Positions 1-64,000 of a stretch of DNA of 64,000 bases are shown here, piece after piece. A program made the translations under genes and the position numbers. Positions within the stretch are counted from its first letter, which is position 1. Each line of letters begins with the position of its first letter. Source of the DNA: Hyalangium ruber (GTDB lineage Bacteria > Myxococcota > Myxococcia > Myxococcales > Myxococcaceae); assembly GCF_034259325.1 (NCBI RefSeq), contig NZ_JAXIVS010000008.1, positions 124,001 through 188,000 on the forward strand. Reading direction: 5' to 3'. The notes under the pieces are model-generated. The model searched no databases. It saw only the letters and a list, made by a program, of their open reading frames with translations, and had not been told where the DNA came from.

Positions 1-1000
1 CGGGCGAGTCCGGTTGGAGCGCCAGGGCGCCGTTGAGCACCTTCGCGGCCCGAGCCCCCTGGCCCTTCGCCAGCAACGCGCGGCCTTCACTCAGCAGTTG
101 CTGGAACCGGGCCTCGCGGCGCCGCGCGCTGTAGCCCAGCGGATCCTGGAAGAAGGCTCGGGACTCCTCCGCCGGAGACCCAGCGATGCGCCCCACCACC
201 TCCTCCAGCAGCGGCGCCAGCACCTCGCCGCTCGCGGGCCGGTCGCGGGAGTCCCTCGCGAGGCAGCGCGCGACCAGGGTACTCAGCGGCTCAGGCGTTC
301 CCGGGACGAGCTCCGTCAGGGGCGGCGCATCCTTCGTCATCACCGAGGCCGCCAGGTGCGCGGCGCCCTTTCCTCCGTGCGGCGTGGTGCCGGTACACAG
401 CTCGAAGAGCATGACGCCCACCGCGTACACGTCCGAGGCGGGCGAGAAGGCGCCGGTGTCGATGCGCTCGGGCGCCATGTACGGCAGCGAGCCGGTAATG
501 GCGCCGGTGCTCGTGAGCCGCTCCTGATCCGCCAGCGCGGCGATGCCGAAGTCCGCCAGCTTCAGCGGCCCTCCCCGAGCTACCAGCACGTTCTCCGGCT
601 TCACGTCTCGGTGTACCACCCCGCGCGCGTGCGCCTCGCCGAGCGCCTCGGCCAATGCCCACCCCAGCACCGCCGCAGCCTCGGGAGGCACGGGAGAGAG
701 CCGCCGCGCCAGCTCGCGCAGGCTCTCGCCCTGCACCCACTCGCACACCAAGAAGGGCCCGCGCGCCGCGTCCTCGCCGAAGTCGTGAATCTCCAGCACG
801 TTGGGGTGCTTGAGCGAGGCCACCAGCTCGGCCTCGCGGCGGAAGCGCTCGGTGCGGCTCTCGTCGCCGCCCGGGTGCATCACCTTCACCGCCACCCGGC
901 GCGCCAGCCGCAGGTCCGTGGCCAGGAAGACGGTGGCCATGCCGCCACGTCCCAGCTCCTGCTCCAACTGGTAGCGGCCGGCCAGCAGTTCACCCGTCAT
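1..1000 (-). CDS. Ser/Thr protein kinase (C-terminus beyond left edge)
   Basis: Eukaryotic-like (Hanks-type) kinase; 333 residues are visible and the gene continues past base 1. Reading from the ATG at 1000, the glycine loop LGRGGMATVF is at residues 16-25, the ATP-anchoring lysine is K39 in VAVKVM, the catalytic loop HRDVKPEN starts at residue 130, DFG is 150-152 and MAPE about 175-178. All key catalytic residues are intact, so an active kinase is expected. After the kinase domain (about residue 275) the chain enters a helical, possibly TPR-like region; no membrane segment is seen before the edge. It lies 47 bases downstream of a Cys-rich exported protein and an FHA-domain sigma-54 activator on the same strand, so it may phosphorylate a partner that the FHA domain reads (inference). 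Confidence 0.93.
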   Translation of the reverse strand, partial: MTGELLAGRYQLEQELGRGGMATVFLATDLRLARRVAVKVMHPGGDESRTERFRREAELVASLKHPNVLEIHDFGEDAARGPFLVCEWVQGESLRELARRLSPVPPEAAAVLGWALAEALGEAHARGVVHRDVKPENVLVARGGPLKLADFGIAALADQERLTSTGAITGSLPYMAPERIDTGAFSPASDVYAVGVMLFELCTGTTPHGGKGAAHLAASVMTKDAPPLTELVPGTPEPLSTLVARCLARDSRDRPASGEVLAPLLEEVVGRIAGSPAEESRAFFQDPLGYSARRREARFQQLLSEGRALLAKGQGARAAKVLNGALALQPDSP

Positions 1001-1047
1001 CTCGCCACATTCTAGAACCCGTCTCCCGGGGAGCAATCTCCGCTGCC

Positions 1048-1623
1048 TCAGAGCAGCCGGCACGCTCGGTGCGTGCCCGAGCCCACCTGCTCACACACGC
1101 CCGGCGCGCCCCCGGGGCAGTCCTCATCGCGCTGGCAGGGCTGGCGGCATTGCTTCGTGCTCCCGGAGCCCACGCAGACGCCGCAGCGGACACAGTCCAT
1201 GGAAGAGCGACAGGTGAGGCCCAGCGTCTCCGGAGGCGTGCCGCCGCACTGCTCGATGCACAGCGAGTCCGGGCTGCACCGGTAGCTGGAAGGACACTCC
1301 AGGTCCGCGCGGCAGGTGTATTCGCAGCGGTGGTACAGCGGGTGGCAGACCGCGAGGCGCTGGCAGTCGAGGCCCTCGCACGTCTCTCCCAGCCGGGGCC
1401 CTTCCTCGCACTTGCCCGCCTCGTTGCAGCGCCAGCCCGCCCGACAGTGCGAGTCCTCGTCGCAGTTGAGGGCCTCGGCGCAGTCGGAGCCCTCGCACGG
1501 CGTCTCCTCCTCGCACGTGGGGTCGTCCTCGCAGCGGACCTGGATGTCGAGCGGACAGCCGAGCCACACCGTGCTGGCGAGTGCGGCGAACAGGACGAGG
1601 CAGGGTCGGCGCATGGGGTTCAT
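1048..1623 (-). CDS. Cys-rich exported protein, probable lipoprotein
   Basis: A 191-residue protein with an N-terminal signal-like segment (basic MNPMRRP, hydrophobic core) ending in WLGC. C23 is therefore a candidate lipidated cysteine, although W at -3 is not the classical lipobox residue. The rest holds 27 cysteines counting C23, in repeated short spacings such as CxxDxxC and CxxGxxC. This fits disulfide-bonded, EGF-like or Dickkopf-like small modules common in myxobacterial surface proteins. Its ATG overlaps the stop codon of the upstream sigma-54 activator (ATGA), so the two are translationally coupled. Function unknown; extracellular or outer-membrane location is inferred from the signal and the cysteine content. 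Confidence 0.8.
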   Translation of the reverse strand: MNPMRRPCLVLFAALASTVWLGCPLDIQVRCEDDPTCEEETPCEGSDCAEALNCDEDSHCRAGWRCNEAGKCEEGPRLGETCEGLDCQRLAVCHPLYHRCEYTCRADLECPSSYRCSPDSLCIEQCGGTPPETLGLTCRSSMDCVRCGVCVGSGSTKQCRQPCQRDEDCPGGAPGVCEQVGSGTHRACRLL

Positions 1624-3341
1624 TCTCCTTCGCCCAGGTAGCGGAACAGCGAGCGCAGGCCGATTCCCAGGGCCTGCGCCGCGTCCTTCTTGCTCCCGCC
1701 ACTGCGGGCGATGGCCTCGCGCACGTACCGCTGCACGAAGGCATCACGCGCCTCCTCCAGCGGCGCCAGCGGGGCGTGCTCTCCACCCAGCTCCAGGTCC
1801 GCCGGGCCGATGAGCTCTCCCGAGGCCAGGATCGCCGCGCGCCGAACCCGCGACACCAGCTCGCGCACATTGCCGGGGAAGGGGTGGCCTCGCAGCGCCT
1901 CGGTGGCCTTCTGGGTGAAGCCCTTGGCGCGGCGGCCCTCCTGGGACAGCACATGGTGAGCGATGAGCAGCACGTCGTCTCCGCGCTCCCGCAAGGGCGG
2001 CACGTCCACGCGCACCTCGTCCAGCCGGAACAGGAGATCCTCCCGGAAGAGGCCCTCCCGCACCAGCGCCTTGAGCGGCTTGTGCGAAGCGGAGATGACG
2101 CGCATGTCCACCTTGCGCGGGTGGTTCTCTCCCAGCCGGGTGACTTCGCGCTCCTGCACCACGCGCAGCAGCCGGGTCTGGAGCGCGCGCGGCATGTCGC
2201 CGATCTCGTCCAGGAAGAGCGTGCCTCCGTCCGCCGACTCCACCAGCCCGGGCCGGTCCGCGCCCGCGCCCGAGAAGGCGCCGCGCGCGTGGCCGAACAG
2301 CTCTCGCTCGATGAGGGACTCGGGCAGCGCCGCGCAGTTGATGGCCACCAGCCGTCCGCGTCGCCCGCTGCGCCGGTGCAGCGCCCGCGCCACGCCTTCC
2401 TTGCCCGTGCCCGTCTCGCCCTGGATCAGCACGTTGAGCGAGGTGGGCCCCAGGCGCTCCACCTGCCGGTACAGCTCGCCCATGGGGCGCGACTCGCCGA
2501 TGAGGCCCTCGAACGTCGCCGCTTCGATCCGCTGCGTGAGGTTGTCCACCTGCGCGCGCAGCTCGGTCAGCTCGCGCGAGGTGGCCAGCAGCAGCGCCGC
2601 CAGCGCGGAGAGGGCCATGGCCTCCTCCAACTCCACTGCGGAGAAGGGCGGGGTGCCGGCGCGTCGCCCGAGGTACACCACCGAGAGGGGCGCCGGCCCC
2701 GCGCGCAGGGGCACCACCAGGGCGGAGGTGAGGCGCAGGGCCAGGATGCTCGGCGCGCCGGCCAGCGCCTTGTCCGCGGCCACGTCCGCCACCAGCACCG
2801 GCGCCCCCGAGGCCACCACCCGATCCACCAGGCTGTCCACCACCGCCGCCTCCGGCACCGGCCCGGTGGCGCACAGCACCTGTCGCCGCACTCCTTCCGC
2901 CGACACCAGGAAGCCCACGTCCGCGCCCACCGCCTCCGCCAGCCCGCGCATGGCTGACTCCAGCAGCTCCGGGGCGGGGCGCTGCAGCATCAGCCGCGAC
3001 GCGAAGCCCGCCAGCACCGCGACCATCTTCCCGGACGGAGCCTGCGTGGGGGCCTGAGGCGCTTCGGAGGCGAGGAGGGTGAGCGTGGCGCTGCCCACGG
3101 AGAAGGCATCGCCCGGAGCGAGAGCGGCCAGCTCCACGCGCTTGCCGCGCACCCGCACGTCGCAGCCCTTGCTCGCGGGAGACACCGACCAACCGCGAGC
3201 GTCGCGGAACAGCAATGCGTGGCTGGCCTTCACTCCGGAGGCATCGAGGACGACGTCGCAGGCGGCGTCCGTGCCTACGGACACCACGGGCTTGTCCAGC
3301 GGGATGCGGCGGCCATCGGGCAGAACCAGGAAGAGGGACAT
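1620..3341 (-). CDS. Sigma-54 dependent activator, FHA-GAF-AAA+-HTH
   Basis: A 573-residue enhancer-binding protein. Residues 1-95 form an FHA (phosphothreonine-reading) domain and about 105-265 a GAF-like sensory domain. The AAA+ sigma-54 interaction domain begins near 275: Walker A GETGTGKE at 308, a sigma-54 contact loop reading GAFSGA at 354-359 (consensus GAFTGA), Walker B GGTLFLDEIG, and an arginine-rich sensor region. The C-terminus (GGSKKDAAQALGIGLRSLFR) is a Fis-type helix-turn-helix. FHA-type activators in myxobacteria are controlled by Ser/Thr kinases, and a kinase gene lies two genes downstream in the same operon. It should activate sigma-54 promoters when phosphorylated partners or its own phosphorylation engage the FHA domain (inference). 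Confidence 0.95.
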   Translation of the reverse strand: MSLFLVLPDGRRIPLDKPVVSVGTDAACDVVLDASGVKASHALLFRDARGWSVSPASKGCDVRVRGKRVELAALAPGDAFSVGSATLTLLASEAPQAPTQAPSGKMVAVLAGFASRLMLQRPAPELLESAMRGLAEAVGADVGFLVSAEGVRRQVLCATGPVPEAAVVDSLVDRVVASGAPVLVADVAADKALAGAPSILALRLTSALVVPLRAGPAPLSVVYLGRRAGTPPFSAVELEEAMALSALAALLLATSRELTELRAQVDNLTQRIEAATFEGLIGESRPMGELYRQVERLGPTSLNVLIQGETGTGKEGVARALHRRSGRRGRLVAINCAALPESLIERELFGHARGAFSGAGADRPGLVESADGGTLFLDEIGDMPRALQTRLLRVVQEREVTRLGENHPRKVDMRVISASHKPLKALVREGLFREDLLFRLDEVRVDVPPLRERGDDVLLIAHHVLSQEGRRAKGFTQKATEALRGHPFPGNVRELVSRVRRAAILASGELIGPADLELGGEHAPLAPLEEARDAFVQRYVREAIARSGGSKKDAAQALGIGLRSLFRYLGEGE

Positions 3342-3427
3342 GGGAGGGCGAACCCGCAGCAGTCTAAGCGCGCCCGGTGGGAGCCCAGGAGCCCGGTTGC
3401 CTGGAGAGCAGGCGGAGGACGTAGAGA

Positions 3428-3448
3428 GTTGGGCAAACCACGCCCAAC
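3428..3448. promoter_or_regulatory. Perfect inverted repeat, candidate operator
   Basis: Arms GTTGGGC (3428-3434) and GCCCAAC (3442-3448) are separated by 7 bases. It lies in the divergent interval between the sigma-54 activator and the DUF72 gene, about 41 bases before the DUF72 start. No T-run follows, so an operator is more likely than a terminator. No known regulator is assigned. Confidence 0.35.
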
Positions 3449-3489
3449 CTGATGCATTCTATCCATGGTGGCGTTACCACGGAGGCTCC

Positions 3490-4539
3490 ATGTCCCACCG
3501 CGAATCGCTGTCCCAGCTCGATCTCTTCACCGGGGCCGTCTCCGAGCCCCCGGCGCGCCGCTCACGCAAGGCGGCTCCGGTCGGTCCCGCTCCCGCCTCC
3601 GAGGAGCTGCGTGCTCTGGGGGATCGCCTGCCTCAGGGCATCCACCTGGGCACCTCCTCCTGGGCCTTCCCGGGCTGGACGGGGCTCGTCTACGACCGGG
3701 AGGCGGCGCAGTCGACGCTGGCTCGGGAGGGGCTGGGCGCCTATGGCCAGCACCCGGTGCTGCGCACGGTGGGCATCGACCGGACCTTCTATGCGCCCGT
3801 GTCCTCCGTCACCTTCGCCGAATACGCCGCGCAGGTACCCGAGGGCTTTCGCTTCCTGGTGAAGGCGCACGAGGTCTGCACCCTCGCGCGCTTCCCGCAC
3901 CATGAGCGCTATGGCGTCCACCGGGGGCAGCCCAATGACCGCTTCCTGCAGGCCAGCTACGCGGCGGACATGGTGGTGGCGCCCTTCGTGGAGGGGCTCG
4001 GGGACAAGGCCGGGCCGCTCGTCTTCCAGTTCCCGCCGCAGGACACGCGGGGCTTTGGAGGCCCGGCGCGCTTCGTCGAGCGGCTCCACGCCTTCTTCGC
4101 CGCGCTGCCCCGGGGGCCGCTCTACGCGGTGGAGGTCCGCAACGAGGAACTGCTCACCGAGGGCTTTGCCCAGGCGCTCGCGGAGCTGGGCGTGTGCCCG
4201 GTGCTGTCCGCGTGGCGCCACATGCCTCCGGTGGTGCATCAGGCGGTGCGCACGCGGGCCATGGCGTCCCGCGCCCTGGTGGCGCGGTGGATGCTGCCGC
4301 CGCATCTCGGCTACGAGGAGGCCTACGCCCGCTACGCGCCCTTCCGGAGGCTGGTGGATGAGGACACCGTCACCCGCGAGGCCCTGGCGGGCATCTGTGC
4401 CGCCGCGGCGAAACGTGGTGTTCAAACCTTTGTCATCATCAACAACAAGGCCGAGGGCAGCGCGCCTTTGTCAGCTGTCAAGCTCGCCGAAAGTATCACC
4501 CGTGTATTAGACGGCCGACATGCTGCGTCACGGGAATGA
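3490..4539 (+). CDS. DUF72 (YecE-like) protein
   Basis: A 349-residue protein of the DUF72/YecE family, a TIM-barrel-like fold of unknown biochemical role. The family core starts at about residue 50 (GIHLGTSSWAFPGWTG) and runs through VGIDRTFYAPVS, the PEGFRFLVKAHE segment, VFQFPPQ and the C-terminal FVIINNKAEGSAP motif. The ATG at 3490 is preceded by GGAGG (3481-3485), so the longer upstream open frame is not needed. Residues 1-45 are an extra, basic and probably disordered tail compared with typical members of 240-300 residues. It contains QLDLF at residues 9-13, which matches the beta sliding-clamp binding consensus. Transcribed alone, divergently from the sigma-54 activator. Confidence 0.9.
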   Translation: MSHRESLSQLDLFTGAVSEPPARRSRKAAPVGPAPASEELRALGDRLPQGIHLGTSSWAFPGWTGLVYDREAAQSTLAREGLGAYGQHPVLRTVGIDRTFYAPVSSVTFAEYAAQVPEGFRFLVKAHEVCTLARFPHHERYGVHRGQPNDRFLQASYAADMVVAPFVEGLGDKAGPLVFQFPPQDTRGFGGPARFVERLHAFFAALPRGPLYAVEVRNEELLTEGFAQALAELGVCPVLSAWRHMPPVVHQAVRTRAMASRALVARWMLPPHLGYEEAYARYAPFRRLVDEDTVTREALAGICAAAAKRGVQTFVIINNKAEGSAPLSAVKLAESITRVLDGRHAASRE

Positions 4540-4590
4540 TACCGTGAATACGTAGCGCACTGTGCATACCTCTTGCTATGAGAGGCGAGC

Positions 4591-4884
4591 ATGAAGCCAT
4601 TGATGATGGCGGCACTGGTGGTTCAGCTGACTTCGGCCGGGGGAGCGGGGAGTGGGCAGGCAGGGGAAGGCTCGAAGGCCGGAGCGTCCACGAAGGACGT
4701 GGGTAAACATTTCTCCGCGCTGAAGACCGAAGTGACGTCACTGAAGGAACAGTTTCGCCAGGCCAAGGAGCGAGCCCGGCTCGATTCCGAGCGCAGGAAG
4801 CGAGAGGAAGAGGGCTTCTATGAGCCGCAGACCTCCGCCGCCGCCGGAGCCGTCGCAGCCCCCGGAGCAAATCCCTCCCGATGA
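4591..4884 (+). CDS. Small secreted hypothetical protein
   Basis: A 97-residue open frame. [18 protein letters not shown] looks like a short signal peptide. It is followed by a Gly/Ser-rich linker and a charged coiled-coil-like helix ([20 protein letters not shown]). No family recognised. Its last 65 bases overlap the start of the Smr gene in another frame, which is longer than the usual 4-base overlaps here. Either the two genes are coupled or this C-terminus is not conserved. The signal peptide and the helix periodicity argue for a real gene. Confidence 0.55.
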
Positions 4885-5173
4885 GGAGGTGGTCGAAATT
4901 CCCGTCGATGGGAATCTCGACCTGCATCTTTTTCACCCACGGGATGTGAAGGATCTCGTCACCGAGTACCTGTGGGCGTGTCGTCAGAAGGGCGTGCTCG
5001 ACGTGCGGATCATTCACGGCAAGGGCACTGGCGCGCTGCGCCGTACCGTCCACTCCTTGTTGCCGAAGCTGCCCGAGGTGGAGTCGTTCCGGCCCGCGGG
5101 TGAAGGGGACGGAGGCTGGGGCGCCACCTGGGTCCGGCTGAAGCCCGCGGAGCCCGAAGGGGACAACCCCTGA
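4820..5173 (+). CDS. Smr domain protein
   Basis: A 117-residue small MutS-related (Smr) domain protein. A Pro-rich start (residues 1-25) leads into the domain: the [11 protein letters not shown] segment carries the LDLH motif and [12 protein letters not shown] is the hallmark HGKG motif, with the terminal WGATWVRLK strand. Smr domains act as nucleases on DNA or RNA (in MutS2, and in ribosome-collision endonucleases); the stand-alone form here has both signature motifs intact. A GAGGAAGAGG ribosome-binding stretch lies just before the ATG. The next plus-strand genes (DUF4365 unit) start after a separate promoter-like sequence, so Smr may end this transcript. Confidence 0.88.
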
Positions 5174-5190
5174 GGTCGTCACACGGATCG

Positions 5191-5220
5191 TCGACTCTGT
5201 GGGGAGGGCGCACCTATAGT
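5191..5220 (+). promoter_or_regulatory. Sigma-70-type promoter for the DUF4365 unit
   Basis: TCGACT (5191-5196, 4 of 6 to TTGACA) lies 18 bases before TATAGT (5215-5220, 5 of 6 to TATAAT). The predicted start of transcription is near 5227, which leaves a short leader to the ATG at 5240. This favours the ATG over the GTG at 5219, which would overlap the -10 box. Confidence 0.5.
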
Positions 5221-5239
5221 GCCTCGCCCACAGGTAACG

Positions 5240-5740
5240 ATGACTCGCGAGCAACAGAAGGAGGAGATCAGCAAGGCCTATGTTCACGCCGTCGCGGCGC
5301 GGTGCGGGTTCGCCGTGGGCCAGTGGTCGCAGGACCAGGGCTGCGTCGACGTGAGCATCGGCGCGAGTGGCGCGCTGGGCGGAGGGACACTGGAGGATCC
5401 TCGAATCGATCTTCAGCTCAAATGCACCAGTGACGCCGGTCACGTTCGAGAGGACCACATTGCGTGGCAGCTCTCGCGGTCCCACTACGACAAGCTGCGA
5501 GCCCGCTCGTCGGTTCCGAAGCTCCTGGTCGTCCTCGTGCTGCCCGAGAGGGAAGCGGAGTGGATGCGGCACAGCGTGGAGGCACTCATCATCAAGCGCT
5601 GCGCGTACTGGCTCTCGATGTCCGGGATGCCAGCCGTCTCTTCGGAATCGAGGGTCGTGCAGCTACCGCGTACCAACCTCTTCTCGCCAGAGCAGTTGAA
5701 CGCCATGATGGAGCGAGTCAGTCGAGGAGAGCCGCTGTGA
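5240..5740 (+). CDS. DUF4365 protein, PD-(D/E)xK nuclease-like
   Basis: A 166-residue protein from the ATG at 5240. The pattern QDQGCVDVSI, then RIDLQLKCT, matches DUF4365: an acidic residue in the first strand followed by a QxK in the second, i.e. the active-site arrangement of the restriction-endonuclease-like superfamily with Q in place of D/E. A central SHYDKLR segment and a terminal LPRTNLFSPEQLNAMM complete the usual family outline. DUF4365 domains often sit in phage-defence or toxin-like contexts (established for some members, not proven here). It overlaps the next gene by GTGA, so the two are translationally coupled. Third-position G+C is visibly lower than in the flanking core genes, suggesting recent acquisition. 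Confidence 0.82.
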   Translation: MTREQQKEEISKAYVHAVAARCGFAVGQWSQDQGCVDVSIGASGALGGGTLEDPRIDLQLKCTSDAGHVREDHIAWQLSRSHYDKLRARSSVPKLLVVLVLPEREAEWMRHSVEALIIKRCAYWLSMSGMPAVSSESRVVQLPRTNLFSPEQLNAMMERVSRGEPL

Positions 5741-6858
5741 ACGTCTCGATGGTGCCAGGACTCGATGCGATCCGGCCTTCGGACGTTCAGCAGTACCTCC
5801 GGCAGCGTGGGTGGTTGGTAGGGCGGGAGCCGCAAGGAGATGTGGTGGAGTTCGTCTCCCCCGGCGTGGCTAGACCGCTTCTCCGAGTGAGGGTGCTCCT
5901 CGATCCAGGCTTCTCCGATTACACGCTGCGGATGGCCGAGCTGATTGATGTCCTCTCCCAGAGCGAGCATCGGCCGTTCATGGAGATCCTCAATGACCTG
6001 CTCAACCCGCCAGGCGACAGGATCCGCTTCAGACTCTTCTCGGAGAGCACGCGGTCCGGCTCCATTCCGCTCGATGACTCCATCCGGCTGCGTCAGGCCG
6101 CGAAGCAAATCTTCCTGGCGGCGGCTCACTCGGCCTTGAAGCCGCAGCGGCACTTCGCCCGCCTCGCCCAGGCCCCTGCCCTGGAGTTGCTGCAGGAATG
6201 CCGCGAGACCCAGACCGAGCGCGGCAGCTATGTGACATCGCTGCTCGTTCCGGTGACTCCTTCGGTGGGAGACGTGGAACTCGAAGCTCCCTATGCTCGC
6301 CGCGTCACGCAGACGTTGATGGGAGCGCTGGGAGAGACGGCGCGGAGCGTGGAGGCCGGAGAGCCCGGGACACTGCTCGAGCGAGCTGGCGTGGGCATCA
6401 GCTCGAACTTCCTCGCCGCGCTTGCCGAGCTGCGGCCGACGGGGGAGCGCTCGTTCATCCAGATCGACGTGAACTGGTCCCGTGCGCGCCCGGCTCCGAA
6501 GGTCGAGCGCTCCATGGTCAAGTTCGAGCAAGGTGTGTTCGGTATGTTCGACGAGGCGGCGCGCTCGTTGAGAGAGACGACACCGGTGACGGGGTTGGAG
6601 GTCGAAGGGTTCGTCATTCGCCTGGAGCGGCCCGAGCGGGACACCGATCAACCGGGCGAGGTGATGATCGCGACCGAGCTCGAGGGCTACGGAAGTGCCA
6701 AGGTGCATGTGCGTCTTTCAGCTCCGGCCTACTCCCAGGCAGCGGATGCGCACCGTGATGGGCGGCGTGTGCGCGTGCTGGGAACCCTGGCCAAGACAGG
6801 CAGGCGCTTCGAGCTGCGCGAGCCCTCGGGCTTCGAGATTCTCGACGAAGCCCCCTGA
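5737..6858 (+). CDS. Unrecognised partner of the DUF4365 protein
   Basis: A 373-residue protein starting at GTG 5737, which overlaps the DUF4365 stop (GTGA). No domain is confidently recognised. The N-terminal half has a conserved look: DVQQYLRQRGWLVG, a strand-rich stretch, SDYTLRMAELIDVL, then DRIRFRLF, and a motif ETQTERGSYVTSLLVPV near residue 165. The C-terminal 90 residues (GLEVEGFVIRLER, then GSAKVHVRLS and DGRRVRVLGTLAKTGRRFEL) look like an all-beta, OB-like module. No signal peptide or membrane segment, so cytoplasmic. Codon use resembles its partner rather than neighbouring core genes. I infer that it works with the nuclease-like protein as a sensor or specificity factor, but nothing in the sequence proves this. 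Confidence 0.75.
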   Translation: MNVSMVPGLDAIRPSDVQQYLRQRGWLVGREPQGDVVEFVSPGVARPLLRVRVLLDPGFSDYTLRMAELIDVLSQSEHRPFMEILNDLLNPPGDRIRFRLFSESTRSGSIPLDDSIRLRQAAKQIFLAAAHSALKPQRHFARLAQAPALELLQECRETQTERGSYVTSLLVPVTPSVGDVELEAPYARRVTQTLMGALGETARSVEAGEPGTLLERAGVGISSNFLAALAELRPTGERSFIQIDVNWSRARPAPKVERSMVKFEQGVFGMFDEAARSLRETTPVTGLEVEGFVIRLERPERDTDQPGEVMIATELEGYGSAKVHVRLSAPAYSQAADAHRDGRRVRVLGTLAKTGRRFELREPSGFEILDEAP

Positions 6859-6871
6859 GAGGTTTGGGGCT

Positions 6872-6890
6872 CGCTCCAGGTGAGCGTTCT
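6872..6890 (+). terminator. Weak terminator-like hairpin after the DUF4365 unit
   Basis: CGCTC (6872-6876) pairs with GAGCG (6882-6886) around a 5-base loop and is followed by TTCT. The stem is short, so this is only a candidate. Confidence 0.25.
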
Positions 6891-6964
6891 GGCTCGCCAG
6901 GAGTCCGGCGCAAGGGAATGGTAAAAGCACCCGCACGTGTCGTGCGAGCCGCCCGGCATTGACG

Positions 6965-9247
6965 ATGCGAGGCGCCATGCAGCCTTCCCTCTCTCCTCGT
7001 ACCTCTCTGGCGCGGTCTACGCTCCTCAAGATGGGGGCGCGCATCGCGCTGGTCATCTTCCTGGCCACCCTCTTCAGCTATCTCCACATCCTCCACACCC
7101 TGCGCGCCCAGGCGCTCGTCCAGCTGGAGCAGCACGTCAGGGAGCGCATCCAGCGGGAGCAGGTCCTCTTCGTGCTGGCGGAGGACAACCACGCCGTCCT
7201 CAAGAAGGCCCTGGAGGAGAAGATTCTTGCCCTGCGCGAGGAGGATCCGAACCCGCGCTTCGACCGACTGTTCGTGTACCTGCCCGACGGCACGGTCCGC
7301 AGCCGCGCCGAGGGCTTCGACGGCAAGCGGATGGCGGGCCTCTTCACGCCCCGGGGCGTAGCCATGAATGACGATCTGCGCCGCCGGATCCTGGCCGCGC
7401 ACGAGGTGCTCAACCAGTACGGGCCCGCCTTTCATACCCGCTTCGCGGACACCTTCGTCGTGCTGCCGGAAGGGGCGATGGTCATCTACTTTCCCAATGG
7501 CCCGACCTATTGCCTGAACGCCTCCGCCACCGAGTCGATCATCTCCCAGGAGTTCTTCCCGCTGTCGCTGCCGGCGAACAACCCGGCAAGGCGGACGGCC
7601 TGGTCCGGCGTCTACCAGGATCCGAGCAACGGCAAGTGGCTGACCACGGTGTCGACCCCGTTGGACATGGACGGGCGCCATGTCGCGACGATCGGTCACG
7701 ACTTCTCGCCCAACGACTTCCTGGGCCGCACCGTCACCGACCGTCTGCCGGGGGCGTACAACCTGCTCATCCGGGATGATGGCCAGCTCCTCGCGCACCC
7801 TGAGCTGAAGCTGGAGAGAACCACCGGCGCCTACCACATCCAGAGCGACGCCGAGCAGCCAGACGTGTGGAGCACCCAGCTCGATGCGGCACAGCGACGG
7901 GTACACCTTCGCGCCATCTTCGCGAAGGTGAAGCAGAGCAAGCCCGGCCAGCTCGTACACCAGCTCCCGGCGCAGGGTGAGTACATCGCCGCGGCGCGGC
8001 TGGAGGGCCCGGGCTGGAACTTCGTCACGGTGCTACCCGAGGGCGTGGTGTCCGAGCCCGCCTTCCAGGCGGCGCGCTATGTGCTGCTGGCCGGGGTGCT
8101 CTCGCTGCTGCTGGAGCTGGCCATCATGTACTGGGTGTTGCAGCAGCAGATCTCCCGCCCGCTGCGGGTCTTCACCCGGGCGACCGATCAGGTGAAGGCA
8201 GGTGACTTCAAGGTCGAGCTGGACACCGCGCGCGGGGACGAGCTGGGGCAGCTCGCGGGGGCCTTCCAGCTGATGACCGACGAGGTGCATCGCCGCGAGG
8301 ACGCCCTGCGCAAGGCCAACGAAGAGCTGGAGCACCGGGTGGAGGAGCGCACGCGGGAGCTGAAGGAGGTCCACAGTCAGCTCATGCAGACGGCGCGACA
8401 GGCGGGCATGGCGGAGGTCGCCACCAACGTGCTGCACAACGTCGGCAACGTGCTCAACAGCGTCTACACCTCGGCGCACGTGGCCAAGGAGCGGCTGGCC
8501 GATCTGAAGCTGGAGAGCGTGAGCCGGGTGACGGGGATGCTCCAGGAGCACCAGGCCGACCTCAACACCTTCCTGATCCAGGACAAGCGGGGGCGGATCC
8601 TGATGCCCTTCCTGAGCCAGCTCGGGCAGAACCTGCTGGATGAGCGCCGGGAGATCATGTCCCTGCTCGCGGACGTCGGCCGCTACACCGAGCACATTGG
8701 CGACATCGTCAAGCTGCAGCAGGACTATGCCCGGGCGCCCCGGCTGCATGAGCCGGTCCTTCTCGAGGAGCTGGTGGAGGATGCCCTGCGCATCAACTCG
8801 GCCGCGCTGAGCCGCCATCAGGTGCGGGTGGAGCGGAGCCTGGAGTCCGTGCCCTCGGTGCTGACCGACAAGCACAAGGTGTTGATGATCCTGATCAACC
8901 TCATCAGCAACGCGAAGTACGCCCTGGATGCGGCGCCCGCGGAGCAGCGGCTCATGCGCGTGCGGCTCTCGCTGCCCACGGTCGACCGCGTCCGCATCGA
9001 GGTGAGCGACAACGGCATGGGCATCGCGCCGGAGCTGCGCACGCGCATCTTCCAATACGGCTTCACCACCCGGAAGGAGGGGCACGGCTTCGGGCTGCAC
9101 TCCTGTGCCCTGGCTGCCCAGGAGCTGGAGGGCTCGTTGAAGGCCCACAGCGAGGGGCTCGGGCAAGGCGCCAGCTTCACCCTGGAGCTGCCCTGTGTTC
9201 CGGTCCAGGAGGAGGAGCACTCACTTCCAGGGGTAGCTCGACGGTGA
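6965..9247 (+). CDS. Membrane sensor histidine kinase (Cache-HAMP-HATPase)
   Basis: A 760-residue kinase from the ATG at 6965. A first membrane segment (about residues 22-42) and a second (about 370-395) bracket a periplasmic double-Cache-like sensor of some 320 residues. HAMP follows (RPLRVFTRATDQVKAGDF), then a coiled coil (ELEHRVEERTRELKEVHSQL). The phosphoacceptor region is MAEVATNVLHNVGNVLNSV, a divergent H-box with LHNVGN rather than SHELRTPL. The ATPase boxes are ILINLISNAKYAL (N), DNGMGI (G1) and GHGFGLHSCA (G2). No response regulator adjoins. Its 3' end overlaps the 3' end of the convergent kinase gene by 71 bases. Confidence 0.92.
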   Translation: MRGAMQPSLSPRTSLARSTLLKMGARIALVIFLATLFSYLHILHTLRAQALVQLEQHVRERIQREQVLFVLAEDNHAVLKKALEEKILALREEDPNPRFDRLFVYLPDGTVRSRAEGFDGKRMAGLFTPRGVAMNDDLRRRILAAHEVLNQYGPAFHTRFADTFVVLPEGAMVIYFPNGPTYCLNASATESIISQEFFPLSLPANNPARRTAWSGVYQDPSNGKWLTTVSTPLDMDGRHVATIGHDFSPNDFLGRTVTDRLPGAYNLLIRDDGQLLAHPELKLERTTGAYHIQSDAEQPDVWSTQLDAAQRRVHLRAIFAKVKQSKPGQLVHQLPAQGEYIAAARLEGPGWNFVTVLPEGVVSEPAFQAARYVLLAGVLSLLLELAIMYWVLQQQISRPLRVFTRATDQVKAGDFKVELDTARGDELGQLAGAFQLMTDEVHRREDALRKANEELEHRVEERTRELKEVHSQLMQTARQAGMAEVATNVLHNVGNVLNSVYTSAHVAKERLADLKLESVSRVTGMLQEHQADLNTFLIQDKRGRILMPFLSQLGQNLLDERREIMSLLADVGRYTEHIGDIVKLQQDYARAPRLHEPVLLEELVEDALRINSAALSRHQVRVERSLESVPSVLTDKHKVLMILINLISNAKYALDAAPAEQRLMRVRLSLPTVDRVRIEVSDNGMGIAPELRTRIFQYGFTTRKEGHGFGLHSCALAAQELEGSLKAHSEGLGQGASFTLELPCVPVQEEEHSLPGVARR

Positions 9248-10472
9248 AGGTCGCGCCCTGGCCCGGGGCGCTGATGGCGCGCACCGTGCCGCCGCTCGCT
9301 TCGACGATCTGCCGGGTGATGTAGAGCCCCAGCCCCAGGCCGCCGTAGTTCCGGCCGGAGACCGCCCGCTCGAAGCGGCGGAAGATGCGCTCGAGCGCCT
9401 CGGTGGCGATGCCGATGCCCTCGTCTCGCACGGTCAGTCGCGCCTGGGCTCCCAGCGCTTCGAGCCGCACTCGTACCGGCTTGCCGGCGCCGTACTTCAG
9501 GGCGTTGGAGAGCAGGTTGTCGAGCACCTGCTCGAAGCGCTTCGGGTCCACGGAGCCGCTCACGGGTTGATCGGACTCCAGCTCGAGCGCGGAGCCGACC
9601 CGCACCGCCTCGGGCTCGAAGCGCCGCACCACGTCTTGAACGAGCGTCGCGAGATCCACTTGTGTGGGGTACAGCTCCAGCTTCCCCGCGCCGATGCGGG
9701 ACACATCGAGCAGATCTTCCACCAGCTCCGCGAGCTTCTTCACCTGGCGCTGCGCCATGTCCAGGTGGCCCAGGCTGCGCTCGGGTGAGAAGGTGGAGGA
9801 GGGGGCCGAGAGTTCGCGCCGGAGCGTGTGCAGCTTGATGTTCAGCGGGGTGAGCGGCGTCTTGAGCTCGTGGCTGGCCACCGAGAGGAACTCGTCCCGG
9901 GTGGCCACCGCCTCCTCGGCGCGCGCCAGGCTCTGGCGCAGGCGCACGGCATCCACCCACAGCATCCGCAGCGTCAGCCCCACGCAGGCCACCGCCGCCA
10001 GGGCGAACACCGTGCGCTGCAAGAGCAGCGGCGGTTGCTCCACGAGCGGCGGCAGGAGTCCGTCCACCACCGTCACCCAGACATCGACGAGGAAGGCGGC
10101 GAGCATGTAACGCGCCAGGGCCGATCGCTCCAGGTACGGCAGCAGCAGCGCCACCCCGGCGAGGGGCATCATCAACAGCGCCACGAGCAGGAAGTGCACG
10201 AAGAGGGAGCCGATGAGCACCATCGCCAGCAGCGCATAGCCGGTCAGGATCGCCGCCCTCTCTCCCTGTCCCCGCGCGGCCAGCCGGCGGGCCCTGGCGA
10301 GCGCCACCGTGTAGACCAGGATCGCCCCCGCGCCTCCGGTGAGCGCGACGCTGCGCAGCACCAGCGCGAAGGCGGCATAGGTGAGCATGAAGCCCACCGC
10401 GATCGGCAGCATGTATTGAAGGAACTGTCCGAGCCGTAGCTGCTTCAGCTCTTCTTCGGAGAACTCACGCAT
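9177..10472 (-). CDS. Multi-pass membrane sensor histidine kinase
   Basis: A 431-residue kinase from the ATG at 10472; an in-frame ATG at 10490 would add six residues. About five or six hydrophobic helices fill residues 15-165, with hardly any extracytoplasmic domain, so it probably senses the membrane or a small ligand within it. A classical HisKA H-box, FLSVASHELKTPLTPLNI, and HATPase boxes FEQVLDNLLSNALKYG (N), DEGIGI (G1) and GLGLGLYITRQIVEASGG (G2) follow. It ends in a Pro-rich tail. It is convergent with, and overlaps, the Cache kinase; it is divergent from mltG. An orphan kinase with no neighbouring receiver gene. Confidence 0.92.
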   Translation of the reverse strand: MREFSEEELKQLRLGQFLQYMLPIAVGFMLTYAAFALVLRSVALTGGAGAILVYTVALARARRLAARGQGERAAILTGYALLAMVLIGSLFVHFLLVALLMMPLAGVALLLPYLERSALARYMLAAFLVDVWVTVVDGLLPPLVEQPPLLLQRTVFALAAVACVGLTLRMLWVDAVRLRQSLARAEEAVATRDEFLSVASHELKTPLTPLNIKLHTLRRELSAPSSTFSPERSLGHLDMAQRQVKKLAELVEDLLDVSRIGAGKLELYPTQVDLATLVQDVVRRFEPEAVRVGSALELESDQPVSGSVDPKRFEQVLDNLLSNALKYGAGKPVRVRLEALGAQARLTVRDEGIGIATEALERIFRRFERAVSGRNYGGLGLGLYITRQIVEASGGTVRAISAPGQGATFTVELPLEVSAPPPGPEHRAAPG

Positions 10473-10717
10473 CCCAGGTGGACTCTGCATTCGATGTGGC
10501 GCGGATGGACCGAACCACGGATGCCGGGTCCTGTCATGGCCGCTGGGCAAGGGGGCTCGGGGCTCTTGGAAGCAATGCGCCATGGACAACACTTCCCTCC
10601 GCAGCGGGAGAGGGACGCCTGCCCCCTAGGCCTCCGGGGAGAGGGGCTCCCGCGCCGCCCGTCTGCTGAGCGTGTCGTGCTGCCCCTAGGAGGCGGAGCT
10701 TTGGTAGCTTCCGGCGC

Positions 10718-11734
10718 ATGAAGAAGCTCCTGGTCGTGGTTCTCGTGTTGCTCGTCCTGGCCGGCGGTGCCGCTGGCGGCGTGTTCTTCTGGGCGGAGAA
10801 GGGCACGACGACCCCGAAGGTCGTCGGCGAAGCGCCAGAGGTCATGTTCGTCGTGAAGAAAGGGGCGACGGCACGCACGCTCGGCCCGGAGTTGCAGGCA
10901 CAAGGGCTCATCGACGACGCGCGGCTGTGGCGCTTCCACCTGTGGCGGCGCGGCGGGCTGGCGCTGAAGGCGGGTCGCTTCCTGCTCCGTCCCTCCATGC
11001 CGATCACGGAGATCGCCACCACCCTCGAAGGGGCGCCGCTGCCCGAGGACGTGCCCTTCGTGATGATCGAAGGGTGGCGGCTGCGGGACACCGACGAGGC
11101 GCTCGCCGCCAAGAAGCTCATCAAGCCGGGGGAGTACATCGCGGCGGCCAATCGGCCCGCGCGCTTCAAGGCCTCGTTCCCGCTGCCCCTGCGCAGCCTG
11201 GAGGGCTATCTCTACCCGGAGACCTACGCGGTCGTTCCCGAGGGGTTCGACGTGGAGGCCTTCATCCAGCGGCAGCTCGACACCTTCGGGATGCGCTTCT
11301 ACGACGCCCACAAGGCGGAGATCGAGAAGAGCGGCCGCAGCCTGCATGACATCGTGGTGATGGCCTCGATGCTGGAGCGCGAGGAGCCCGTTCCGGCGCA
11401 GCGCTCGCTGGTGGCGGGCATCCTCTGGAAGCGGATCGACAAGGGCTTCGCGCTCGGGGTCGATGCCACGAGCCGCTACGAGCTGGCGGAGTGGAACGAT
11501 CGCAAGGCGTTCCTCAAGAAGCTGCGCGACGCCTCGGATCCGTGGAACACCCGCACGCGCCCGGGGCTGCCGCCGGGGCCGATCGGTGCTCCGACGGTGG
11601 ACTCCCTCCTGGGGGCGCTGCGGCCGGAGGCGAGCGAGTTCTGGTACTACCTGCATGACGCGGAGAAGAAGCTGCACCCCTCGCGCAATGCGGAGGAGCA
11701 CGAGGCGCTGCGGGTGAAGTACAACGTCTACTGA
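10718..11734 (+). CDS. mltG: Endolytic murein transglycosylase MltG
   Basis: A 338-residue YceG/MltG protein, the inner-membrane lytic transglycosylase that cuts nascent glycan strands. One N-terminal membrane anchor (residues 3-28) is followed by a LysM-like part (FVVKKGATARTLGPEL) and the catalytic YceG domain. The catalytic glutamate is E220 in ASMLEREEP, close to E218 of the E. coli enzyme, and WNTRTRPGLPPGPIGAP is the conserved substrate-groove motif. Length and order are typical. The next gene starts 20 bases downstream, so a shared transcript with the nitronate monooxygenase is likely. Confidence 0.95.
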   Translation: MKKLLVVVLVLLVLAGGAAGGVFFWAEKGTTTPKVVGEAPEVMFVVKKGATARTLGPELQAQGLIDDARLWRFHLWRRGGLALKAGRFLLRPSMPITEIATTLEGAPLPEDVPFVMIEGWRLRDTDEALAAKKLIKPGEYIAAANRPARFKASFPLPLRSLEGYLYPETYAVVPEGFDVEAFIQRQLDTFGMRFYDAHKAEIEKSGRSLHDIVVMASMLEREEPVPAQRSLVAGILWKRIDKGFALGVDATSRYELAEWNDRKAFLKKLRDASDPWNTRTRPGLPPGPIGAPTVDSLLGALRPEASEFWYYLHDAEKKLHPSRNAEEHEALRVKYNVY

Positions 11735-11753
11735 GGACGGAACAGGAGGGCGT

Positions 11754-12809
11754 ATGGCCCGGAGCGAGTGGTTGAGGAGCCTTGGCGTCGAGGAGCCCCT
11801 CATCCTGGCTCCGATGGCCGGAGGGCCCTCGACCCCCGAGCTGGTCGCGGCGGTGTCGAACGCGGGCGGCCTGGGCTCACTGGGGGCCGCCTACCAGACA
11901 CCGGAGCAGCTCACGCGGGACATCCAGCGCACCCGCGAGCTCACGGACAAGCCCTTCGGCGTGAACCTATTCGCGGGAGGGTACAAGGTCCCGGCGCAGG
12001 TCGATGCCGGGCCGATGCTGGCGCTGCTCTCCGAGGTGCATGAGGCGTACGGACTGCCGCCTCCCTCGCTTCCGGCGCTTCCGTCCGATCCGTTCCCCGA
12101 GCAGCTCGAGGCCGTGCTGGAGGCGCGGCCCGCCGTCTTCAGCTTCACCTTTGGCATTCCCTCCCGTGAGGTGCTCGCCCGTCTCAGGACGCGGGGGATC
12201 GCCAGCGTCGGAACGGCCACCACCCTCGAGGAGGCCCGCCTGCTGGTGGAGGCGGGAGTGGATGCGATCGCCGCGCAGGGAGCCGAGGCGGGAGGGCACC
12301 GGGGAACGTTCGCCAGCCCCTTCGAGCAGGCACTGGTCCCGATCCTGGAGCTCGTCGCCGGGATGGTGCGCGCCGTCTCGGTGCCAGTGATCGCCTCGGG
12401 AGGGTTGATGGACGGCCGGGACATGGCGGCCGCGATGAAGGCAGGCTCGAGCGCGGTTCAGCTCGGCACCGCGTTCCTGACCTGCCCCGAGTCGGGCGCG
12501 TCCGAGGCGTACAAGCGGGCGATCCTGGCCGCGAAGCAGGACACGACGGTGATTACCCGGGCGTTCTCCGGCCGACCCGCGCGAGGCCTCGCCAATACCT
12601 TCACCTCCAGGCTCCAGGGCCAGGAGCAGCTGATCCCCCCCTATCCCCTCCAGAACGCCCTGACGCGAGCCATGCGGACGGCTGGGGCGAAGCGGGGCGA
12701 GTCGGGCTTCCTGTCGCTGTGGGCAGGGCAGGGGGTGGCCCGGACGCGGGTCATGCCCGCGGGGGAACTCGTCCACCTCCTGCTCGAGGAGATGCGCCAG
12801 GCGCAATAG
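11754..12809 (+). CDS. Nitronate monooxygenase family protein
   Basis: A 351-residue FMN-dependent TIM-barrel enzyme of the 2-nitropropane dioxygenase/nitronate monooxygenase family, which oxidises alkyl nitronates; some relatives are enoyl-ACP reductases (FabK). Visible motifs: LILAPMAGGPSTPELVAAVSNAGG (substrate and FMN entry), FGVNLF, AIAAQGAEAGGHRGTF with the catalytic-site histidine, and the phosphate-binding VPVIASGGLMDGRDMAAAM and GSSAVQLGTAFL. AGGAGGG lies before the ATG. Tail to tail with the SNF2 gene, only 12 bases apart. Confidence 0.92.
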   Translation: MARSEWLRSLGVEEPLILAPMAGGPSTPELVAAVSNAGGLGSLGAAYQTPEQLTRDIQRTRELTDKPFGVNLFAGGYKVPAQVDAGPMLALLSEVHEAYGLPPPSLPALPSDPFPEQLEAVLEARPAVFSFTFGIPSREVLARLRTRGIASVGTATTLEEARLLVEAGVDAIAAQGAEAGGHRGTFASPFEQALVPILELVAGMVRAVSVPVIASGGLMDGRDMAAAMKAGSSAVQLGTAFLTCPESGASEAYKRAILAAKQDTTVITRAFSGRPARGLANTFTSRLQGQEQLIPPYPLQNALTRAMRTAGAKRGESGFLSLWAGQGVARTRVMPAGELVHLLLEEMRQAQ

Positions 12810-12821
12810 CGCCCGGGCTTC

Positions 12822-15665
12822 TCAGCTCAGCCAGAAGTAGGCGGAGGCGATGAGGGAGCGCTTCTCCGTCACCTTCGCCTTCTGCGTGAGGTCGGCGATC
12901 TGCCGATCCTTGGCGGCGTAGCGCTTCTCCTCCTCGTTGCGCAGGGAGGCCAGCTTGCGGCGGTACTCGCGCTCCAGCCGGTCCGCGTGCGCGCGCGCCT
13001 TCACCCGCTCCGAGGGCTCCTCGGCCGCCAGCACCACTTTGCGCGCCTCCACCCACTGCTCGCGCGCGTGCTCCAGGGCCTCGCGCGACTCGAGCAGGCA
13101 GTCCTCCGCGAAGCGGTCCGCGCGCTCCTTGGCCAGGTCCAGCTCCAGCGCGTTGCGGCGCTCGGCGGCGCGCAGCAGCTCGTCCTTGGCCGTCAGCAGC
13201 GCCTGCTCCTGGATCAGCGTCACCGACACGGGCTCCGGCTGCCGGCGCTTCTCCGGCTTGGCCGCGAGCTTCACGAAGTGCGCTCCGTCCGTCATCTGCA
13301 GCGCGCGGAAGGCGCCGTCACGCTCGCGCACCAGCACCAGGTGGACGAGCTTCTCCTCGGGCTTGAGGCCCGACAGCTCGAACTTGTAGACGAACCACCA
13401 GCCCTCGCAGCCCGCGAGCCGTGCCAGCCGAGAGGGCAGCCCCGCTGCGTCCAGCTGCAGGTAGCTGATGGCGTCGTGCGTCCGGTCCCGGACGGCATAG
13501 GCGGCCTTGGCCACCTGCAGCCGACCCGAGGCGCGGTTGCCCAGCACCGAGCCGGTGAGCGCGCGCGCCTCTTGCTGCCGCCGCGCGACCGCCGCCTGGG
13601 TCTGCTCGCCAGCGATGCGCAGCCTGCGGCGCACGTCTCCGTCGAAGCGCTCCAGCACCATGGAGCGCATCTCCGTCATGCGCGTGCTGATGCGCTGCCC
13701 CATGTCCGTGCGCAGCTTGTCGAAGGCGGCGTTGATCTCGTCCGGGTGGCGGCAGGACTGGTAGATGTCCAGCACCCGGCGCTCGAAGTCCACGCCGCTC
13801 TCCAGCGCGCCGAGGATCTCATCCGAAGCGCCGAACACGCCGTCGAAGAGGTTGAGCTTCTTCTCCAGCAGCTCGAACAGGCGCGCGTCCGCCGCGTTCT
13901 GCCGGTTGAGGAAGTTGATGACCAGCACGTCGCGCTGCTGGCCGTAGCGGTGGCAGCGGCCGATGCGCTGCTCCACGCGCTGCGGGTTCCACGGCAGGTC
14001 GTAGTTCACCACCAGGTTGCAGAACTGGAGGTTGAGTCCTTCGGCGCCGGCCTCGGTGCAGATGAGGATCTGCGAGCGGTTGCGGAAGTCCTCCACCAGC
14101 GCGCGCCGCTCCTCGGGCGTGGCCGCCACGTCGCCGGAGAGCAGGGAGATCTTCCCCTGGTAGCCGTTATCCGACAGGAGGTTGAAGAGGTACTGCTGCG
14201 TGCGCTTGGACTCGGTGAAGATGAGCGCCTTCTCCGGCCACTGGTGCGCCCGCATCACCGTGAAGGTGCGGTCCAGGGCGCGCTTGAGCGCCTCTCCCTT
14301 GGCGTTCACCTTGATGGAGTCGGCCAGGTCCGCGTACTGCTTCAGCTCCCACATCTCGTTCTGGAGCGTGCGGATGTTGGCGGGCTTGGCGGGATCGTCC
14401 GACCACTCCTCGCCCTCCTCGGCGTACTGCTTCACCTCGTCGGGCTCGAAGAGGGCCAGCGCTTGGGCGCCCAACTTGGCCGCCTCCAGGCGCTTCTCGA
14501 GGTTCTCGGCGAGCCGCCGCAGGGTGGGGGCGATGGCGTAGGTGGAGGAGGCCAGCAGCTTGCGGTAGCAGAGCGTCAGCAGCGTCTTCTTGCCCGGCTC
14601 GATGGCCGCGGCTTCCGAGCGCCGCAGGTACTCGCTCACCTTTTCGTAGAGATCCTGCTCGGCGGGGGAGGGCGCGAAGTCCTCCACGATGCTGCGGCGG
14701 TTGGTGTAGCGCACGTACTCGCGCACCTGCCGGCGCAGCGTGCGTTGCACCACGGGGGCCAGCCGCTCCTTGAGCTCCGAGACGGCTTCCTCCTGGAGCC
14801 CACCGGCCTCCGGGTCCACCTGGTAGCGGCTGCGGAAGGCGTGCTCCGGGCCGAGGATCTGCTCGTCCAGCAGCGACATGAGGCCGAACAGCTCCATCAG
14901 ATCGTTCTGGAGCGGCGTGGCGGTCAGCAGCAGCTTGGGGCGACCGCTGAGCGCGGCGCGCAGGGCCTGGCCGGTCTTGTGGCTGCCCCGGTAGACGTTG
15001 CGCAGCCGGTGCGCCTCGTCGATGACGACCACGTCCCACGGAATCTCGGCCACCAGCGCGGCCTTGTTGGCGGCGAAGGGGTGCGAGCAGATGACGGGGA
15101 AGGGCTGGTCGAAGCAGTTGCCGGTGGCGCGCACGGTGCGGCCGTCGACCATGACGGACTCGAGATCGAACTTCTCGCGCAGCTCGCTGTTCCACTGGGC
15201 GCGCAGGGTGGCGGGGGCGAGGATGAGGATGCGCGTCTTTCCCTCGGCCATGAGCTGACCGATGGTGAGGCCCGCCTCGATGGTTTTGCCGAGGCCCACT
15301 TCGTCCGCGAGCATGCAGCCGCCGCGCGACAGCGAGTCGAGCGCGAACATGGCGGCTTCGACTTGGTGCGGGTTGAGATCGACCTTGGCCTCGGAGAGGG
15401 CGCCCGCGAGCCGATGGTGAGAATCGGCGCTGCGGATGGTGAGCTCCTCGGCGAGCATCCGCTCATGGAACGGGGTGAGTGCGCGACCCGCGTCCGCCTC
15501 GACCCGCGCCGCCGTAGCCGCCGCCGCCGCCGACACCTCGACTTCGACCCTCATTCCCCGCGCGACCTCCGCACCCAAGACCCGATCTCCCATCCGTTCG
15601 AGGACGCCCCGCCTCCAGTGGCGTGCGCGTGAAGCGGCGGACATTCTGTTGAGCGCAACAGGCAT
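12822..15665 (-). CDS. RapA/HepA-like SNF2-family ATPase
   Basis: A 947-residue superfamily-2 translocase. The first RecA lobe has DEVGLGKT (Walker A, about residue 121), ILILAPATLRAQW, DEAH (216-219) and LLTATPLQNDLMELFGLMSLL. The second lobe has ALIFTESKRTQQYL, EAGAEGLNLQFCNLVVNYDLPWNPQRVEQRIGR and HRYGQQRDV. The last 300 residues are long charged helices (LEREYRRKLASLRNEEEKRYAAKDRQ). Such proteins remodel RNA polymerase (RapA) or DNA complexes. DISARM DrmD is related, but no drm genes or methylase adjoin. In-frame ATGs at codons 8 and 38 are alternative starts; the last is preceded by GGGGA. Confidence 0.9.
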   Translation of the reverse strand: MPVALNRMSAASRARHWRRGVLERMGDRVLGAEVARGMRVEVEVSAAAAATAARVEADAGRALTPFHERMLAEELTIRSADSHHRLAGALSEAKVDLNPHQVEAAMFALDSLSRGGCMLADEVGLGKTIEAGLTIGQLMAEGKTRILILAPATLRAQWNSELREKFDLESVMVDGRTVRATGNCFDQPFPVICSHPFAANKAALVAEIPWDVVVIDEAHRLRNVYRGSHKTGQALRAALSGRPKLLLTATPLQNDLMELFGLMSLLDEQILGPEHAFRSRYQVDPEAGGLQEEAVSELKERLAPVVQRTLRRQVREYVRYTNRRSIVEDFAPSPAEQDLYEKVSEYLRRSEAAAIEPGKKTLLTLCYRKLLASSTYAIAPTLRRLAENLEKRLEAAKLGAQALALFEPDEVKQYAEEGEEWSDDPAKPANIRTLQNEMWELKQYADLADSIKVNAKGEALKRALDRTFTVMRAHQWPEKALIFTESKRTQQYLFNLLSDNGYQGKISLLSGDVAATPEERRALVEDFRNRSQILICTEAGAEGLNLQFCNLVVNYDLPWNPQRVEQRIGRCHRYGQQRDVLVINFLNRQNAADARLFELLEKKLNLFDGVFGASDEILGALESGVDFERRVLDIYQSCRHPDEINAAFDKLRTDMGQRISTRMTEMRSMVLERFDGDVRRRLRIAGEQTQAAVARRQQEARALTGSVLGNRASGRLQVAKAAYAVRDRTHDAISYLQLDAAGLPSRLARLAGCEGWWFVYKFELSGLKPEEKLVHLVLVRERDGAFRALQMTDGAHFVKLAAKPEKRRQPEPVSVTLIQEQALLTAKDELLRAAERRNALELDLAKERADRFAEDCLLESREALEHAREQWVEARKVVLAAEEPSERVKARAHADRLEREYRRKLASLRNEEEKRYAAKDRQIADLTQKAKVTEKRSLIASAYFWLS

Positions 15666-15764
15666 GTAAAGGGGGTCGTTGCGGAGGCCGAAAAATCGGC
15701 TCCGGAGCGATTGGCATGGTTCTTCTCCAGCGACGCGTCAGTGCCCATGTGTTCAGCGGTGGTT

Positions 15765-16424
15765 TCACAAGGCACTTGACGGCGGGCCCGAGAGTTCTCT
15801 CAGCCACCTGCGAGCGCCCTCTTCGTCGTTCGTCAGGAAGTCGAAGCACCCCGCGCGCACCTGCGCGATGAGCGGCTCATCGTGGGTGATGAGGTCCTGC
15901 ATGTCCCAGGGAAAAGTGACCAGGGAGACGCGGGTCTCGACGTACTCCGGGTCCACGACCATGCGCTCCAGATAGCGCGAGTAGAGGTCGAAGAAGCGAT
16001 CGACGCTGGAGGCGATGGGCACAGCGTGAATCACGGCATCGTGGGCGGAGATGTAGATGACGGGCTGAATGCCTCGTGAGTCAGCCAGCTTGGGAACAGT
16101 TCCGAGGTAGAGGGAGAAGCCCGTTTCCTTGCCGAAGACGACAGAGGCGTGGAAGCAGATGTCATCGTATCCCCTCATCCATTGGTTCTGCGGGATGAGG
16201 CCGTCCTCGTCCGAGCCAGGACCGAAGAGGGCGAAGGGCCCAAGCTCGGCGGCACCAAGGCGTTGGTAGACGTTGGCAAGCTGAGGGTCGAAGGCCGCAC
16301 CCAGGATGGCTTCGCCCGGCTGCGGGGAGGAAGCTAGGGGTGGGGCGAGTTGTAGGGAGAGGCTGTGGCTCTGGCAGACGGCAATGAGTTGATCAAGCCC
16401 TGGCAGTGGAGTGTGGGGGCGCAT
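15765..16424 (-). CDS. SMI1/KNR4 (SUKH)-like protein
   Basis: A 219-residue cytoplasmic protein. The stretch FDPQLANVYQRLGAAELGPFALFG, followed by VYISAHDAVIHAVPIASSVDRFFDLYSRYLERM, resembles SUKH-fold proteins of the SMI1/KNR4 superfamily, many of which are immunity proteins of polymorphic toxins. I see no toxin gene beside it, so immunity is only a possibility. It follows DUF58 on the same strand after 35 bases and precedes the SNF2 gene by 99 bases. The assignment rests on pattern similarity and is tentative. Confidence 0.6.
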   Translation of the reverse strand: MRPHTPLPGLDQLIAVCQSHSLSLQLAPPLASSPQPGEAILGAAFDPQLANVYQRLGAAELGPFALFGPGSDEDGLIPQNQWMRGYDDICFHASVVFGKETGFSLYLGTVPKLADSRGIQPVIYISAHDAVIHAVPIASSVDRFFDLYSRYLERMVVDPEYVETRVSLVTFPWDMQDLITHDEPLIAQVRAGCFDFLTNDEEGARRWLRELSGPPSSAL

Positions 16425-16459
16425 CCGTCGTGTCTTTTTTGAGCGGCTGGCTCTGCCAA

Positions 16460-17785
16460 TCAGAGCAGTCCACGTGCCTTGACGTGCAGGTAGGTGTTGA
16501 TGGCAGCAGCGCCGAAACCCTTCGCGGGCGCACGCACCACCAGCACTCCCGAGTCTCGCAGCGTCACTGCGGTACGGCGGTACTCATCCTCCAGCCGCGC
16601 CGCCGCCTGTCGTGTGTAAGCGTCCTGCGGCGAGCGGGGCACTCCCGTGGCCGCGGCCTGCAGATCCTCGTCCAGAAGCGAGGCCACCACGGGCAGGTGG
16701 CGCGGGCGCAGCATGAGCGTTCGCGCCACCAACGTGCCCGAGGCATCCGGATCCACCAGATCCGTGAAGAGCACCACCATCGAGCGCCGCGAGTTGCGCG
16801 CGAAGGCGAAGTCATAGGCGCGCCCGTAGTCGCTCTCCTCGAGCGCCGCCTCGGCGCGGTAGAGCGCCTCGGTGAGCAGCCTCAGGTGCTCGCGGCCCTT
16901 GCGTGGCGGCAGGTACGTGCGCACGTCGCTGGCGAACGCCAACACTCCCACGAGGTCGCCCGCGTCCAGGCCCACCTTCGCCATGCGCAGCGCCGCGTCC
17001 ACCGCGTGGTCCAGCTTGCGGCGGCCGTCCACCTTGCCCGCCATGTGGCGCCCACAATCCAGCAGCAGCAGCACCGGCTGGTTCCGCTCCGGCTGGTACA
17101 CCCGCACCATGCTGCGAGCCCGTCGCGCCGAGGCCTTCCAGTCGATGGTGCGGTAGTCGTCCCCCGGCCGGTACTCGCGCAGGGACTCGAACTCGCGGCC
17201 CTCGCCAGGACGCCGCTGGGAGCGCTCGGCGGGGGCATCCGAAGCACGCGCCAACTCCAGCGCCTCCTTCGTCAGCGCCGTCAGGTCCGGGTACACCTTC
17301 ACCGCTTGCGCTGCGGGAAGTCGCACCTGTCGCGCGCACAGTCCCAATGGTCCCAGCAGTCTCAGGTGAATGTCCCCAAACCGTAGATCCCCCCGAGCGG
17401 GAGGGCGCACCGTGTAGGTCAGCCGCGAGGGCCGGGGGCCTGGCGCCAGGGAGAAGCGCTGCCGGTGCCCCTGAACCGTTACCTCCGCAGGGGCTTCGTC
17501 CCGCGCCTCGCCCCGCACGGGCTTGTCCCGGCGGCACGTGAGCTCCAGATGCACGGGGTTGTCCACTCCGGAGCGCAGGATGGGCTCCACCTCGCGCCGC
17601 GTCTCCACATCCTCGGCGCGCGGAGCGGACAGGAAGTCCACCGCGCACAGCACCACCACCGCCACGTCGAGCGCCAGGGACAGCCAGCCGAACGCGGGGC
17701 TCGCCACGGCCAGCGCCGCCGGCACGAGCGCCCCCGCCAGCAGCGCCACGGCGAGCCCAGTGGGCACGGGGCGGCCCAGGCTCAC
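16460..17785 (-). CDS. DUF58 domain protein
   Basis: A 441-residue membrane-anchored protein. Two N-terminal hydrophobic helices (about residues 8-50) precede a beta-rich region. The DUF58 signature [22 protein letters not shown] then leads into a von Willebrand A-like fold ([36 protein letters not shown]). DUF58 proteins pair with MoxR ATPases, here encoded immediately upstream with a 4-base GTGA overlap. MoxR-DUF58 units act as chaperone systems for assembling metalloenzymes or envelope complexes; the client here is unknown. The GTG start is set by the overlap. Confidence 0.9.
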
Positions 17786-18717
17786 CGGGGAACCTTCACC
17801 TGCTCCAGCGTCTGTCGCAGCACGTCGTCCGCGGTGACGCCCTCCACCTCGGCCTCGGCCTTGAGCAGCAGCCGGTGGTTCAGGACGCTGGGCACCACGG
17901 CCTTCACGTCGTCCGGGGTGACGAAGTCATTGCCCTGCAGCGCCGCGCGCGCCTTGGCCGCCGCCAGCACCGCCTGCGCCGAGCGGGGAGAGGCTCCCAG
18001 CCGCACCCTCGGGCTGGCGCGCGTCTCGCGGATCAGCTTCACCACATAGGACAGGATGGACTCATCACACGTGAGGCGCGCGGCCCGCTGCTGCAACTCC
18101 ACCAGCGTGGGCATGTCCAGCACGCGCTCCACCGTTGGCTGCCGGCCCTCGCGCTGGTGGAAGCCGCGCAGCATGGCCATCTCCGCCTCGGCCTCCGGGT
18201 AGCCCACCCGCACCCGCATCAGGAAGCGGTCCAGCTGCGCCTCCGGCAGCGGGTAGGTGCCCTCCAGCTCTAGCGGGTTCTGCGTGGCCACCACGAAGAA
18301 CTGCGGCGACAGCGGGTGGCTGGTGCCGTCGATGGTGACCTGACGCTCCTCCATCGCCTCCAGCAGCGCCGCCTGAGTCTTGGGCGGGGTGCGGTTGATC
18401 TCATCGGCCACCAGCAGCTCGGTGAACACGGGGCCGCGCACCAGGCGGAAGGAGTTCTCCGCCGGGTGGAACACGTTGGTGCCGACAATGTCGGTCGGCA
18501 TCAGGTCCGGAGTGAACTGGACACGGGTGAACTGCAGGCCCAGCGCGGAGGCCATGCTGCGCGCGGCGAGCGTCTTGGCCACCCCGGGCACACCCTCCAG
18601 CAGCACATGGCCGCGCGCGAGGAAGGCCGTCACCAGATCGGCGATGACATGGGGCTGACCGAGCACCGTGGCGCCGAGCGCGGCGGTGAGTCGGGAGAGG
18701 GGCGTATCACTGGCCAT
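17782..18717 (-). CDS. MoxR-family AAA+ ATPase
   Basis: A 311-residue MoxR ATPase. Walker A is GVPGVAKT (about residue 39), the region after it carries [13 protein letters not shown], and Walker B is [50 protein letters not shown] includes sensor 1 and the arginine-finger region. The typical C-terminal four-helix domain carries [20 protein letters not shown]. It sits between a zinc-ribbon membrane protein, whose stop codon is directly followed by this ATG, and the DUF58 gene it overlaps, so the three form one operon. Confidence 0.95.
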
Positions 18718-19689
18718 TTAAGTGGGGCGCTCCTTCAACCCCAGCAGCGAGCCCGCCATCGCCGCCAGCCCGCCGAGCAACCCGATGAAGACGCCGAAGT
18801 CGGGCTTCGAGTTCATCATCGTGTCGTTGCCAATGGAGGCCGGCACCGCCGTGGCATCGACGGACAGCCGGATGAAGACCACGATGTAGAGCACGCAGAA
18901 GATCGACAGGCCCAGCTGCGCCATCCACGGCGCCAGCGGGTGGAGTCGAGGCATGGTCTGGCGCACCCGGAGGATGATGGTGCCCAGCAGGAGCAGCGCT
19001 CCGAGGAAGGCGATGAACCCCGAGCTCATCAGCCCGAGGATCTCTCCCTCGGTGGCCGTCACCTTCCAGGGCAGGAAGCAGGAGAACACGACGACGGCGC
19101 CTCCCACGAAGGCGATCTTGTCCGAGCGCGGCAGGTCGGTGATGAACTCCCGCGCGTCCTGCATGGCCTGCTCGGGCGCGACGATCTTCGAGTTCGTGCC
19201 GGTGAAGGTGCGCGCCGGCTGCGCGGGGGGCGGCATCGCCTGTCGCGGCGGGGGAGGGCGGTCCTCCTCGGGCTCGGCGCTGTCTCGCGGCTCGGGCTCG
19301 GGGGCGCGGCGCGGGGGCACGGAACGAACCCCCGGCTTCGTGGCGGGACGGGACTTCGGTGCGACCGAGGGCCGCGCGCCACTCTTGTTGGCAGTGGCCG
19401 CTGCGCGCGGCTTACCCGGAAGGCTCTTGGAGGCGCTGGCCGGGGGCCGCGAGCGTGGAGCGGGTGCGGCGGCTCGTGGGGCCTCGGCCGCCCCTGTCGA
19501 CTCGTCATCGTCGCCGCCAGCGGCGGGTGGCTCCGAGGAGAGGAAGGACGAGTCGATGATGTAGTCGCACTTGGGGCAGATGGACGTGCCATCCGCGACC
19601 TTGGTGCCACAGCCGGGGCAGTTCAGAGCCTGTGCTCCTTGCGCGAGAAGACGGCCTCGCATCTTCTGGTGGCACGCCGGGCAAGTCAA
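18718..19689 (-). CDS. Zinc-ribbon membrane protein
   Basis: A 323-residue protein. Two zinc-ribbon CxxC pairs occur at the N-terminus (CPACHQK, and CPGCGTKVADGTSICPKCDY with a further pair), followed by about 120 disordered residues rich in Pro, Ala, Arg and acidic blocks. Four to five hydrophobic helices fill the C-terminal half (IAFVGGAVVVFSCFLPW, GFIAFLGALLLLGTIIL, LGLSIFCVLYIVVFI, FGVFIGLLGGLAAMAGSLL). The proposed TTG start at 19689 places the first CxxC at the very start; an upstream start is possible. It heads the MoxR-DUF58 operon. Function unknown. Confidence 0.75.
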   Translation of the reverse strand: MTCPACHQKMRGRLLAQGAQALNCPGCGTKVADGTSICPKCDYIIDSSFLSSEPPAAGGDDDESTGAAEAPRAAAPAPRSRPPASASKSLPGKPRAAATANKSGARPSVAPKSRPATKPGVRSVPPRRAPEPEPRDSAEPEEDRPPPPRQAMPPPAQPARTFTGTNSKIVAPEQAMQDAREFITDLPRSDKIAFVGGAVVVFSCFLPWKVTATEGEILGLMSSGFIAFLGALLLLGTIILRVRQTMPRLHPLAPWMAQLGLSIFCVLYIVVFIRLSVDATAVPASIGNDTMMNSKPDFGVFIGLLGGLAAMAGSLLGLKERPT

Positions 19690-19744
19690 ACGCCTTACGG
19701 TGTAACCCCTGGATTTTAGCGGGGATTTGGCTTACGCCCGCGCC

Positions 19745-21811
19745 ATGCGCCGCCTGCTCTCCGGTCTGTCTGCCTGCATCCTGGCCTGTTGGGTGTTTCC
19801 CGCGTGTGTCCGCTCCGTGCCCCTGCCCGAGGGGGTGGACGCCGAGACGATGGCGAGCCTGGGGGAGTGGGAGGATCGACGCTCGCTGGGAGAGGGGCAG
19901 CTCGTGGCGTGGGCTCAGGGAGGGAAGGGGGCTCCGGTGCGGGCCCGGGCCCTGCGCGCGCTCGCCCGGATCCAGGATCCCGCGACGCTCGACGTCATCC
20001 TCGCCGGCCTCACCGCCGCCGAGCCGGAGGTCCGGGACGAGGCCGCGTTCGCCGCGGGCGAGCTGGCGCTGTCCTGGGAGCCGCTGACGGACGAGGCGAA
20101 GGCCCAGCTCACGGAGGCGCTGCGGCAGGCGGAGGCGGTGGAGGCGGAGGCACGCGTTCAGCGCACGCTGCTGGAGTCCTTCAGCAAGCTGGCCACGGTG
20201 GGCGCGGTGCAGCGGCTCACCGAGCGGCTCACGGACGGGCGCGAAGGCGTGGCGGGGCGAGCGGCCCTGGCCCTGGGCGTGGCCGCACGTCGAGGCGCCT
20301 CCCTCGCGGAAGTGCGGCTCGAGCCGGTGAGCGCGTTGCTCGCCACGGAGCAGCCGGTGGAGTCGCGGTACGGGGCGACCTACCTCCTGGCCTACCTGCG
20401 GAGGCCGGCCGCGCTTGGGCTCCTGCGCCGATGCCTGTCCGACGCGGATCCGGAGGTCCGCGCCCTGTGCGCCAAGGGCTTCGCGGAGGTGGGAGGACCC
20501 GAGGACGCGGTCATCCTGGGCCGGCTGTTGGAGGATCCGGTGCCCCGCGTGGCGGCCGAGGCGGCCCGGACGCTGGCGAGAATCGCGGGGGGCTGCAGCG
20601 GTCCGTGTACCGCGCTGGAGGCGCTGGAGGCACTGAAGACCCGAGCCGCACGCATCGCGGCGGGAGAGTCCGCGGCGGGACATGCGCTGCTGGCGGTGGC
20701 CCAGCAGGGGCTGCCTTCATTCGGCCGTCCGATGCTGGAGGAACTGCGGCGCTCGCTCCAGGAGGCAGGCAAGCCCTCCTCGGAGGTGGCGGCGGATGAC
20801 GTGGCGTGGCTCGACTGCCGGCTCGCCGCGGCGATGGACCGACAGACGGGAGCGCTCGCCGAGGTGCTGCGCTGTGGCGGAGGGCGAGTACACGAGGCGC
20901 GGCGGCTGGCGCTCGGTCTGCGCGAAGTGGCCCAGTCCCAGGATCAGGGCGGTGCGAAGGATGCGGTGGCCGCGCTGCGCCACCCGGACGCGCGGGTACG
21001 CCTGGCCGCGCTGGAGGCCGTGAGTGCGCGGCCTGTGCCAGAGGCGGTAGAGCCCCTCCGGGCCCTCATGGGCGGAGAAGATCTGGTAGCCGCCGGAGGC
21101 GCGGCCGCGGCCGCCGGTGAGCTGAAGGCCACCGAGGCCCTGCCCGAGGTGCATGCGCTGGCGGCGCGGGTGTCCCATGAGCCGGACCTGGCGGCTCCGG
21201 TGGCGGGAGCCCTGGTGGCGCTGGCGGGCAAGGAGGCGGAGCCGGTGTTCCGCGCGTGGCTGACGCACCCTCACGCCAACGTGCGCCGCGTGGCGGCCGA
21301 GGCCCTCACCGGACTCACGGGCCAGCCCGTGCGCTCGGCTCGCGTGGAGCTTCCTCCGGACACCTTCCGCCCGCCCGCCGCGCCCGCCGGAGCCACGCTC
21401 ACCTTCCGCACCCGCAAGGGAGACTTCACCGTCGCACTGGACGCCGAGCAGGCGCCGCGCACCTCGGGCAACCTCTACGCCCTGGCGCGCAAGGGCTACT
21501 TCAAGAACATCCGCTTCCACCGCGTGGTGCCGGACTTCGTCGCGCAGGGCGGCGATCCGCGCGGGGACGGGGAGGGCGGCCCTGGCTACTCCATCCGGTG
21601 CGAGATGACGCGCCGCCCGTACCTGCGCGGCGTCATCGGCATGGCGCTGGCGGGCAAGGACACCGGCGGCAGCCAGTTCTTCTTCACGCACACGCCGCAG
21701 CCGCACCTGGACGGCCGCTACACCGCCTTCGGCGAAGTCACCCAGGGCATGGAGGTGGTGGACGCCCTGCTGGAGGGCGACGTCATCCTCGAGGTGAGCG
21801 TCGAGCCCTGA
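19745..21811 (+). CDS. HEAT-repeat lipoprotein with C-terminal cyclophilin domain
   Basis: A 688-residue protein from the ATG at 19745. A signal peptide ends in a lipobox-like FPAC (C21) or ILAC (C15). Residues 45-530 are tandem HEAT/armadillo-like helical pairs (ALRALARIQDPATLDVILAG and many similar). Residues about 535-688 are a complete cyclophilin peptidyl-prolyl isomerase: FTVALDAEQAPRTSGNLYALA, IRFHRVVPDFVAQGGDP with the catalytic R, F and Q, and SQFFFTHTPQPHLDGRYTAFGEV. The tryptophan of human CypA is replaced by histidine in PHLDG. The fusion suggests an envelope scaffold that presents a foldase to client proteins (inference). Convergent with the HD-GYP gene. Confidence 0.93.
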   Translation: MRRLLSGLSACILACWVFPACVRSVPLPEGVDAETMASLGEWEDRRSLGEGQLVAWAQGGKGAPVRARALRALARIQDPATLDVILAGLTAAEPEVRDEAAFAAGELALSWEPLTDEAKAQLTEALRQAEAVEAEARVQRTLLESFSKLATVGAVQRLTERLTDGREGVAGRAALALGVAARRGASLAEVRLEPVSALLATEQPVESRYGATYLLAYLRRPAALGLLRRCLSDADPEVRALCAKGFAEVGGPEDAVILGRLLEDPVPRVAAEAARTLARIAGGCSGPCTALEALEALKTRAARIAAGESAAGHALLAVAQQGLPSFGRPMLEELRRSLQEAGKPSSEVAADDVAWLDCRLAAAMDRQTGALAEVLRCGGGRVHEARRLALGLREVAQSQDQGGAKDAVAALRHPDARVRLAALEAVSARPVPEAVEPLRALMGGEDLVAAGGAAAAAGELKATEALPEVHALAARVSHEPDLAAPVAGALVALAGKEAEPVFRAWLTHPHANVRRVAAEALTGLTGQPVRSARVELPPDTFRPPAAPAGATLTFRTRKGDFTVALDAEQAPRTSGNLYALARKGYFKNIRFHRVVPDFVAQGGDPRGDGEGGPGYSIRCEMTRRPYLRGVIGMALAGKDTGGSQFFFTHTPQPHLDGRYTAFGEVTQGMEVVDALLEGDVILEVSVEP

Positions 21812-21826
21812 GGGCGCGAGCCGGGC

Positions 21827-22915
21827 TCAGGCCGCCGGGAGCGACAGGTCGCCGAAGCGCTTGAGCTCGTGCGCCTCCATCTCCTCGACCTGCGAGCGGA
21901 TGCGAGCCCACTCCGAGTCCGGCACGCGCATGAACGCGTTGGCCAGCGCCGGATCGAACTGCGAGCCGGAGCAGCGCTGGATCTCATCCTGGGCGATCTG
22001 CAGCGGCCGGCCCTTGCGATAGGGCCTGTCCGAGGTGATGGCGTCCAGCGTGTCCACGATGGAGAAGATGCGCGCGCCGATGACGATGTTCTCCCCGGCG
22101 AGCTTCTGCGGGTAGCCCTTGCCGTCCCAGCGCTCCTGATGCTGCAGGACGATGACGGAGGCCTCGCGCAGGTAGGGCATCTTCGCCAGCATCCGGAAGC
22201 CGAACTCCGGGTGCTTGCGCATCTCCTCCCACTCGTCGGGCGTCAGCGGCCCGGGCTTGAGCAGGATGGAGTCGCGCACGCCGATCTTCCCGATGTCGTG
22301 CAGCAGCGCGCCTTGCTCCACCACGTCCAGCGCGCCGCCCGTCAGGCCGATCTCCTCGGCCAGCCGCCGCGCGTACAGGGACACGCGCCGCGAATGCCAC
22401 TGCGTCTCCGTGTCGCGGTAGTCCAGGGCGCTGATCAGCCCCTCCAGCAGCCCCGAGGTGCGCTCCACCACGCGCCGCTCCAGCTCGCGGTTGATGGCCG
22501 TCAGCTCGGCGTTCTTCTCGGCCACCTCGCGGGTGAGGCGCTCGTTGGCCTCCACCAGCCGGTAGTGCTCGAACGCCTGGCGTACGCTGCTCGTCAGGTC
22601 CGCCAGCGACCAGGGCTTGCCCAGCAGGCGGTACACCTCGCCGCGGTTGACGGCCTCGGAGGCCGTGCGGAAGTCGGCCGCCGCCGTCAGCATCAGCCGC
22701 ACCGCGCGCGGGTTCTTCTCTCGCAGCGCCGACAGCAGCTCGATGCCGTTGAGAAACGGCATCATGAAGTCCGTCAGGACGACCTGGAATCCCTCTTCGC
22801 GTGCGGCTTGGACCGGGTCGTTGTGTGTGACGACCTCGTAGCCCTCGGAATGGAGAATGCGGGAGAGCGCGGCGAGGATTCGCACGTCGTCATCCACCAC
22901 GAGGATGCGGTCCAT
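21827..22915 (-). CDS. Response regulator with HD-GYP domain
   Basis: A 362-residue RpfG-type protein. The receiver domain (residues 1-120) has the acidic VVDDD pocket, phosphoacceptor aspartate in VVLTDFMMP, and KPW. A coiled-coil linker (residues 125-155) leads into the HD-GYP cyclic-di-GMP phosphodiesterase domain: HSRRVSLYARRLAEEIGL, HDIGKIGVRDSILLKPG, and QHQERWDGKGYP. The GYP is intact, but the second histidine of the usual HHE is Q. Predicted to hydrolyse c-di-GMP in response to phosphorylation. Stands alone; the divergent neighbour starts 252 bases away. Confidence 0.94.
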   Translation of the reverse strand: MDRILVVDDDVRILAALSRILHSEGYEVVTHNDPVQAAREEGFQVVLTDFMMPFLNGIELLSALREKNPRAVRLMLTAAADFRTASEAVNRGEVYRLLGKPWSLADLTSSVRQAFEHYRLVEANERLTREVAEKNAELTAINRELERRVVERTSGLLEGLISALDYRDTETQWHSRRVSLYARRLAEEIGLTGGALDVVEQGALLHDIGKIGVRDSILLKPGPLTPDEWEEMRKHPEFGFRMLAKMPYLREASVIVLQHQERWDGKGYPQKLAGENIVIGARIFSIVDTLDAITSDRPYRKGRPLQIAQDEIQRCSGSQFDPALANAFMRVPDSEWARIRSQVEEMEAHELKRFGDLSLPAA

Positions 22916-23113
22916 GTGTTCAAAGTCTCCGACGTAAGGCAGGGTCAGCGAGGCCCCTTATACACGCCTTCAGTCGAGGGCAGACAGGGGGGCCTGATCC
23001 GGGAATGAAGTATCGCTTTTGCCGAACCCCCCAAACCGTTGGGCAAGGACCCCGCACCCTACGTCCTTGACAGCCAACTGGCGCTTGCCTGTCCGGCTGG
23101 GGGTGGTTTATGG

Positions 23114-23127
23114 TGCGCCAGGGCGCA
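23114..23127. promoter_or_regulatory. Dyad symmetry, candidate operator
   Basis: TGCGCC (23114-23119) and GGCGCA (23122-23127) are separated by AG and lie about 40 bases before the ATG of the oxidoreductase. A second imperfect feature upstream, AAGGAC (23045-23050) with GTCCTT (23063-23068), overlaps a TTGACA. Together they suggest repressor control of the 23168-25289 operon; no regulator gene is adjacent. Confidence 0.35.
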
Positions 23128-23167
23128 TTGATTGTGTCTAACCCCCTGAATTCTGGAGTGTTCTCCG

Positions 23168-24169
23168 ATGGCTAGAGCCCTCGAAGGGCCGGTGCCGGTG
23201 GTGGTCATGGGGCTTGGGTTCATCGGGCAGGAGATTGCCCGCGCGGCGCTTGCTTCCTCGGAGGTCGAGCTGATTGGCGCGGTGGACACCAGCCCCCAGC
23301 TGAACGGTCGCCCGCTCGCCGAGGTGCTGGGCCAGCCCGTCGGCAAGCTGAAGGTCTCCGACTCGCTGGAGCGCGCGCTGGGTCGTCGCAAGGGCGCGGT
23401 GCTGTTGCATGCCACCGGCTCTCGGCTGCCGCAGGTGATGGATCAGCTGCTGGAGGCCGTGAAGCTGGGCGTGCCCGTGGTCTCCACGTGCGAGGAACTG
23501 GCGTTTCCCTTCCTCAAGCACCCGGAGCTGGCCGACAAGTTGGATCGAGCAGCGCAGAAGGGCGGCGTGGCGGTGCTGGGCACGGGCGTCAACCCAGGCT
23601 TCGTGATGGATCGGCTGGTGGCCACGGCGGGGCAGGCGTGCGGCCCGGTGCGGCGCGCCTCCGTCACCCGCGTGGTGGACGCGCGCACCCGGCGCGAGGC
23701 TCTGCAGCGCAAGGTGGGCGCGGGGCTGACGGAGGACGAGTTCTTCGCCCTGGTGGACAAGGATCAGCTGGGCCACGTGGGGCTGGTGGAGTCGGCGGCG
23801 CTGTGCGCGCTGGGGCTCGGCCTGGACTGTGACGACTATGAGGAGGAGGTGGCTCCGGTGATGGCCGAAGAGGACATCTCTGGAGGGGCGTTTCCGGTAC
23901 GCAAGGGGCGGGTGGCGGGCATTTTCCAGTCCGTGGTGGGATTGGATGATGGGCAGGAGCGGGTGCGGCTGGAGCTGACCATCGCCGTGGGGGCGGAGGA
24001 CCCGCGCGATCGCATCGAGATCGACGCGGAGCCGAAGATCGTCGTGGAGATCCCGGGGGGCGTTTCGGGTGACCGGGCTACCGCGAATTCGCTGGTGAAC
24101 GCCGCGCCGCGCCTGACGGCCGCGGAGGCGGGGCTTCTGACCGTGCTCGAACTTCCAGCCGGTCGCTAG
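23168..24169 (+). CDS. NAD(P)-dependent dihydrodipicolinate-reductase-like oxidoreductase
   Basis: A 333-residue Rossmann enzyme. The nucleotide motif VMGLGFIGQEIARAAL is at the N-terminus, followed by LIGAVDTSP. The catalytic half includes LLHATGSRLPQVMDQLLEAV, VVSTCEELAFPFL, and VLGTGVNPGFVMDRLV. This layout matches the DapB-like group that includes 2,4-diaminopentanoate dehydrogenase rather than true DapB, which is shorter. It is followed after 17 bases by a MaoC-type dehydratase pair, so the product probably acts in amino-acid or acyl-CoA catabolism. The substrate cannot be read from sequence. CTGGAG lies upstream of the ATG. Confidence 0.8.
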   Translation: MARALEGPVPVVVMGLGFIGQEIARAALASSEVELIGAVDTSPQLNGRPLAEVLGQPVGKLKVSDSLERALGRRKGAVLLHATGSRLPQVMDQLLEAVKLGVPVVSTCEELAFPFLKHPELADKLDRAAQKGGVAVLGTGVNPGFVMDRLVATAGQACGPVRRASVTRVVDARTRREALQRKVGAGLTEDEFFALVDKDQLGHVGLVESAALCALGLGLDCDDYEEEVAPVMAEEDISGGAFPVRKGRVAGIFQSVVGLDDGQERVRLELTIAVGAEDPRDRIEIDAEPKIVVEIPGGVSGDRATANSLVNAAPRLTAAEAGLLTVLELPAGR

Positions 24170-24186
24170 GAATCAAGGGAGGGGAC

Positions 24187-24636
24187 ATGTTGGACAAGAA
24201 CGCGATTGGCCGCTCTTCGCCGCCAACGCTCAACGAGGTGGAGAAGGGGTCCATCCGACGCTTCGCCGAGGCGATTGGCGACTACAACCCCATCTACTAC
24301 GACGAGGAGTACGCCCGGGCCTCCGGCTACCCCACCATCGTGGCGCCTCCGACCTTTCCGGCCTCGTTCCACTCCGCGGCGGATCTGCGGGAGTTGCTCG
24401 GGGTGGGCATCAAGAGCCTGCTGCACGCCGAGCAGGGCTTCGAGTACGAGCGGCCCATCTTCGCCGGTGACCGCATCTATGTGGCCACCAAGGTGGCCGA
24501 CGTGCTCGAGCGCAGCGGCCCCGCCGGGAGGATGGATGTGGCCGTCATCGAGGACGAGGGTCGGGATGAGGAAGGCAACCTGGTCTTCCGGGCCCGCCGC
24601 ACGCTGATCGTCCGCGCCTCGAAGGAGAACACCTGA
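24187..24636 (+). CDS. MaoC-like dehydratase, non-catalytic (HadA-like) subunit
   Basis: A 149-residue hot-dog-fold protein of the FAS1-like/MaoC N-terminal group. The hydratase-2 motif appears as AEAIGDYNPIYYDEEYARASGYPTI: the Asp and NP are present, but the catalytic His is Tyr (NPIYY rather than NPVH). This is the pattern of the structural subunit in HadA-HadB heterodimers. GGGAGGGG lies just before the ATG. The stop TGA shares a base with the ATG of the next gene, which encodes the complementary subunit. Confidence 0.88.
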   Translation: MLDKNAIGRSSPPTLNEVEKGSIRRFAEAIGDYNPIYYDEEYARASGYPTIVAPPTFPASFHSAADLRELLGVGIKSLLHAEQGFEYERPIFAGDRIYVATKVADVLERSGPAGRMDVAVIEDEGRDEEGNLVFRARRTLIVRASKENT

Positions 24637-25289
24637 TGCCCGCGCGCAAGCTCTACTTCGAAAGCATCCGGGTCGGTGACGAGCTGCCGGCGCTCGCCAA
24701 GGCGCCGGTGGACCGCGTCCAGCTCTCCCGCTACGCGGGGGCCAGCGGGGACTACAACCCGGTGCATGTGGACGAGGTCTACGCCAAGAGCGTGGGCATG
24801 CCGTCCGTGTACGCCCCGGGCATGCTCATCATGGGCATGCTGGGCCAGCTCATCAGCGACTGGGCGCGCGGCGGTCAGCTGCGTCGCTATGGCGTGCGCT
24901 TCATCAAGATGGTGTGGCCGGGCGACACGGTGGTCTGCAAGGGCCGGGTGAGCGACCGGCACGGCTCCGGCGGCCGCTACTTCGTCGAGATCGACCTGTG
25001 GGCGGAGAACCAGCGGGGCGAGCTGCTGATGAAGGGCCAGTCCGTCATCCAGCTCTTCTACTCGCTGGAGGACGAGAACCGGCAGCGCGCCGGCCAGGCG
25101 CCCATCGTCGTCGAGGTGCCCCGCGAGAGCATCCTGACCACGCCCGCCCAGGGAAACGGTGAGGGCGAGGGAGCAACCGAGGAGACGGGCGCCAAGAAGG
25201 CCCCTAGCAGCGCCAAGAAGTCGGCCAAGACGGCCACGGCGCCCACCCCGGCTCCCATGCCCGGGGCGGCCAAGAAGCCCAAGAAGTAG
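24636..25289 (+). CDS. MaoC-family dehydratase, catalytic (HadB-like) subunit
   Basis: A 217-residue protein. Residues 1-150 are a MaoC hot-dog fold with the complete hydratase-2 motif: YAGASGDYNPVHVDEVYAKS carries both catalytic Asp and His. The last 45 residues are an unusual low-complexity Lys/Ala/Pro tail (KKAPSSAKKSAKTAT and similar), absent from ordinary HadB. It overlaps the HadA-like gene by one base. Together they should dehydrate (3R)-hydroxyacyl-ACP or -CoA. The basic tail may be disordered or may mediate contact with acidic partners (inference). Confidence 0.9.
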   Translation: MPARKLYFESIRVGDELPALAKAPVDRVQLSRYAGASGDYNPVHVDEVYAKSVGMPSVYAPGMLIMGMLGQLISDWARGGQLRRYGVRFIKMVWPGDTVVCKGRVSDRHGSGGRYFVEIDLWAENQRGELLMKGQSVIQLFYSLEDENRQRAGQAPIVVEVPRESILTTPAQGNGEGEGATEETGAKKAPSSAKKSAKTATAPTPAPMPGAAKKPKK

Positions 25290-25295
25290 GACGAT

Positions 25296-25341
25296 TTCGG
25301 ACACGCCGAATGAAGTGGGGTGGACACCCCACGACGCGTGG
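25296..25341 (+). terminator. Clustered hairpins after the dehydratase operon
   Basis: Three GC-rich hairpins: TTCGG/CCGAA (25296-25310), GTGGGGT (25315-25321) with ACCCCAC (25326-25332), and CCACG/CGTGG (25329-25341). The second and third share bases and cannot form together. No T-run follows. They may terminate the upstream operon or attenuate reading into the acyl-CoA dehydrogenase gene. Confidence 0.4.
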
Positions 25342-25353
25342 CGTCACTTGCGG

Positions 25354-25381
25354 TTGACTCTGGAATCAATCGACGTAACAC
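25354..25381 (+). promoter_or_regulatory. Weak promoter-like sequence before acyl-CoA dehydrogenase
   Basis: TTGACT (25354-25359) lies 16 bases before TAACAC (25376-25381). The -35 is good, the -10 poor (3 of 6). The location, just after the hairpins and 70 bases before the gene, is suitable. Confidence 0.3.
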
Positions 25382-25450
25382 TTCTTCTCGTCACTGGACG
25401 CCGCTGACCGCAATTGGCCAGGCAGCGAGCTCCAGGCGACGGGAGAAGCC

Positions 25451-27298
<1,848 letters not shown>

Positions 27299-27319
27299 CG
27301 CTTCGCCCTGAAGGTTCCA

Positions 27320-27358
27320 CGGCCACTCGGGTTCGACCCCGGGTGGCCGTTTCCTTTT
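27320..27358 (+). terminator. Rho-independent terminator of the acyl-CoA dehydrogenase gene
   Basis: A 12-bp stem: CGGCCACTCGGG (27320-27331) pairs with CCCGGGTGGCCG (27338-27349), with one G-T wobble and a 6-base loop, followed by TTTCCTTTT. It starts 22 bases after the stop codon and lies between convergent genes. Confidence 0.85.
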
Positions 27359-28569
27359 CAGAACGCCACGGGGAGTCGCTCCAGGCCGTGGATGAGCAGC
27401 CCGCTGCGCCACCGGAGCGTGGAGGGCTCCACGGCGAAGCGCAGGCGGGGCAGGCGCTCCAGCAGCAGGGGCAGGGCGATCACGGCTTCCAGCCGGGCCA
27501 ACGGGGCGCCGAGGCAGAAGTGGCCTCCGGAGCCCAGGGCGATGTGCCGGTTGGGCTCGCGGGCGATGTCGAACCGCTCGGGCGCGTCGAACTGCTCCGC
27601 GTCATGGTTCGCCGACAGCAGCGCGGCCATGATCATCTCCCCGGCGGGGATGAGCTGCCCTCGGAACTCGGTGTCCTGGAGGGCGAAGCGGCTGGTGCTG
27701 TGCCGTACCGGGCCGCAGTAGCGGAGGATCTCCTCCACCGCCGAGTCGATGAGGGTGGGGGAGGCCCGCAGGCGCTCCAGTTGCTCGGGGTGGTGCAGGA
27801 GCGCCCAGACGCCGTTGCCGATGAGGTTCACAGTCGTCTCATGGCCCGCCACGATGAGCAGGAACACCATGCTCATCAGCTCCACGGGAGAGAGTCGGTC
27901 CCCCTGCTCCTCGGCGGCGAGCAGGGCGCTGGTGAGGTCGTCCCGAGGGTCGGCGCGGCGCCGGGCCAGGAAGTCCTGGAGGTACTGCTGGAACTGCATC
28001 GCGGTGCGCCGCAGGGGCTCGAGGTTGCCCCCCGCGGGAGGGCTGAGCAGGGTGAGGGTCCATGCCCTGAAGCGGTCCTGGTCCTCGACAGGCACTCCGA
28101 GCAGCTCGGCGATCACGGTGATCGGCAGCGGAAAGGCGAACGCGTCGAGCAGATCCACGCTGCCCTCGGGCGGCAGCTCCTCCAGGAGCCGTTGGGCGAT
28201 GGCGGTGATGCGCGGGCGCAGGTCCTCCACCTGGCGCGCGGTGAAGGCCTTGGCCACCAGCGCGCGCAGCCGGGTGTGCGCCGGGGGATCGGCGTTGAGC
28301 ATGTGCTTGTCGAGCTGGCCGATCTCCCCCACCCGGAAGTAGCGGTGCCGGTCCGCCTCGGACAGCTTGTACCGGTCCTTGGTGAAGCGCCCGTCGCGCA
28401 GCAGCTCCACCGCGTCCTTGTAGCGACTGACCACCCAGAGGGGGGCGCGCTGGTTGGGACTCAGGACGCGCGCGATGGGGGCCTCCCGCCGCATCCGGGC
28501 GTAGAGGGGCAGGAAATCGCGGAGAGTCTCCTGTGACCAGAGGTCGAACGGGTGGACCGGGCGTTCCAT
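27358..28569 (-). CDS. Cytochrome P450
   Basis: A 403-residue class I bacterial P450. The I-helix oxygen-binding motif is AGHETTVNLIG, the K-helix ExxR is EEILRY, and the haem loop is ALGSGGHFCLGAPLARLEA with the axial Cys. The usual Phe seven residues before it is Leu. No ferredoxin or ferredoxin reductase gene adjoins, so electrons must come from elsewhere. It lies 18 bases downstream of exbD on the same strand, suggesting one transcript exbB-exbD-P450. Not surrounded by a biosynthetic cluster. Substrate unknown. Confidence 0.95.
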   Translation of the reverse strand: MERPVHPFDLWSQETLRDFLPLYARMRREAPIARVLSPNQRAPLWVVSRYKDAVELLRDGRFTKDRYKLSEADRHRYFRVGEIGQLDKHMLNADPPAHTRLRALVAKAFTARQVEDLRPRITAIAQRLLEELPPEGSVDLLDAFAFPLPITVIAELLGVPVEDQDRFRAWTLTLLSPPAGGNLEPLRRTAMQFQQYLQDFLARRRADPRDDLTSALLAAEEQGDRLSPVELMSMVFLLIVAGHETTVNLIGNGVWALLHHPEQLERLRASPTLIDSAVEEILRYCGPVRHSTSRFALQDTEFRGQLIPAGEMIMAALLSANHDAEQFDAPERFDIAREPNRHIALGSGGHFCLGAPLARLEAVIALPLLLERLPRLRFAVEPSTLRWRSGLLIHGLERLPVAF

Positions 28570-28587
28570 GGGCCCGTCCTTATATGG

Positions 28588-29043
28588 CTACTCGCCCTCG
28601 CGCACACCGATGGCGAGCTGGCCCAGGCCGGCCTTCTTGGCCAGCTCCATCACCTGCACCACGGTGCCGTGGGGCACGCCCTCGTCGGCCTGGACGATGA
28701 CCACCGTGTCGGGGTTCTCCGTCTTGGCCTTGTCGAAGGCGCTGCGCAGCTCGTCCTCGGTGACGATGTTGCCGCCCAGCACGTACTGCCCGTTGGCGAG
28801 CACCGCCACGGACACGTCCGTGGCGCGCGCCGTCACGTCCGCGGCCCCGCCCTTGGGCAGGTTCACCTTGAGGCCCGCCTTGGCGCCGCCCCCAGGGCCC
28901 TGCTGGACGATGACAGTGCTGGTCACCATGAAGATGATGAGCAGCACCAGGAACAGGTCCGTCAGCGGGGTGATGTTGATCTCCGCGAAGACGCCCTCGG
29001 AGCCCTCGTCATCATCGCTCCCCGGAATCTTTCCCATGGCCAT
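28588..29043 (-). CDS. ExbD/TolR-family proton-channel subunit
   Basis: A 151-residue protein with one membrane helix (about residues 24-46: ITPLTDLFLVLLIIFMVTS) carrying the conserved proton-pathway Asp in PLTD, and a periplasmic ExbD/TolR domain ending in VVQVMELAKKAGLGQLAIGV. It uses the proton gradient with the ExbB-like partner encoded 15 bases upstream to energise outer-membrane or motility-related processes. In myxobacteria several paralogous ExbBD/TolQR sets exist; which one this is cannot be told from sequence. Confidence 0.93.
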   Translation of the reverse strand: MAMGKIPGSDDDEGSEGVFAEINITPLTDLFLVLLIIFMVTSTVIVQQGPGGGAKAGLKVNLPKGGAADVTARATDVSVAVLANGQYVLGGNIVTEDELRSAFDKAKTENPDTVVIVQADEGVPHGTVVQVMELAKKAGLGQLAIGVREGE

Positions 29044-29058
29044 GTGTGGACCCTCGGC

Positions 29059-29760
29059 TCAGGCGTGGGGAGCGTCGCCGCGGGCGGCGGGCTCCGGGGG
29101 GGTGGGGGAGAGAGGCTGGGTGGGGCGCTCCTTGAGCAGCTCCACGAACTCGTCACCGAGCAGGCGCAGCTCCACGAGCACGCGCGCCAGCCGCGCCTGG
29201 AAGTAGTTGTAGAAGACCATCGCCAGCACCGCGACGAGGATGCCCACCGCCGTGGCGATGAGCGCCTCGGAGATGCCCTGCATCACCGTGGCGGTGCCGC
29301 CGGTGCCGCCCGACTCCACGTCCAGGCCCAGGTCCTTGAAGGAGCGCATGATGCCGGCCACGGTGCCGAACAGGCCCACGAAGGGGGACAGCGAGCCGAT
29401 GGTGGCAAGCACCCACAGGTTGCGCCGCAGCCGCAGGCCCACCTGGGCGCGCTCGCGCTCCACGGCCGACTCCAGAGCGCCCCCGTTGAGCTTCACCCGC
29501 TCCAGCCGGTCGAAGCCGGCCAGGAACATGTCCGCCACCGCGGCGTTCGACCGCTCGGCGGCTGTGCGGGCGGCGGCCACATCCCCGCGCAGCAGGTGCT
29601 TGTTGACGGTCTCACCCAGAGTGCGCGAGTGCTCGCTGACGCCCCAGAGGGTGATGAGGCGCTCGATGGCCACCCCCAGCGCCACCACGGAGGCGATGAG
29701 GAGGATGGCCATGGTGACGCCACCCAGGCGGAGATAGTGGAGAAGTTCAGTCAGGCTCAT
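29059..29760 (-). CDS. MotA/TolQ/ExbB-family proton-channel subunit
   Basis: A 233-residue inner-membrane protein with three hydrophobic helices: about 17-38 (MAILLIASVVALGVAI), 110-135 (LWVLATIGSLSPFVGLFGTVAGIM) and 160-185 (ALIATAVGILVAVLAMVFYNYF). The GLFGTVAGIMRSF and ATAVGILVAV motifs are diagnostic of the TolQ/ExbB family. It heads an operon with ExbD and P450 and is divergent from a lipoprotein gene only 43 bases away, so both promoters must be packed into that gap. Confidence 0.93.
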   Translation of the reverse strand: MSLTELLHYLRLGGVTMAILLIASVVALGVAIERLITLWGVSEHSRTLGETVNKHLLRGDVAAARTAAERSNAAVADMFLAGFDRLERVKLNGGALESAVERERAQVGLRLRRNLWVLATIGSLSPFVGLFGTVAGIMRSFKDLGLDVESGGTGGTATVMQGISEALIATAVGILVAVLAMVFYNYFQARLARVLVELRLLGDEFVELLKERPTQPLSPTPPEPAARGDAPHA

Positions 29761-29803
29761 GGAATGGTGGCCATCCGGCTCGGCGAAGATCGAGACTTAC
29801 GCC

Positions 29804-30631
29804 ATGAACCGCGCGCTCGCAGCAATCTTCCTGGTCCTCGTCTGTTCTGGCTGTCCCAAGCGCATCGAGTTCGGCCCGGAAGGTCCCATTGAAGACCCGG
29901 AGAAGCTCTTCGAGCTCACCGTGCAGGCACAGGCCAACGTGGTGACCCTCCAGGGGGACGCCAAGCTCCGGGTGGACTCCCCCCAGGCCAGCGGCACCCT
30001 GTCCATGTTCCTGGCCATCTCCCGCCCGGGCCTGCTGCACATGGAGACCTTCGACTTCTTCAACCGCCCGGTGGCGGCGCTGGTGTCGGACGGACAACGC
30101 TTCGGGCTGTACCAGACCGAGGGCAACGTTTTCTACCAGGGGCCGGCGAGCCCCGAGAACGTGTCGCGCTTCCTGCCGGTGGTGCTGCCGAGCGAGGAGC
30201 TGGTGGCCGTGATGCTCGGGCAGGTGCCCCTCATCCCCGCCGAGCGCAAGACGCTGGAGCTGGACCGGGGCGAGGGCGTCTACGTGCTCACGCTCCACCG
30301 GGGCCCGGTGACGCAGAAGCTCCACGTCCACACCAAGTACCACCGGGTGGTGCGCAGCGAGGTGCGGGGCGTGCCCGGCTACGACCTGGCCTTCGAGGAC
30401 TTCAAGGAGAAGGGCACGGTGGTGTTCCCCGGCGAGGTGAAGCTCATCGCCAAGGTGGCGGGGACGGAGCTGCGGCTGCGCTACAGCGATGTGTCACTCA
30501 ACGGCCCGCCGGACCTGACGCTCTTCGAGCTGAGCCCGCCCGAGGGGGCTCGGGTGGTGGAGGTGGATGCCCGAGGCCGGGAAATCCAGCCCTCGCCCGC
30601 CCCCCCGCCCCCCGGACCGCCCGGTTCTTGA
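29804..30631 (+). CDS. Outer-membrane lipoprotein, LolB/DUF4292-like fold suspected
   Basis: A 275-residue protein from the ATG at 29804. The signal peptide ends at SGC (C17 after a hydrophobic LVLVCSGC). The mature part is beta-rich (TLQGDAKLRVDSPQASGTLSMFLAISRPGLLHMETFDF and later strands) and resembles the half-barrel of LolA/LolB or DUF4292 lipoproteins that carry lipid-like cargo. The C-terminus is Pro-rich. Divergent from the exbB-like gene. The fold assignment is by strand pattern only. Confidence 0.75.
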   Translation: MNRALAAIFLVLVCSGCPKRIEFGPEGPIEDPEKLFELTVQAQANVVTLQGDAKLRVDSPQASGTLSMFLAISRPGLLHMETFDFFNRPVAALVSDGQRFGLYQTEGNVFYQGPASPENVSRFLPVVLPSEELVAVMLGQVPLIPAERKTLELDRGEGVYVLTLHRGPVTQKLHVHTKYHRVVRSEVRGVPGYDLAFEDFKEKGTVVFPGEVKLIAKVAGTELRLRYSDVSLNGPPDLTLFELSPPEGARVVEVDARGREIQPSPAPPPPGPPGS

Positions 30632-30653
30632 GCCGAAGCATGTCGGGAAATGC

Positions 30654-30681
30654 GCTGCAACGGCCCAACTCGGTCTAAAAT
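30654..30681 (+). promoter_or_regulatory. Promoter-like -10 box before the MshEN pair
   Basis: TAAAAT (30676-30681), 5 of 6 to the -10 consensus, stands out in a GC-rich gap 43 bases before the ATG at 30724. The -35 candidate (CTGCAA, 30655-30660) is weak. Confidence 0.35.
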
Positions 30682-30723
30682 GGCCCTCTTACGGGGACTG
30701 GCAGGTTTCCCCCCGGATGCGAC

Positions 30724-31500
30724 ATGGCACAGATCAAGCTCGGTGAACTGCTGATCAAGGCGAACGTGCTCCAGGAGGGCCAGCTCAAGGCCGCCCTGGC
30801 GGAGCAAGCGAAGTGGGGCGGCAAGCTGGGAGAGATCCTGGTCCGCATGAGTCTGGTGTCCGAGGACATCCTGGTTCGCGCCTTGTCCAAGCAGCTCAAC
30901 ATCCCCGCGGTGAACCTGGACGCCGTCCAGATGATCCCCCCGCACGTGCGCGCCAAGATTCCGGCGCAGACGGCGCGTGACTTCGCGGTGCTTCCGCTGC
31001 AGCTGAGGGACGACGGCAAGACGCTGGTGGTGGCGGTGGCCGACCCGCTCAACGTGCGCCACCTCGATGAGCTGCGCGCCATCAGCAAGTGCCGCATCAT
31101 CCCCAACGTGGCGGGGCGCACCTCCATCGCTCGCGCCTATGCCCGCCTCTACGAGGAGAACGCGGAGCTGGGCGACGCGGACACCAACTTCAAGGTGCTC
31201 GACGCGCAGGGCCGCACCGTCGTGAAGAACTTGGCCGCGGTGGATGGTGCGCCCCCTCCGCCTCAGGCGCAGCAGGCGCCGCCGCCTCCGCCGCCTCCGC
31301 CCCGGGCGACCGCCTCCCGGCCGTCCATGTCGGACGTGCCCGCCGTCAGCAAGGCCGCGACGACCAGCCCCACCGAGCTGCTGAAGACGGTGGAGGAGGT
31401 GCAGCGCAAGGAGGTCGCCGCCCTCAAGGCCATGGTGGAGCTGCTCATCGAGAAGGGCGTTTTCTCCCGCGAGGAGTACCTCGCCAAGGTCAAGCGGTAG
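30724..31500 (+). CDS. Stand-alone GspE N-terminal/MshEN-type protein
   Basis: A 258-residue protein. Residues 1-150 form the T2SS/MshE ATPase N-terminal domain without any ATPase. Two tandem motifs, KLGELLIKANVLQEGQLKAAL and KLGEILVRMSLVSEDILVRAL, match the MshEN cyclic-di-GMP binding pattern, and DFAVLPLQLRDDGKTLVVAVADP is the following GspE_N strand region. A Pro-rich linker (about residues 175-195) joins a short helical C-terminus (TELLKTVEEVQRKEVAALK). A related protein is encoded 9 bases downstream. Possible c-di-GMP receptor or adaptor; the ligand is inference. Confidence 0.85.
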   Translation: MAQIKLGELLIKANVLQEGQLKAALAEQAKWGGKLGEILVRMSLVSEDILVRALSKQLNIPAVNLDAVQMIPPHVRAKIPAQTARDFAVLPLQLRDDGKTLVVAVADPLNVRHLDELRAISKCRIIPNVAGRTSIARAYARLYEENAELGDADTNFKVLDAQGRTVVKNLAAVDGAPPPPQAQQAPPPPPPPPRATASRPSMSDVPAVSKAATTSPTELLKTVEEVQRKEVAALKAMVELLIEKGVFSREEYLAKVKR

Positions 31501-31509
31501 CCTTCGCCC

Positions 31510-32475
31510 ATGCGCAAGAAGATCGGGGAGCTGCTCATCGAATCGGGGGCCGCGACGGAGGCGCAGGTGCGCACCGCGCTCGGCCAGAAGCGGACGTATG
31601 GCCATAGCCACCGCCTCGGCTCGGTGATGGTGGCCATGGGGATGATTACCCCCAAGCAGCTCGCGCGGGCGCTGGCTACCCAGTTCGATCTGCCCTTCGT
31701 GGAGCTGCCGGAGATTCCTCCCGAGGTGACCGCGCTGCTCTCGGTGGACTTCCAGGCCGAGCATCGCGTCGTGCCCTTCCGCCTCGAGGTGGAGGGCAAG
31801 ACGGAGCGGCTGCACGTGGCGGTGGAGGATCCGGGCGATCTGTCCGTGGTGGACGAGCTGCGCTTCCAGCTCCGCAAGACGCTGCGCGTGTGCGTGGCCT
31901 CCTCCGACGACATCGACACCGCGCTGATGATGGCGCGCGGCGAGAAGCTCGACATCGTCCAGGCCCTCCCGCTGGAGGAGGAGGGTGGGGCCGGGGAGAT
32001 GAAGATCGAGCGCGGCGCGTCTGCCGTGCAGGCGAACTGGGCCGGCCCGGGTCGGCCTCCGCCCCCCGTGCTGACGCCTTCGCCCGCCACCCCGCCGCCT
32101 CCCCCCAAGGAGGCGGGCGCCGACTTCATCGACGATCTGCTGGGCACGGCTCCCAAGGCCAAGGCCACCCCGCCGCCTCCGCCGCCCCCGGATCCCGAGC
32201 CGGAGCCGAAGGGGCCGCGCGTGCCGGTGGTCATGTTCGGTGGTGCGGCCAAGAACGTGAAGCCGCCGCCGCCGCCGGTGCCGCCCGACTTCTCCGAGGA
32301 GGATCTGCGGGTGCTCGACAGCATCGAGCGCATCTCCAAGGGCGAGGAGCCCGAGCCCTCGGCTCCCTTGCAGAAGATCATGCCCGCGCAGATGGTGGCC
32401 GCGCTCGTCCGCCTGCTCATCAAGAAGCGCGTCATCCAGGAAGAGGAGTTCCTGGCTGAGCTGTCCCAGAAGTAA
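31510..32475 (+). CDS. Second GspE N-terminal/MshEN-type protein
   Basis: A 321-residue paralogue of the preceding protein. The first motif is [22 protein letters not shown], followed by [21 protein letters not shown], then [22 protein letters not shown]. No Walker motifs. A long Pro-rich middle (about residues 175-260) is followed by a helical tail ending in a motif like that of the first protein ([20 protein letters not shown], against MVELLIEKGVFSREEYLAKV). The shared tail supports a tandem duplication. The Opp-type ATPase gene begins 3 bases after its stop. Confidence 0.85.
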
Positions 32476-32477
32476 GC

Positions 32478-33491
32478 ATGACCGAGCCCACCTCCGCGCC
32501 GCTCCTGGACGTCCGTGGCCTGAAGACCCGGTTCTCCCTGGAGGAGGGCTCGGTGCTGGCGGTGGATGACGTGTCCTTCTCCATCCCGCCGGGTGGCACG
32601 CTGGGTGTGGTGGGGGAGAGCGGCTGCGGCAAGAGCGTCACCGCCCTGTCGGTGATGCGGCTGGTGCCGGACCCGCCGGGCCGCGTGGTGGCGGGCGAGG
32701 TGCGCTTCCAGGGCCGGGAGCTGCTGGGCCTGCCCGAGGAGGAGATGCGCCGCATCCGCGGCAACAAGATCGCGATGATCTTCCAGGAGCCGATGACCTC
32801 GCTGAACCCCGTCTATACGGTGGGCGAGCAGATCGGCGAGGCGGTGCGGCTGCACCAGCGGCTGGACCGGAAGCAGGCGAGGGCGCACGCGGTGGAGATG
32901 CTGCGCCAGGTGGGCATCCCCGCTCCCGAGCAGCGCGTGGACGCCTACCCGCACCAACTCTCGGGCGGCATGCGCCAGCGGGTGATGATCGCCATGGCGC
33001 TCTCGTGCAACCCGGCGCTGGTCATCGCCGACGAGCCCACCACCGCGCTGGACGTGACGATCCAGGCGCAGATCCTCGACCTGCTCAAGCGGCTGCAGGC
33101 CGAGCGCGGCATGGCGGTGATGCTCATCACCCATGACCTCGGCGTGGTGGCGGAGAGCTGCGACGCGGTGGTGGTGATGTACGCCGGGCGAGTGGTGGAG
33201 CAGGCCTCGGTGAAGGCGCTGTTCCGCCAGCCCGCGCACCCGTACACGGCGGGCCTGCTGCGCTCCATCCCGTCCTTCCACGACACGCTGGGCGCGCACG
33301 GGGCAGGGGAGCGCCCGCGCCTCAAGACCATCCCCGGCATGGTGCCGAGCCTGCGCCACCTGCCCGGCGGCTGCCGGTTCCGGGACCGCTGCGAGCGCGC
33401 GTTGGAGGTGTGCGCGAAGGTGGATCCGCCCCTCGAACTCAAGCGCGACGGCCAGTCCGCCGCGTGCCACAACCCGGTGCCCGCGCCATGA
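32478..33491 (+). CDS. Oligopeptide/dipeptide ABC transporter ATPase, OppD/DppD type
   Basis: A 337-residue ATP-binding protein: Walker [10 protein letters not shown]-loop [11 protein letters not shown], signature LSGGMRQR, Walker [13 protein letters not shown], and H-loop LITHDLG. The C-terminal oligopeptide-HPY domain with clustered cysteines ([16 protein letters not shown]) fits the iron-sulfur-type tail of Opp/Dpp ATPases. It overlaps the next gene by ATGA. No substrate-binding protein or permease gene lies in the window near it. Confidence 0.94.
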
Positions 33492-34534
33492 CCGAGCCCT
33501 TGCTCCAGGTGCGCGGCGTGAAGACGCACTTCCCGGTGCGCGGCGGCGTGCTCGGGCGGGTGCGCGGCACGGTGAAGGCCGTGGACGGGGTGAGCTTCGA
33601 CGTGGTGCGCGGCGAGACGCTCGGCCTGGTGGGAGAGAGCGGCTGTGGCAAGAGCACCCTGGGCCGCACGCTGCTGCGCCTCCTGGACCCCACCGAGGGC
33701 TCCATTCGCTTCGAGGGGCAGGAACTGACCGGCCTCTCGCAGCGCCAGCTCCGGCCCCTGCGCCGGCGCATGCAGCTCATCTTCCAGGACCCGTACGCCT
33801 CGCTGAACCCGCGCATGACGGTGCGCGACATCATCGGCGAGCCGTTCGCCATTCACGCCCTGGCCCAGGGCCGCGAGCGCGAGGAGCGGGTGCTGGCGCT
33901 GCTCGACTTGATGGGGCTGCCTCGCGACGCCATGGAGCGCTATCCGCACGAGTTCTCCGGCGGCCAGCGCCAGCGCATCGGCATCGCGCGCTCCATCGCG
34001 ATGAAGCCGGACCTGGTCATCGCCGACGAGCCCATCAGCGCGCTCGACGTGTCCATCCAGGCGCAGATCGTCAACCTGCTGGTGGACCTGCAGCGCGAGC
34101 TGAAGCTCACCTATGTCTTCATCGCGCACGATCTGAAGATCGTCGAGTACATCTCCACGCGCGTGGCGGTGATGTACCTGGGGAAGATCGTCGAGCTGGC
34201 GAGCGCCGCGGACCTGTACCGCCAGCCGCGCCACCCGTACACGCAGGCGCTGCTGTCGGCCGTGCCGGTGCCGGACCCCGAGCGCAAGAAGGCGCGCATC
34301 ATCCTCCAGGGGGATGTGCCCTCGCCGCTCTCGCCTCCGCCCGGCTGCGCCTTCCACCCGCGCTGCCCCTACGCCTTCGAGCGCTGCCGGCGCGAGACGC
34401 CTCCTTTATATGCGCTGGGCAATGGCCACACCGCCGCCTGCTTCCTGGTGGAGAAGGATGCCCAGGCCCCAGCGGAAACCCCCGCCTCAGGAGGGCCACC
34501 AGGTGTTCTGGCTCAGTCACCATCGGGAGGATGA
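33488..34534 (+). CDS. Oligopeptide/dipeptide ABC transporter ATPase, OppF/DppF type
   Basis: A 348-residue partner of the preceding ATPase. The ATG at 33488 overlaps its stop. Walker [10 protein letters not shown]-loop [11 protein letters not shown], signature FSGGQRQR, Walker [14 protein letters not shown]-loop FIAHDLK, and the C-terminal HPY motif with [15 protein letters not shown]. The last 25 residues are a low-complexity tail encoded in the region that overlaps the DUF2085 gene by 77 bases. Both ATPases would energise import of peptides through a permease pair encoded elsewhere. Confidence 0.93.
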
Positions 34535-34910
34535 GTACAACCGCACCTACGTGCTGGGCGGAGTGCGCGTCTGCGCGCGATGCCTGGGCACCTATCCGGT
34601 GATGGTGGTGGCCATGGTGGGCCTGTTCGCCGTGCGCGCCCCCTTGAGCTGGGAGTGGGACGTGCCGGTGGTGCTCGGCCTCACCCTGCCGGCCCTCGTG
34701 GACTGGGCCATTGGACGCTTCCGGCCCGCCAGCGGCTCCAACCTCGTGCGCACGCTGACGGGGATTTTGCTGGGGCTGGCGCTCGCCCGCTCCCTCCACG
34801 TCCATGTGCAGCGCCCCTTGCCCACCGTGTTGCTGGCCCAGGCCGCCCTCGTGACAGCCGTCGCCGTCCCTGTCATTCTCGCCACTTACCGAAGGCCACG
34901 CCCCGACTAG
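34458..34910 (+). CDS. DUF2085 membrane protein
   Basis: A 150-residue protein. The motif [30 protein letters not shown], with its CxRCxGxY, is the DUF2085 signature, followed by four hydrophobic helices ([54 protein letters not shown]). The start MPRPQ at 34458 lies inside the OppF gene in another frame; an earlier in-frame ATG would only add OppF antisense-like sequence. Function of the family is unknown. Confidence 0.8.
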
Positions 34911-34983
34911 ACCCAATCGCCGCTTCGCCCGTTGAAGGCAGCGGTAGGGGACGGGGACAAACCCGTGGCCTCGTGACGGGGGT

Positions 34984-35619
34984 GTGGTGGGACCGGAGAC
35001 CTCAGACGAGGGGCTGATGCTCGCCTTCCGGGCGGGAGACGCCCGTGCGTTCGAGACGCTGGTGCGAAGGCACCGGACGCCGGTCTTCAACTTCATCCTG
35101 CGCTTCACGGGGCACCGGACGCGGGCGGAGGACGTGCTGCAGGAGACGTGGCTGAAGGTGGTACGCAGCGCACGGGAGTACGAGCCCAAGGCGAAGTTCA
35201 CGACCTGGCTCTATACGATTGCGAGGAACCTCTGCGTGGACAGCGCGCGCAAAGAGAGCTACCGGCAGGCCTCCTCCCTGGAGGCTCCCGCCGGTGCCAA
35301 TGCCGGGGGCGACGAGGGTCGGCCTCTCGGAGAGGGGCTCCCGGACACCGGGGCCAGCCCCGAGCGCGGCGCGTACAACGCCCGGCTCCGGCCCCTGTTG
35401 GAGCGCGCCCTGGCCAGCCTGCCGGAGGAGCAGCGCGAGGTGTTCGTGCTGCGTGAGTACAGCGGCATCGCCTTCAAGGACATCGCCGAGGTGACGGGCG
35501 TCTCCGAGAATACGGTGAAGAGCCGGATGCGTTACGCCCTGGAGGGCCTGAGACGGAGGCTGGCGGAGATGGGCGTGGATGGGGACCTGGCCGAGGACGG
35601 AAGGACGGTGGCGGGATGA
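34984..35619 (+). CDS. ECF-family RNA polymerase sigma factor
   Basis: A 211-residue sigma factor. Region 2 is DARAFETLVRRHRTPVFNFILRFTG, with the RAEDVLQETWLKV core-binding helix and the -10 element region KFTTWLYTIARNLCVDSARK. Region 4 is SLPEEQREVFVLREYSGIAFKDIAEVTGVSENTVKSRMRYALEGLRR. An acidic, Gly-rich linker of about 45 residues separates them, longer than usual. The start is GTG 34984 (the next GTG is adjacent). Overlaps the anti-sigma gene by ATGA. Confidence 0.94.
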   Translation: MVGPETSDEGLMLAFRAGDARAFETLVRRHRTPVFNFILRFTGHRTRAEDVLQETWLKVVRSAREYEPKAKFTTWLYTIARNLCVDSARKESYRQASSLEAPAGANAGGDEGRPLGEGLPDTGASPERGAYNARLRPLLERALASLPEEQREVFVLREYSGIAFKDIAEVTGVSENTVKSRMRYALEGLRRRLAEMGVDGDLAEDGRTVAG

Positions 35620-37091
35620 AGCCCCAGAACCTCCATGCCCATGAGGACCGGCTCCTCGACTTCGCCTACGGCGAGCTGCCCGCGCACGAGGCGCTCGCGG
35701 TGGAGTCCCACCTCCAGGGCTGTACTCGCTGCACCGAGGCGCTGGAGGGCATCCGCGGGGTGCGCTCCACCATGGCGCACCTCTCCCTGGAGCCCGCTCC
35801 CGACGCGGGCCTCGAGTCGCTGATGGCGTACGCGCAGCAGGCCGCCCGCAACGCGGCCGCGGGCCCGGCGCCCAAGCCAACCTGGTGGCGGCGCTGGCTC
35901 GTGCCCGCCATGGGCATCACCGCGGTGAGCGTCTTCGGGCTCGTCACGGTCCAGGTCAGCAAGACGGTGAAGCTGCAGCCGAACCTCACCGAGGCGGCCG
36001 CCGTGTCGAAGAACGAGGATGTGCTCGCATTCCCCTCGCCCGAGCCTCAGGCTCCGACGGCGCCGCCGCCGCCTGCCCCGGCGACGGCCGCGCCCGTGGC
36101 GCGGGCCACCCCGCCGCCGCCGTCGCCGCCCGTGCGGCTGGACGACAGCGTGCGCGAGAAGAGCAAGGATCTCGAGGCGGACTGGAGCAACGTGGGCGCC
36201 GGTAAGGTCCTTGCGCGCGACGAGGCCGAGCAGAAGGTCGCCGACAAGAAGGCATCCAGGAAGGAATACAACTACGATCGGCGCGACGCGATGACGCAGT
36301 CCGGGGCGTTCTCCAAGCCCAAGCCGATGCTGGTGGGCTCAGCGCAGGGAGGGGGCCCCACCACGCCGGTGGCCTCCGCGCCTCCGCCGGCTCCTGCCGC
36401 CGAGGAGCCCATGCCCGCCGCCGCTCAGCCCTCGATGGAGGGGGCTGCGATGGATGACGCTGTGATGGCGGAGGCGGAGGTGCAAGAGCAGGCGCCGTAT
36501 CGCGGCGGGCTCAGCCTCAACAAGAAGGCCAAGGGCAAGACGGCGGCCCCCGCCAAGACGGCCTCCACGCGCGACCTCGACGGCACCGAGGAGTCGTTCG
36601 ATGAGGTGTTCGGGGAGCGCGCGAGGAGCTCCGAGGCCCGGCGCGAGAAGCCAGCCGACATGCCTGCGCCCGCTCAGGCTCCCGCCCCGGTGAGCGCGGG
36701 CGCTGCGCCCTCGGGGCGGATCGTGGCTCAGACGCAGCCTTCGCGCGCCGAGCTGTCGCAGCAGGCCACCGCGGCGCTCCGCTCGGGCAACCGCGTGCGC
36801 GAGGCCGAGCTGCTGCGCCAGGCGCTGGCGTCCGGGGCCGTCGGCGAAGAGCGCCTGAAGCTGCTCAACCAGCTCTGTGACGCGGAGTTCGCCATCGGCC
36901 GGCGGCAGGCCGCCTTCGAGGCCTGCAATCAGGTCCTGGAGGAGGGCCCTCGCTCCGTTATCGCCAACGAGGCCCGGAGCCGTCTGCGTCAAGAGGCGCC
37001 GGCCGCCATGCCCAGCTCGGGCTCTCGGGAGCCGGCCAAGGCGGATCAGATGAAGGCTCCCGCGGCCGCCACCCCCGCGGAGGCCCCGTAA
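35616..37091 (+). CDS. Zinc-finger anti-sigma factor with long C-terminal region
   Basis: A 491-residue protein whose N-terminus is a zf-HC2 anti-sigma domain: EDRLLDFAYGELPAHEALAV then HLQGCTRC (HxxxCxxC zinc site). One membrane helix is at about 93-113 (WLVPAMGITAVSVFGLVTVQV). The outer 370 residues are mostly disordered Pro/Ala/Lys-rich sequence, closing with a TPR-like helical repeat (AALRSGNRVREAELLRQALASG). It should hold the coupled ECF sigma factor at the membrane and release it on an envelope signal. The extracytoplasmic part is much larger than in typical anti-sigma factors of about 200-250 residues. Confidence 0.88.
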   Translation: MKPQNLHAHEDRLLDFAYGELPAHEALAVESHLQGCTRCTEALEGIRGVRSTMAHLSLEPAPDAGLESLMAYAQQAARNAAAGPAPKPTWWRRWLVPAMGITAVSVFGLVTVQVSKTVKLQPNLTEAAAVSKNEDVLAFPSPEPQAPTAPPPPAPATAAPVARATPPPPSPPVRLDDSVREKSKDLEADWSNVGAGKVLARDEAEQKVADKKASRKEYNYDRRDAMTQSGAFSKPKPMLVGSAQGGGPTTPVASAPPPAPAAEEPMPAAAQPSMEGAAMDDAVMAEAEVQEQAPYRGGLSLNKKAKGKTAAPAKTASTRDLDGTEESFDEVFGERARSSEARREKPADMPAPAQAPAPVSAGAAPSGRIVAQTQPSRAELSQQATAALRSGNRVREAELLRQALASGAVGEERLKLLNQLCDAEFAIGRRQAAFEACNQVLEEGPRSVIANEARSRLRQEAPAAMPSSGSREPAKADQMKAPAAATPAEAP

Positions 37092-37163
37092 GGGGCTGGA
37101 TTTACTCCACATGCTTCCCAGCCCGCTTCACCGGGAGTGAAAGTCGGAGGGTGTAGGCAGAGG

Positions 37164-37178
37164 CGGTCCAATTGACCG
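37164..37178. promoter_or_regulatory. Inverted repeat before the Tad region
   Basis: CGGTC (37164-37168) and GACCG (37174-37178) flank CAATT, just upstream of the first TadE-like gene. Possible operator; no -35/-10 pair is clear. Confidence 0.25.
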
Positions 37179-37214
37179 ATGCGCCCGCCTTTCCTTACTC
37201 CCGATAATGAACAC

Positions 37215-38183
37215 ATGGATTCTGGGGAGTCGTGTCGGGAGTCGGGACAGGCCGCGGTCGAGGCGGCGCTGATCATGCCGCTGATGGTCTTCATGACGCT
37301 GGGGATCATCCAGCTCACGATGATCCAGCACGCGAAGCTGATGACGGAGTACGCCGCCTACCAGGCGGCGCGAGCGGGCATCGTCTGGAACGGTAACAAC
37401 GAGCGCATGCATGACGCGGCCATCGTGGCGCTGCTGCCGACGATGGGCCGTACGGACAAGGCCAGTGAGCTGCTGCTGACGTGGGCGAAGCACCAGGCCT
37501 ATGACACGGCCATGCGCTCGCTGGCGTGGACCGCCACGCGGGTGCGGCCGCCGGCTTCGTTCAACGGCTCGAACCTCTTTGGCGTCATTCGGGTGGACAC
37601 CATCAACCCGGCCTACTTCACGCCCATCGACACCATCTGGAAGCTGCGCACGGGAGCCAACTGGCAGGAGCTGGACTTCGACGGCGCCGACAGCTTCCCC
37701 GAGGTGCCGGCGCTCGAGGACAACATCCGCAAGTTCTTCAACCTGCCGGAGCCGGACGACTCGGAGACGGTGTACCGCAAGGCCACACGGCTGACGATTC
37801 GCCTGCGCTACTGGTACGAGATGCGGGTGCCGTTCGCCAACTGGGTCATCTTCACGTCCTGGTATGCCTCCAACGCGCGCGTGGCGCTCTACGGCGCCAT
37901 CGATCGGCCCACGCTGTCCAAGAGCAACATGCTCAACAAGACCTCGAACGTCTCGGCCCTGCAGTTCCGAGCGCGGGGCATGGACCACGAGCGTGGCTAC
38001 AACACCTTGTACGCGCCGGAGATGTGGGTGCTATGGGGGCTGGCCAACGGCAGCATCCCGCTCGTCTCGGATCTGGTGGGCAAGCGCTACTTCCTGCCGC
38101 TGACGGCCACCCACACCATGCGCATGCAGTCCAACTTCCACCGGAAGTGGATCCTGCACCTCAACCCCGATTGGGGCCTCTAG
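37215..38183 (+). CDS. TadE-like pseudopilin
   Basis: A 322-residue protein from the ATG at 37215; an in-frame ATG at 37179 would add 12 residues. The N-terminus has a type IVb pseudopilin signal: SGQAAVEAALIMPLMVF, with cleavage after the Gly, Glu at +5 and a hydrophobic helix following. The large C-terminal region is extracytoplasmic, with no recognised domain. TadE-type pseudopilins assist Flp pilus assembly. First gene of a seven-gene plus-strand run of pilus and exported proteins with spacings under 15 bases. Confidence 0.8.
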   Translation: MDSGESCRESGQAAVEAALIMPLMVFMTLGIIQLTMIQHAKLMTEYAAYQAARAGIVWNGNNERMHDAAIVALLPTMGRTDKASELLLTWAKHQAYDTAMRSLAWTATRVRPPASFNGSNLFGVIRVDTINPAYFTPIDTIWKLRTGANWQELDFDGADSFPEVPALEDNIRKFFNLPEPDDSETVYRKATRLTIRLRYWYEMRVPFANWVIFTSWYASNARVALYGAIDRPTLSKSNMLNKTSNVSALQFRARGMDHERGYNTLYAPEMWVLWGLANGSIPLVSDLVGKRYFLPLTATHTMRMQSNFHRKWILHLNPDWGL

Positions 38184-38186
38184 GTC

Positions 38187-40268
38187 ATGTTTACTCGCGT
38201 CCTTCGCCAGAGCTTCCGCCGCCAGGAGGGCCAGGCCCTCGTCGTGGCCGCCCTGATGGTGCTCATCATGTCCATCGCCGTCCTGGCGACGGTGAACATC
38301 GGGCACACCATCCACGAGCGCATCCGCCTGCAGAACACGGCGGACGCGGCCTCCTACTCCATGGCCGCCATGGAGGCGCGCGCGTTCAACTTCTACGCGT
38401 ACGCCAACCGGACCCAGGTGTCCCACTACGTCTCGGCGATGATGTGGCAGTCGCTCCTGTCACTCATCTACTTCGCCGAGGCGTTCCTCACGGACATCTA
38501 CGGGTTCATGAAGACGATCAACCCCTGCGCGGGAGATCCTGACGGGGTCTTCTGGACAGTGGCCTGTCCCATCCTCGAAAACCTGGTGCCATACCTCAGC
38601 CAGATCATGAGGATCATCGAACGCTTCATGGACACGTACAAGACGCTGCTGAGGAGCTTCCAGCAGATCTTGTTCAACGCCAACCCGGACAAGATCATCG
38701 GCAAGTTCGTCATCCCCACGCACCGGGTGCTCAACGGGGTGATGTTCTTCGCCTCGCAAGCGGTGATGGCCTCCACCGTCTCGCACGTGCTGCAGACCAC
38801 CGACACGGTGATCGCCGCCAACGACAAGAACGTGGACTCGAAGCTGAGCCAGCTGGCCTCGGGCGCGCTCAACGTGTGCCTCTTCGATCAGCCGCACTTC
38901 CGCGAGGCGGGCGCGCACCCGCTCAACCCGATCCGCAACCCCTTCCAGCCCATCGATCCGCGAAAGTGGAAGCACTCGGAGAAGGAGGCGCGCGCCAAGC
39001 GCTCCATGGGCGCCATCACCAACGCCACGCGCTACGCGTGTGACGCCGAGGGGGGCGCGTGCCCCGAGGGCTTCATCACCTCGCGCAAGCTGGGCGATCT
39101 CATCCCGCTGCCGGACGGCCTGGGCATCATCCGCGATCTGCTGAGCTCGGACATCGACACGCCGATCTTCAAGTTCGCCAAGTACGGGCAGACGCGCATG
39201 CTCACGTACAACAACCCGAACCGGAGCAAGATCACCCAGACGGGCAGGCCCTACACGCCGCGCAATACGATCCGCGACTGGAACGACGGCATCGAGCCCA
39301 CGCTGGGCATGCTGGCGCAGGGCGACAACATGGGCTCGGACGACGTGTACTGGATCAAGTTCGGCCCCGAGGGCTTTGGCCCCTTCCGCAACCCGTTCGC
39401 GTGCGCGGAAGACGACAACCCCCGTGAGTGCTGGGGCGATCCGCGCAAGGACTACAAGGACACCGGGAGCCAGAAGCTGCCCTTCAAGCACGTGACGAAG
39501 AGCAGCATCTGGGCGATGAACGAGTACGAGGACTCGCACAACGACGGTGGCGTGCATTGGCGCATCCACCACACGCGCCAGCCGCCGGGGGACAACTGGA
39601 GGCGGCTGTTCCGGCCCTCGGGTCCGGAGTCCGAGGTGGGCGTCCACCGCAGCGAGGTGTGCCTCATCAAGGTGTTCGGTCGCTGCGCGCCCCTGGCGCC
39701 GGAGATCGACGTGTACGCCGCCAATGTGATGCCCGCGGAGGACGGCAACCACCCCTGGGGTGGCATCGTCCCGTTCATGCACTTCGAGCCCGGCCAGTAC
39801 GCGGGCACCTGCGGCGGCGCGGCCAGCAACGAGGCGGCGGCCACCCGCTACCAGCACGACTTCAACCAGCCCTCCACCTGGGTGGCGCTCAACAAGACGC
39901 CCGATCAGATCATCAACAAGGGGAAGACGGACCACGCGGGCACTGGCTCCAACGACATCGCGCTGCTCAACGACAACGGGCGGGTGAAGTGGAAGTTCGC
40001 CACCAGCACGCCCACGCTGAACATGAAGAGCGTCGCGGATGGCTCGAAGCTGATCTTCCCCACGGGGCTCAACGTCATCTCGCGCGGGCAGGCGTACTAC
40101 CACCGCCCGGGCAACTGGGCCGAGCACCCCAACTTCTTCAACCCGTACTGGCGGCCTCGGCTCGCCTCCGTCTACCAGGGCCGGCATACGCTGCCCTACG
40201 CGGGGCAGTTGATCGACAGTCTGCCCGGGGTGTTGAAGGACATCCCGCCGAAGATCATCACCCACTGA
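38187..40268 (+). CDS. TadG-like pilus-associated protein
   Basis: A 693-residue protein. EGQALVVAALMVLIMSIAVLA is a pseudopilin-like start without the usual Glu at +5, as in TadG. ERIRLQNTADAASYSMAA fits the TadG/DUF2134 N-terminal pattern. The remaining 600 residues are extracytoplasmic and rich in Asn, Trp and Tyr, with paired cysteines (CAGDPDGVFWTVAC and CAEDDNPREC). TadG proteins may link the pilus to the peptidoglycan or outer membrane. It is very long for the family, where about 400-550 residues is more usual. It follows the TadE-like gene after 3 bases. Confidence 0.8.
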   Translation: MFTRVLRQSFRRQEGQALVVAALMVLIMSIAVLATVNIGHTIHERIRLQNTADAASYSMAAMEARAFNFYAYANRTQVSHYVSAMMWQSLLSLIYFAEAFLTDIYGFMKTINPCAGDPDGVFWTVACPILENLVPYLSQIMRIIERFMDTYKTLLRSFQQILFNANPDKIIGKFVIPTHRVLNGVMFFASQAVMASTVSHVLQTTDTVIAANDKNVDSKLSQLASGALNVCLFDQPHFREAGAHPLNPIRNPFQPIDPRKWKHSEKEARAKRSMGAITNATRYACDAEGGACPEGFITSRKLGDLIPLPDGLGIIRDLLSSDIDTPIFKFAKYGQTRMLTYNNPNRSKITQTGRPYTPRNTIRDWNDGIEPTLGMLAQGDNMGSDDVYWIKFGPEGFGPFRNPFACAEDDNPRECWGDPRKDYKDTGSQKLPFKHVTKSSIWAMNEYEDSHNDGGVHWRIHHTRQPPGDNWRRLFRPSGPESEVGVHRSEVCLIKVFGRCAPLAPEIDVYAANVMPAEDGNHPWGGIVPFMHFEPGQYAGTCGGAASNEAAATRYQHDFNQPSTWVALNKTPDQIINKGKTDHAGTGSNDIALLNDNGRVKWKFATSTPTLNMKSVADGSKLIFPTGLNVISRGQAYYHRPGNWAEHPNFFNPYWRPRLASVYQGRHTLPYAGQLIDSLPGVLKDIPPKIITH

Positions 40269-40278
40269 GGACCGACCC

Positions 40279-41472
40279 ATGAGACTGCCTGCCCAGCGTC
40301 AGTACGCCCGGCGTGGCGCCGCCACGGTCGAGTTCGCGATCATCGTGCCGGTGCTGGTGACGATCCTGATGTTCAGCATGTACCTGACCGAGTTGGTGCG
40401 GGCGAAGATCAAGCTCCAGGAGTTCTCGCGCTACGTCGTCTTCGAGATGACGAGCTACACCCTGAGCGACTTCGCCAATGCCCAGCACGACCAGGCTTTC
40501 ACCGACGCGCAGACGGAGATGATGGAAGAGGCCGTCGAGCGCTACAAGGATCTGGACTCGGTGGAGCCCAACGCGCCGGGCGGCAACTTCGTCGCGAAGT
40601 TCGCGGAGGTGGCGGGTACCGTGCAGAACAAGGACGTGCCCTTCATCGAGGCGGGCCTGGTGCTGGGCAACGCCAACGAGGGCTTCGCCAGCGACGTGCT
40701 GGGAGCGATCAACGGGGGAGCCAACGGGCTGCTCAGCTTCTGGCGCTTCAACACCAAGGGGTGGGTGGAGACGGAAGTGACCATGAAGTACAACAACGCC
40801 ATCCTCCCCGAGAGCTACCTGGACCAGGGGCGGGGCGCGTTCTTCAAGGTGGACCCCTTTGGGGGCAAGAGCATCGCCAGCCTGGAGCTCAAGCAGCGCT
40901 TCTCCATGTACGCCGACCCCTGGAACATGGAGGACGGCGGCGATGCCACCATCCGCGGGCGTCGCGCGGGCGCGCACCGTGCCGGCTCCGAGGAGTTCAG
41001 CCACGGACTCTACCGGCAGGTGAACCGGATGGTGTTCCTCGGGGTGAAGGATCGACTGTTGGGCGAGTCGAGCATCATCAGCGACCTGGGCTCGTTCCTC
41101 GCGCAGATCTTCCCGGCCTTCCTGGGCACCTTCGTCGTTTCGCACAACTACACCGCCAACCCCACGGACGAGTGGGATCGCGAGTGCATCGGCGGCGACA
41201 CGGGCATCGTGTCCTACCCCGCGGAGGCCCAGGGCGGCCTCAACAACCTGGACAAGTTCTCCCAGCTCGACCACCCACGGCCCAAGTGCTTCGACACTGC
41301 CCCGTTCCGCGACCAGCCGTACGAGCGCTCGCAGTACATCAAGATCTTCCAATCGCGCGGCGACTTCTTCATGGGTTGCAAGAACGCGCAGGCGAATGAT
41401 CCCTCCGCGCCCCAGAGCACCGAGGCGACCCAACGTGACGAGAGCAAGACCAATGCAGTCAACTGCGAGTAG
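40279..41472 (+). CDS. Second TadE-like pseudopilin
   Basis: A 397-residue protein. The pseudopilin signal is RRGAATVEFAIIVPVLVTILMFSMYL, with Glu at +5 after the Gly. The conserved start of the mature helix is followed by a large extracytoplasmic domain (mixed alpha/beta, two late cysteines in GGDTG and PRPKCF surroundings). GAGGA lies before the ATG. It overlaps the next gene by 20 bases. With the first TadE-like and the TadG-like proteins it forms the minor-pilin trio common to Tad systems. Confidence 0.82.
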   Translation: MRLPAQRQYARRGAATVEFAIIVPVLVTILMFSMYLTELVRAKIKLQEFSRYVVFEMTSYTLSDFANAQHDQAFTDAQTEMMEEAVERYKDLDSVEPNAPGGNFVAKFAEVAGTVQNKDVPFIEAGLVLGNANEGFASDVLGAINGGANGLLSFWRFNTKGWVETEVTMKYNNAILPESYLDQGRGAFFKVDPFGGKSIASLELKQRFSMYADPWNMEDGGDATIRGRRAGAHRAGSEEFSHGLYRQVNRMVFLGVKDRLLGESSIISDLGSFLAQIFPAFLGTFVVSHNYTANPTDEWDRECIGGDTGIVSYPAEAQGGLNNLDKFSQLDHPRPKCFDTAPFRDQPYERSQYIKIFQSRGDFFMGCKNAQANDPSAPQSTEATQRDESKTNAVNCE

Positions 41473-42259
41473 GGCCCTGGCCCGGCTCGTGGTGCTGGGC
41501 GTGATGCTGATGGCCGTGGTGGCTCGCGCCGAGCAGGAGCTGCCCGTCTACCCCGGCGCGGTCCACACGCGCATCGGCAAGGACCTGATCATCTCCGGCG
41601 AGTACTACCGGCTGGCGTACTTCACCACCGACGACTCGATGGAGAAGGTGGCCGACTACTTCGTCAAGCACTGGCGCTCCCAGGGTTACCCCACCGTGGT
41701 GGAGGGGGACATGGTGCAGGAGGCGGTGGTGTCCGCCCTCTTCACCCGCGAGGGGCTGCAGCGCGGCGTGGTGCTGCGCAAGCACCTGGGCAAGACGGTG
41801 GGCTTCTCGGCGCTCCGCGACCTGTGGGTGCGCGCCCCCCGCAAGAAGGACGGCGGGCTGGTGAAGCTCGAGGGCACGCTCTTCAGCCAGGACATCACCA
41901 CGCGCGATGACCCGGGTGGCTCGCAACACCGCTCCTCGTTGGTGAACGCGCCCCTGGTCAGCGTGCGCGATCAGGTGACGCAGGAGTTGACGCGGCAGGG
42001 CTTCGCCATGGTGCGGCAGACGGGCGCGACGCTCGGCGGCGAGGAGCGCTTCACCCTGGAGCACGCCCGCAAGGGAGAGCAGGTGGTGACGACGCTCAGC
42101 CGCGTGGACGCGGAGACCACGGCGGTGCTGCAGATGTGGGTGGGCTCGGATCGGCCGGACGCGATGCCCAACGACGAGGCCGTGCGCCAGAGCCGGCAGG
42201 ACTGGGAGCGCGAGCAGAAGGCGAAGAAGGAAGCCGCCGCCCAGGGGGCCACGCCATGA
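41453..42259 (+). CDS. Secreted hypothetical protein of the Tad region
   Basis: A 268-residue protein from the ATG at 41453, inside the end of the TadE-like gene. A clear signal peptide (LARLVVLGVMLMAVVARAEQ, cleavage after ARA) is followed by PVYPGAVHTRIGKDLIISGEYYRLAYFTTDDSMEKVADYFVKHW. Two alpha/beta modules are suggested by VADYFVKHWRSQGYPTVVEGD and QVTQELTRQGFAMVRQTG. Function unknown. Charged Lys/Gln-rich C-terminus. ATGA overlap with the next gene. Confidence 0.8.
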   Translation: MQSTASRALARLVVLGVMLMAVVARAEQELPVYPGAVHTRIGKDLIISGEYYRLAYFTTDDSMEKVADYFVKHWRSQGYPTVVEGDMVQEAVVSALFTREGLQRGVVLRKHLGKTVGFSALRDLWVRAPRKKDGGLVKLEGTLFSQDITTRDDPGGSQHRSSLVNAPLVSVRDQVTQELTRQGFAMVRQTGATLGGEERFTLEHARKGEQVVTTLSRVDAETTAVLQMWVGSDRPDAMPNDEAVRQSRQDWEREQKAKKEAAAQGATP

Positions 42260-43017
42260 GGGCGCTGGCGCTCACGCTCGTGCTGCTCGCGGCGGTCCCC
42301 GCCTCGGCCGCCATGCCGGGCAAGTCCCTCATGGACCACCTGGCCAAGGGGCTTCGCACCACCCAGGTCGGCGACTGGGTGACGTACAAGCTCGATGGCG
42401 GCGGTGCGCGCGTTCACTACTGGCGGCTGGCCGTAGTGGGGGAGGAGAAGGACAAGCTCGGCCGCGACGCGCTGTGGCTGGAGATGGAGATGGGCACGCA
42501 CCCGGCCATGCGCTCGCCCCTGTCGCAGATCCGCATGCTGATCGCCCGGGGCGATGGGGTGGCCTTCGACGCCAACGGGATTACCCGCCTCATCGTCGCC
42601 ATGGGCTTCGACAAGCCCCAGGAGTACTCCGAGGAGGCGCTCGACTGGGCCCTGAAGAAGCCCGAGAAGACCCAGAAGGCCGCGCCCCGGGGCCAGACGC
42701 CCGCCGCGTCCGTCGTGGTGCGTTCGGGCAAGGAGGCGCGGCTGATGACGCCCGCGGGCACGGTGACCGCCGTCCCCGTGGAGGTGCTCTACCGCGCCAC
42801 TGTCGTCAAACGCACATGGCTGAGCCGGGAGATTCCCATTCTCAACCTGGCCAAGGTCGAGATCCCCCGGATTGCCCACGCCCTCGAAGTTCACGAGTAT
42901 GGAGTGAACGCCAAGCCCCGCATGCTGCTACCGGACCCCAAGACACCGACGGTGAAGATGGGGTATGCGGAGAAGGTGTTCCCCCAGCTGCCTTGGTTGG
43001 AGGAGGAGACCCCATGA
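42256..43017 (+). CDS. Second secreted hypothetical protein of the Tad region
   Basis: A 253-residue protein from the ATG at 42256, overlapping the previous stop. Signal peptide LALTLVLLAAVPASAAM. The mature part is beta-rich: VGDWVTYKLDGGGARVHYWRLAVVGEE and DALWLEMEMG suggest a lipocalin- or LolA-like sheet. ATGA overlap with the prepilin gene downstream places its product in the same envelope process. No family recognised. Confidence 0.78.
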   Translation: MRALALTLVLLAAVPASAAMPGKSLMDHLAKGLRTTQVGDWVTYKLDGGGARVHYWRLAVVGEEKDKLGRDALWLEMEMGTHPAMRSPLSQIRMLIARGDGVAFDANGITRLIVAMGFDKPQEYSEEALDWALKKPEKTQKAAPRGQTPAASVVVRSGKEARLMTPAGTVTAVPVEVLYRATVVKRTWLSREIPILNLAKVEIPRIAHALEVHEYGVNAKPRMLLPDPKTPTVKMGYAEKVFPQLPWLEEETP

Positions 43018-43241
43018 AGGACCTGAAGAAGACCCGCTCCGCCCGGAGCCGCATGCGCGGCCAGTCGATGGTCGAGTATTCGATGATCAACTGGGTCCTC
43101 GTCGTGGCGCTCGTCATCGGCGCCAGCGTGAAGATCCGCTGGACGGATGACAGGCAGTCCAACGTCATCGACCTGTTCCTCGAGGCGTACCAGGTCTATT
43201 ACGACTCGTACTACTTCGTGCTGAACCTGCCGTTCCCGTGA
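43014..43241 (+). CDS. Flp-like type IVb prepilin
   Basis: A 75-residue protein. The basic leader ends in RMRG, followed by QSMVEYSMINWVLVVALVIG. G16 with Glu at +5 and Tyr at +6 is exactly the Flp prepilin motif G|XXXXEY. A single hydrophobic helix follows and the C-terminus is short and aromatic (YQVYYDSYYFVLNLPFP). The mature peptide would be about 59 residues, within the Flp range. It is coupled by ATGA to the gene upstream and by GTGA to the one downstream. Likely the major or a minor Flp pilin of this locus. Confidence 0.78.
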   Translation: MKDLKKTRSARSRMRGQSMVEYSMINWVLVVALVIGASVKIRWTDDRQSNVIDLFLEAYQVYYDSYYFVLNLPFP

Positions 43242-43972
43242 CGAAGCCGTCCCCGGCGCCCGTCCGCTCCTCGCTGGGCCTGCGCCTGGTTCACGCGGCC
43301 GTCTTCCTCGCCTTCGCGGCGGCGGCGACGGTCGCGGCCCTGCCAGAGTGGCGGCACGGCCTGGACGTGCTGGGGCGCGCCTATCACGTGGGCACGCCGC
43401 CCCGGGCCGTCCTGGTGCTGGGCTCGGTGCTGGCGGTGGCCGGCGCCTCGAGCCTGCTGTTCTCCCTGCTCCGAAACCGCTCCGCTCCCATGGTCGCCTC
43501 GTGGCTCATCCTCGGGGGCCTGGTCGCCAGCATCGTCGGCACCGCCGGCAGCCCCGAGCCCGAGCGCCCCACGGAGGTGGCGGCCAACACCGCCCTCATC
43601 CAGCTCGGACAGCGCGTGCAGGTTGCCATGGTGAGCCAGCTCCAGGAGCGCGGCGAGGTGCCGGTGGCGCTCGGCCCCTGGCAGCACGCTCTGGAGCGGG
43701 TGGCGCCCCCGGGCCGCTTCCGCACGCGCGGCTTTCGCGCCGTACCTCCCCAGGTGGTGGCCGTGGCCACGCCCGAGGCACTCCCCGCGCCGCTGCTGCC
43801 GGGCGCGCTGCTGCTTCACGTCTCTTCGGATGGGGCCTCCTTCGAGCTGCGCCTCGTGGGCCTCTCTCAGGGAGAGCCCCAGGTGCTGCGAGACGAGACC
43901 GGCGCGCCCGTGGTTTTGCGCGGACTCTTCAACCCGAGCCTACCTGCTACGCCTGCTCGCTCGCTCCCGTGA
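43238..43972 (+). CDS. Membrane protein of the Tad region
   Basis: A 244-residue protein from GTG 43238, overlapping the prepilin stop. Three hydrophobic segments: HAAVFLAFAAAATVAAL, VLVLGSVLAVAGASSLLFSLL and VASWLILGGLVASIVG. An extracytoplasmic alpha/beta region follows (TALIQLGQRVQVAMVSQLQERGEV). No family recognised. Last gene of the run that starts at 37215; a 230-base gap with a promoter separates it from cpaB. Confidence 0.75.
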   Translation: MTKPSPAPVRSSLGLRLVHAAVFLAFAAAATVAALPEWRHGLDVLGRAYHVGTPPRAVLVLGSVLAVAGASSLLFSLLRNRSAPMVASWLILGGLVASIVGTAGSPEPERPTEVAANTALIQLGQRVQVAMVSQLQERGEVPVALGPWQHALERVAPPGRFRTRGFRAVPPQVVAVATPEALPAPLLPGALLLHVSSDGASFELRLVGLSQGEPQVLRDETGAPVVLRGLFNPSLPATPARSLP

Positions 43973-44070
43973 TGCCAGGTCGGCTGCTCGCGCCCAGAGT
44001 AAAATAGCCCTTGATCCGCTAGCTTCCATCAGGGAGTACAGGCTTTGCTGTCCTGTCACGGGAGGTCGTT

Positions 44071-44098
44071 TTGACACCCGATGCGTCGCACGGATAAC
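44071..44098 (+). promoter_or_regulatory. Sigma-70-type promoter before cpaB
   Basis: TTGACA (44071-44076), a perfect -35, lies 16 bases before GATAAC (44093-44098, 4 of 6). It is about 100 bases before the CpaB ATG, in a 230-base intergenic stretch. TAAAAT at 44000-44005 may be a second -10. This suggests that cpaB-tadB-tadC are transcribed separately from the pseudopilin genes. Confidence 0.5.
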
Positions 44099-44202
44099 AT
44101 CTCACCCCGCGTCCGCGCCTTGGCGCCACTTTCCGTTTCATTTCCCTCAAAAAGTTTTCACGCCACACGGCGTACCTGCGTCTCCCTGGGAGGTCCTGAG
44201 AA

Positions 44203-45021
44203 ATGCTGAAGGGTAAGACTCCGCTCATCGTCGCCATCGTCCTCGGTCTGTTGGCCGGTGTAGTTGCGTACTCGGCCATCAAGAAGAAGGAGGCGGATGT
44301 CCGCCGCGGTTGGAACCTGGTCCCGGTGGTCGTGGCCGCCCAGGACATCCCCGAAGGCACCATCATCACCTTCGACATGATCTCCCAGCGCTCGGTGCCC
44401 GAGCAGTTCGTCACCTCGTCCGTGGTGAAGCCGGACTCGGCCACCTACGTGGTGAACCAGAAGGTGCTCGTGCCGCTGCAGGCCGGCGACCCGTTGCTCT
44501 GGAGCCAGTTCGAGACCACCAAGGCCGCCGAGCGCCTGTCCTCGAAGGTCCAGAAGAAGGGCCGCGCGATCACCCTGGAGGCCAAGGCCATCACCGCGGT
44601 CGGTGGCTGGGTGCGCCCCAACGATCACGTGGACGTGATCGGCACCTTCCGTGATCCGCAGACCGACGAGCAGGTCGCCGTGACGCTGCTCCAGAACGTG
44701 ATCGTTCTGGCCACGGGCAAGATCACCGGTACCACGAACGTGAACCTCATCCCCGAGGGTCAGCGCGAGTACAACAACGTCTCGCTGCTGGTCATCCCGG
44801 AGGAGGCCGAAATCCTCGTCCTGGCCTCGGAGATGGGCAACCTGACGCTGTCGCTCCGCAACGAGGACGACGTGGACATCATCGAGGAGCGCGGCCGCGC
44901 CACCATCAGCACGCTGCTCTCCGGTGAGCGCACCCGCGTGCTGGAGCAGAAGCGCCGCGAGATCATCACCATCATCAAGGGCAACTCCAAGGAGCAGAAC
45001 GCGGGCGTTGGCTCTCCGTAG
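44203..45021 (+). CDS. cpaB: Flp pilus assembly protein CpaB/RcpC
   Basis: A 272-residue protein with one N-terminal membrane segment (LIVAIVLGLLAGVVAYSAI), the SAF domain (PVVVAAQDIPEGTIITFDMI and VVNQKVLVPLQAGDPLLWSQF), and the RcpC/CpaB region (AITAVGGWVRPNDHVDVIGTF, TVTLLQNVIVLATG). It is a periplasmic, secretin-associated part of the Tad apparatus. GGGAGG precedes the ATG. In most tad loci cpaC (secretin) follows; here TadB follows directly. Confidence 0.93.
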   Translation: MLKGKTPLIVAIVLGLLAGVVAYSAIKKKEADVRRGWNLVPVVVAAQDIPEGTIITFDMISQRSVPEQFVTSSVVKPDSATYVVNQKVLVPLQAGDPLLWSQFETTKAAERLSSKVQKKGRAITLEAKAITAVGGWVRPNDHVDVIGTFRDPQTDEQVAVTLLQNVIVLATGKITGTTNVNLIPEGQREYNNVSLLVIPEEAEILVLASEMGNLTLSLRNEDDVDIIEERGRATISTLLSGERTRVLEQKRREIITIIKGNSKEQNAGVGSP

Positions 45022-45076
45022 TCGGGCGTCCTTGCCCAGCCCACCGCGTTCCTAACTTCCCCGGGAGCCTCCCCTC

Positions 45077-45922
45077 ATGTTGGCAGGAATCGTCCTCCTC
45101 CTCGTCACCGGCGCTGTCTTCTTCTTCAGCCTGGTGATCTTCACGGTGCTCGCGAAGGCCTACGAGCAATATCAGGAGCGCTACGTCGCCAAGTCGATGA
45201 ACGACTTGAGTGACATGTTCCTGTTCATCGACGCGCGGCAGATGTTGATCCTCAACATCGCGTCGATGTGCCTTCTGGGCATCCTCAGCTACATCATCTT
45301 CAACCCCATCCTCTGCGTGGGCATGACCATCTTCGGCTTCTTCCTGCCGATGCTGACGGTCAAGCACTACCGCAAGCGGCGCATCAAGAAGTTCAACGTG
45401 CAGCTGGTGGACGCGCTCCAGGCCATGGCCAACGCGTTCAAGGCGGGTCTGACGTTCCCGCAGGCCATCGAGCACGTGGCGCGCGAGGCGCTGCCGCCGC
45501 TGTCCCAGGAGTTCGGCCTCTTCGTGAAGGAAGTGAAGCTGGGCGTGCCCCTGGAAGAGGCGCTCATCAACATGGCCAAGCGCGTGGGCAGTGACGACCT
45601 GGAGCTCGTCGTCGTGTCCACCAACATCGCCCGCCAGCTCGGCGGCAACATGGCGGAGATGTTCGAGACGATCTCGACCGTTATCCGTGAGCGCTTCCGC
45701 CTCGAGGGCAAGATCGACGCGCTGACCAGCCAGGGCAAGCTGCAGGGCTGGATCGTCGCCTCCATGCCCGCGGTGCTGGGCATGGTGCTCAACGCCATGC
45801 GTCCGGACCTGATGGAGCCGATGATGAACCACATCTTCGGCTATCTGCTGGTGACGGTGATCGCCATCATGGAGATCCTCGGCATCCTCATCATCCGCCG
45901 CATCGTCAACATCGACATCTGA
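45077..45922 (+). CDS. tadB: Tad platform protein TadB (T2SSF family)
   Basis: A 281-residue inner-membrane protein. An N-terminal helix (IVLLLVTGAVFFFSLVIFTVL) and a hydrophobic pair at about 60-100 precede the T2SSF domain: LVDALQAMANAFKAGLTFPQAIEHVA and DLELVVVSTNIARQLGGNMAEMFETIS. Two C-terminal membrane helices (QGWIVASMPAVLGMVLNAM and HIFGYLLVTVIAIMEILGILIIRR) follow. TadB and TadC form the platform that the TadA ATPase drives. GGGAG precedes the start. Confidence 0.93.
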   Translation: MLAGIVLLLVTGAVFFFSLVIFTVLAKAYEQYQERYVAKSMNDLSDMFLFIDARQMLILNIASMCLLGILSYIIFNPILCVGMTIFGFFLPMLTVKHYRKRRIKKFNVQLVDALQAMANAFKAGLTFPQAIEHVAREALPPLSQEFGLFVKEVKLGVPLEEALINMAKRVGSDDLELVVVSTNIARQLGGNMAEMFETISTVIRERFRLEGKIDALTSQGKLQGWIVASMPAVLGMVLNAMRPDLMEPMMNHIFGYLLVTVIAIMEILGILIIRRIVNIDI

Positions 45923-45936
45923 CGGAGAAGACGACC

Positions 45937-46827
45937 GTGCAGGACATCCTCACTCAATTCTTGCTGGGCGGCTCGGCGCTGTTCGCCGCCGCCGCGGCCG
46001 CCTTCCTCGGCATCGGCATCTACAACAACTACTTCGAGACGTTCGTCTCGGAGGTGCAGGGCGAGTCCGCGGGCGGCATGAAGGGCGCCGGCTCGGTGGC
46101 CATCCGCAAGCTCGGCGCGATGAACCGCCGGGTCATGTGGCCGGGCTACGAAGCCAAGATGCGGAAGAACCTCATCAAGGCCGGTGATGTGAACGGGTAC
46201 AAGCCCGAGGACATCATGGCCCTGCAGGAGGTCGGCTTCGTCGCCGGTCTGCTCGGCGGCCTCATCCTCGCCAACGGCCTGGGACAGAATCTGGCCTGGT
46301 CGCTCGTCGTCGCCCTGTTCGGCATGTACTACCCGATGATCTGGGTGAACGATCAGGTCAAGAAGCGTCACCTGCAGATCTCCCGCGCGCTGCCCTACAA
46401 CCTGGACCTGCTCACGCTGTCGGTGGAAGCGGGCCTCGACTTCACCGCCGCGCTCGCCAAGGTGGTGGAGAAGGGCAAGACGGGCCCGCTCAAGGACGAG
46501 CTGGCCCTGGTGCTCAAGCAGCTGAAGATGGGCAAGACGCGTGAAGAGGCCCTCAAGGCGATGATCGTCCGCGTGGACCTGCCGCCGCTCACCACCTTCG
46601 TCACCGCGCTCATCCAGGCCGACAAGATGGGTACGAGCCTCGGTAAGGTGCTGCGCATCCAGTCCACGCAGATGCGCATCGACCGCACCCAGCGCGCCGA
46701 GAAGCTGGCCGGCGAGGCCCCGGTGAAGATGCTCTTCCCGCTGATCGCCTGCATCTTCCCGACGGTGTTCATGGTGCTCTTCGGGCCCATCGTCTTCGCG
46801 TTCATGTTCGGAAACGTGGGGGGGTAG
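45937..46827 (+). CDS. tadC: Tad platform protein TadC (T2SSF family)
   Basis: A 296-residue partner of TadB starting at GTG 45937 (GGAGAAG upstream). Membrane segments at the N-terminus (GGSALFAAAAAAFLGIGIY), about 105-145, and C-terminal (MLFPLIACIFPTVFMVLFGPIVFAFMFG) surround the T2SSF domain (YNLDLLTLSVEAGLDFTAALAKVVEKG and LTTFVTALIQADKMGTSLGKVLRIQS). It ends at a TAG codon after GNVGG; the following FHA gene continues in the same reading frame directly after this stop. Confidence 0.93.
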   Translation: MQDILTQFLLGGSALFAAAAAAFLGIGIYNNYFETFVSEVQGESAGGMKGAGSVAIRKLGAMNRRVMWPGYEAKMRKNLIKAGDVNGYKPEDIMALQEVGFVAGLLGGLILANGLGQNLAWSLVVALFGMYYPMIWVNDQVKKRHLQISRALPYNLDLLTLSVEAGLDFTAALAKVVEKGKTGPLKDELALVLKQLKMGKTREEALKAMIVRVDLPPLTTFVTALIQADKMGTSLGKVLRIQSTQMRIDRTQRAEKLAGEAPVKMLFPLIACIFPTVFMVLFGPIVFAFMFGNVGG

Positions 46828-46830
46828 GTC

Positions 46831-48477
46831 CTGGGGTTCAGGCTGACCATCGCGAAGGGTCTCCAGGAAGGCCGGGAGATCTCCTTCGAGGATGACGAGC
46901 TGACGATTGGCCGCACCTCGGAGAACCAGGTGGTGTTGCACGATCACGGCGTGTCTCGCCGCCACGCGCGCCTCTTCGCGCGCGGCGGCAGGCACTACGT
47001 GACGGACCTGGGCAGCGCCAACGGCACCCTCGTCAACGGCAAGGCCCTGCTCAAGCTCAAGGAGCAGGAGCTGCGTGAGGGGGACCGAATCTCCCTTGGC
47101 GGGGTGGAGTTCGTCTTCTCCCAGCTGTCGCCGTCGCCGTCGCCGCCGCCGCCGGAGGAGGCCACCCGGATGGTGCCCTCCCGGTCCATCGCTCCACGCT
47201 CGAGCACGCGCATCACCCGCGCGAACACCGAGATGGAGATGCAGGCCATCGAGGCCGAGGACACCGGCAAGCACCGCATCGTCAGCGAGGCGGAGGTGAC
47301 GGGTTCTGCCTCGGGGAGTGGAGCCGCCACCCTGGCGGAGATGCCCGCGGTGGTCGCACCCGCCGCCGGCGCGGCTACCGTGGCGGAGATGCCCGCGGTG
47401 CTGGCTCCGGCCGCCGGTACCTCCACCCTGGCGGAGATGCCCGCCACGATTCGTTCCTCGCCGCCCCTGATCGCTCGCCCTTCGCCACGCACCGCCGCGG
47501 CCAAGGAGCTGGGGAGCGCCAAGCCGTCGGCCGCCGAGCGCGCGCGCGAACGCCGGCAGATGCGCGAGACCCTGGGCGGGCAGCTCGTGGTCTGGTGGAA
47601 GGAGCTCTCCACGAAGGGCAAGTCCATCGCGGGCGTCTTCACCGGGCTCGTGGTGGTCGGCGTGATGGCCGTGCTCTTCAGCGTGTTCAAGCCCGCCCCC
47701 GACGGCCGTCCCAAGGGGCCCGAGCCCACGCAGATCAGCATCTCTCCGCTGCCGGACTCGTTCGGACTGGGCGAGGGCGTCCAGTGGACCAACCCGGACC
47801 AGAAGGCGTTCGACTTCGAGTTCGTCTCGCCCACCCGGGCGGTGGCTGTCCTACATTACCAGGCCAGCAACATCTCCGAGCAGGAGGTGGACATCACCCT
47901 CAACGGGGTGAGCCAGGGCTGGGTCCCCGGTGACACGGCCACCGCGGCCGAGCGAGAGATCGAGCTGGTGCTGGCCCTGTCGCTGCTCAAGCGCAGTGAG
48001 CGCAACCAGCTGGCCTTCGACAATGTGCGCAACCCTCCGGGCCAGGAGAGCTGGCGCGTCTGGAACGTGTACGTGGAGGTCATCCCCGTGCCCGAGCTGC
48101 CGCTGGCCGAGCTGCTCACCAAGGCACGCGAGCAGGCGACCGCGGGCGAGCGCTTCTACGAGCAGAAGGATGTAGGCTCGGAGAACCTGTTCAAGGCCTG
48201 GAAGAACTACCGCTCGGCCTGGCTCACCCTGGAGGCGCTCGAGGACAAGCCGGACCTCTACAATGATGTCCGCTTCGCCCTCCAGCAGACGAGCGCGGAG
48301 TTGGACCAGCAGTGTCGTAAGCTGATGCTCGATTTTCAACGCAGCTTGCAGTTCCGAGATGGGGACAAGGCCAGGGCCACCGTGCTGGAGGTCAAGAGGC
48401 GCTTCCCTACGACCGAGCATCGCTGTCACAATCTGGCTCTCGAAAAAGCGGCACAATACGAGCTGCCGTTAGACTGA
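46831..48477 (+). CDS. FHA-domain membrane protein, apparent CTG start
   Basis: A 548-residue protein if read from CTG 46831. No ATG, GTG or TTG occurs between the TadC stop (46825) and a GTG at 46930, and the latter would remove the first strands of the FHA fold (FRLTIAKGLQEG through LTIGRTSENQ). GGGGGG at 46819-46824 could serve as ribosome-binding sequence. The FHA core SRRHARLF and SANGTLVNG is intact. Residues 160-230 hold three copies of a 16-residue AEMPA repeat; a membrane helix (SIAGVFTGLVVVGVMAVLFSVF) is at about 270, and a beta-sandwich-like and helical region follows. Stop codon 26 bases before the next FHA gene. Probably a Tad-associated phospho-signalling adaptor. Confidence 0.8.
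   Translation: MGFRLTIAKGLQEGREISFEDDELTIGRTSENQVVLHDHGVSRRHARLFARGGRHYVTDLGSANGTLVNGKALLKLKEQELREGDRISLGGVEFVFSQLSPSPSPPPPEEATRMVPSRSIAPRSSTRITRANTEMEMQAIEAEDTGKHRIVSEAEVTGSASGSGAATLAEMPAVVAPAAGAATVAEMPAVLAPAAGTSTLAEMPATIRSSPPLIARPSPRTAAAKELGSAKPSAAERARERRQMRETLGGQLVVWWKELSTKGKSIAGVFTGLVVVGVMAVLFSVFKPAPDGRPKGPEPTQISISPLPDSFGLGEGVQWTNPDQKAFDFEFVSPTRAVAVLHYQASNISEQEVDITLNGVSQGWVPGDTATAAEREIELVLALSLLKRSERNQLAFDNVRNPPGQESWRVWNVYVEVIPVPELPLAELLTKAREQATAGERFYEQKDVGSENLFKAWKNYRSAWLTLEALEDKPDLYNDVRFALQQTSAELDQQCRKLMLDFQRSLQFRDGDKARATVLEVKRRFPTTEHRCHNLALEKAAQYELPLD
47326..47451 (+). repeat. Tandem 48-base coding repeat
   Basis: Copies at 47326-47373 and 47374-47421, with a partial third from 47422, encode ATLAEMPAVVAPAAGA-like units inside the FHA protein linker. 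They differ at several bases, so this is not a recent duplication. Confidence 0.8.
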
Positions 48478-48509
48478 ACCCCCGGCTCTCGTAGGAAGCG
48501 GTGATTCAC

Positions 48510-50261
48510 ATGGCGAACCCTCCTCCCACGGCGCGACGTCGCCCCTCCACGTCCTCTGGCAGCTCCGCTGGCGGCAGCGGACCGCAGCGGCCCGCCCGCA
48601 GGACTGGAGCCGCGCCGCCGGTACGGCCCGAGTCCACGCCCTTCAGCGGCCCCAAGCTGGTGGTCTCCGGCGGGCCCAAGGCCGGCGAGGAGTTCAACCT
48701 GCAGGAGGAGGAGTACGTCGTCGGTCGCTCGACCGACAACCCCATCTGCATCGCGGACACCTCCGTCTCGCGCAAGCACATCATGCTGCGGCGGGTGGGG
48801 CAGGGCTGGACGGTGAGCGATCTGGGCTCCGGTAACGGCACCCTGGTCAACGGCGAGCCCATCAACGACGAGACGGTGCTGGCCAACGGCGACGTCATCA
48901 CCATGGGCGACACGGAGGTGACGTTCACCGACGTGGCCAACTCGACGATGATGGTGGACATCACCGCGGGCCCCTCGCGCTCGCGGCCCTCCACCTCGGG
49001 CGCCGCGCCGGGCCGTCCGCCTCCGCGCCCCGAGCGGGTGCGTCCCGCGCGCGCGGGCGCGGCGAAGGCCGTGGATCCGCAGGCGCAGCGCAAGAAGAAG
49101 ATCATCATCGGCTCGGTGGCGGGCGTCATCATCGTCGCCGGCCTGGGCCTGGTGGGCCTGAAGATGCGCCAGAAGGCGGCCGAGGAGGCCCGGACGGCCG
49201 TCTCCCTGCGCAAGGCGCAGGTGCGTCAGGAGAACGCGGCGGTCTTCCAGGACGCCAAGAACCACATCCGCGAGGGTCGCTGGACCGAGGCCAAGGCGCT
49301 GCTGCTGGAGCTGCAGGAGAAGTCGCCGGACATGGGCCTGCAGGACTACCTGGACCGGGTGGAGAAGGAGATCCCCAACCAGGAGCGCGTGGTGGCCGCC
49401 GAGGCGGCGCTCAAGGAGAAGCGGCTCGCGGTCGCTAAGGGCGAGCTCGACAAGGTCACCCCGGACACGCAGATGTACGAGCAGGTCAACAAGCTCAAGC
49501 GCGAGCTGCGTGACACCTCGGACTCCCAGGCCAAGGCGGCGCGGGCCCTGCTCGACACCAAGCAGCTGGACCCGGCCCGGCAGGCCAAGGCCTCCATGGA
49601 AGACGTGCTCGTGGTGTTCCCCGAGCACCGCGACGCCAAGCTCCTCAACGAGGAGGCCACCAAGCTGATCGCCCAGCTGACCTTCGTGGCGCCTCCGCCT
49701 CCGCCCCCGCCGCCCAAGGATCCCTGGGAGGCCTCCGTGGCGCGCTTCGTCGACGGCGACTTGTCGGGCGGAGTGGCGCTCGCCAACGCGTGCGTGACGA
49801 AGTCGAACAAGTGCAAGGGCGGCCTCAAGGACATGACGGAGTTCGGCAACCTCTACAAGAAGCTGGAGGACCTGGACGCCAAGGGCCTGGCGCGGCTGCT
49901 GGCGCTGGACAAGGACATCACCGGGCCGCGGGGCCCCAGCAAGATGGCCAAGAACGCGGGCACGCGCGCGGCGAACATCTTCTACAAGAGCGCCTCGGCG
50001 GCGAAGGCCGCGGGCCAGTGGTCGCGCGCCATCGAGTACGCGCGGCGCACGCTTCAGGCGGACCCCGGCCACGCGGGTGCCTCCAACATCGTCAATGACT
50101 TGAGGTCCAAGGCGAAGGAGATCTACCTCCAGGCCTATACGCTCAAGGCCGAGAACCCCGAGGACGCCATCCCCAAGTTCAAGGAGGTGATCGCCATGAC
50201 GCCTCCGGATGACGAGAACCACCAGAAGGCGAAGAACTGGCTCGAGCAACTCCAGAGATGA
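48510..50261 (+). CDS. FHA-domain membrane protein with helical repeats
   Basis: A 583-residue protein from the ATG at 48510; a GTG at 48501 is also in frame. After a disordered basic stretch (residues 1-48) the FHA domain runs from LVVSGGPKAGEEFNLQEEEYVVGR through SVSRKHIML and SGNGTLVNGE. One membrane helix (KIIIGSVAGVIIVAGLGLVGL) sits at about 190. The C-terminal 370 residues are TPR-like helices (RWTEAKALLLELQEK, SRAIEYARRTLQADPGHAG) with a Pro-rich break. Its stop overlaps the xseA start (ATGA). It probably belongs functionally with the preceding FHA/Tad genes. Confidence 0.88.
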   Translation: MANPPPTARRRPSTSSGSSAGGSGPQRPARRTGAAPPVRPESTPFSGPKLVVSGGPKAGEEFNLQEEEYVVGRSTDNPICIADTSVSRKHIMLRRVGQGWTVSDLGSGNGTLVNGEPINDETVLANGDVITMGDTEVTFTDVANSTMMVDITAGPSRSRPSTSGAAPGRPPPRPERVRPARAGAAKAVDPQAQRKKKIIIGSVAGVIIVAGLGLVGLKMRQKAAEEARTAVSLRKAQVRQENAAVFQDAKNHIREGRWTEAKALLLELQEKSPDMGLQDYLDRVEKEIPNQERVVAAEAALKEKRLAVAKGELDKVTPDTQMYEQVNKLKRELRDTSDSQAKAARALLDTKQLDPARQAKASMEDVLVVFPEHRDAKLLNEEATKLIAQLTFVAPPPPPPPPKDPWEASVARFVDGDLSGGVALANACVTKSNKCKGGLKDMTEFGNLYKKLEDLDAKGLARLLALDKDITGPRGPSKMAKNAGTRAANIFYKSASAAKAAGQWSRAIEYARRTLQADPGHAGASNIVNDLRSKAKEIYLQAYTLKAENPEDAIPKFKEVIAMTPPDDENHQKAKNWLEQLQR

Positions 50262-52042
50262 AGCGTCGGCGAGGAGCGGCAGGAGATGCTCCTGTCGCTC
50301 CCGTGCGACAGGGAGATTTGTTCGGCGCGTCGGCCGCGACGCCACCGCCGCCGGAGGTGAGGCTCTCTTCGGAGAAGAAGCCTCCCCCGGACAAGGCGCC
50401 GCCCGCCGAGAAGGCCCCCGTGCCCGAGAAGCGACCGCCCGCGCCCGCGCCGGTGGTCATCGAGACGGTGGTGGCCGTGGTGCAGGAGGTCTCCGTGTCC
50501 CTGCCGTCGCTGCCCGGGGCGCCCCCGCGTCCGGCGCGCACGGTGCTCTCGGTGGGCGAGCTCACGCGGCAGCTCAAGGACACGATCGAGTCGCGCTACC
50601 CGCGCGTGCTGGTGCGCGGTGAGGTGTCGGGCTTCCGGGGCGCCAACGCGCGCGGGCACCTGTACTTCACCCTCAAGGACGTGGACGCCTCCATCGACGC
50701 CAAGGTGTGGGCGTCGCAGGCCTCCCGGCTGCGCTTCGCGCTCAAGGATGGGCTGGAGGTGGTGGCCGAGGGCAGCGTGGACCTGTACGCGCCCCAGGGC
50801 CGCTACAGTCTCATCATCCAGCGGGTGGAGCCGGTGGGGCAGGGCGCGCTGGCGCTCGCCTTCGAGCAACTGAAGGAGCAGCTGGCGGCCGAGGGCCTCA
50901 TCGGCGATCGCCGCATCCGGCCGCCGCGCCCCTTGCCCTTCCTGCCTCGGCGCATCGGCGTGGTGACGAGCCGCACCGGCGCGGCGCTGCAGGACTTCCT
51001 GCGCGTGCTGTACGGGCGCCACCCCCGGCTGAGCGTGCTGGTATGCGACGCGCGCGTGCAGGGAGAGGGCTCCGCGCAGGAGGTGGCCCAGGCCATCGAG
51101 CGCCTGGGCCGCACGGACGTGGACGTCATCGTCGTGACGCGCGGCGGCGGCTCGGTGGAGGACCTCTGGACGTTCAATGAGGAGGTGGTGGCCCGGGCCA
51201 TCCACGCCTCGCCGGTGCCGGTGGTGTCGGCCATCGGGCACGAGATCGACTTCACCATCTCCGACTTCGTGGCGGACTTCCGCTCGCCCACGCCCAGCGC
51301 GGCGGCGGAGCGGCTGGCGCCGGTGCTCAGCGACCTGGAGCTGACGCTGGACACCCACGCCTCGCGGCTGCGCCAGGCGGTGGAGCTGCGGGTGCTGGAG
51401 CTGCGCGAGTACCTGGGCAGCCTGTCCTCGCGGGTGGTGGACCCCCGGCGGCGCCTGGGCCAGCAGCGGCTGCACCTGTCCGAGCAGCTCGAGGCGATGA
51501 TGCGGGTGCTGAGGCCTGCCCAGCGCGAGCGGCGGGAGCAGCTCCGGGGCTTGCAGGAGCGGCTCCAGCGCGCGCTGCCTCAGGCCCGGGTGGGAGAGCA
51601 GCGCGCGCACCTGCTGCGGCTGGCGGCGCGGCTGCACGAGGCGGCCCGCTCGGGCATCGCCACCCGGCGCGCGGACCTGGCCAAGGGGCAGTTGGGGCTG
51701 GAGCGGCTCTCCCCGGCGGCTCGGGTGGCCACGGAGCGGGCGGCGCTGGCGGCCCGGAAGGCCCGCCTGCTCGCCCTCCAGGGGCAGGTGCTCTCCGACG
51801 CCCAGCGGCGCTTCCAGCGGCTGGAGGGCCGGCTGGATGCCATGAGCCCGCTGAAGGTCATGTCGCGCGGCTACGCCATGGCCTTCCGGAAGCGGGACGG
51901 GGCGGTGGTGCGCTCCGTGGAGGACGTGCAGCCCGGGGAACTCCTGGGTATCAAGCTGACCCGGGGCGTGGCGAAGTCCCTGGAGGGCTGCGAGGAGATC
52001 GAAGCCACCGTGACGGCGATAAAAGGGCCGGTGGACTGCTGA
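50258..52042 (+). CDS. xseA: Exodeoxyribonuclease VII large subunit
   Basis: A 594-residue XseA; the family norm is about 400-460. The core begins near residue 93 (LSVGELTRQLKDTIESRYPRVLVRGEVSG, the OB-fold), followed by GHLYFTLKD, PLPFLPRRIGVVTSRTGAALQDFL, VIVVTRGGGSVEDLWTFNEE and AIGHEIDFTISDFVADFRSPTPSAAAE, all hallmark motifs. The last third is coiled coil. Residues 1-90 are an extra Pro/Lys-rich tail containing QGDLF at 18-22, a match to the beta-clamp binding consensus. It starts inside the FHA gene stop, heading an xseA-xseB-ispA-dxs-tlyA run. Confidence 0.95.
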   Translation: MKRRRGAAGDAPVAPVRQGDLFGASAATPPPPEVRLSSEKKPPPDKAPPAEKAPVPEKRPPAPAPVVIETVVAVVQEVSVSLPSLPGAPPRPARTVLSVGELTRQLKDTIESRYPRVLVRGEVSGFRGANARGHLYFTLKDVDASIDAKVWASQASRLRFALKDGLEVVAEGSVDLYAPQGRYSLIIQRVEPVGQGALALAFEQLKEQLAAEGLIGDRRIRPPRPLPFLPRRIGVVTSRTGAALQDFLRVLYGRHPRLSVLVCDARVQGEGSAQEVAQAIERLGRTDVDVIVVTRGGGSVEDLWTFNEEVVARAIHASPVPVVSAIGHEIDFTISDFVADFRSPTPSAAAERLAPVLSDLELTLDTHASRLRQAVELRVLELREYLGSLSSRVVDPRRRLGQQRLHLSEQLEAMMRVLRPAQRERREQLRGLQERLQRALPQARVGEQRAHLLRLAARLHEAARSGIATRRADLAKGQLGLERLSPAARVATERAALAARKARLLALQGQVLSDAQRRFQRLEGRLDAMSPLKVMSRGYAMAFRKRDGAVVRSVEDVQPGELLGIKLTRGVAKSLEGCEEIEATVTAIKGPVDC

Positions 52043-52127
52043 AGGACCGACAGTCCACACTGGCTCCGGGCGGGGGCCTCCTTTAGAGTCCGCGCGCCCA
52101 ATCTTCACCGATGTGGAGGTGTCGGAC

Positions 52128-52451
52128 GTGTCGAAGTCAGGGAAGGCGGCGGAGCCAGCGCCCGAGCAGTATGGGGACGTCGTGGCGCGGCTGGAGGAGA
52201 TGGTGGCGAAGCTGGAGAGCGGCTCGCTGTCGCTCGAGGAGTCCCTCAAGGCCTTCGAGGAAGGCATCCGGCTGGTCCGCAAGGGCGAGAAGCTCCTCAG
52301 CGATGCGGAGCAGCGCATCGAGCAGCTGCTGGTGGACGAGGACGGCCGGGAGGTGGTCGCCCCGCTGCCGGTGGGTAACCGGCCTGCTCCCGCGGCGGCT
52401 CCCAAAGCCGCCGCCGCGAAGCCGCCGCCGGAAGACGATGTGCCGTTCTGA
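52128..52451 (+). CDS. xseB: Exodeoxyribonuclease VII small subunit
   Basis: A 107-residue XseB; the core is residues 15-80 (YGDVVARLEEMVAKLESGSLSLEESLKAFEEGIRLVRKGEKLL), the two-helix family signature. A Pro/Ala-rich tail ends in DDVPF, similar to the acidic tips of single-stranded-DNA-binding proteins. GTG 52128 is chosen because GGAGG (52115-52119) lies 8 bases before it; earlier in-frame GTGs lack this. It forms the exonuclease VII complex with XseA, degrading single-stranded DNA. Confidence 0.92.
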   Translation: MSKSGKAAEPAPEQYGDVVARLEEMVAKLESGSLSLEESLKAFEEGIRLVRKGEKLLSDAEQRIEQLLVDEDGREVVAPLPVGNRPAPAAAPKAAAAKPPPEDDVPF

Positions 52452-52474
52452 CGGAAGCGGGGCGCGGAGCCGCC

Positions 52475-52864
52475 ATGGAGAAGCCAAGAATCATCATCGT
52501 CGATGACGACCGCGACACGCGGGAGCTGCTCTCCTTGGCGCTGGAGAGCGAGGGCTTCGAGGTCACCAGCGCGGCCAATGGGCTGCGGCTGATCTCCTCG
52601 CTGCAGTTGCGCCGCCCGCACCTCATCCTCCTGGACGTGAACATGTCCTGGATCGATGGCTTCGAGCTGTGCAAGGCGGTGAAGAAGAACGAGAGCTTCC
52701 GGGACATCCCGGTCATCTTCGTCAGCGGACGTGGGGAGCCCGAGGATCGGCGGCGGGGCATCGAGGCCGGCGCCGCGGACTACTTCGTCAAGCCGCTGGA
52801 TCTCAACCGGCTCATCGCCCGACTGCGAGAGCTGGTCCCGGCCACCGTGCCGGAGGAGCACTAA
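52475..52864 (+). CDS. Single-domain response regulator
   Basis: A 129-residue receiver domain with nothing attached: acidic pocket VDDDRDT, phosphoacceptor in LILLDVNMSW, conserved Ser/Thr position in IFVSGRG and Lys in YFVKPLD. The methionine-tryptophan after the Asp (NMSW, where M-P is usual) is slightly atypical. It interrupts the conserved xseB-ispA adjacency; stop and start are 23 and 6 bases from its neighbours, so it is co-transcribed. Output partner unknown. Confidence 0.93.
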   Translation: MEKPRIIIVDDDRDTRELLSLALESEGFEVTSAANGLRLISSLQLRRPHLILLDVNMSWIDGFELCKAVKKNESFRDIPVIFVSGRGEPEDRRRGIEAGAADYFVKPLDLNRLIARLRELVPATVPEEH

Positions 52865-52869
52865 GAGCC

Positions 52870-53763
52870 GTGAACGCCCTAGAACTGCAGTCCTTCCTGC
52901 GAGTCCAGCAGGTTCGGGTCGAGAACCTGCTGCGCAGCCGCGCCGAGCCGCTGGAGTCCTCGGGGGCGCCGGTGCGGCTGGCCGAGGCCATGCGCTACTC
53001 GCTGCTGGCCGGAGGCAAGCGGCTGCGGCCCATCCTCTGCCTGGTCTTCGCCGACACGCTGATGCCGCAGGGCTCCTCGATGCACGTGGCGGAGGATGCG
53101 GCGTGCGCGCTGGAGTTCGTCCACACCTACTCGCTCATCCATGACGACCTGCCGTCCATGGACGACGACGACCTGCGCCGGGGGCGGCCCACCAGCCACA
53201 AGGTCTTCGGGGAGGCGATGGCGATTCTCGCTGGGGACGCGCTCTTCTCGGAGGCGTTCGTGCTGCTGGCCTCTGGCACGGAGCCGGTCCGCTCGTCGCT
53301 GTGCCGCGAGCTGGCGGTGTCCTCGGGCGCCACGGGCATGGTGGGCGGACAGGTGTTGGACATCGCCGAGGATCGGCCCGCGCAGCTCGACTACCTCAAG
53401 CGCCTGCACCGGCTGAAGACGGGGGCGCTGGTGCGTGCGGCGTGCCGCATGGGCGTGATGGCCGCCGGGGGCAGCGAGGATGCGCTGGCGCGGGCGGACT
53501 CGTATGGCGATGCCATCGGCCTGGCGTTCCAGATCGCCGACGACATCCTGGACGTGACGGGCAGCGCCGAGGCCATGGGCAAGCCCGTGGGCGCGGATGC
53601 GGCGGCGGGCCGCCACACCTTCCCGGCGGTGATCGGGCTGGAGGCCTCCTGGGTGCTGGCCGAGCGCAAGGTGTCGGAGGCGCTGGCCGCGGTGGAGCCG
53701 CTGGAAGGCAAGGACGGCCCGCTGGCGGCGCTCGCGCGCTACATGGTGGAGCGCAACAGGTGA
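52870..53763 (+). CDS. ispA: Polyprenyl (farnesyl/geranylgeranyl) diphosphate synthase
   Basis: A 297-residue trans-prenyl diphosphate synthase from GTG 52870. The first Asp-rich motif is DDLPSMDDDDLRRG, the second FQIADDILD, with GGKRLRPILC and KTGALVRAACRMG as substrate-site motifs. It condenses DMAPP/GPP with IPP; chain length (C15 or C20) cannot be set with confidence, but position and length fit IspA. Overlaps dxs by GTGA, tying isoprenoid-precursor synthesis to prenyl elongation. Confidence 0.92.
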   Translation: MNALELQSFLRVQQVRVENLLRSRAEPLESSGAPVRLAEAMRYSLLAGGKRLRPILCLVFADTLMPQGSSMHVAEDAACALEFVHTYSLIHDDLPSMDDDDLRRGRPTSHKVFGEAMAILAGDALFSEAFVLLASGTEPVRSSLCRELAVSSGATGMVGGQVLDIAEDRPAQLDYLKRLHRLKTGALVRAACRMGVMAAGGSEDALARADSYGDAIGLAFQIADDILDVTGSAEAMGKPVGADAAAGRHTFPAVIGLEASWVLAERKVSEALAAVEPLEGKDGPLAALARYMVERNR

Positions 53764-55508
53764 CAGGGCTTCTCTCGGGCATTCACTCGCCCGCGGATGT
53801 GCGGGCACTGCCCGAGGCGGAGTTGCCGCGCCTGTGCGAGGAGCTCCGGGAGGAGATCGTCTCCGTCTGTGGGCGGGTGGGCGGCCACCTGGGCGCCTCG
53901 CTCGGGGTGGTGGAACTGGTGGTGGCGCTGCACCGGGTGTTCCACTCGCCGCAGGACGCGCTGGTGTTCGATGTGGGCCACCAGGCGTACGCGCACAAGC
54001 TGCTCACGGGGCGGCGCGAGCGCATGGGGACGCTGCGGCAGGCGGAGGGGGTCGCGCCCTTCCTGGATCCGCGCGAGAGTCCGCACGACGCGTTCGCCGC
54101 CGGGCATGCCTGCACGGCGGTCTCGGCTGCACTGGGGATGCTCGAGGGCTGGAGCGTGCTGGGGCGCAAGGGGCACGCGGTGGCCATCGTCGGGGACGGG
54201 GCGCTCACCGGTGGCCTCACCTTCGAGGGGCTCAACAACGCGGGGGGCGCGCACCTGCCGTTGGTGGTGGTGCTCAACGACAACCAGATGTCGATCTCCG
54301 CCAACGTGGGCGCGATTCCGGCGCTGCTGCGGACGCGGGAGGCCCGGGCCTTCTTCGAGGGGCTGGGCTTCACCTACCTGGGGCCGGTGGACGGGCACGA
54401 CCTGGGGGCGCTGCTGAGCGCGCTGCGAGAGGCGCGGGCCTCGTCGCGGCCGGTGGTGGTGCATGCGATGACGCAGAAGGGGCGGGGCTTTCCTCCGGCG
54501 GAGGCGGATCTGCAGACGCGGGGCCACGCCATGGGGCCCTACGAGTGGCGGGACGGGAAGCTCGTGCGCTCACGGGGAGGCCAGCGCACCTTCAGCGAGG
54601 CCTTCGCGACCGCGCTGGCGGATGCGCTGGCGAAGGACCCACGGGTGGTGGTGGTGACGCCCGCCATGCTGGAGGGCTCCGCGTTGGTGGAGCTGAAGAC
54701 CCGCTACCCGGACCGCGTGCATGACGTGGGCATCGCCGAGCAGCACGCCGTCACCTTCTGCGCGGGCCTGGCGCGCGCGGGTGCCCGGCCCGTGTGTGCG
54801 ATCTATTCCACGTTCCTTCAGCGCTCGTTCGATCAGGTGATCCACGACGTGTGCCTGACGGGACTGCCCGTGGTGTTCGCGGTGGACCGGGCGGGGCTGG
54901 TGGGCGCGGACGGAGCCACGCACCAGGGGGCCTATGATGTCTCCTCGCTGCGGGCGGTGCCGGGGCTGGGGTTGATGGCGCCGGTGGTGGGGGAGGACAT
55001 TCCTCCGATGCTGGCCACCGCGCTCGCGGCGCCGGGGCCCACCGTCATTCGGTTTCCCCGAGGCACCCTGCCGTCGCCGCCGCCCGAGCTGCGGTTGGAT
55101 GAGGCTTCCGTGAAGGGGGCGCGCTGGGTGTTGCGGGCGCAGGCGCCGCGCCTCACGTTGGTGACGCTGGGGCCGCTCGCGCTGGCCGCGCTGGAGGCGG
55201 CGAAGGCCGAGGCCGGCTGGAGCGTGCTGGATGCGCGCTGTGTGAGCCCGCTGGACTCGGAGGCGCTGCTGGCGGCCGCTGACAGTGGGCACGTGGTGGT
55301 GGTGGAAGAGGGCTCGACGCGAGGAGGCCTGGGGAGCGCGGTGCTGGAGCTGTACGCCGCGCACGGGCGCACGCCTCGGGTGCGGCTGATGGGGATGCCG
55401 GATGTCTTCATGCCGCACGGGGACGCGCGGGTGCAGCGCGCGGCGCTGGGGCTGGACGCGGAAGGAATGAGACGGGCGGGCAGGGAGCTGCTGGGAGAGC
55501 GCCCGTGA
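53760..55508 (+). CDS. dxs: 1-Deoxy-D-xylulose-5-phosphate synthase
   Basis: A 582-residue thiamine-diphosphate enzyme, the first step of the MEP pathway (pyruvate plus glyceraldehyde 3-phosphate). The start GTG 53760 overlaps the prenyl synthase stop. Motifs: HLGASLGVVELVVALHRVF, DVGHQAYAHKLLTGR, thiamine motif GDGALTGGLTFEGLNNAGG to NDNQMSIS, GHDLGALL, DVGIAEQHAVTFCAGLA with the catalytic Glu, and the C-terminal VVVVEEGS. Slightly shorter than the E. coli enzyme (620), mainly at the N-terminus. Many myxobacteria also use mevalonate, so this may be one of two routes. Confidence 0.95.
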   Translation: MTGLLSGIHSPADVRALPEAELPRLCEELREEIVSVCGRVGGHLGASLGVVELVVALHRVFHSPQDALVFDVGHQAYAHKLLTGRRERMGTLRQAEGVAPFLDPRESPHDAFAAGHACTAVSAALGMLEGWSVLGRKGHAVAIVGDGALTGGLTFEGLNNAGGAHLPLVVVLNDNQMSISANVGAIPALLRTREARAFFEGLGFTYLGPVDGHDLGALLSALREARASSRPVVVHAMTQKGRGFPPAEADLQTRGHAMGPYEWRDGKLVRSRGGQRTFSEAFATALADALAKDPRVVVVTPAMLEGSALVELKTRYPDRVHDVGIAEQHAVTFCAGLARAGARPVCAIYSTFLQRSFDQVIHDVCLTGLPVVFAVDRAGLVGADGATHQGAYDVSSLRAVPGLGLMAPVVGEDIPPMLATALAAPGPTVIRFPRGTLPSPPPELRLDEASVKGARWVLRAQAPRLTLVTLGPLALAALEAAKAEAGWSVLDARCVSPLDSEALLAAADSGHVVVVEEGSTRGGLGSAVLELYAAHGRTPRVRLMGMPDVFMPHGDARVQRAALGLDAEGMRRAGRELLGERP

Positions 55509-56248
55509 AGTCTCGCAAGGAGCGCATCGACGTGCTGGTGGTGGAGCGGGGGCTGGCGGAGTCGCGCGCCAAGGCCCAGGCGCTCATCCTCGCCGGGCAG
55601 GTGGTGGTGGACGACCAGCGGGTGGACAAGCCCGGGTCCCAGGTGTCCGTGGACGCGGAGCTGCGCCTCAAGGGCGAGGTGCTGCCCTACGTCTCGCGTG
55701 GAGGGTTGAAGCTCAAGGCCGCCATGGATCGCTTCGGCCTGGATGTGCGCGGCAAGGTGTGCGCGGACATTGGAGCGAGCACAGGAGGCTTCACCGACTG
55801 CCTGCTGCAAGAGGGGGCCACGCGGGTCCACGCCATCGACGTGGGCTACGGCCAACTCCACGAGAAGCTGCGGAAGGATGAGCGCGTGCGCTCGCGTGAG
55901 CGCGTCAACGCGCGTTATCTCACCGACGAAGATCTGCCCGAGAAGGTGGGAGTGGCCGTCATCGACGTGAGCTTCATCTCACTCACGCAGGTGCTGCCCG
56001 CCGTGCTGCCGTTCCTGGAGCCGGGTGGACTCCTCGTGGCCTTGGTGAAGCCTCAGTTCGAGGTAGGGCGCGAGCGCATCGGTAAGGGTGGGGTGGTGAG
56101 GGATGTCGCCGCCCGACAAGAAGCCATCGACACCGTGACAGCGTTCGCACGCGAGCAGGGGCTTACCGTGCGCGGGGTGATGGACTCTCCCGTACCAGGG
56201 CCTGCCGGCAATGTGGAAGCGCTCCTTGTCGCTGACAAGCCGCGCTGA
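55505..56248 (+). CDS. tlyA: TlyA-family rRNA 2'-O-methyltransferase
   Basis: A 247-residue protein starting at GTG 55505 (overlap GTGA with dxs). An S4 RNA-binding domain at about 4-62 (RIDVLVVERGLAESRAKAQALILAGQVVVDD) precedes an FtsJ-like methyltransferase: SAM motif VCADIGASTGGFTDCLLQ, VAVIDVSFISLTQVLPAVL, and LVALVKPQFEVGRE. TlyA methylates 2'-O of cytidines in 16S and 23S rRNA, and the family is also annotated as haemolysin A. Conserved partner of dxs and ispA in many bacteria. Confidence 0.93.
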   Translation: MKSRKERIDVLVVERGLAESRAKAQALILAGQVVVDDQRVDKPGSQVSVDAELRLKGEVLPYVSRGGLKLKAAMDRFGLDVRGKVCADIGASTGGFTDCLLQEGATRVHAIDVGYGQLHEKLRKDERVRSRERVNARYLTDEDLPEKVGVAVIDVSFISLTQVLPAVLPFLEPGGLLVALVKPQFEVGRERIGKGGVVRDVAARQEAIDTVTAFAREQGLTVRGVMDSPVPGPAGNVEALLVADKPR

Positions 56249-56258
56249 GAAGGGCCTC

Positions 56259-57065
56259 ATGACGGATCTCTTCACGCCTGAAACACTCCCTGTACTCGCT
56301 GCTCGTATCGAGCGCGCCCAGGCCGCGCAGAACGCCGCGTGCGCTCGCGTCGCCTCCCATGGCGTCGTACCCCTGAGCATCGCTGGGGGGCAGGTCATCT
56401 TCGCGGGGGCCGGCTCACCCTTGACGCAAGCGGTGGCGCTCGCGCTCGGGCAGAAGATGACCACCGCTGAGTTCGACCAGGTCGAGGCGCTGCTCGGTCG
56501 CGAACCAGGGCCCATGCAGATCGAGACGTGCCCCTACACGGACGCCACTCTGCTCGCGCTCCTCGCAGAGCGCGGCTACCGGATTTCCGAGTTCCAGCAG
56601 GTGCTCGTGCGCGCGATCGAGACCTCTGAGGCTCCTCCGTCCGGGGTGGACATTCGCCCCATCCGCGCTGGCGAGGAGGAGCGTTGGGCCCAGGTGATCT
56701 TCGAGGCGTTCACGGACGGCGCGCCTTTGGACCCCGCGCTCGTCTCGCTCATGCTCCCGGCTACCCGAGCCGAAGGCACGACGTGCTTCATGGCACTCGT
56801 CGACGGGGTTCCAGCTGGAGGCGGCGCCGTGGCCGTGCATGACGGCATCGCCACCCTGGCCGGAGCAGGCATCAAGGTCCCGTTCCGGCGGCGAGGGCTC
56901 CAGACGGCGCTCGTGCGTGCGCGCCTGGCGTTCGCGGCCCAGGCCGGCTGCGCGATGGCTTCGAGCAGCACGCACCCCGGCACGACATCCCAGCGCAACC
57001 TGGAGCGCATGGGGTTCCGGATCGCGTATCCGAAGGTGGTGCTCGTCCGCTCCAAGGAGGGCTGA
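56259..57065 (+). CDS. GNAT-family N-acetyltransferase
   Basis: A 268-residue protein from the ATG at 56259 (GAGAAGGG upstream). The N-terminal half (residues 1-125) is a divergent, probably degenerate GNAT-like or accessory domain (IAGGQVIFAGAGSPLTQAVALALG). The C-terminal half (about 130-265) has the acetyl-CoA motif IKVPFRRRGLQTALVRARL preceded by TCFMALVDGVPAGGGAVAV and followed by GTTSQRNLERMGFRIAY. Substrate unknown. It follows tlyA after 10 bases and could be its co-transcribed last gene. Confidence 0.85.
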   Translation: MTDLFTPETLPVLAARIERAQAAQNAACARVASHGVVPLSIAGGQVIFAGAGSPLTQAVALALGQKMTTAEFDQVEALLGREPGPMQIETCPYTDATLLALLAERGYRISEFQQVLVRAIETSEAPPSGVDIRPIRAGEEERWAQVIFEAFTDGAPLDPALVSLMLPATRAEGTTCFMALVDGVPAGGGAVAVHDGIATLAGAGIKVPFRRRGLQTALVRARLAFAAQAGCAMASSSTHPGTTSQRNLERMGFRIAYPKVVLVRSKEG

Positions 57066-57183
57066 GCCACCCTGTCGAGCGAGCGGCCGGACAGCGTGCT
57101 TCGGTCAACGTTCGCTTCCGGAACACTTGCCCTTGCCAACTCGCACGCCGATGTTCTCTCGGTTCCGCTCGCAGGGGAGAGAC

Positions 57184-58383
57184 ATGCGCGTGATTCTTGT
57201 GGTTGCCGCCGCTGTGACGCTGGTCGCCTTTGGAGAGGCCCGCGGAGAGCCTGTCGAGACCCGGTCTCCCAACGGCCGTGACCAGAAGCCCGCCTTCTCC
57301 GGGCAGACCCGCGCGCCGAAGCCAGAGAAGGCGAGCCAGGTCCAGACCGAGAAGGTGGCCTCGGGGCTCGACCACCCCTGGGCGCTGGAGTTCCTCCCCG
57401 ACGGGCGCATGCTGGTGACCGAGAAGAAGGGGCAATTGCGCATCGTCGATGCCAAGGGCCAGCTCTCCAAGCCCGTGAGCGGCCTGCCCAAGGTCGTCGA
57501 TGACGGGCAGGGTGGGTTGCTCGATGTCGCTCTCGACCCGAACCACTCCAGCAACGGGCTCATCTATTGGAGCTACTCCGAGCCTCGGAAGGGCGGAAAC
57601 GGCACGGCGGTCGCGCGCGGACGTCTCGTTACCCAGGGCCAGCCGCGCGTCGAGAAGGTTCAGGTCATCTTCCGCCAGCAGCCGACCTTCGAGTCCGACA
57701 AGCACTTCGGCTCGCGGCTGGTCTTCACTCCGGACGGCATGCTCTTCATCGTCCTGGGGGAGCGCTCGCTGCCGGAGTCCCGGGTCAAGTCGCAGGATCT
57801 CGGCACTCACTTCGGCAAGGTCATCCGCATCAACCCGGACGGCTCGGTGCCGAAGGACAACCCCTTCGTGGGACGCGCGGGGGCTCAGCCCGAGATCTGG
57901 TCGTATGGCCACCGCAACATCCAATCCGCCGCGCTCGATTCGCAGGGGCGGTTGTGGACGGTGGAGCATGGCCCGAAGGGTGGTGACGAGCTGAACCGTC
58001 CCCAGCCCGGCAAGAACTACGGCTGGCCGGTCATCACCTACGGCATCGACTACTCCGGCAAGCCGATCGGCCAGGGGATCACCGCGCAGGAGGGAATGGA
58101 GCAGCCCCTCTACTACTGGGATCCGGTGATCGGGCCTTCGGGGATGGCGTTCTACTCGGGAGACCGGTTCCCCGAGTGGCGGGGGAACATGCTGCTGGGC
58201 GGGTTGGTCAGCGAGGGAATCGTGCGCCTGGTGCTGGACGGCGATCGGGTCGCCAGCGAGGAGTGGATTCCCCTCGATGCGCGTATCCGGGACGTGAAGG
58301 TCGGCCCGGATGGGGCGGTCTATGCCATCACCGACGAGGGGGATGGACGCATCCTGCGCGTCCTCCCCGCCCAGGGGAAGTAG
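57184..58383 (+). CDS. PQQ-dependent aldose/sorbosone dehydrogenase
   Basis: A 399-residue exported enzyme from the ATG at 57184 (GGGGAG upstream). Signal peptide MRVILVVAAAVTLVAFGEARG, then a six-bladed beta-propeller of the soluble glucose/aldose dehydrogenase (YliI/GdhB) family. Active-site motifs: HFGSRLVF with the catalytic His, YGHRNIQ (PQQ binding) and EHGPKGGDELN. PSGMAFYSGDRFP completes the family pattern. Periplasmic oxidation of sugars or aldehydes, passing electrons to a cytochrome. It is convergent, 15 bases apart, with a di-haem cytochrome gene. No pqq biosynthesis genes are seen here. Confidence 0.92.
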   Translation: MRVILVVAAAVTLVAFGEARGEPVETRSPNGRDQKPAFSGQTRAPKPEKASQVQTEKVASGLDHPWALEFLPDGRMLVTEKKGQLRIVDAKGQLSKPVSGLPKVVDDGQGGLLDVALDPNHSSNGLIYWSYSEPRKGGNGTAVARGRLVTQGQPRVEKVQVIFRQQPTFESDKHFGSRLVFTPDGMLFIVLGERSLPESRVKSQDLGTHFGKVIRINPDGSVPKDNPFVGRAGAQPEIWSYGHRNIQSAALDSQGRLWTVEHGPKGGDELNRPQPGKNYGWPVITYGIDYSGKPIGQGITAQEGMEQPLYYWDPVIGPSGMAFYSGDRFPEWRGNMLLGGLVSEGIVRLVLDGDRVASEEWIPLDARIRDVKVGPDGAVYAITDEGDGRILRVLPAQGK

Positions 58384-58398
58384 AGGGACACCGGTCCT

Positions 58399-61134
58399 CT
58401 ACTCCCGCTCGTCTCGATCGAAGCGGCCATCCGAGTCCTGGTCCACGCCGATGCGCCACTGGGTGCCCTGGGGCACGACGGTCCAGGTGAGCTCGTTGCC
58501 TGGGCCGGCTCGCATCCGCAGTTGCGCGGCACTCACCCGCTCCCAGGCCCGGTCGGACTGGAACTCCCCCTGGCCCGCGTAGGTGTAGCCGCGCTCGAGT
58601 CCTCCCTGCCGGCCCTTCACCACCAGCCCCACCTTGCCGCTGTCGGCCAGCGCGAGGAAGGTGTTCAGCAGGGCGCTCTCTGCCGGGGAAGGATAGGCCG
58701 AGTTCAGCGTCACCTGCCGGCCCACGGCCGCGTGCGTGTCCTTGCTGTCGGGGCCCGGCGGCTCGAACAGGTTGGTCTCGGAGCCGCGCGGCAGATCCGA
58801 GCCGGAGAAGGCCAGCAGGAACGCCACCAAGTCGGCCACCTCCTGATCGTTCCCAGGGAAGAAGTTGGGAGTCCCCGCGATGAACCGCGCGATGGAGTCC
58901 ATGGCGCCGTGGTGGGCAAAGCCAAACCCCGCGAGGCTCTCCGACTGCGTCAGCTCCATGCCCACCTTCTCATAGAGGTTGCGCAGCTGCGGGATCTTGA
59001 AGACCACGTTGGTGTTGGAGTCCGTGGAGGCCAGGCGCAGGTGGCTCTCGCCGTCGGAACCCTTGGGGAAGGGGACGAATCGATCGTGCTTCCAGGTCAT
59101 GTTCGTGCCCAGGCCGGTGGGCAGCGTGTGGCAGGTAGTGCAGGCGAAATTGGGAAGCGTGGGGACACTCATCAGGCGCGGATTGCGGAAGAGGGCAAGA
59201 CCGTTGACGGCGTTGCCGTTGGGCAGCGGCTGTCCGGCGGGCGCGAAGCGGCCGGTGGTGAAGTGCCCCGGCAGCGGCAGGTGGGTGGGCAGTGAGTTGT
59301 CGAGGTTGCGGAACGGGTTGGGCGGGAAGGTGAGCGTGGCCAGGAAGTCCTCGAACTGCCGCATCTCCTCGGAGGAGAGCTGCGCGTTTTTGCCCTGGAG
59401 CTTCACAAAGGCGGGGTTGAACTCCTCCAGCCTCTTGCGGTCCCCACGCCAGTGCAGCGGCTCCTTGCCGATGATGTCCTGCAGCGTCTGCGTCGTCATC
59501 GGCCCCTTCATCGGGTGGGCCCGCTCGAAGCCGGGGACGTCTATCGGAAATGAGAAGCCCAGCTCCGTGTTCTGCCCATCGAACGAGAACATCCCTCCGC
59601 TCGGGTCTCCCAGATCCCACGCCAGCCGGTCCATGCGCCCGTCCACATGGCACGAGGCGCACGCGACGTGGCCCAGGCCCGAGGTCTCATGCGTGCCGTA
59701 CAGGTGCTTGCGCCCCACCTTGATGGGGGAGGGCGTCGGGTCGAAGAAGGGCACTCGGACCTTCTCCTGGTAGTCATTCAGGCCCACCACCGAGACGCTG
59801 GCAGCGAAGCGGTTGAGCACGTAGAGCCGGCCGCGCGCCTCATCCACCGCCAGGCCCGTGGGCCCCTCGTCGACCTCCACGCGCGCCACGCGCTGGCCGG
59901 AGCGATTCACCACCACCACGTTGTTGGAGCCCATGCCCGCCACGAACCCGCGGGTGCCTGCCGCGTTCCAGGCGACGGCGCGCGGGTCGCCGATGGACTT
60001 CTCCCGCTCGGACTGCGCCACCGTGGGCGTGCTGTAGTCCAGGTGAGGGTTCAGGTCCCAGCGGCCCACGAGAGCAGGCGCGGCCGGATGCACCGCGGCC
60101 AGCCGCACCCGCAGGAAGCGGCCGTTGACGTTCGGCTCGAAGCGCACCTCGTTGGTGGCATCCGTGCCGACCACGGTGACCACGCCGCTGGGGTGAACCG
60201 CCAGCGCCATGTTCAGGTTCATCAGCCCCCGGGCATAGGAGACCGACAGCGTGGCTGCGTCGATGATGGCCAGGTCCCGATCCGGCAGGTCCCAGCCCAC
60301 CGGGCGTCCAGAGGCATCGGCTTTGGAGCCGCTGACGAGCTTCGTCCAATCACCGGCGTTGTCATCCATCCACCGGCCCTTGGCGTTCTTCTTCACGATG
60401 AGCGCCACGGGAGGAGGCGCCGGCAGTGTCGGATTGATGGACGGGCTGAACACCGAGCCCGAGTTGGGCGGAGGATTGACGCCGTCATAGGGACCGAGGG
60501 GGTCGCTCACGGCGTTGGGCGGGAAGCGGTTGGGCAGCAGGTTGCCACCCCCGAGCACCGTGCTGCCGTTGCCCGACTCGAAGATGGCCGCATACACCTT
60601 GCTGCCATCCGGGCTCACCGCCAGGGCGCGTGGGTCTTCTCCCAGCAGCTTCAAGCGCTTGAGCACGACCTGCGGCTGGGCAGGGTTCACCACCATGACG
60701 GTGTTGACCTGGGAGCAGGTGATGAAGGCCCGCTGCGGCGAGCCCGCGAAGACGACATCCGCGGGCTCGTCGTCGGTGTGTACGGTGGCCACCACGTTGA
60801 GCGTGGTGAGATCCACGATGCTCACGCTGTCGGAGATGTGGTTGACGACCCAGGCCTCCGTGTTGGAGCGGGCACGCACCGACACGGGATCGAGCCCCAC
60901 CGGGATGGTGGCCACCAGCCTCGGCGCCGGGCCAGAGGCCGTCAAATCAAACACCAGCAACCGATTGTCCGCCGTGTTCACGGCCAGCAGCCGGGTGCCG
61001 TCCGGCGTCATGTCCAGCGGGTGAACGTGCGGGTTCTCCCAGTTCACGAATGAGGCTGCGGCGAGGTTGTGAACGGGAAGGAACCAGGTAGCGAGCAGCG
61101 CCCAATACACCAAGACTCGATGGGTGAAGATCAT
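58399..61134 (-). CDS. Beta-propeller protein with C-terminal di-haem cytochrome c domain
   Basis: A 911-residue exported protein from the ATG at 61134; a TTG at 61152 would add six residues. The signal peptide ends near HNLAAAS. Residues about 30-490 are YVTN-like propeller repeats (DMTPDGTRLLAVNTADNRLLVFDL, EPADVVFAGSPQRAFITC, ALAVSPDGSKVYAAIFESGN). Two CXXCH haem sites follow: CASCH (492-496) and CTTCH (665-669), in a MauG/cytochrome-c-peroxidase-like arrangement. The C-terminus is a small beta domain. Probable periplasmic electron carrier or peroxidase; the neighbouring PQQ enzyme suggests it could accept electrons (inference). Two haems, so not tri-haem MauG-like. Confidence 0.9.
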   Translation of the reverse strand: MIFTHRVLVYWALLATWFLPVHNLAAASFVNWENPHVHPLDMTPDGTRLLAVNTADNRLLVFDLTASGPAPRLVATIPVGLDPVSVRARSNTEAWVVNHISDSVSIVDLTTLNVVATVHTDDEPADVVFAGSPQRAFITCSQVNTVMVVNPAQPQVVLKRLKLLGEDPRALAVSPDGSKVYAAIFESGNGSTVLGGGNLLPNRFPPNAVSDPLGPYDGVNPPPNSGSVFSPSINPTLPAPPPVALIVKKNAKGRWMDDNAGDWTKLVSGSKADASGRPVGWDLPDRDLAIIDAATLSVSYARGLMNLNMALAVHPSGVVTVVGTDATNEVRFEPNVNGRFLRVRLAAVHPAAPALVGRWDLNPHLDYSTPTVAQSEREKSIGDPRAVAWNAAGTRGFVAGMGSNNVVVVNRSGQRVARVEVDEGPTGLAVDEARGRLYVLNRFAASVSVVGLNDYQEKVRVPFFDPTPSPIKVGRKHLYGTHETSGLGHVACASCHVDGRMDRLAWDLGDPSGGMFSFDGQNTELGFSFPIDVPGFERAHPMKGPMTTQTLQDIIGKEPLHWRGDRKRLEEFNPAFVKLQGKNAQLSSEEMRQFEDFLATLTFPPNPFRNLDNSLPTHLPLPGHFTTGRFAPAGQPLPNGNAVNGLALFRNPRLMSVPTLPNFACTTCHTLPTGLGTNMTWKHDRFVPFPKGSDGESHLRLASTDSNTNVVFKIPQLRNLYEKVGMELTQSESLAGFGFAHHGAMDSIARFIAGTPNFFPGNDQEVADLVAFLLAFSGSDLPRGSETNLFEPPGPDSKDTHAAVGRQVTLNSAYPSPAESALLNTFLALADSGKVGLVVKGRQGGLERGYTYAGQGEFQSDRAWERVSAAQLRMRAGPGNELTWTVVPQGTQWRIGVDQDSDGRFDRDERE

Positions 61135-61231
61135 GAGGTGTCCCCCGGGCAAGCAATGAACTCACGTCACCCCGCGCTGCCTTGTGGCAGCCGGGTAAGA
61201 GAGAGATTGCGCCTGGGGACACGCCGGGGCT

Positions 61232-61268
61232 GTGAAGCCCCTCACATGGGAACGGTGAGAGGCTTCAC
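61232..61268. promoter_or_regulatory. Long inverted repeat upstream of the cytochrome gene
   Basis: GTGAAGCCCCTCAC (61232-61245) and GTGAGAGGCTTCAC (61255-61268) pair over 13 of 14 bases around a 9-base spacer, about 100 bases before the cytochrome start and just after the DoxX stop. No T-run, so either an operator or an mRNA structure. Confidence 0.45.
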
Positions 61269-61288
61269 TCGGGACCGCGAGAACTCCG

Positions 61289-61720
61289 CTACGTCGCCGA
61301 GGCCGTGCCCGGCTTGCGGCGGAGGAGCGCGTCGAGGCTCCACGGGCCCGGACCCGCCGCGGAGATGTAGAGCCAGAGGAAGCAGTAGAAGACGGCGGGC
61401 GCGCCACCATTGAGCACCGGCCAGAAGCCCTGACCCGCGTGCCCCATGAAATAGGCCACCGCCATCTCACCCGACACCAGGAAGGCCACGGGGCGGGTGA
61501 ACAAGCCCACGAGCAGGAGGGTTCCTCCCACGAACTCCATGGCCCCCGCGAAACCTGCCAGCGACGCGAGCGGAGCGGTACCGCCGCCCGGCATCACGGC
61601 CCCGGGAAACGCGAAGAGCTTCGTCGTACCGTATTGGAGGAAGAGGAACCCCGCGATGATGCGGAGGATGCTCAGCACATACGGGGTCCACGAACTCCAG
61701 CGCTCGGTCAGACGGGACAT
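61289..61720 (-). CDS. DoxX-family membrane protein
   Basis: A 143-residue protein with four hydrophobic helices and the DoxX layout: LSILRIIAGFLFLQYGTTKLFAFPG at the start, FAGAMEFVGGTLLLVGLFTRPVAFLVSGEMAVAYFMGHA in the middle. DoxX-type proteins are linked to quinone or thiol redox processes at the inner membrane. Neighbouring redox genes (PQQ enzyme and di-haem cytochrome) fit that. Flanked by gaps of about 150 bases on both sides, so it may have its own promoter. Confidence 0.9.
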   Translation of the reverse strand: MSRLTERWSSWTPYVLSILRIIAGFLFLQYGTTKLFAFPGAVMPGGGTAPLASLAGFAGAMEFVGGTLLLVGLFTRPVAFLVSGEMAVAYFMGHAGQGFWPVLNGGAPAVFYCFLWLYISAAGPGPWSLDALLRRKPGTASAT

Positions 61721-61795
61721 GCTCGGGCTTCCTTCCGGTAACGGGGAGGGAGCGCGTTCTAGTCGAAGCGTGCGCCGCGAGTCATTGCCCGGGAG

Positions 61796-61831
61796 GGGCG
61801 CGAGCGTCCTGGCGGACGTTCTCCCGCGCCC
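61796..61831 (-). terminator. Long hairpin after the 61870-63465 lipoprotein gene
   Basis: GGGCGCG (61796-61802) pairs with CGCGCCC (61825-61831), and CGTCC (61805-61809) with GGACG (61814-61818) inside it. It lies in the 149-base gap between the lipoprotein and DoxX genes. There is no T-run on the transcribed side, so termination is uncertain. Confidence 0.4.
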
Positions 61832-61869
61832 GAGCTCCGGGGTTTCCTGCGTTTTCTATGCGGAGGCGC

Positions 61870-63465
61870 CTACGGCCGCACCTGCCGGTACTCGGACGGC
61901 GTAAGCGGGCGCACCAGGTTGGCGCCGATGCGCAGCCAGAGCGCACCGGCGCTGTCCACCGCCGACGCGATGCTCCCGGCGTTGACCTGGTAGCGGAACA
62001 GCTCGCCCTTCTCGGCCGTGTCCGTGCCGATGATCTCCAGCGGCTGCGGCGCCGGCAGGCCATCCTGCGGTATCGGGCCGGCGAGCAGATAGAAGGCCTG
62101 CGGGAAGTTGCCGGCCCCCGGCTGCACCTGGAGGATGAGCAGCGCGCCCTCGGGGCTGAGCGGGGCCTGGTCCTTGTTCATGATCGCCCCGTTGCTCGCG
62201 TTGAGGATCCACACCTTCTGGGGCGCGATGGCCGCCAGCCGGCTGCCATTGGCGAACGGCACCGTCGCCACCACCTGTCCCGGCAGGTACTGGCTGGCCC
62301 AGCGCTGCGCCGTGCCCTCGCAGCCATTGCCCTGGGTGGCGCACGCGATCACCTGCGTCAGGTTGTTCGCGCCCGGCAGCGCCAGGTACAGCAGCGAGCC
62401 GTCCGCGTTGAAGGTCGCCGGGGGCACGATGTCCGCCGCGAGCTCCGCCGCCGTGAGCCGCGTCATGAGATAGGTCTGCGTCTCCAGGCCGCCCGTGTTG
62501 GGGTTCTGGTCTCCGTAGTCCACGAGCGACACGACGATGGCCGTGTCATTGCCCGGCGTGTTGTCGCTGGTGACGCTGGGCACCATCACCCGTCCGTCAT
62601 TGCGCGGCAGCGCCGCGGCGATCATGGAGCCCCGGGTCGCGTAGGCCCACTTGGGCACTCCGTTCGGGTCCTCGTGGCTCATGCGGTACAGCCTCGACGC
62701 GTCATAGACGAGCGCGTCACCGCCAGGGCCCACCGAGAGCAGGTCCAGCTTCACCGCCGTCCTGCCGGTGATGTTCAGCTGCTCGTCGAACGCGAAGGCG
62801 CCCACGTTGGGGGTCCACAGCCAGCGCTTGCGCGAGGAGGGGTCCAGGCCGCTGATCGACGTGGCGCTGGTGCAGACATACCCGCGGGGCATGGCCTTGG
62901 AGATCTGCGAGATGGCCGGGCCCGTCTTGGTGACGCGGAAGAGGAAGGGCGCGCCGAACACATCGTTGCCGCACCCGATGAAGTTCACCGAGCCGCCCGA
63001 GCCCTCGGCGACGAAGTAGTCGGGCACCACCTGCAGCCCGCTGCCGGCGGCGGGTTCGATCACCTCCGCCACGGGGAAGAAGGTGGCCGGCTGCGGCTGG
63101 GAGTCGTTCTGCCGCCCGTCCGTACAGATCACCCGGGCCTTGAGTGACAGCAGCGCGGCGATGCCCCGCGTGTACGGGATCTCGTTTTGCTGCAGATCCA
63201 CCGTGACGGTGCCGCTGCCGCTGTAGGCCACGGTCTTGAGCTGGGTCTCCTGGTCGTAGATCGCCAGGGTCTGGATCTGATCGCAGCCGGTGGCGCTCAC
63301 CTGCACCGTGAGCTTCTGGCCCACGGTGTTGGGCTGGGGCACCGACAGGACCGCCTGGGGCGGATCCTTGATGGGCGGCTTCGTCTCCCCACCACAGGAG
63401 AGAGCCAGGAGCGGTACGACGAGCAGGGCGGCGCGCGAGGGCGCCAGGCGGTTGGAGTCCTTCAT
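61870..63465 (-). CDS. Large hypothetical lipoprotein
   Basis: A 531-residue protein. The signal peptide ends in the lipobox LALSC (C24), giving an outer-membrane lipoprotein. The N-terminal mature part is Ig-like (PQAVLSVPQPNTVGQKLTVQVSATGCDQIQTLAIYD), the rest probably a beta-propeller (GLDPSSRKRWLWTPNVGAFAFDEQLN, LLSVGPGGDALVYDASRLYRM, ATFNADGSLLYLALPGANN and similar blades). Single cysteines recur (IGCGND, CATQGNGCEG). No enzyme motif seen. Function unknown. Confidence 0.82.
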   Translation of the reverse strand: MKDSNRLAPSRAALLVVPLLALSCGGETKPPIKDPPQAVLSVPQPNTVGQKLTVQVSATGCDQIQTLAIYDQETQLKTVAYSGSGTVTVDLQQNEIPYTRGIAALLSLKARVICTDGRQNDSQPQPATFFPVAEVIEPAAGSGLQVVPDYFVAEGSGGSVNFIGCGNDVFGAPFLFRVTKTGPAISQISKAMPRGYVCTSATSISGLDPSSRKRWLWTPNVGAFAFDEQLNITGRTAVKLDLLSVGPGGDALVYDASRLYRMSHEDPNGVPKWAYATRGSMIAAALPRNDGRVMVPSVTSDNTPGNDTAIVVSLVDYGDQNPNTGGLETQTYLMTRLTAAELAADIVPPATFNADGSLLYLALPGANNLTQVIACATQGNGCEGTAQRWASQYLPGQVVATVPFANGSRLAAIAPQKVWILNASNGAIMNKDQAPLSPEGALLILQVQPGAGNFPQAFYLLAGPIPQDGLPAPQPLEIIGTDTAEKGELFRYQVNAGSIASAVDSAGALWLRIGANLVRPLTPSEYRQVRP

Positions 63466-63502
63466 GGCCCCCGACTCTACCGCGCGAGCCGCCCTGGCGG
63501 CA

Positions 63503-64000
63503 TCACCGCTCGAGGATGAAGAACTCCACGCGCCGGTTGAGCTCTCGGCCTCGGGGCGTGAGGTTGGGGGCGATGGGCTTCGTGTCGCCGTGTCCCACGA
63601 CCTCCAGACGCGATGCGTCGATGCCCGCCTGGGTGAGGTAGGTGGCCACCGCCTGCGCCCGTTCCTTGGACAGTTGGAGGTTGAGCTCCGGGTTGCCCTG
63701 ATTGTCCGTGTGGCCCTCGATGCGCAGGCGCTGGAGATCGTTGCGCACGATGGCGTCCACCACCTGGGCCAGCAGCGGGTAGCTGTCAGCGAGGATGACC
63801 GTCTTGCCGGGGCTGAACTGGACGGGCTGGAGCAGCTCCAGCTTGTTCTCCTTCACCTCCACCAGCTTCTTCTTCGGCTCGGGCTCCAGCTCGAAGGCCA
63901 GCTCCTGCGTGGCGCCCTCGGCCACCTGAACCGCTCGCGTCTGCGCCAGGTAGCCCGGCGCGAGGACGTTCACCACGTAGCTGCCGGCGGGCACCTCCAC
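63503..64000 (-). CDS. OmpA-family protein (N-terminus beyond right edge)
   Basis: Only the last 165 residues are in the window; the gene enters from the right. A PEGA-like beta domain (AGSYVVNVLAPGYLAQTRAVQVAEGATQELAFEL) is followed by the OmpA peptidoglycan-binding domain: VQFSPGKTVILADSYPLLAQVVDAI, LRIEGHTDNQGNPELNLQLSKERAQAVATYL, and GHGDTKPIAPNLTPRGRELNRRVEFFI. The D and R that bind diaminopimelate are present (HTDN, NRRVEF). Envelope anchor protein. Confidence 0.92.
   Translation of the reverse strand: MEVPAGSYVVNVLAPGYLAQTRAVQVAEGATQELAFELEPEPKKKLVEVKENKLELLQPVQFSPGKTVILADSYPLLAQVVDAIVRNDLQRLRIEGHTDNQGNPELNLQLSKERAQAVATYLTQAGIDASRLEVVGHGDTKPIAPNLTPRGRELNRRVEFFILER

Follow-up and report, generated by a model that had tools for sequence, protein, structure and literature searches.

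A Tad-type pilus locus of Hyalangium ruber as probable gene cluster II of the Kil predation system

How could a Tad pilus be assembled from a locus without its motor, secretin and prepilin peptidase? The question arises in Hyalangium ruber, in a stretch of 64,000 nucleotides (the window; C8:124001-188000 of a 10.77-Mb draft genome in 43 contigs), for which a preliminary description had proposed either that the remaining parts are encoded at another site or that the locus is a specialised derivative.

Gene content of the locus and its counterpart on contig C12

All genes of the locus lie on the plus strand. The pilin genes open with a KilM4-type minor pilin (TadE; 37179..38183; 72% identical to its homologue in cluster II of Myxococcus xanthus AM003, L113, the reference for the identities that follow), a large KilN4-type minor pilin (TadG, Pfam Tad; 38187..40268; 59%) and a KilL4-type minor pilin (TadE/TadF; 40279..41472; 53%), all assigned by Pfam. 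Two exported accessory proteins with structure models and fold matches (41453..42259, 63%, predicted to have two domains; 42256..43017, 57%), a KilK-type Flp adapter prepilin with the N-terminus RGQSMVEY (43014..43241; 73%) and a membrane protein without a match in either Pfam or NCBIfam (43238..43972; 44%) lead to KilB (CpaB/RcpC by Pfam and TIGR03177; 44203..45021; 90%) and to the platform proteins KilG (TadB; 45077..45922; 91%) and KilH (TadC; 45937..46827; 80%), both Pfam T2SSF matches. Pfam and homology to M. xanthus thus confirmed the CpaB, TadB, TadC, three minor pilins and Flp-like prepilin named in the preliminary description, as well as the gap of 55 bases between the end of cpaB and the start of tadB. 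FHA proteins do come after TadC, with Pfam FHA matches in the frames 46930-48477 and 48501-50261; the first probably begins at a CTG (46831..48477, see below), the second is an FHA and TPR protein by Pfam (56%), and xseA (50258-52042) forms the downstream flank. The limits first given to the locus, 37215-48477, proved too narrow, as the cluster spans from about 34984 to 50261. Its first gene encodes an ECF sigma factor (34984..35619; Pfam Sigma70_r2 and r4_2) and may start at codon 2 instead; an anti-sigma-like zf-HC2 protein with one predicted transmembrane helix follows (35616..37091; Pfam zf-HC2 and hydrophobicity scan).

Profile searches of the whole genome confirmed that TadA, secretin and prepilin peptidase are absent from the window. 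All three secretins, both peptidase A24 matches and all 18 T2SSE matches lie outside it, the sole T2SSE match on C8 being a weak one at C8:390529. TadZ_N had no match over the cut-off in the genome, a model that falls below its cut-off in Caulobacter too. The missing genes sit together on contig C12, not adjacent to the locus as had also been considered. Between glyS and polA, C12 encodes on one strand an FHA protein, a peptidase A24, a secretin (matching Secretin, BON and T2SS-T3SS_pil_N in a frame whose true start is uncertain), an ATPase with FHA (residues 23-87) and T2SSE (254-550) domains, a protein with two FHA domains and two long frames that match no Pfam family, the start of one being lipoprotein-like. 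The phrase 'without its motor' therefore holds for the locus but not for the genome. RcpC has a single match genome-wide, in the window, and no second complete tad locus accompanies it. Of the six T2SSF matches, two belong to the window; the other four form two pairs, on C1 and C6, which adjoin strong T2SSE matches that we read, from their scores, as of PilB/GspE type. The window hence holds the only TadB/TadC pair of the genome as well as its only CpaB, and the two halves are therefore complementary; one RcpC and one Tad-type T2SSF pair amount to one Tad-type machine in two halves.

A Tad pilus divided in this manner is known from M. xanthus. According to the main text of the published studies, predatory myxobacteria use Kil as a weapon to kill other bacteria on contact (PMC8460266; PMC12075869). 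The first of these assigns the kilA peptidase, kilC secretin, kilF ATPase and FHA proteins to MXAN_3102-3108 (PMC8460266, eLife 2021), and kilB, kilG, kilH, kilK, kilL and kilM to MXAN_4648-4661; it reports Kil as required for contact-dependent killing, calls the two-cluster split 'a unique situation' and treats the fusion of the KilF ATPase to an N-terminal FHA domain as a mark of the system (PMC8460266). The second extends the inventory by KilP as major pilin, by KilK and KilO as adapters and by four Tip complexes (KilL/M/N 1-4); it also describes kil and tip clusters from further Myxococcales (PMC12075869, Nat Commun 2025). The window is collinear with cluster II of M. xanthus AM003 in 14 of 14 genes, from zf-HC2 (cut by the contig edge in the latter) to XseA, and C12 with the matching M. 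xanthus contig in 9 of 9 genes, two of which are the cluster I flanks glyS and polA. From these comparisons of sequence, the locus is almost certainly kil gene cluster II of the Kil Tad-type predation pilus, with cluster I on C12. The Kil system is already known, and this main finding is of low novelty. The 'specialised derivative' alternative fits as well, because Kil is a specialised Tad pilus, and the earlier interpretation as a whole is partly supported.

Further parts expected of a Kil system were detected elsewhere in the genome. A candidate for the KilP-like major pilin lies on C11, with a Flp_Fap score of 24.7 bits that is below the cut-off of 32.2 bits. Three additional minor-pilin (Tip) clusters, one on C14 and two on C2, contain M, N and L genes, and the one on C14 carries a second Flp, comparable to kilO in the tip3 cluster as given in the main text of PMC12075869. 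The genome also encodes T3SS export functions, with two FHIPEP genes.

In related loci, kilM, kilN, kilL and the genes at 41453, 42256 and 43238 behave as a cassette (Tip4), with all six present in 17 of 18 kilM loci. None of the 29 ECF-bearing loci without kilM has any of the three accessory genes, and kilK was detected in 16 of these; the ECF and zf-HC2 pair persists where the cassette is missing. In the two Archangium loci L121 and L122 (about 2365-8837), the cassette lies in inverted orientation between zf-HC2 and kilB; Corallococcus loci lack it at this site. One locus titled Comamonas sp. KCTC 72670 (L107) is probably mislabelled, because it carries a full Myxococcus-like kil cluster II with a KilG identity of 93%. 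The model of the 42256 protein (pLDDT 76) is predicted to be LolA/RseB/MucB-like (best Z 9.9, rmsd 4.4, 156 aligned). For the 41453 protein (pLDDT 82, pTM 0.47), the fold was assigned from single domains, and Foldseek alone gave poor overall matches for the whole protein; its C-terminal domain is predicted to be DcrB/Eag-like, resembling DcrB (Z 10.5), PA1624 (9.7) and SciW/EagT6 (9.5/9.2). These predicted folds imply no function.

Distribution and age of the split

A survey of 195 genomes from the phylum gave KilG matches in 146 of them and KilF matches in 161. Distances between the two were taken from the best listed match of each, paired by eye among the matches listed, and are linear, with circularity ignored; genomes with the pair on different contigs are not judgeable by distance. 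Among the matches listed, the best KilG and KilF share a contig in 36 genomes. Twelve of these pairs are canonical Tad pairs, all with KilG and KilF at most 1.7 kb apart, and 24 are of Kil type, all with their halves 91 kb to 9.6 Mb apart; KilG identity is 28-33% in the former and at least 54% in the latter, again among the matches listed. In a genome from another family of the order (G161) and one from elsewhere in the phylum (G194), the 17-19.5 kb round each half are free of the other half's core genes. Division into two halves is a long-established and stable property of Kil systems in Myxococcota and no accident.

This pattern bears on the reading that the locus belongs to an ordinary adhesive Tad pilus, cut by an accident of assembly or rearrangement. 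The draft state of the genome (43 contigs) speaks for such an accident, yet each half is embedded in a long contig and has conserved neighbours (xseA; glyS and polA), and an equal split is found in 24 of 24 same-contig Kil-type pairs among the matches listed, many of them from one-contig genomes. We consider this reading extremely improbable. It is also very unlikely that the genes are a remnant or regulatory leftover of a pilus that is no longer built. In favour of a remnant, divergence is faster in the tip proteins (KilN 59%) than in the core (KilG 91%); every frame is intact, however, the core is strongly conserved, and the Tip clusters, KilK, the KilP-like pilin and the T3SS export genes have been retained. 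Both an assembly artefact and a remnant of a second locus were dismissed on the single RcpC, the T2SSF inventory, the conserved flanks and the recurrent split, leaving the two-part Kil system as the preferred reading. As a separate observation, the genome G194 carries, besides its split Kil-type system, a canonical Tad locus that is contiguous (L170, G194:C298).

Start codon of the FHA gene and the ECF head

The FHA gene behind kilH probably starts at CTG 46831 and not, as first annotated, at GTG 46930. No ATG, GTG or TTG lies in frame upstream of that GTG, and a start there cuts into the FHA domain (profile positions 12-67, 60 bits); from the CTG, the match extends over positions 2-67 with 73.7 bits. 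We aligned the start codons of 97 sequences, 73 of which were distinct once 21 duplicates and 3 entries without the gene or a match were set apart. The FHA start lies at most 25 bases from the kilH stop in 50 of the 73 (near class). Its codon is CTG in 34 of the 50, GTG in 7 (including M. xanthus), ATG in 7 and TTG in 2; CTC or another non-NTG codon occupies this position in none of the near class. Thirty of the 34 CTG cases are without an in-frame ATG, GTG or TTG upstream, and four have one 5-11 codons upstream. The aligned position is farther off in the remaining 23 sequences, many of which have the second FHA gene directly behind kilH, and falls on ATG or GTG in 5 and not in 18. An initial set comprised 30 distinct sequences chosen for their CTG start, which is therefore invariant by design; their leucine codon 5 is CTC in 19, CTG in 10 and TTG in one. 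The 32 codons after the CTG have a median pN/pS of 0.49 (423 pairs), which alone is weak coding support, and 25, 18 and 29 variable columns by codon position. Counted across the kil genes, CTG starts the FHA gene in 20 of 22 cases and each other gene at most once, a count blurred by misaligned N-termini. The frame of the FHA gene with respect to kilH varies between species, which led us to reject a fusion of the two by readthrough or frameshift. Literature searches on CTG starts and on MXAN_4662 returned nothing of direct use. A conserved CUG start a few bases past the kilH stop could keep the dose of this FHA phospho-reader low and couple it to the platform protein; gene callers that admit only ATG, GTG and TTG would truncate the protein inside its FHA domain.

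The ECF homologue adjoins kil cluster II in 33 of 67 related loci, and zf-HC2 stands alone at the flank edge in 11 more. The ECF homologue is absent from 7 of the 67 with enough sequence and was not seen in a further 2; 14 are too short to judge its presence. RpoE1 of M. xanthus may be a counterpart of the ECF gene. Upstream of this gene lies a possible operator, the dyad TGACAG-N12-CTGTCA (34852..34875, plus strand). Among the 30 ECF-bearing loci with that stretch, the dyad is exact in 22, has at most two mismatches in 2 more and is absent in 6. Behind it, CTTACC-17 bases-TAGAYC looks, by eye, like a promoter. The exact dyad occurs only once in the genome, and allowing one mismatch yields 6 places vs 5 for a reversed control pattern; therefore, no regulon is shown. 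A shared operator for all kil genes was tried and rejected; cluster I, the Tip clusters and the KilP candidate are all without a listed dyad place. The ECF/anti-sigma-like pair may switch the weapon on. The terms 'sigma factor' and 'anti-sigma' are absent from the main text of both Kil papers, supplements apart (PMC8460266; PMC12075869), and a literature search returned no paper combining the Kil system, a sigma factor and Myxococcus. We give an even chance to the view that kil cluster II has two unreported control features, the FHA gene with its conserved CUG start and the ECF/anti-sigma-like pair under a dyad promoter. If these side points hold, the switching and dosing of the weapon could be approached directly, through its own sigma factor and through an FHA protein that begins at CUG. 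Both features merit modest further work.

Proposed machine and comparison with known systems

Function, assembly and regulation of Kil in Hyalangium ruber, which we infer by analogy with M. xanthus, could be as follows. Cluster II would supply the platform (KilG and KilH), CpaB (KilB), the adapter pilin KilK, the Tip4 minor-pilin complex (KilL4, KilM4 and KilN4) and accessory and FHA proteins. Cluster I on C12 would contribute the motor KilF, the secretin KilC, the prepilin peptidase KilA and more FHA proteins, and the KilP-like major pilin (C11) and the three Tip clusters (C14 and two on C2) would complete the set. Upon contact with prey, the FHA-fused ATPase may polymerise, at the contact site, a pilus that passes through the platform and secretin and ends in a Tip complex. 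The predator would then cease to move, and the prey would be killed and, with a needleless T3SS, lysed. Phospho-regulation via the FHA domains, suggested in the preliminary description, is a fair guess and is likewise proposed in the main text of the 2021 paper (PMC8460266). The initial puzzle is closed, as the split Tad locus is almost certainly the published Kil predation weapon.

The Kil system of M. xanthus is likewise divided into two clusters with identical gene order, and its genes for tip proteins and the major pilin are at other genomic sites. Identities to its proteins are 80-91% for KilB, KilG and KilH and 77-86% for KilA, KilC and KilF. The two species differ in a lipoprotein-like frame between the 43238 homologue and kilB, which M. 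xanthus has in addition (L113:7257-8307) and the window lacks, and in the start of the FHA gene behind kilH, which is probably CTG in the window and is GTG in M. xanthus. A canonical Tad/Flp locus (G036, L171) shares the core protein families; over the aligned parts, its TadB has about 34% identity with KilG and its TadA about 52% with KilF. Unlike the window, that locus carries cpaB, the secretin gene, tadA, tadB and tadC in a single run.
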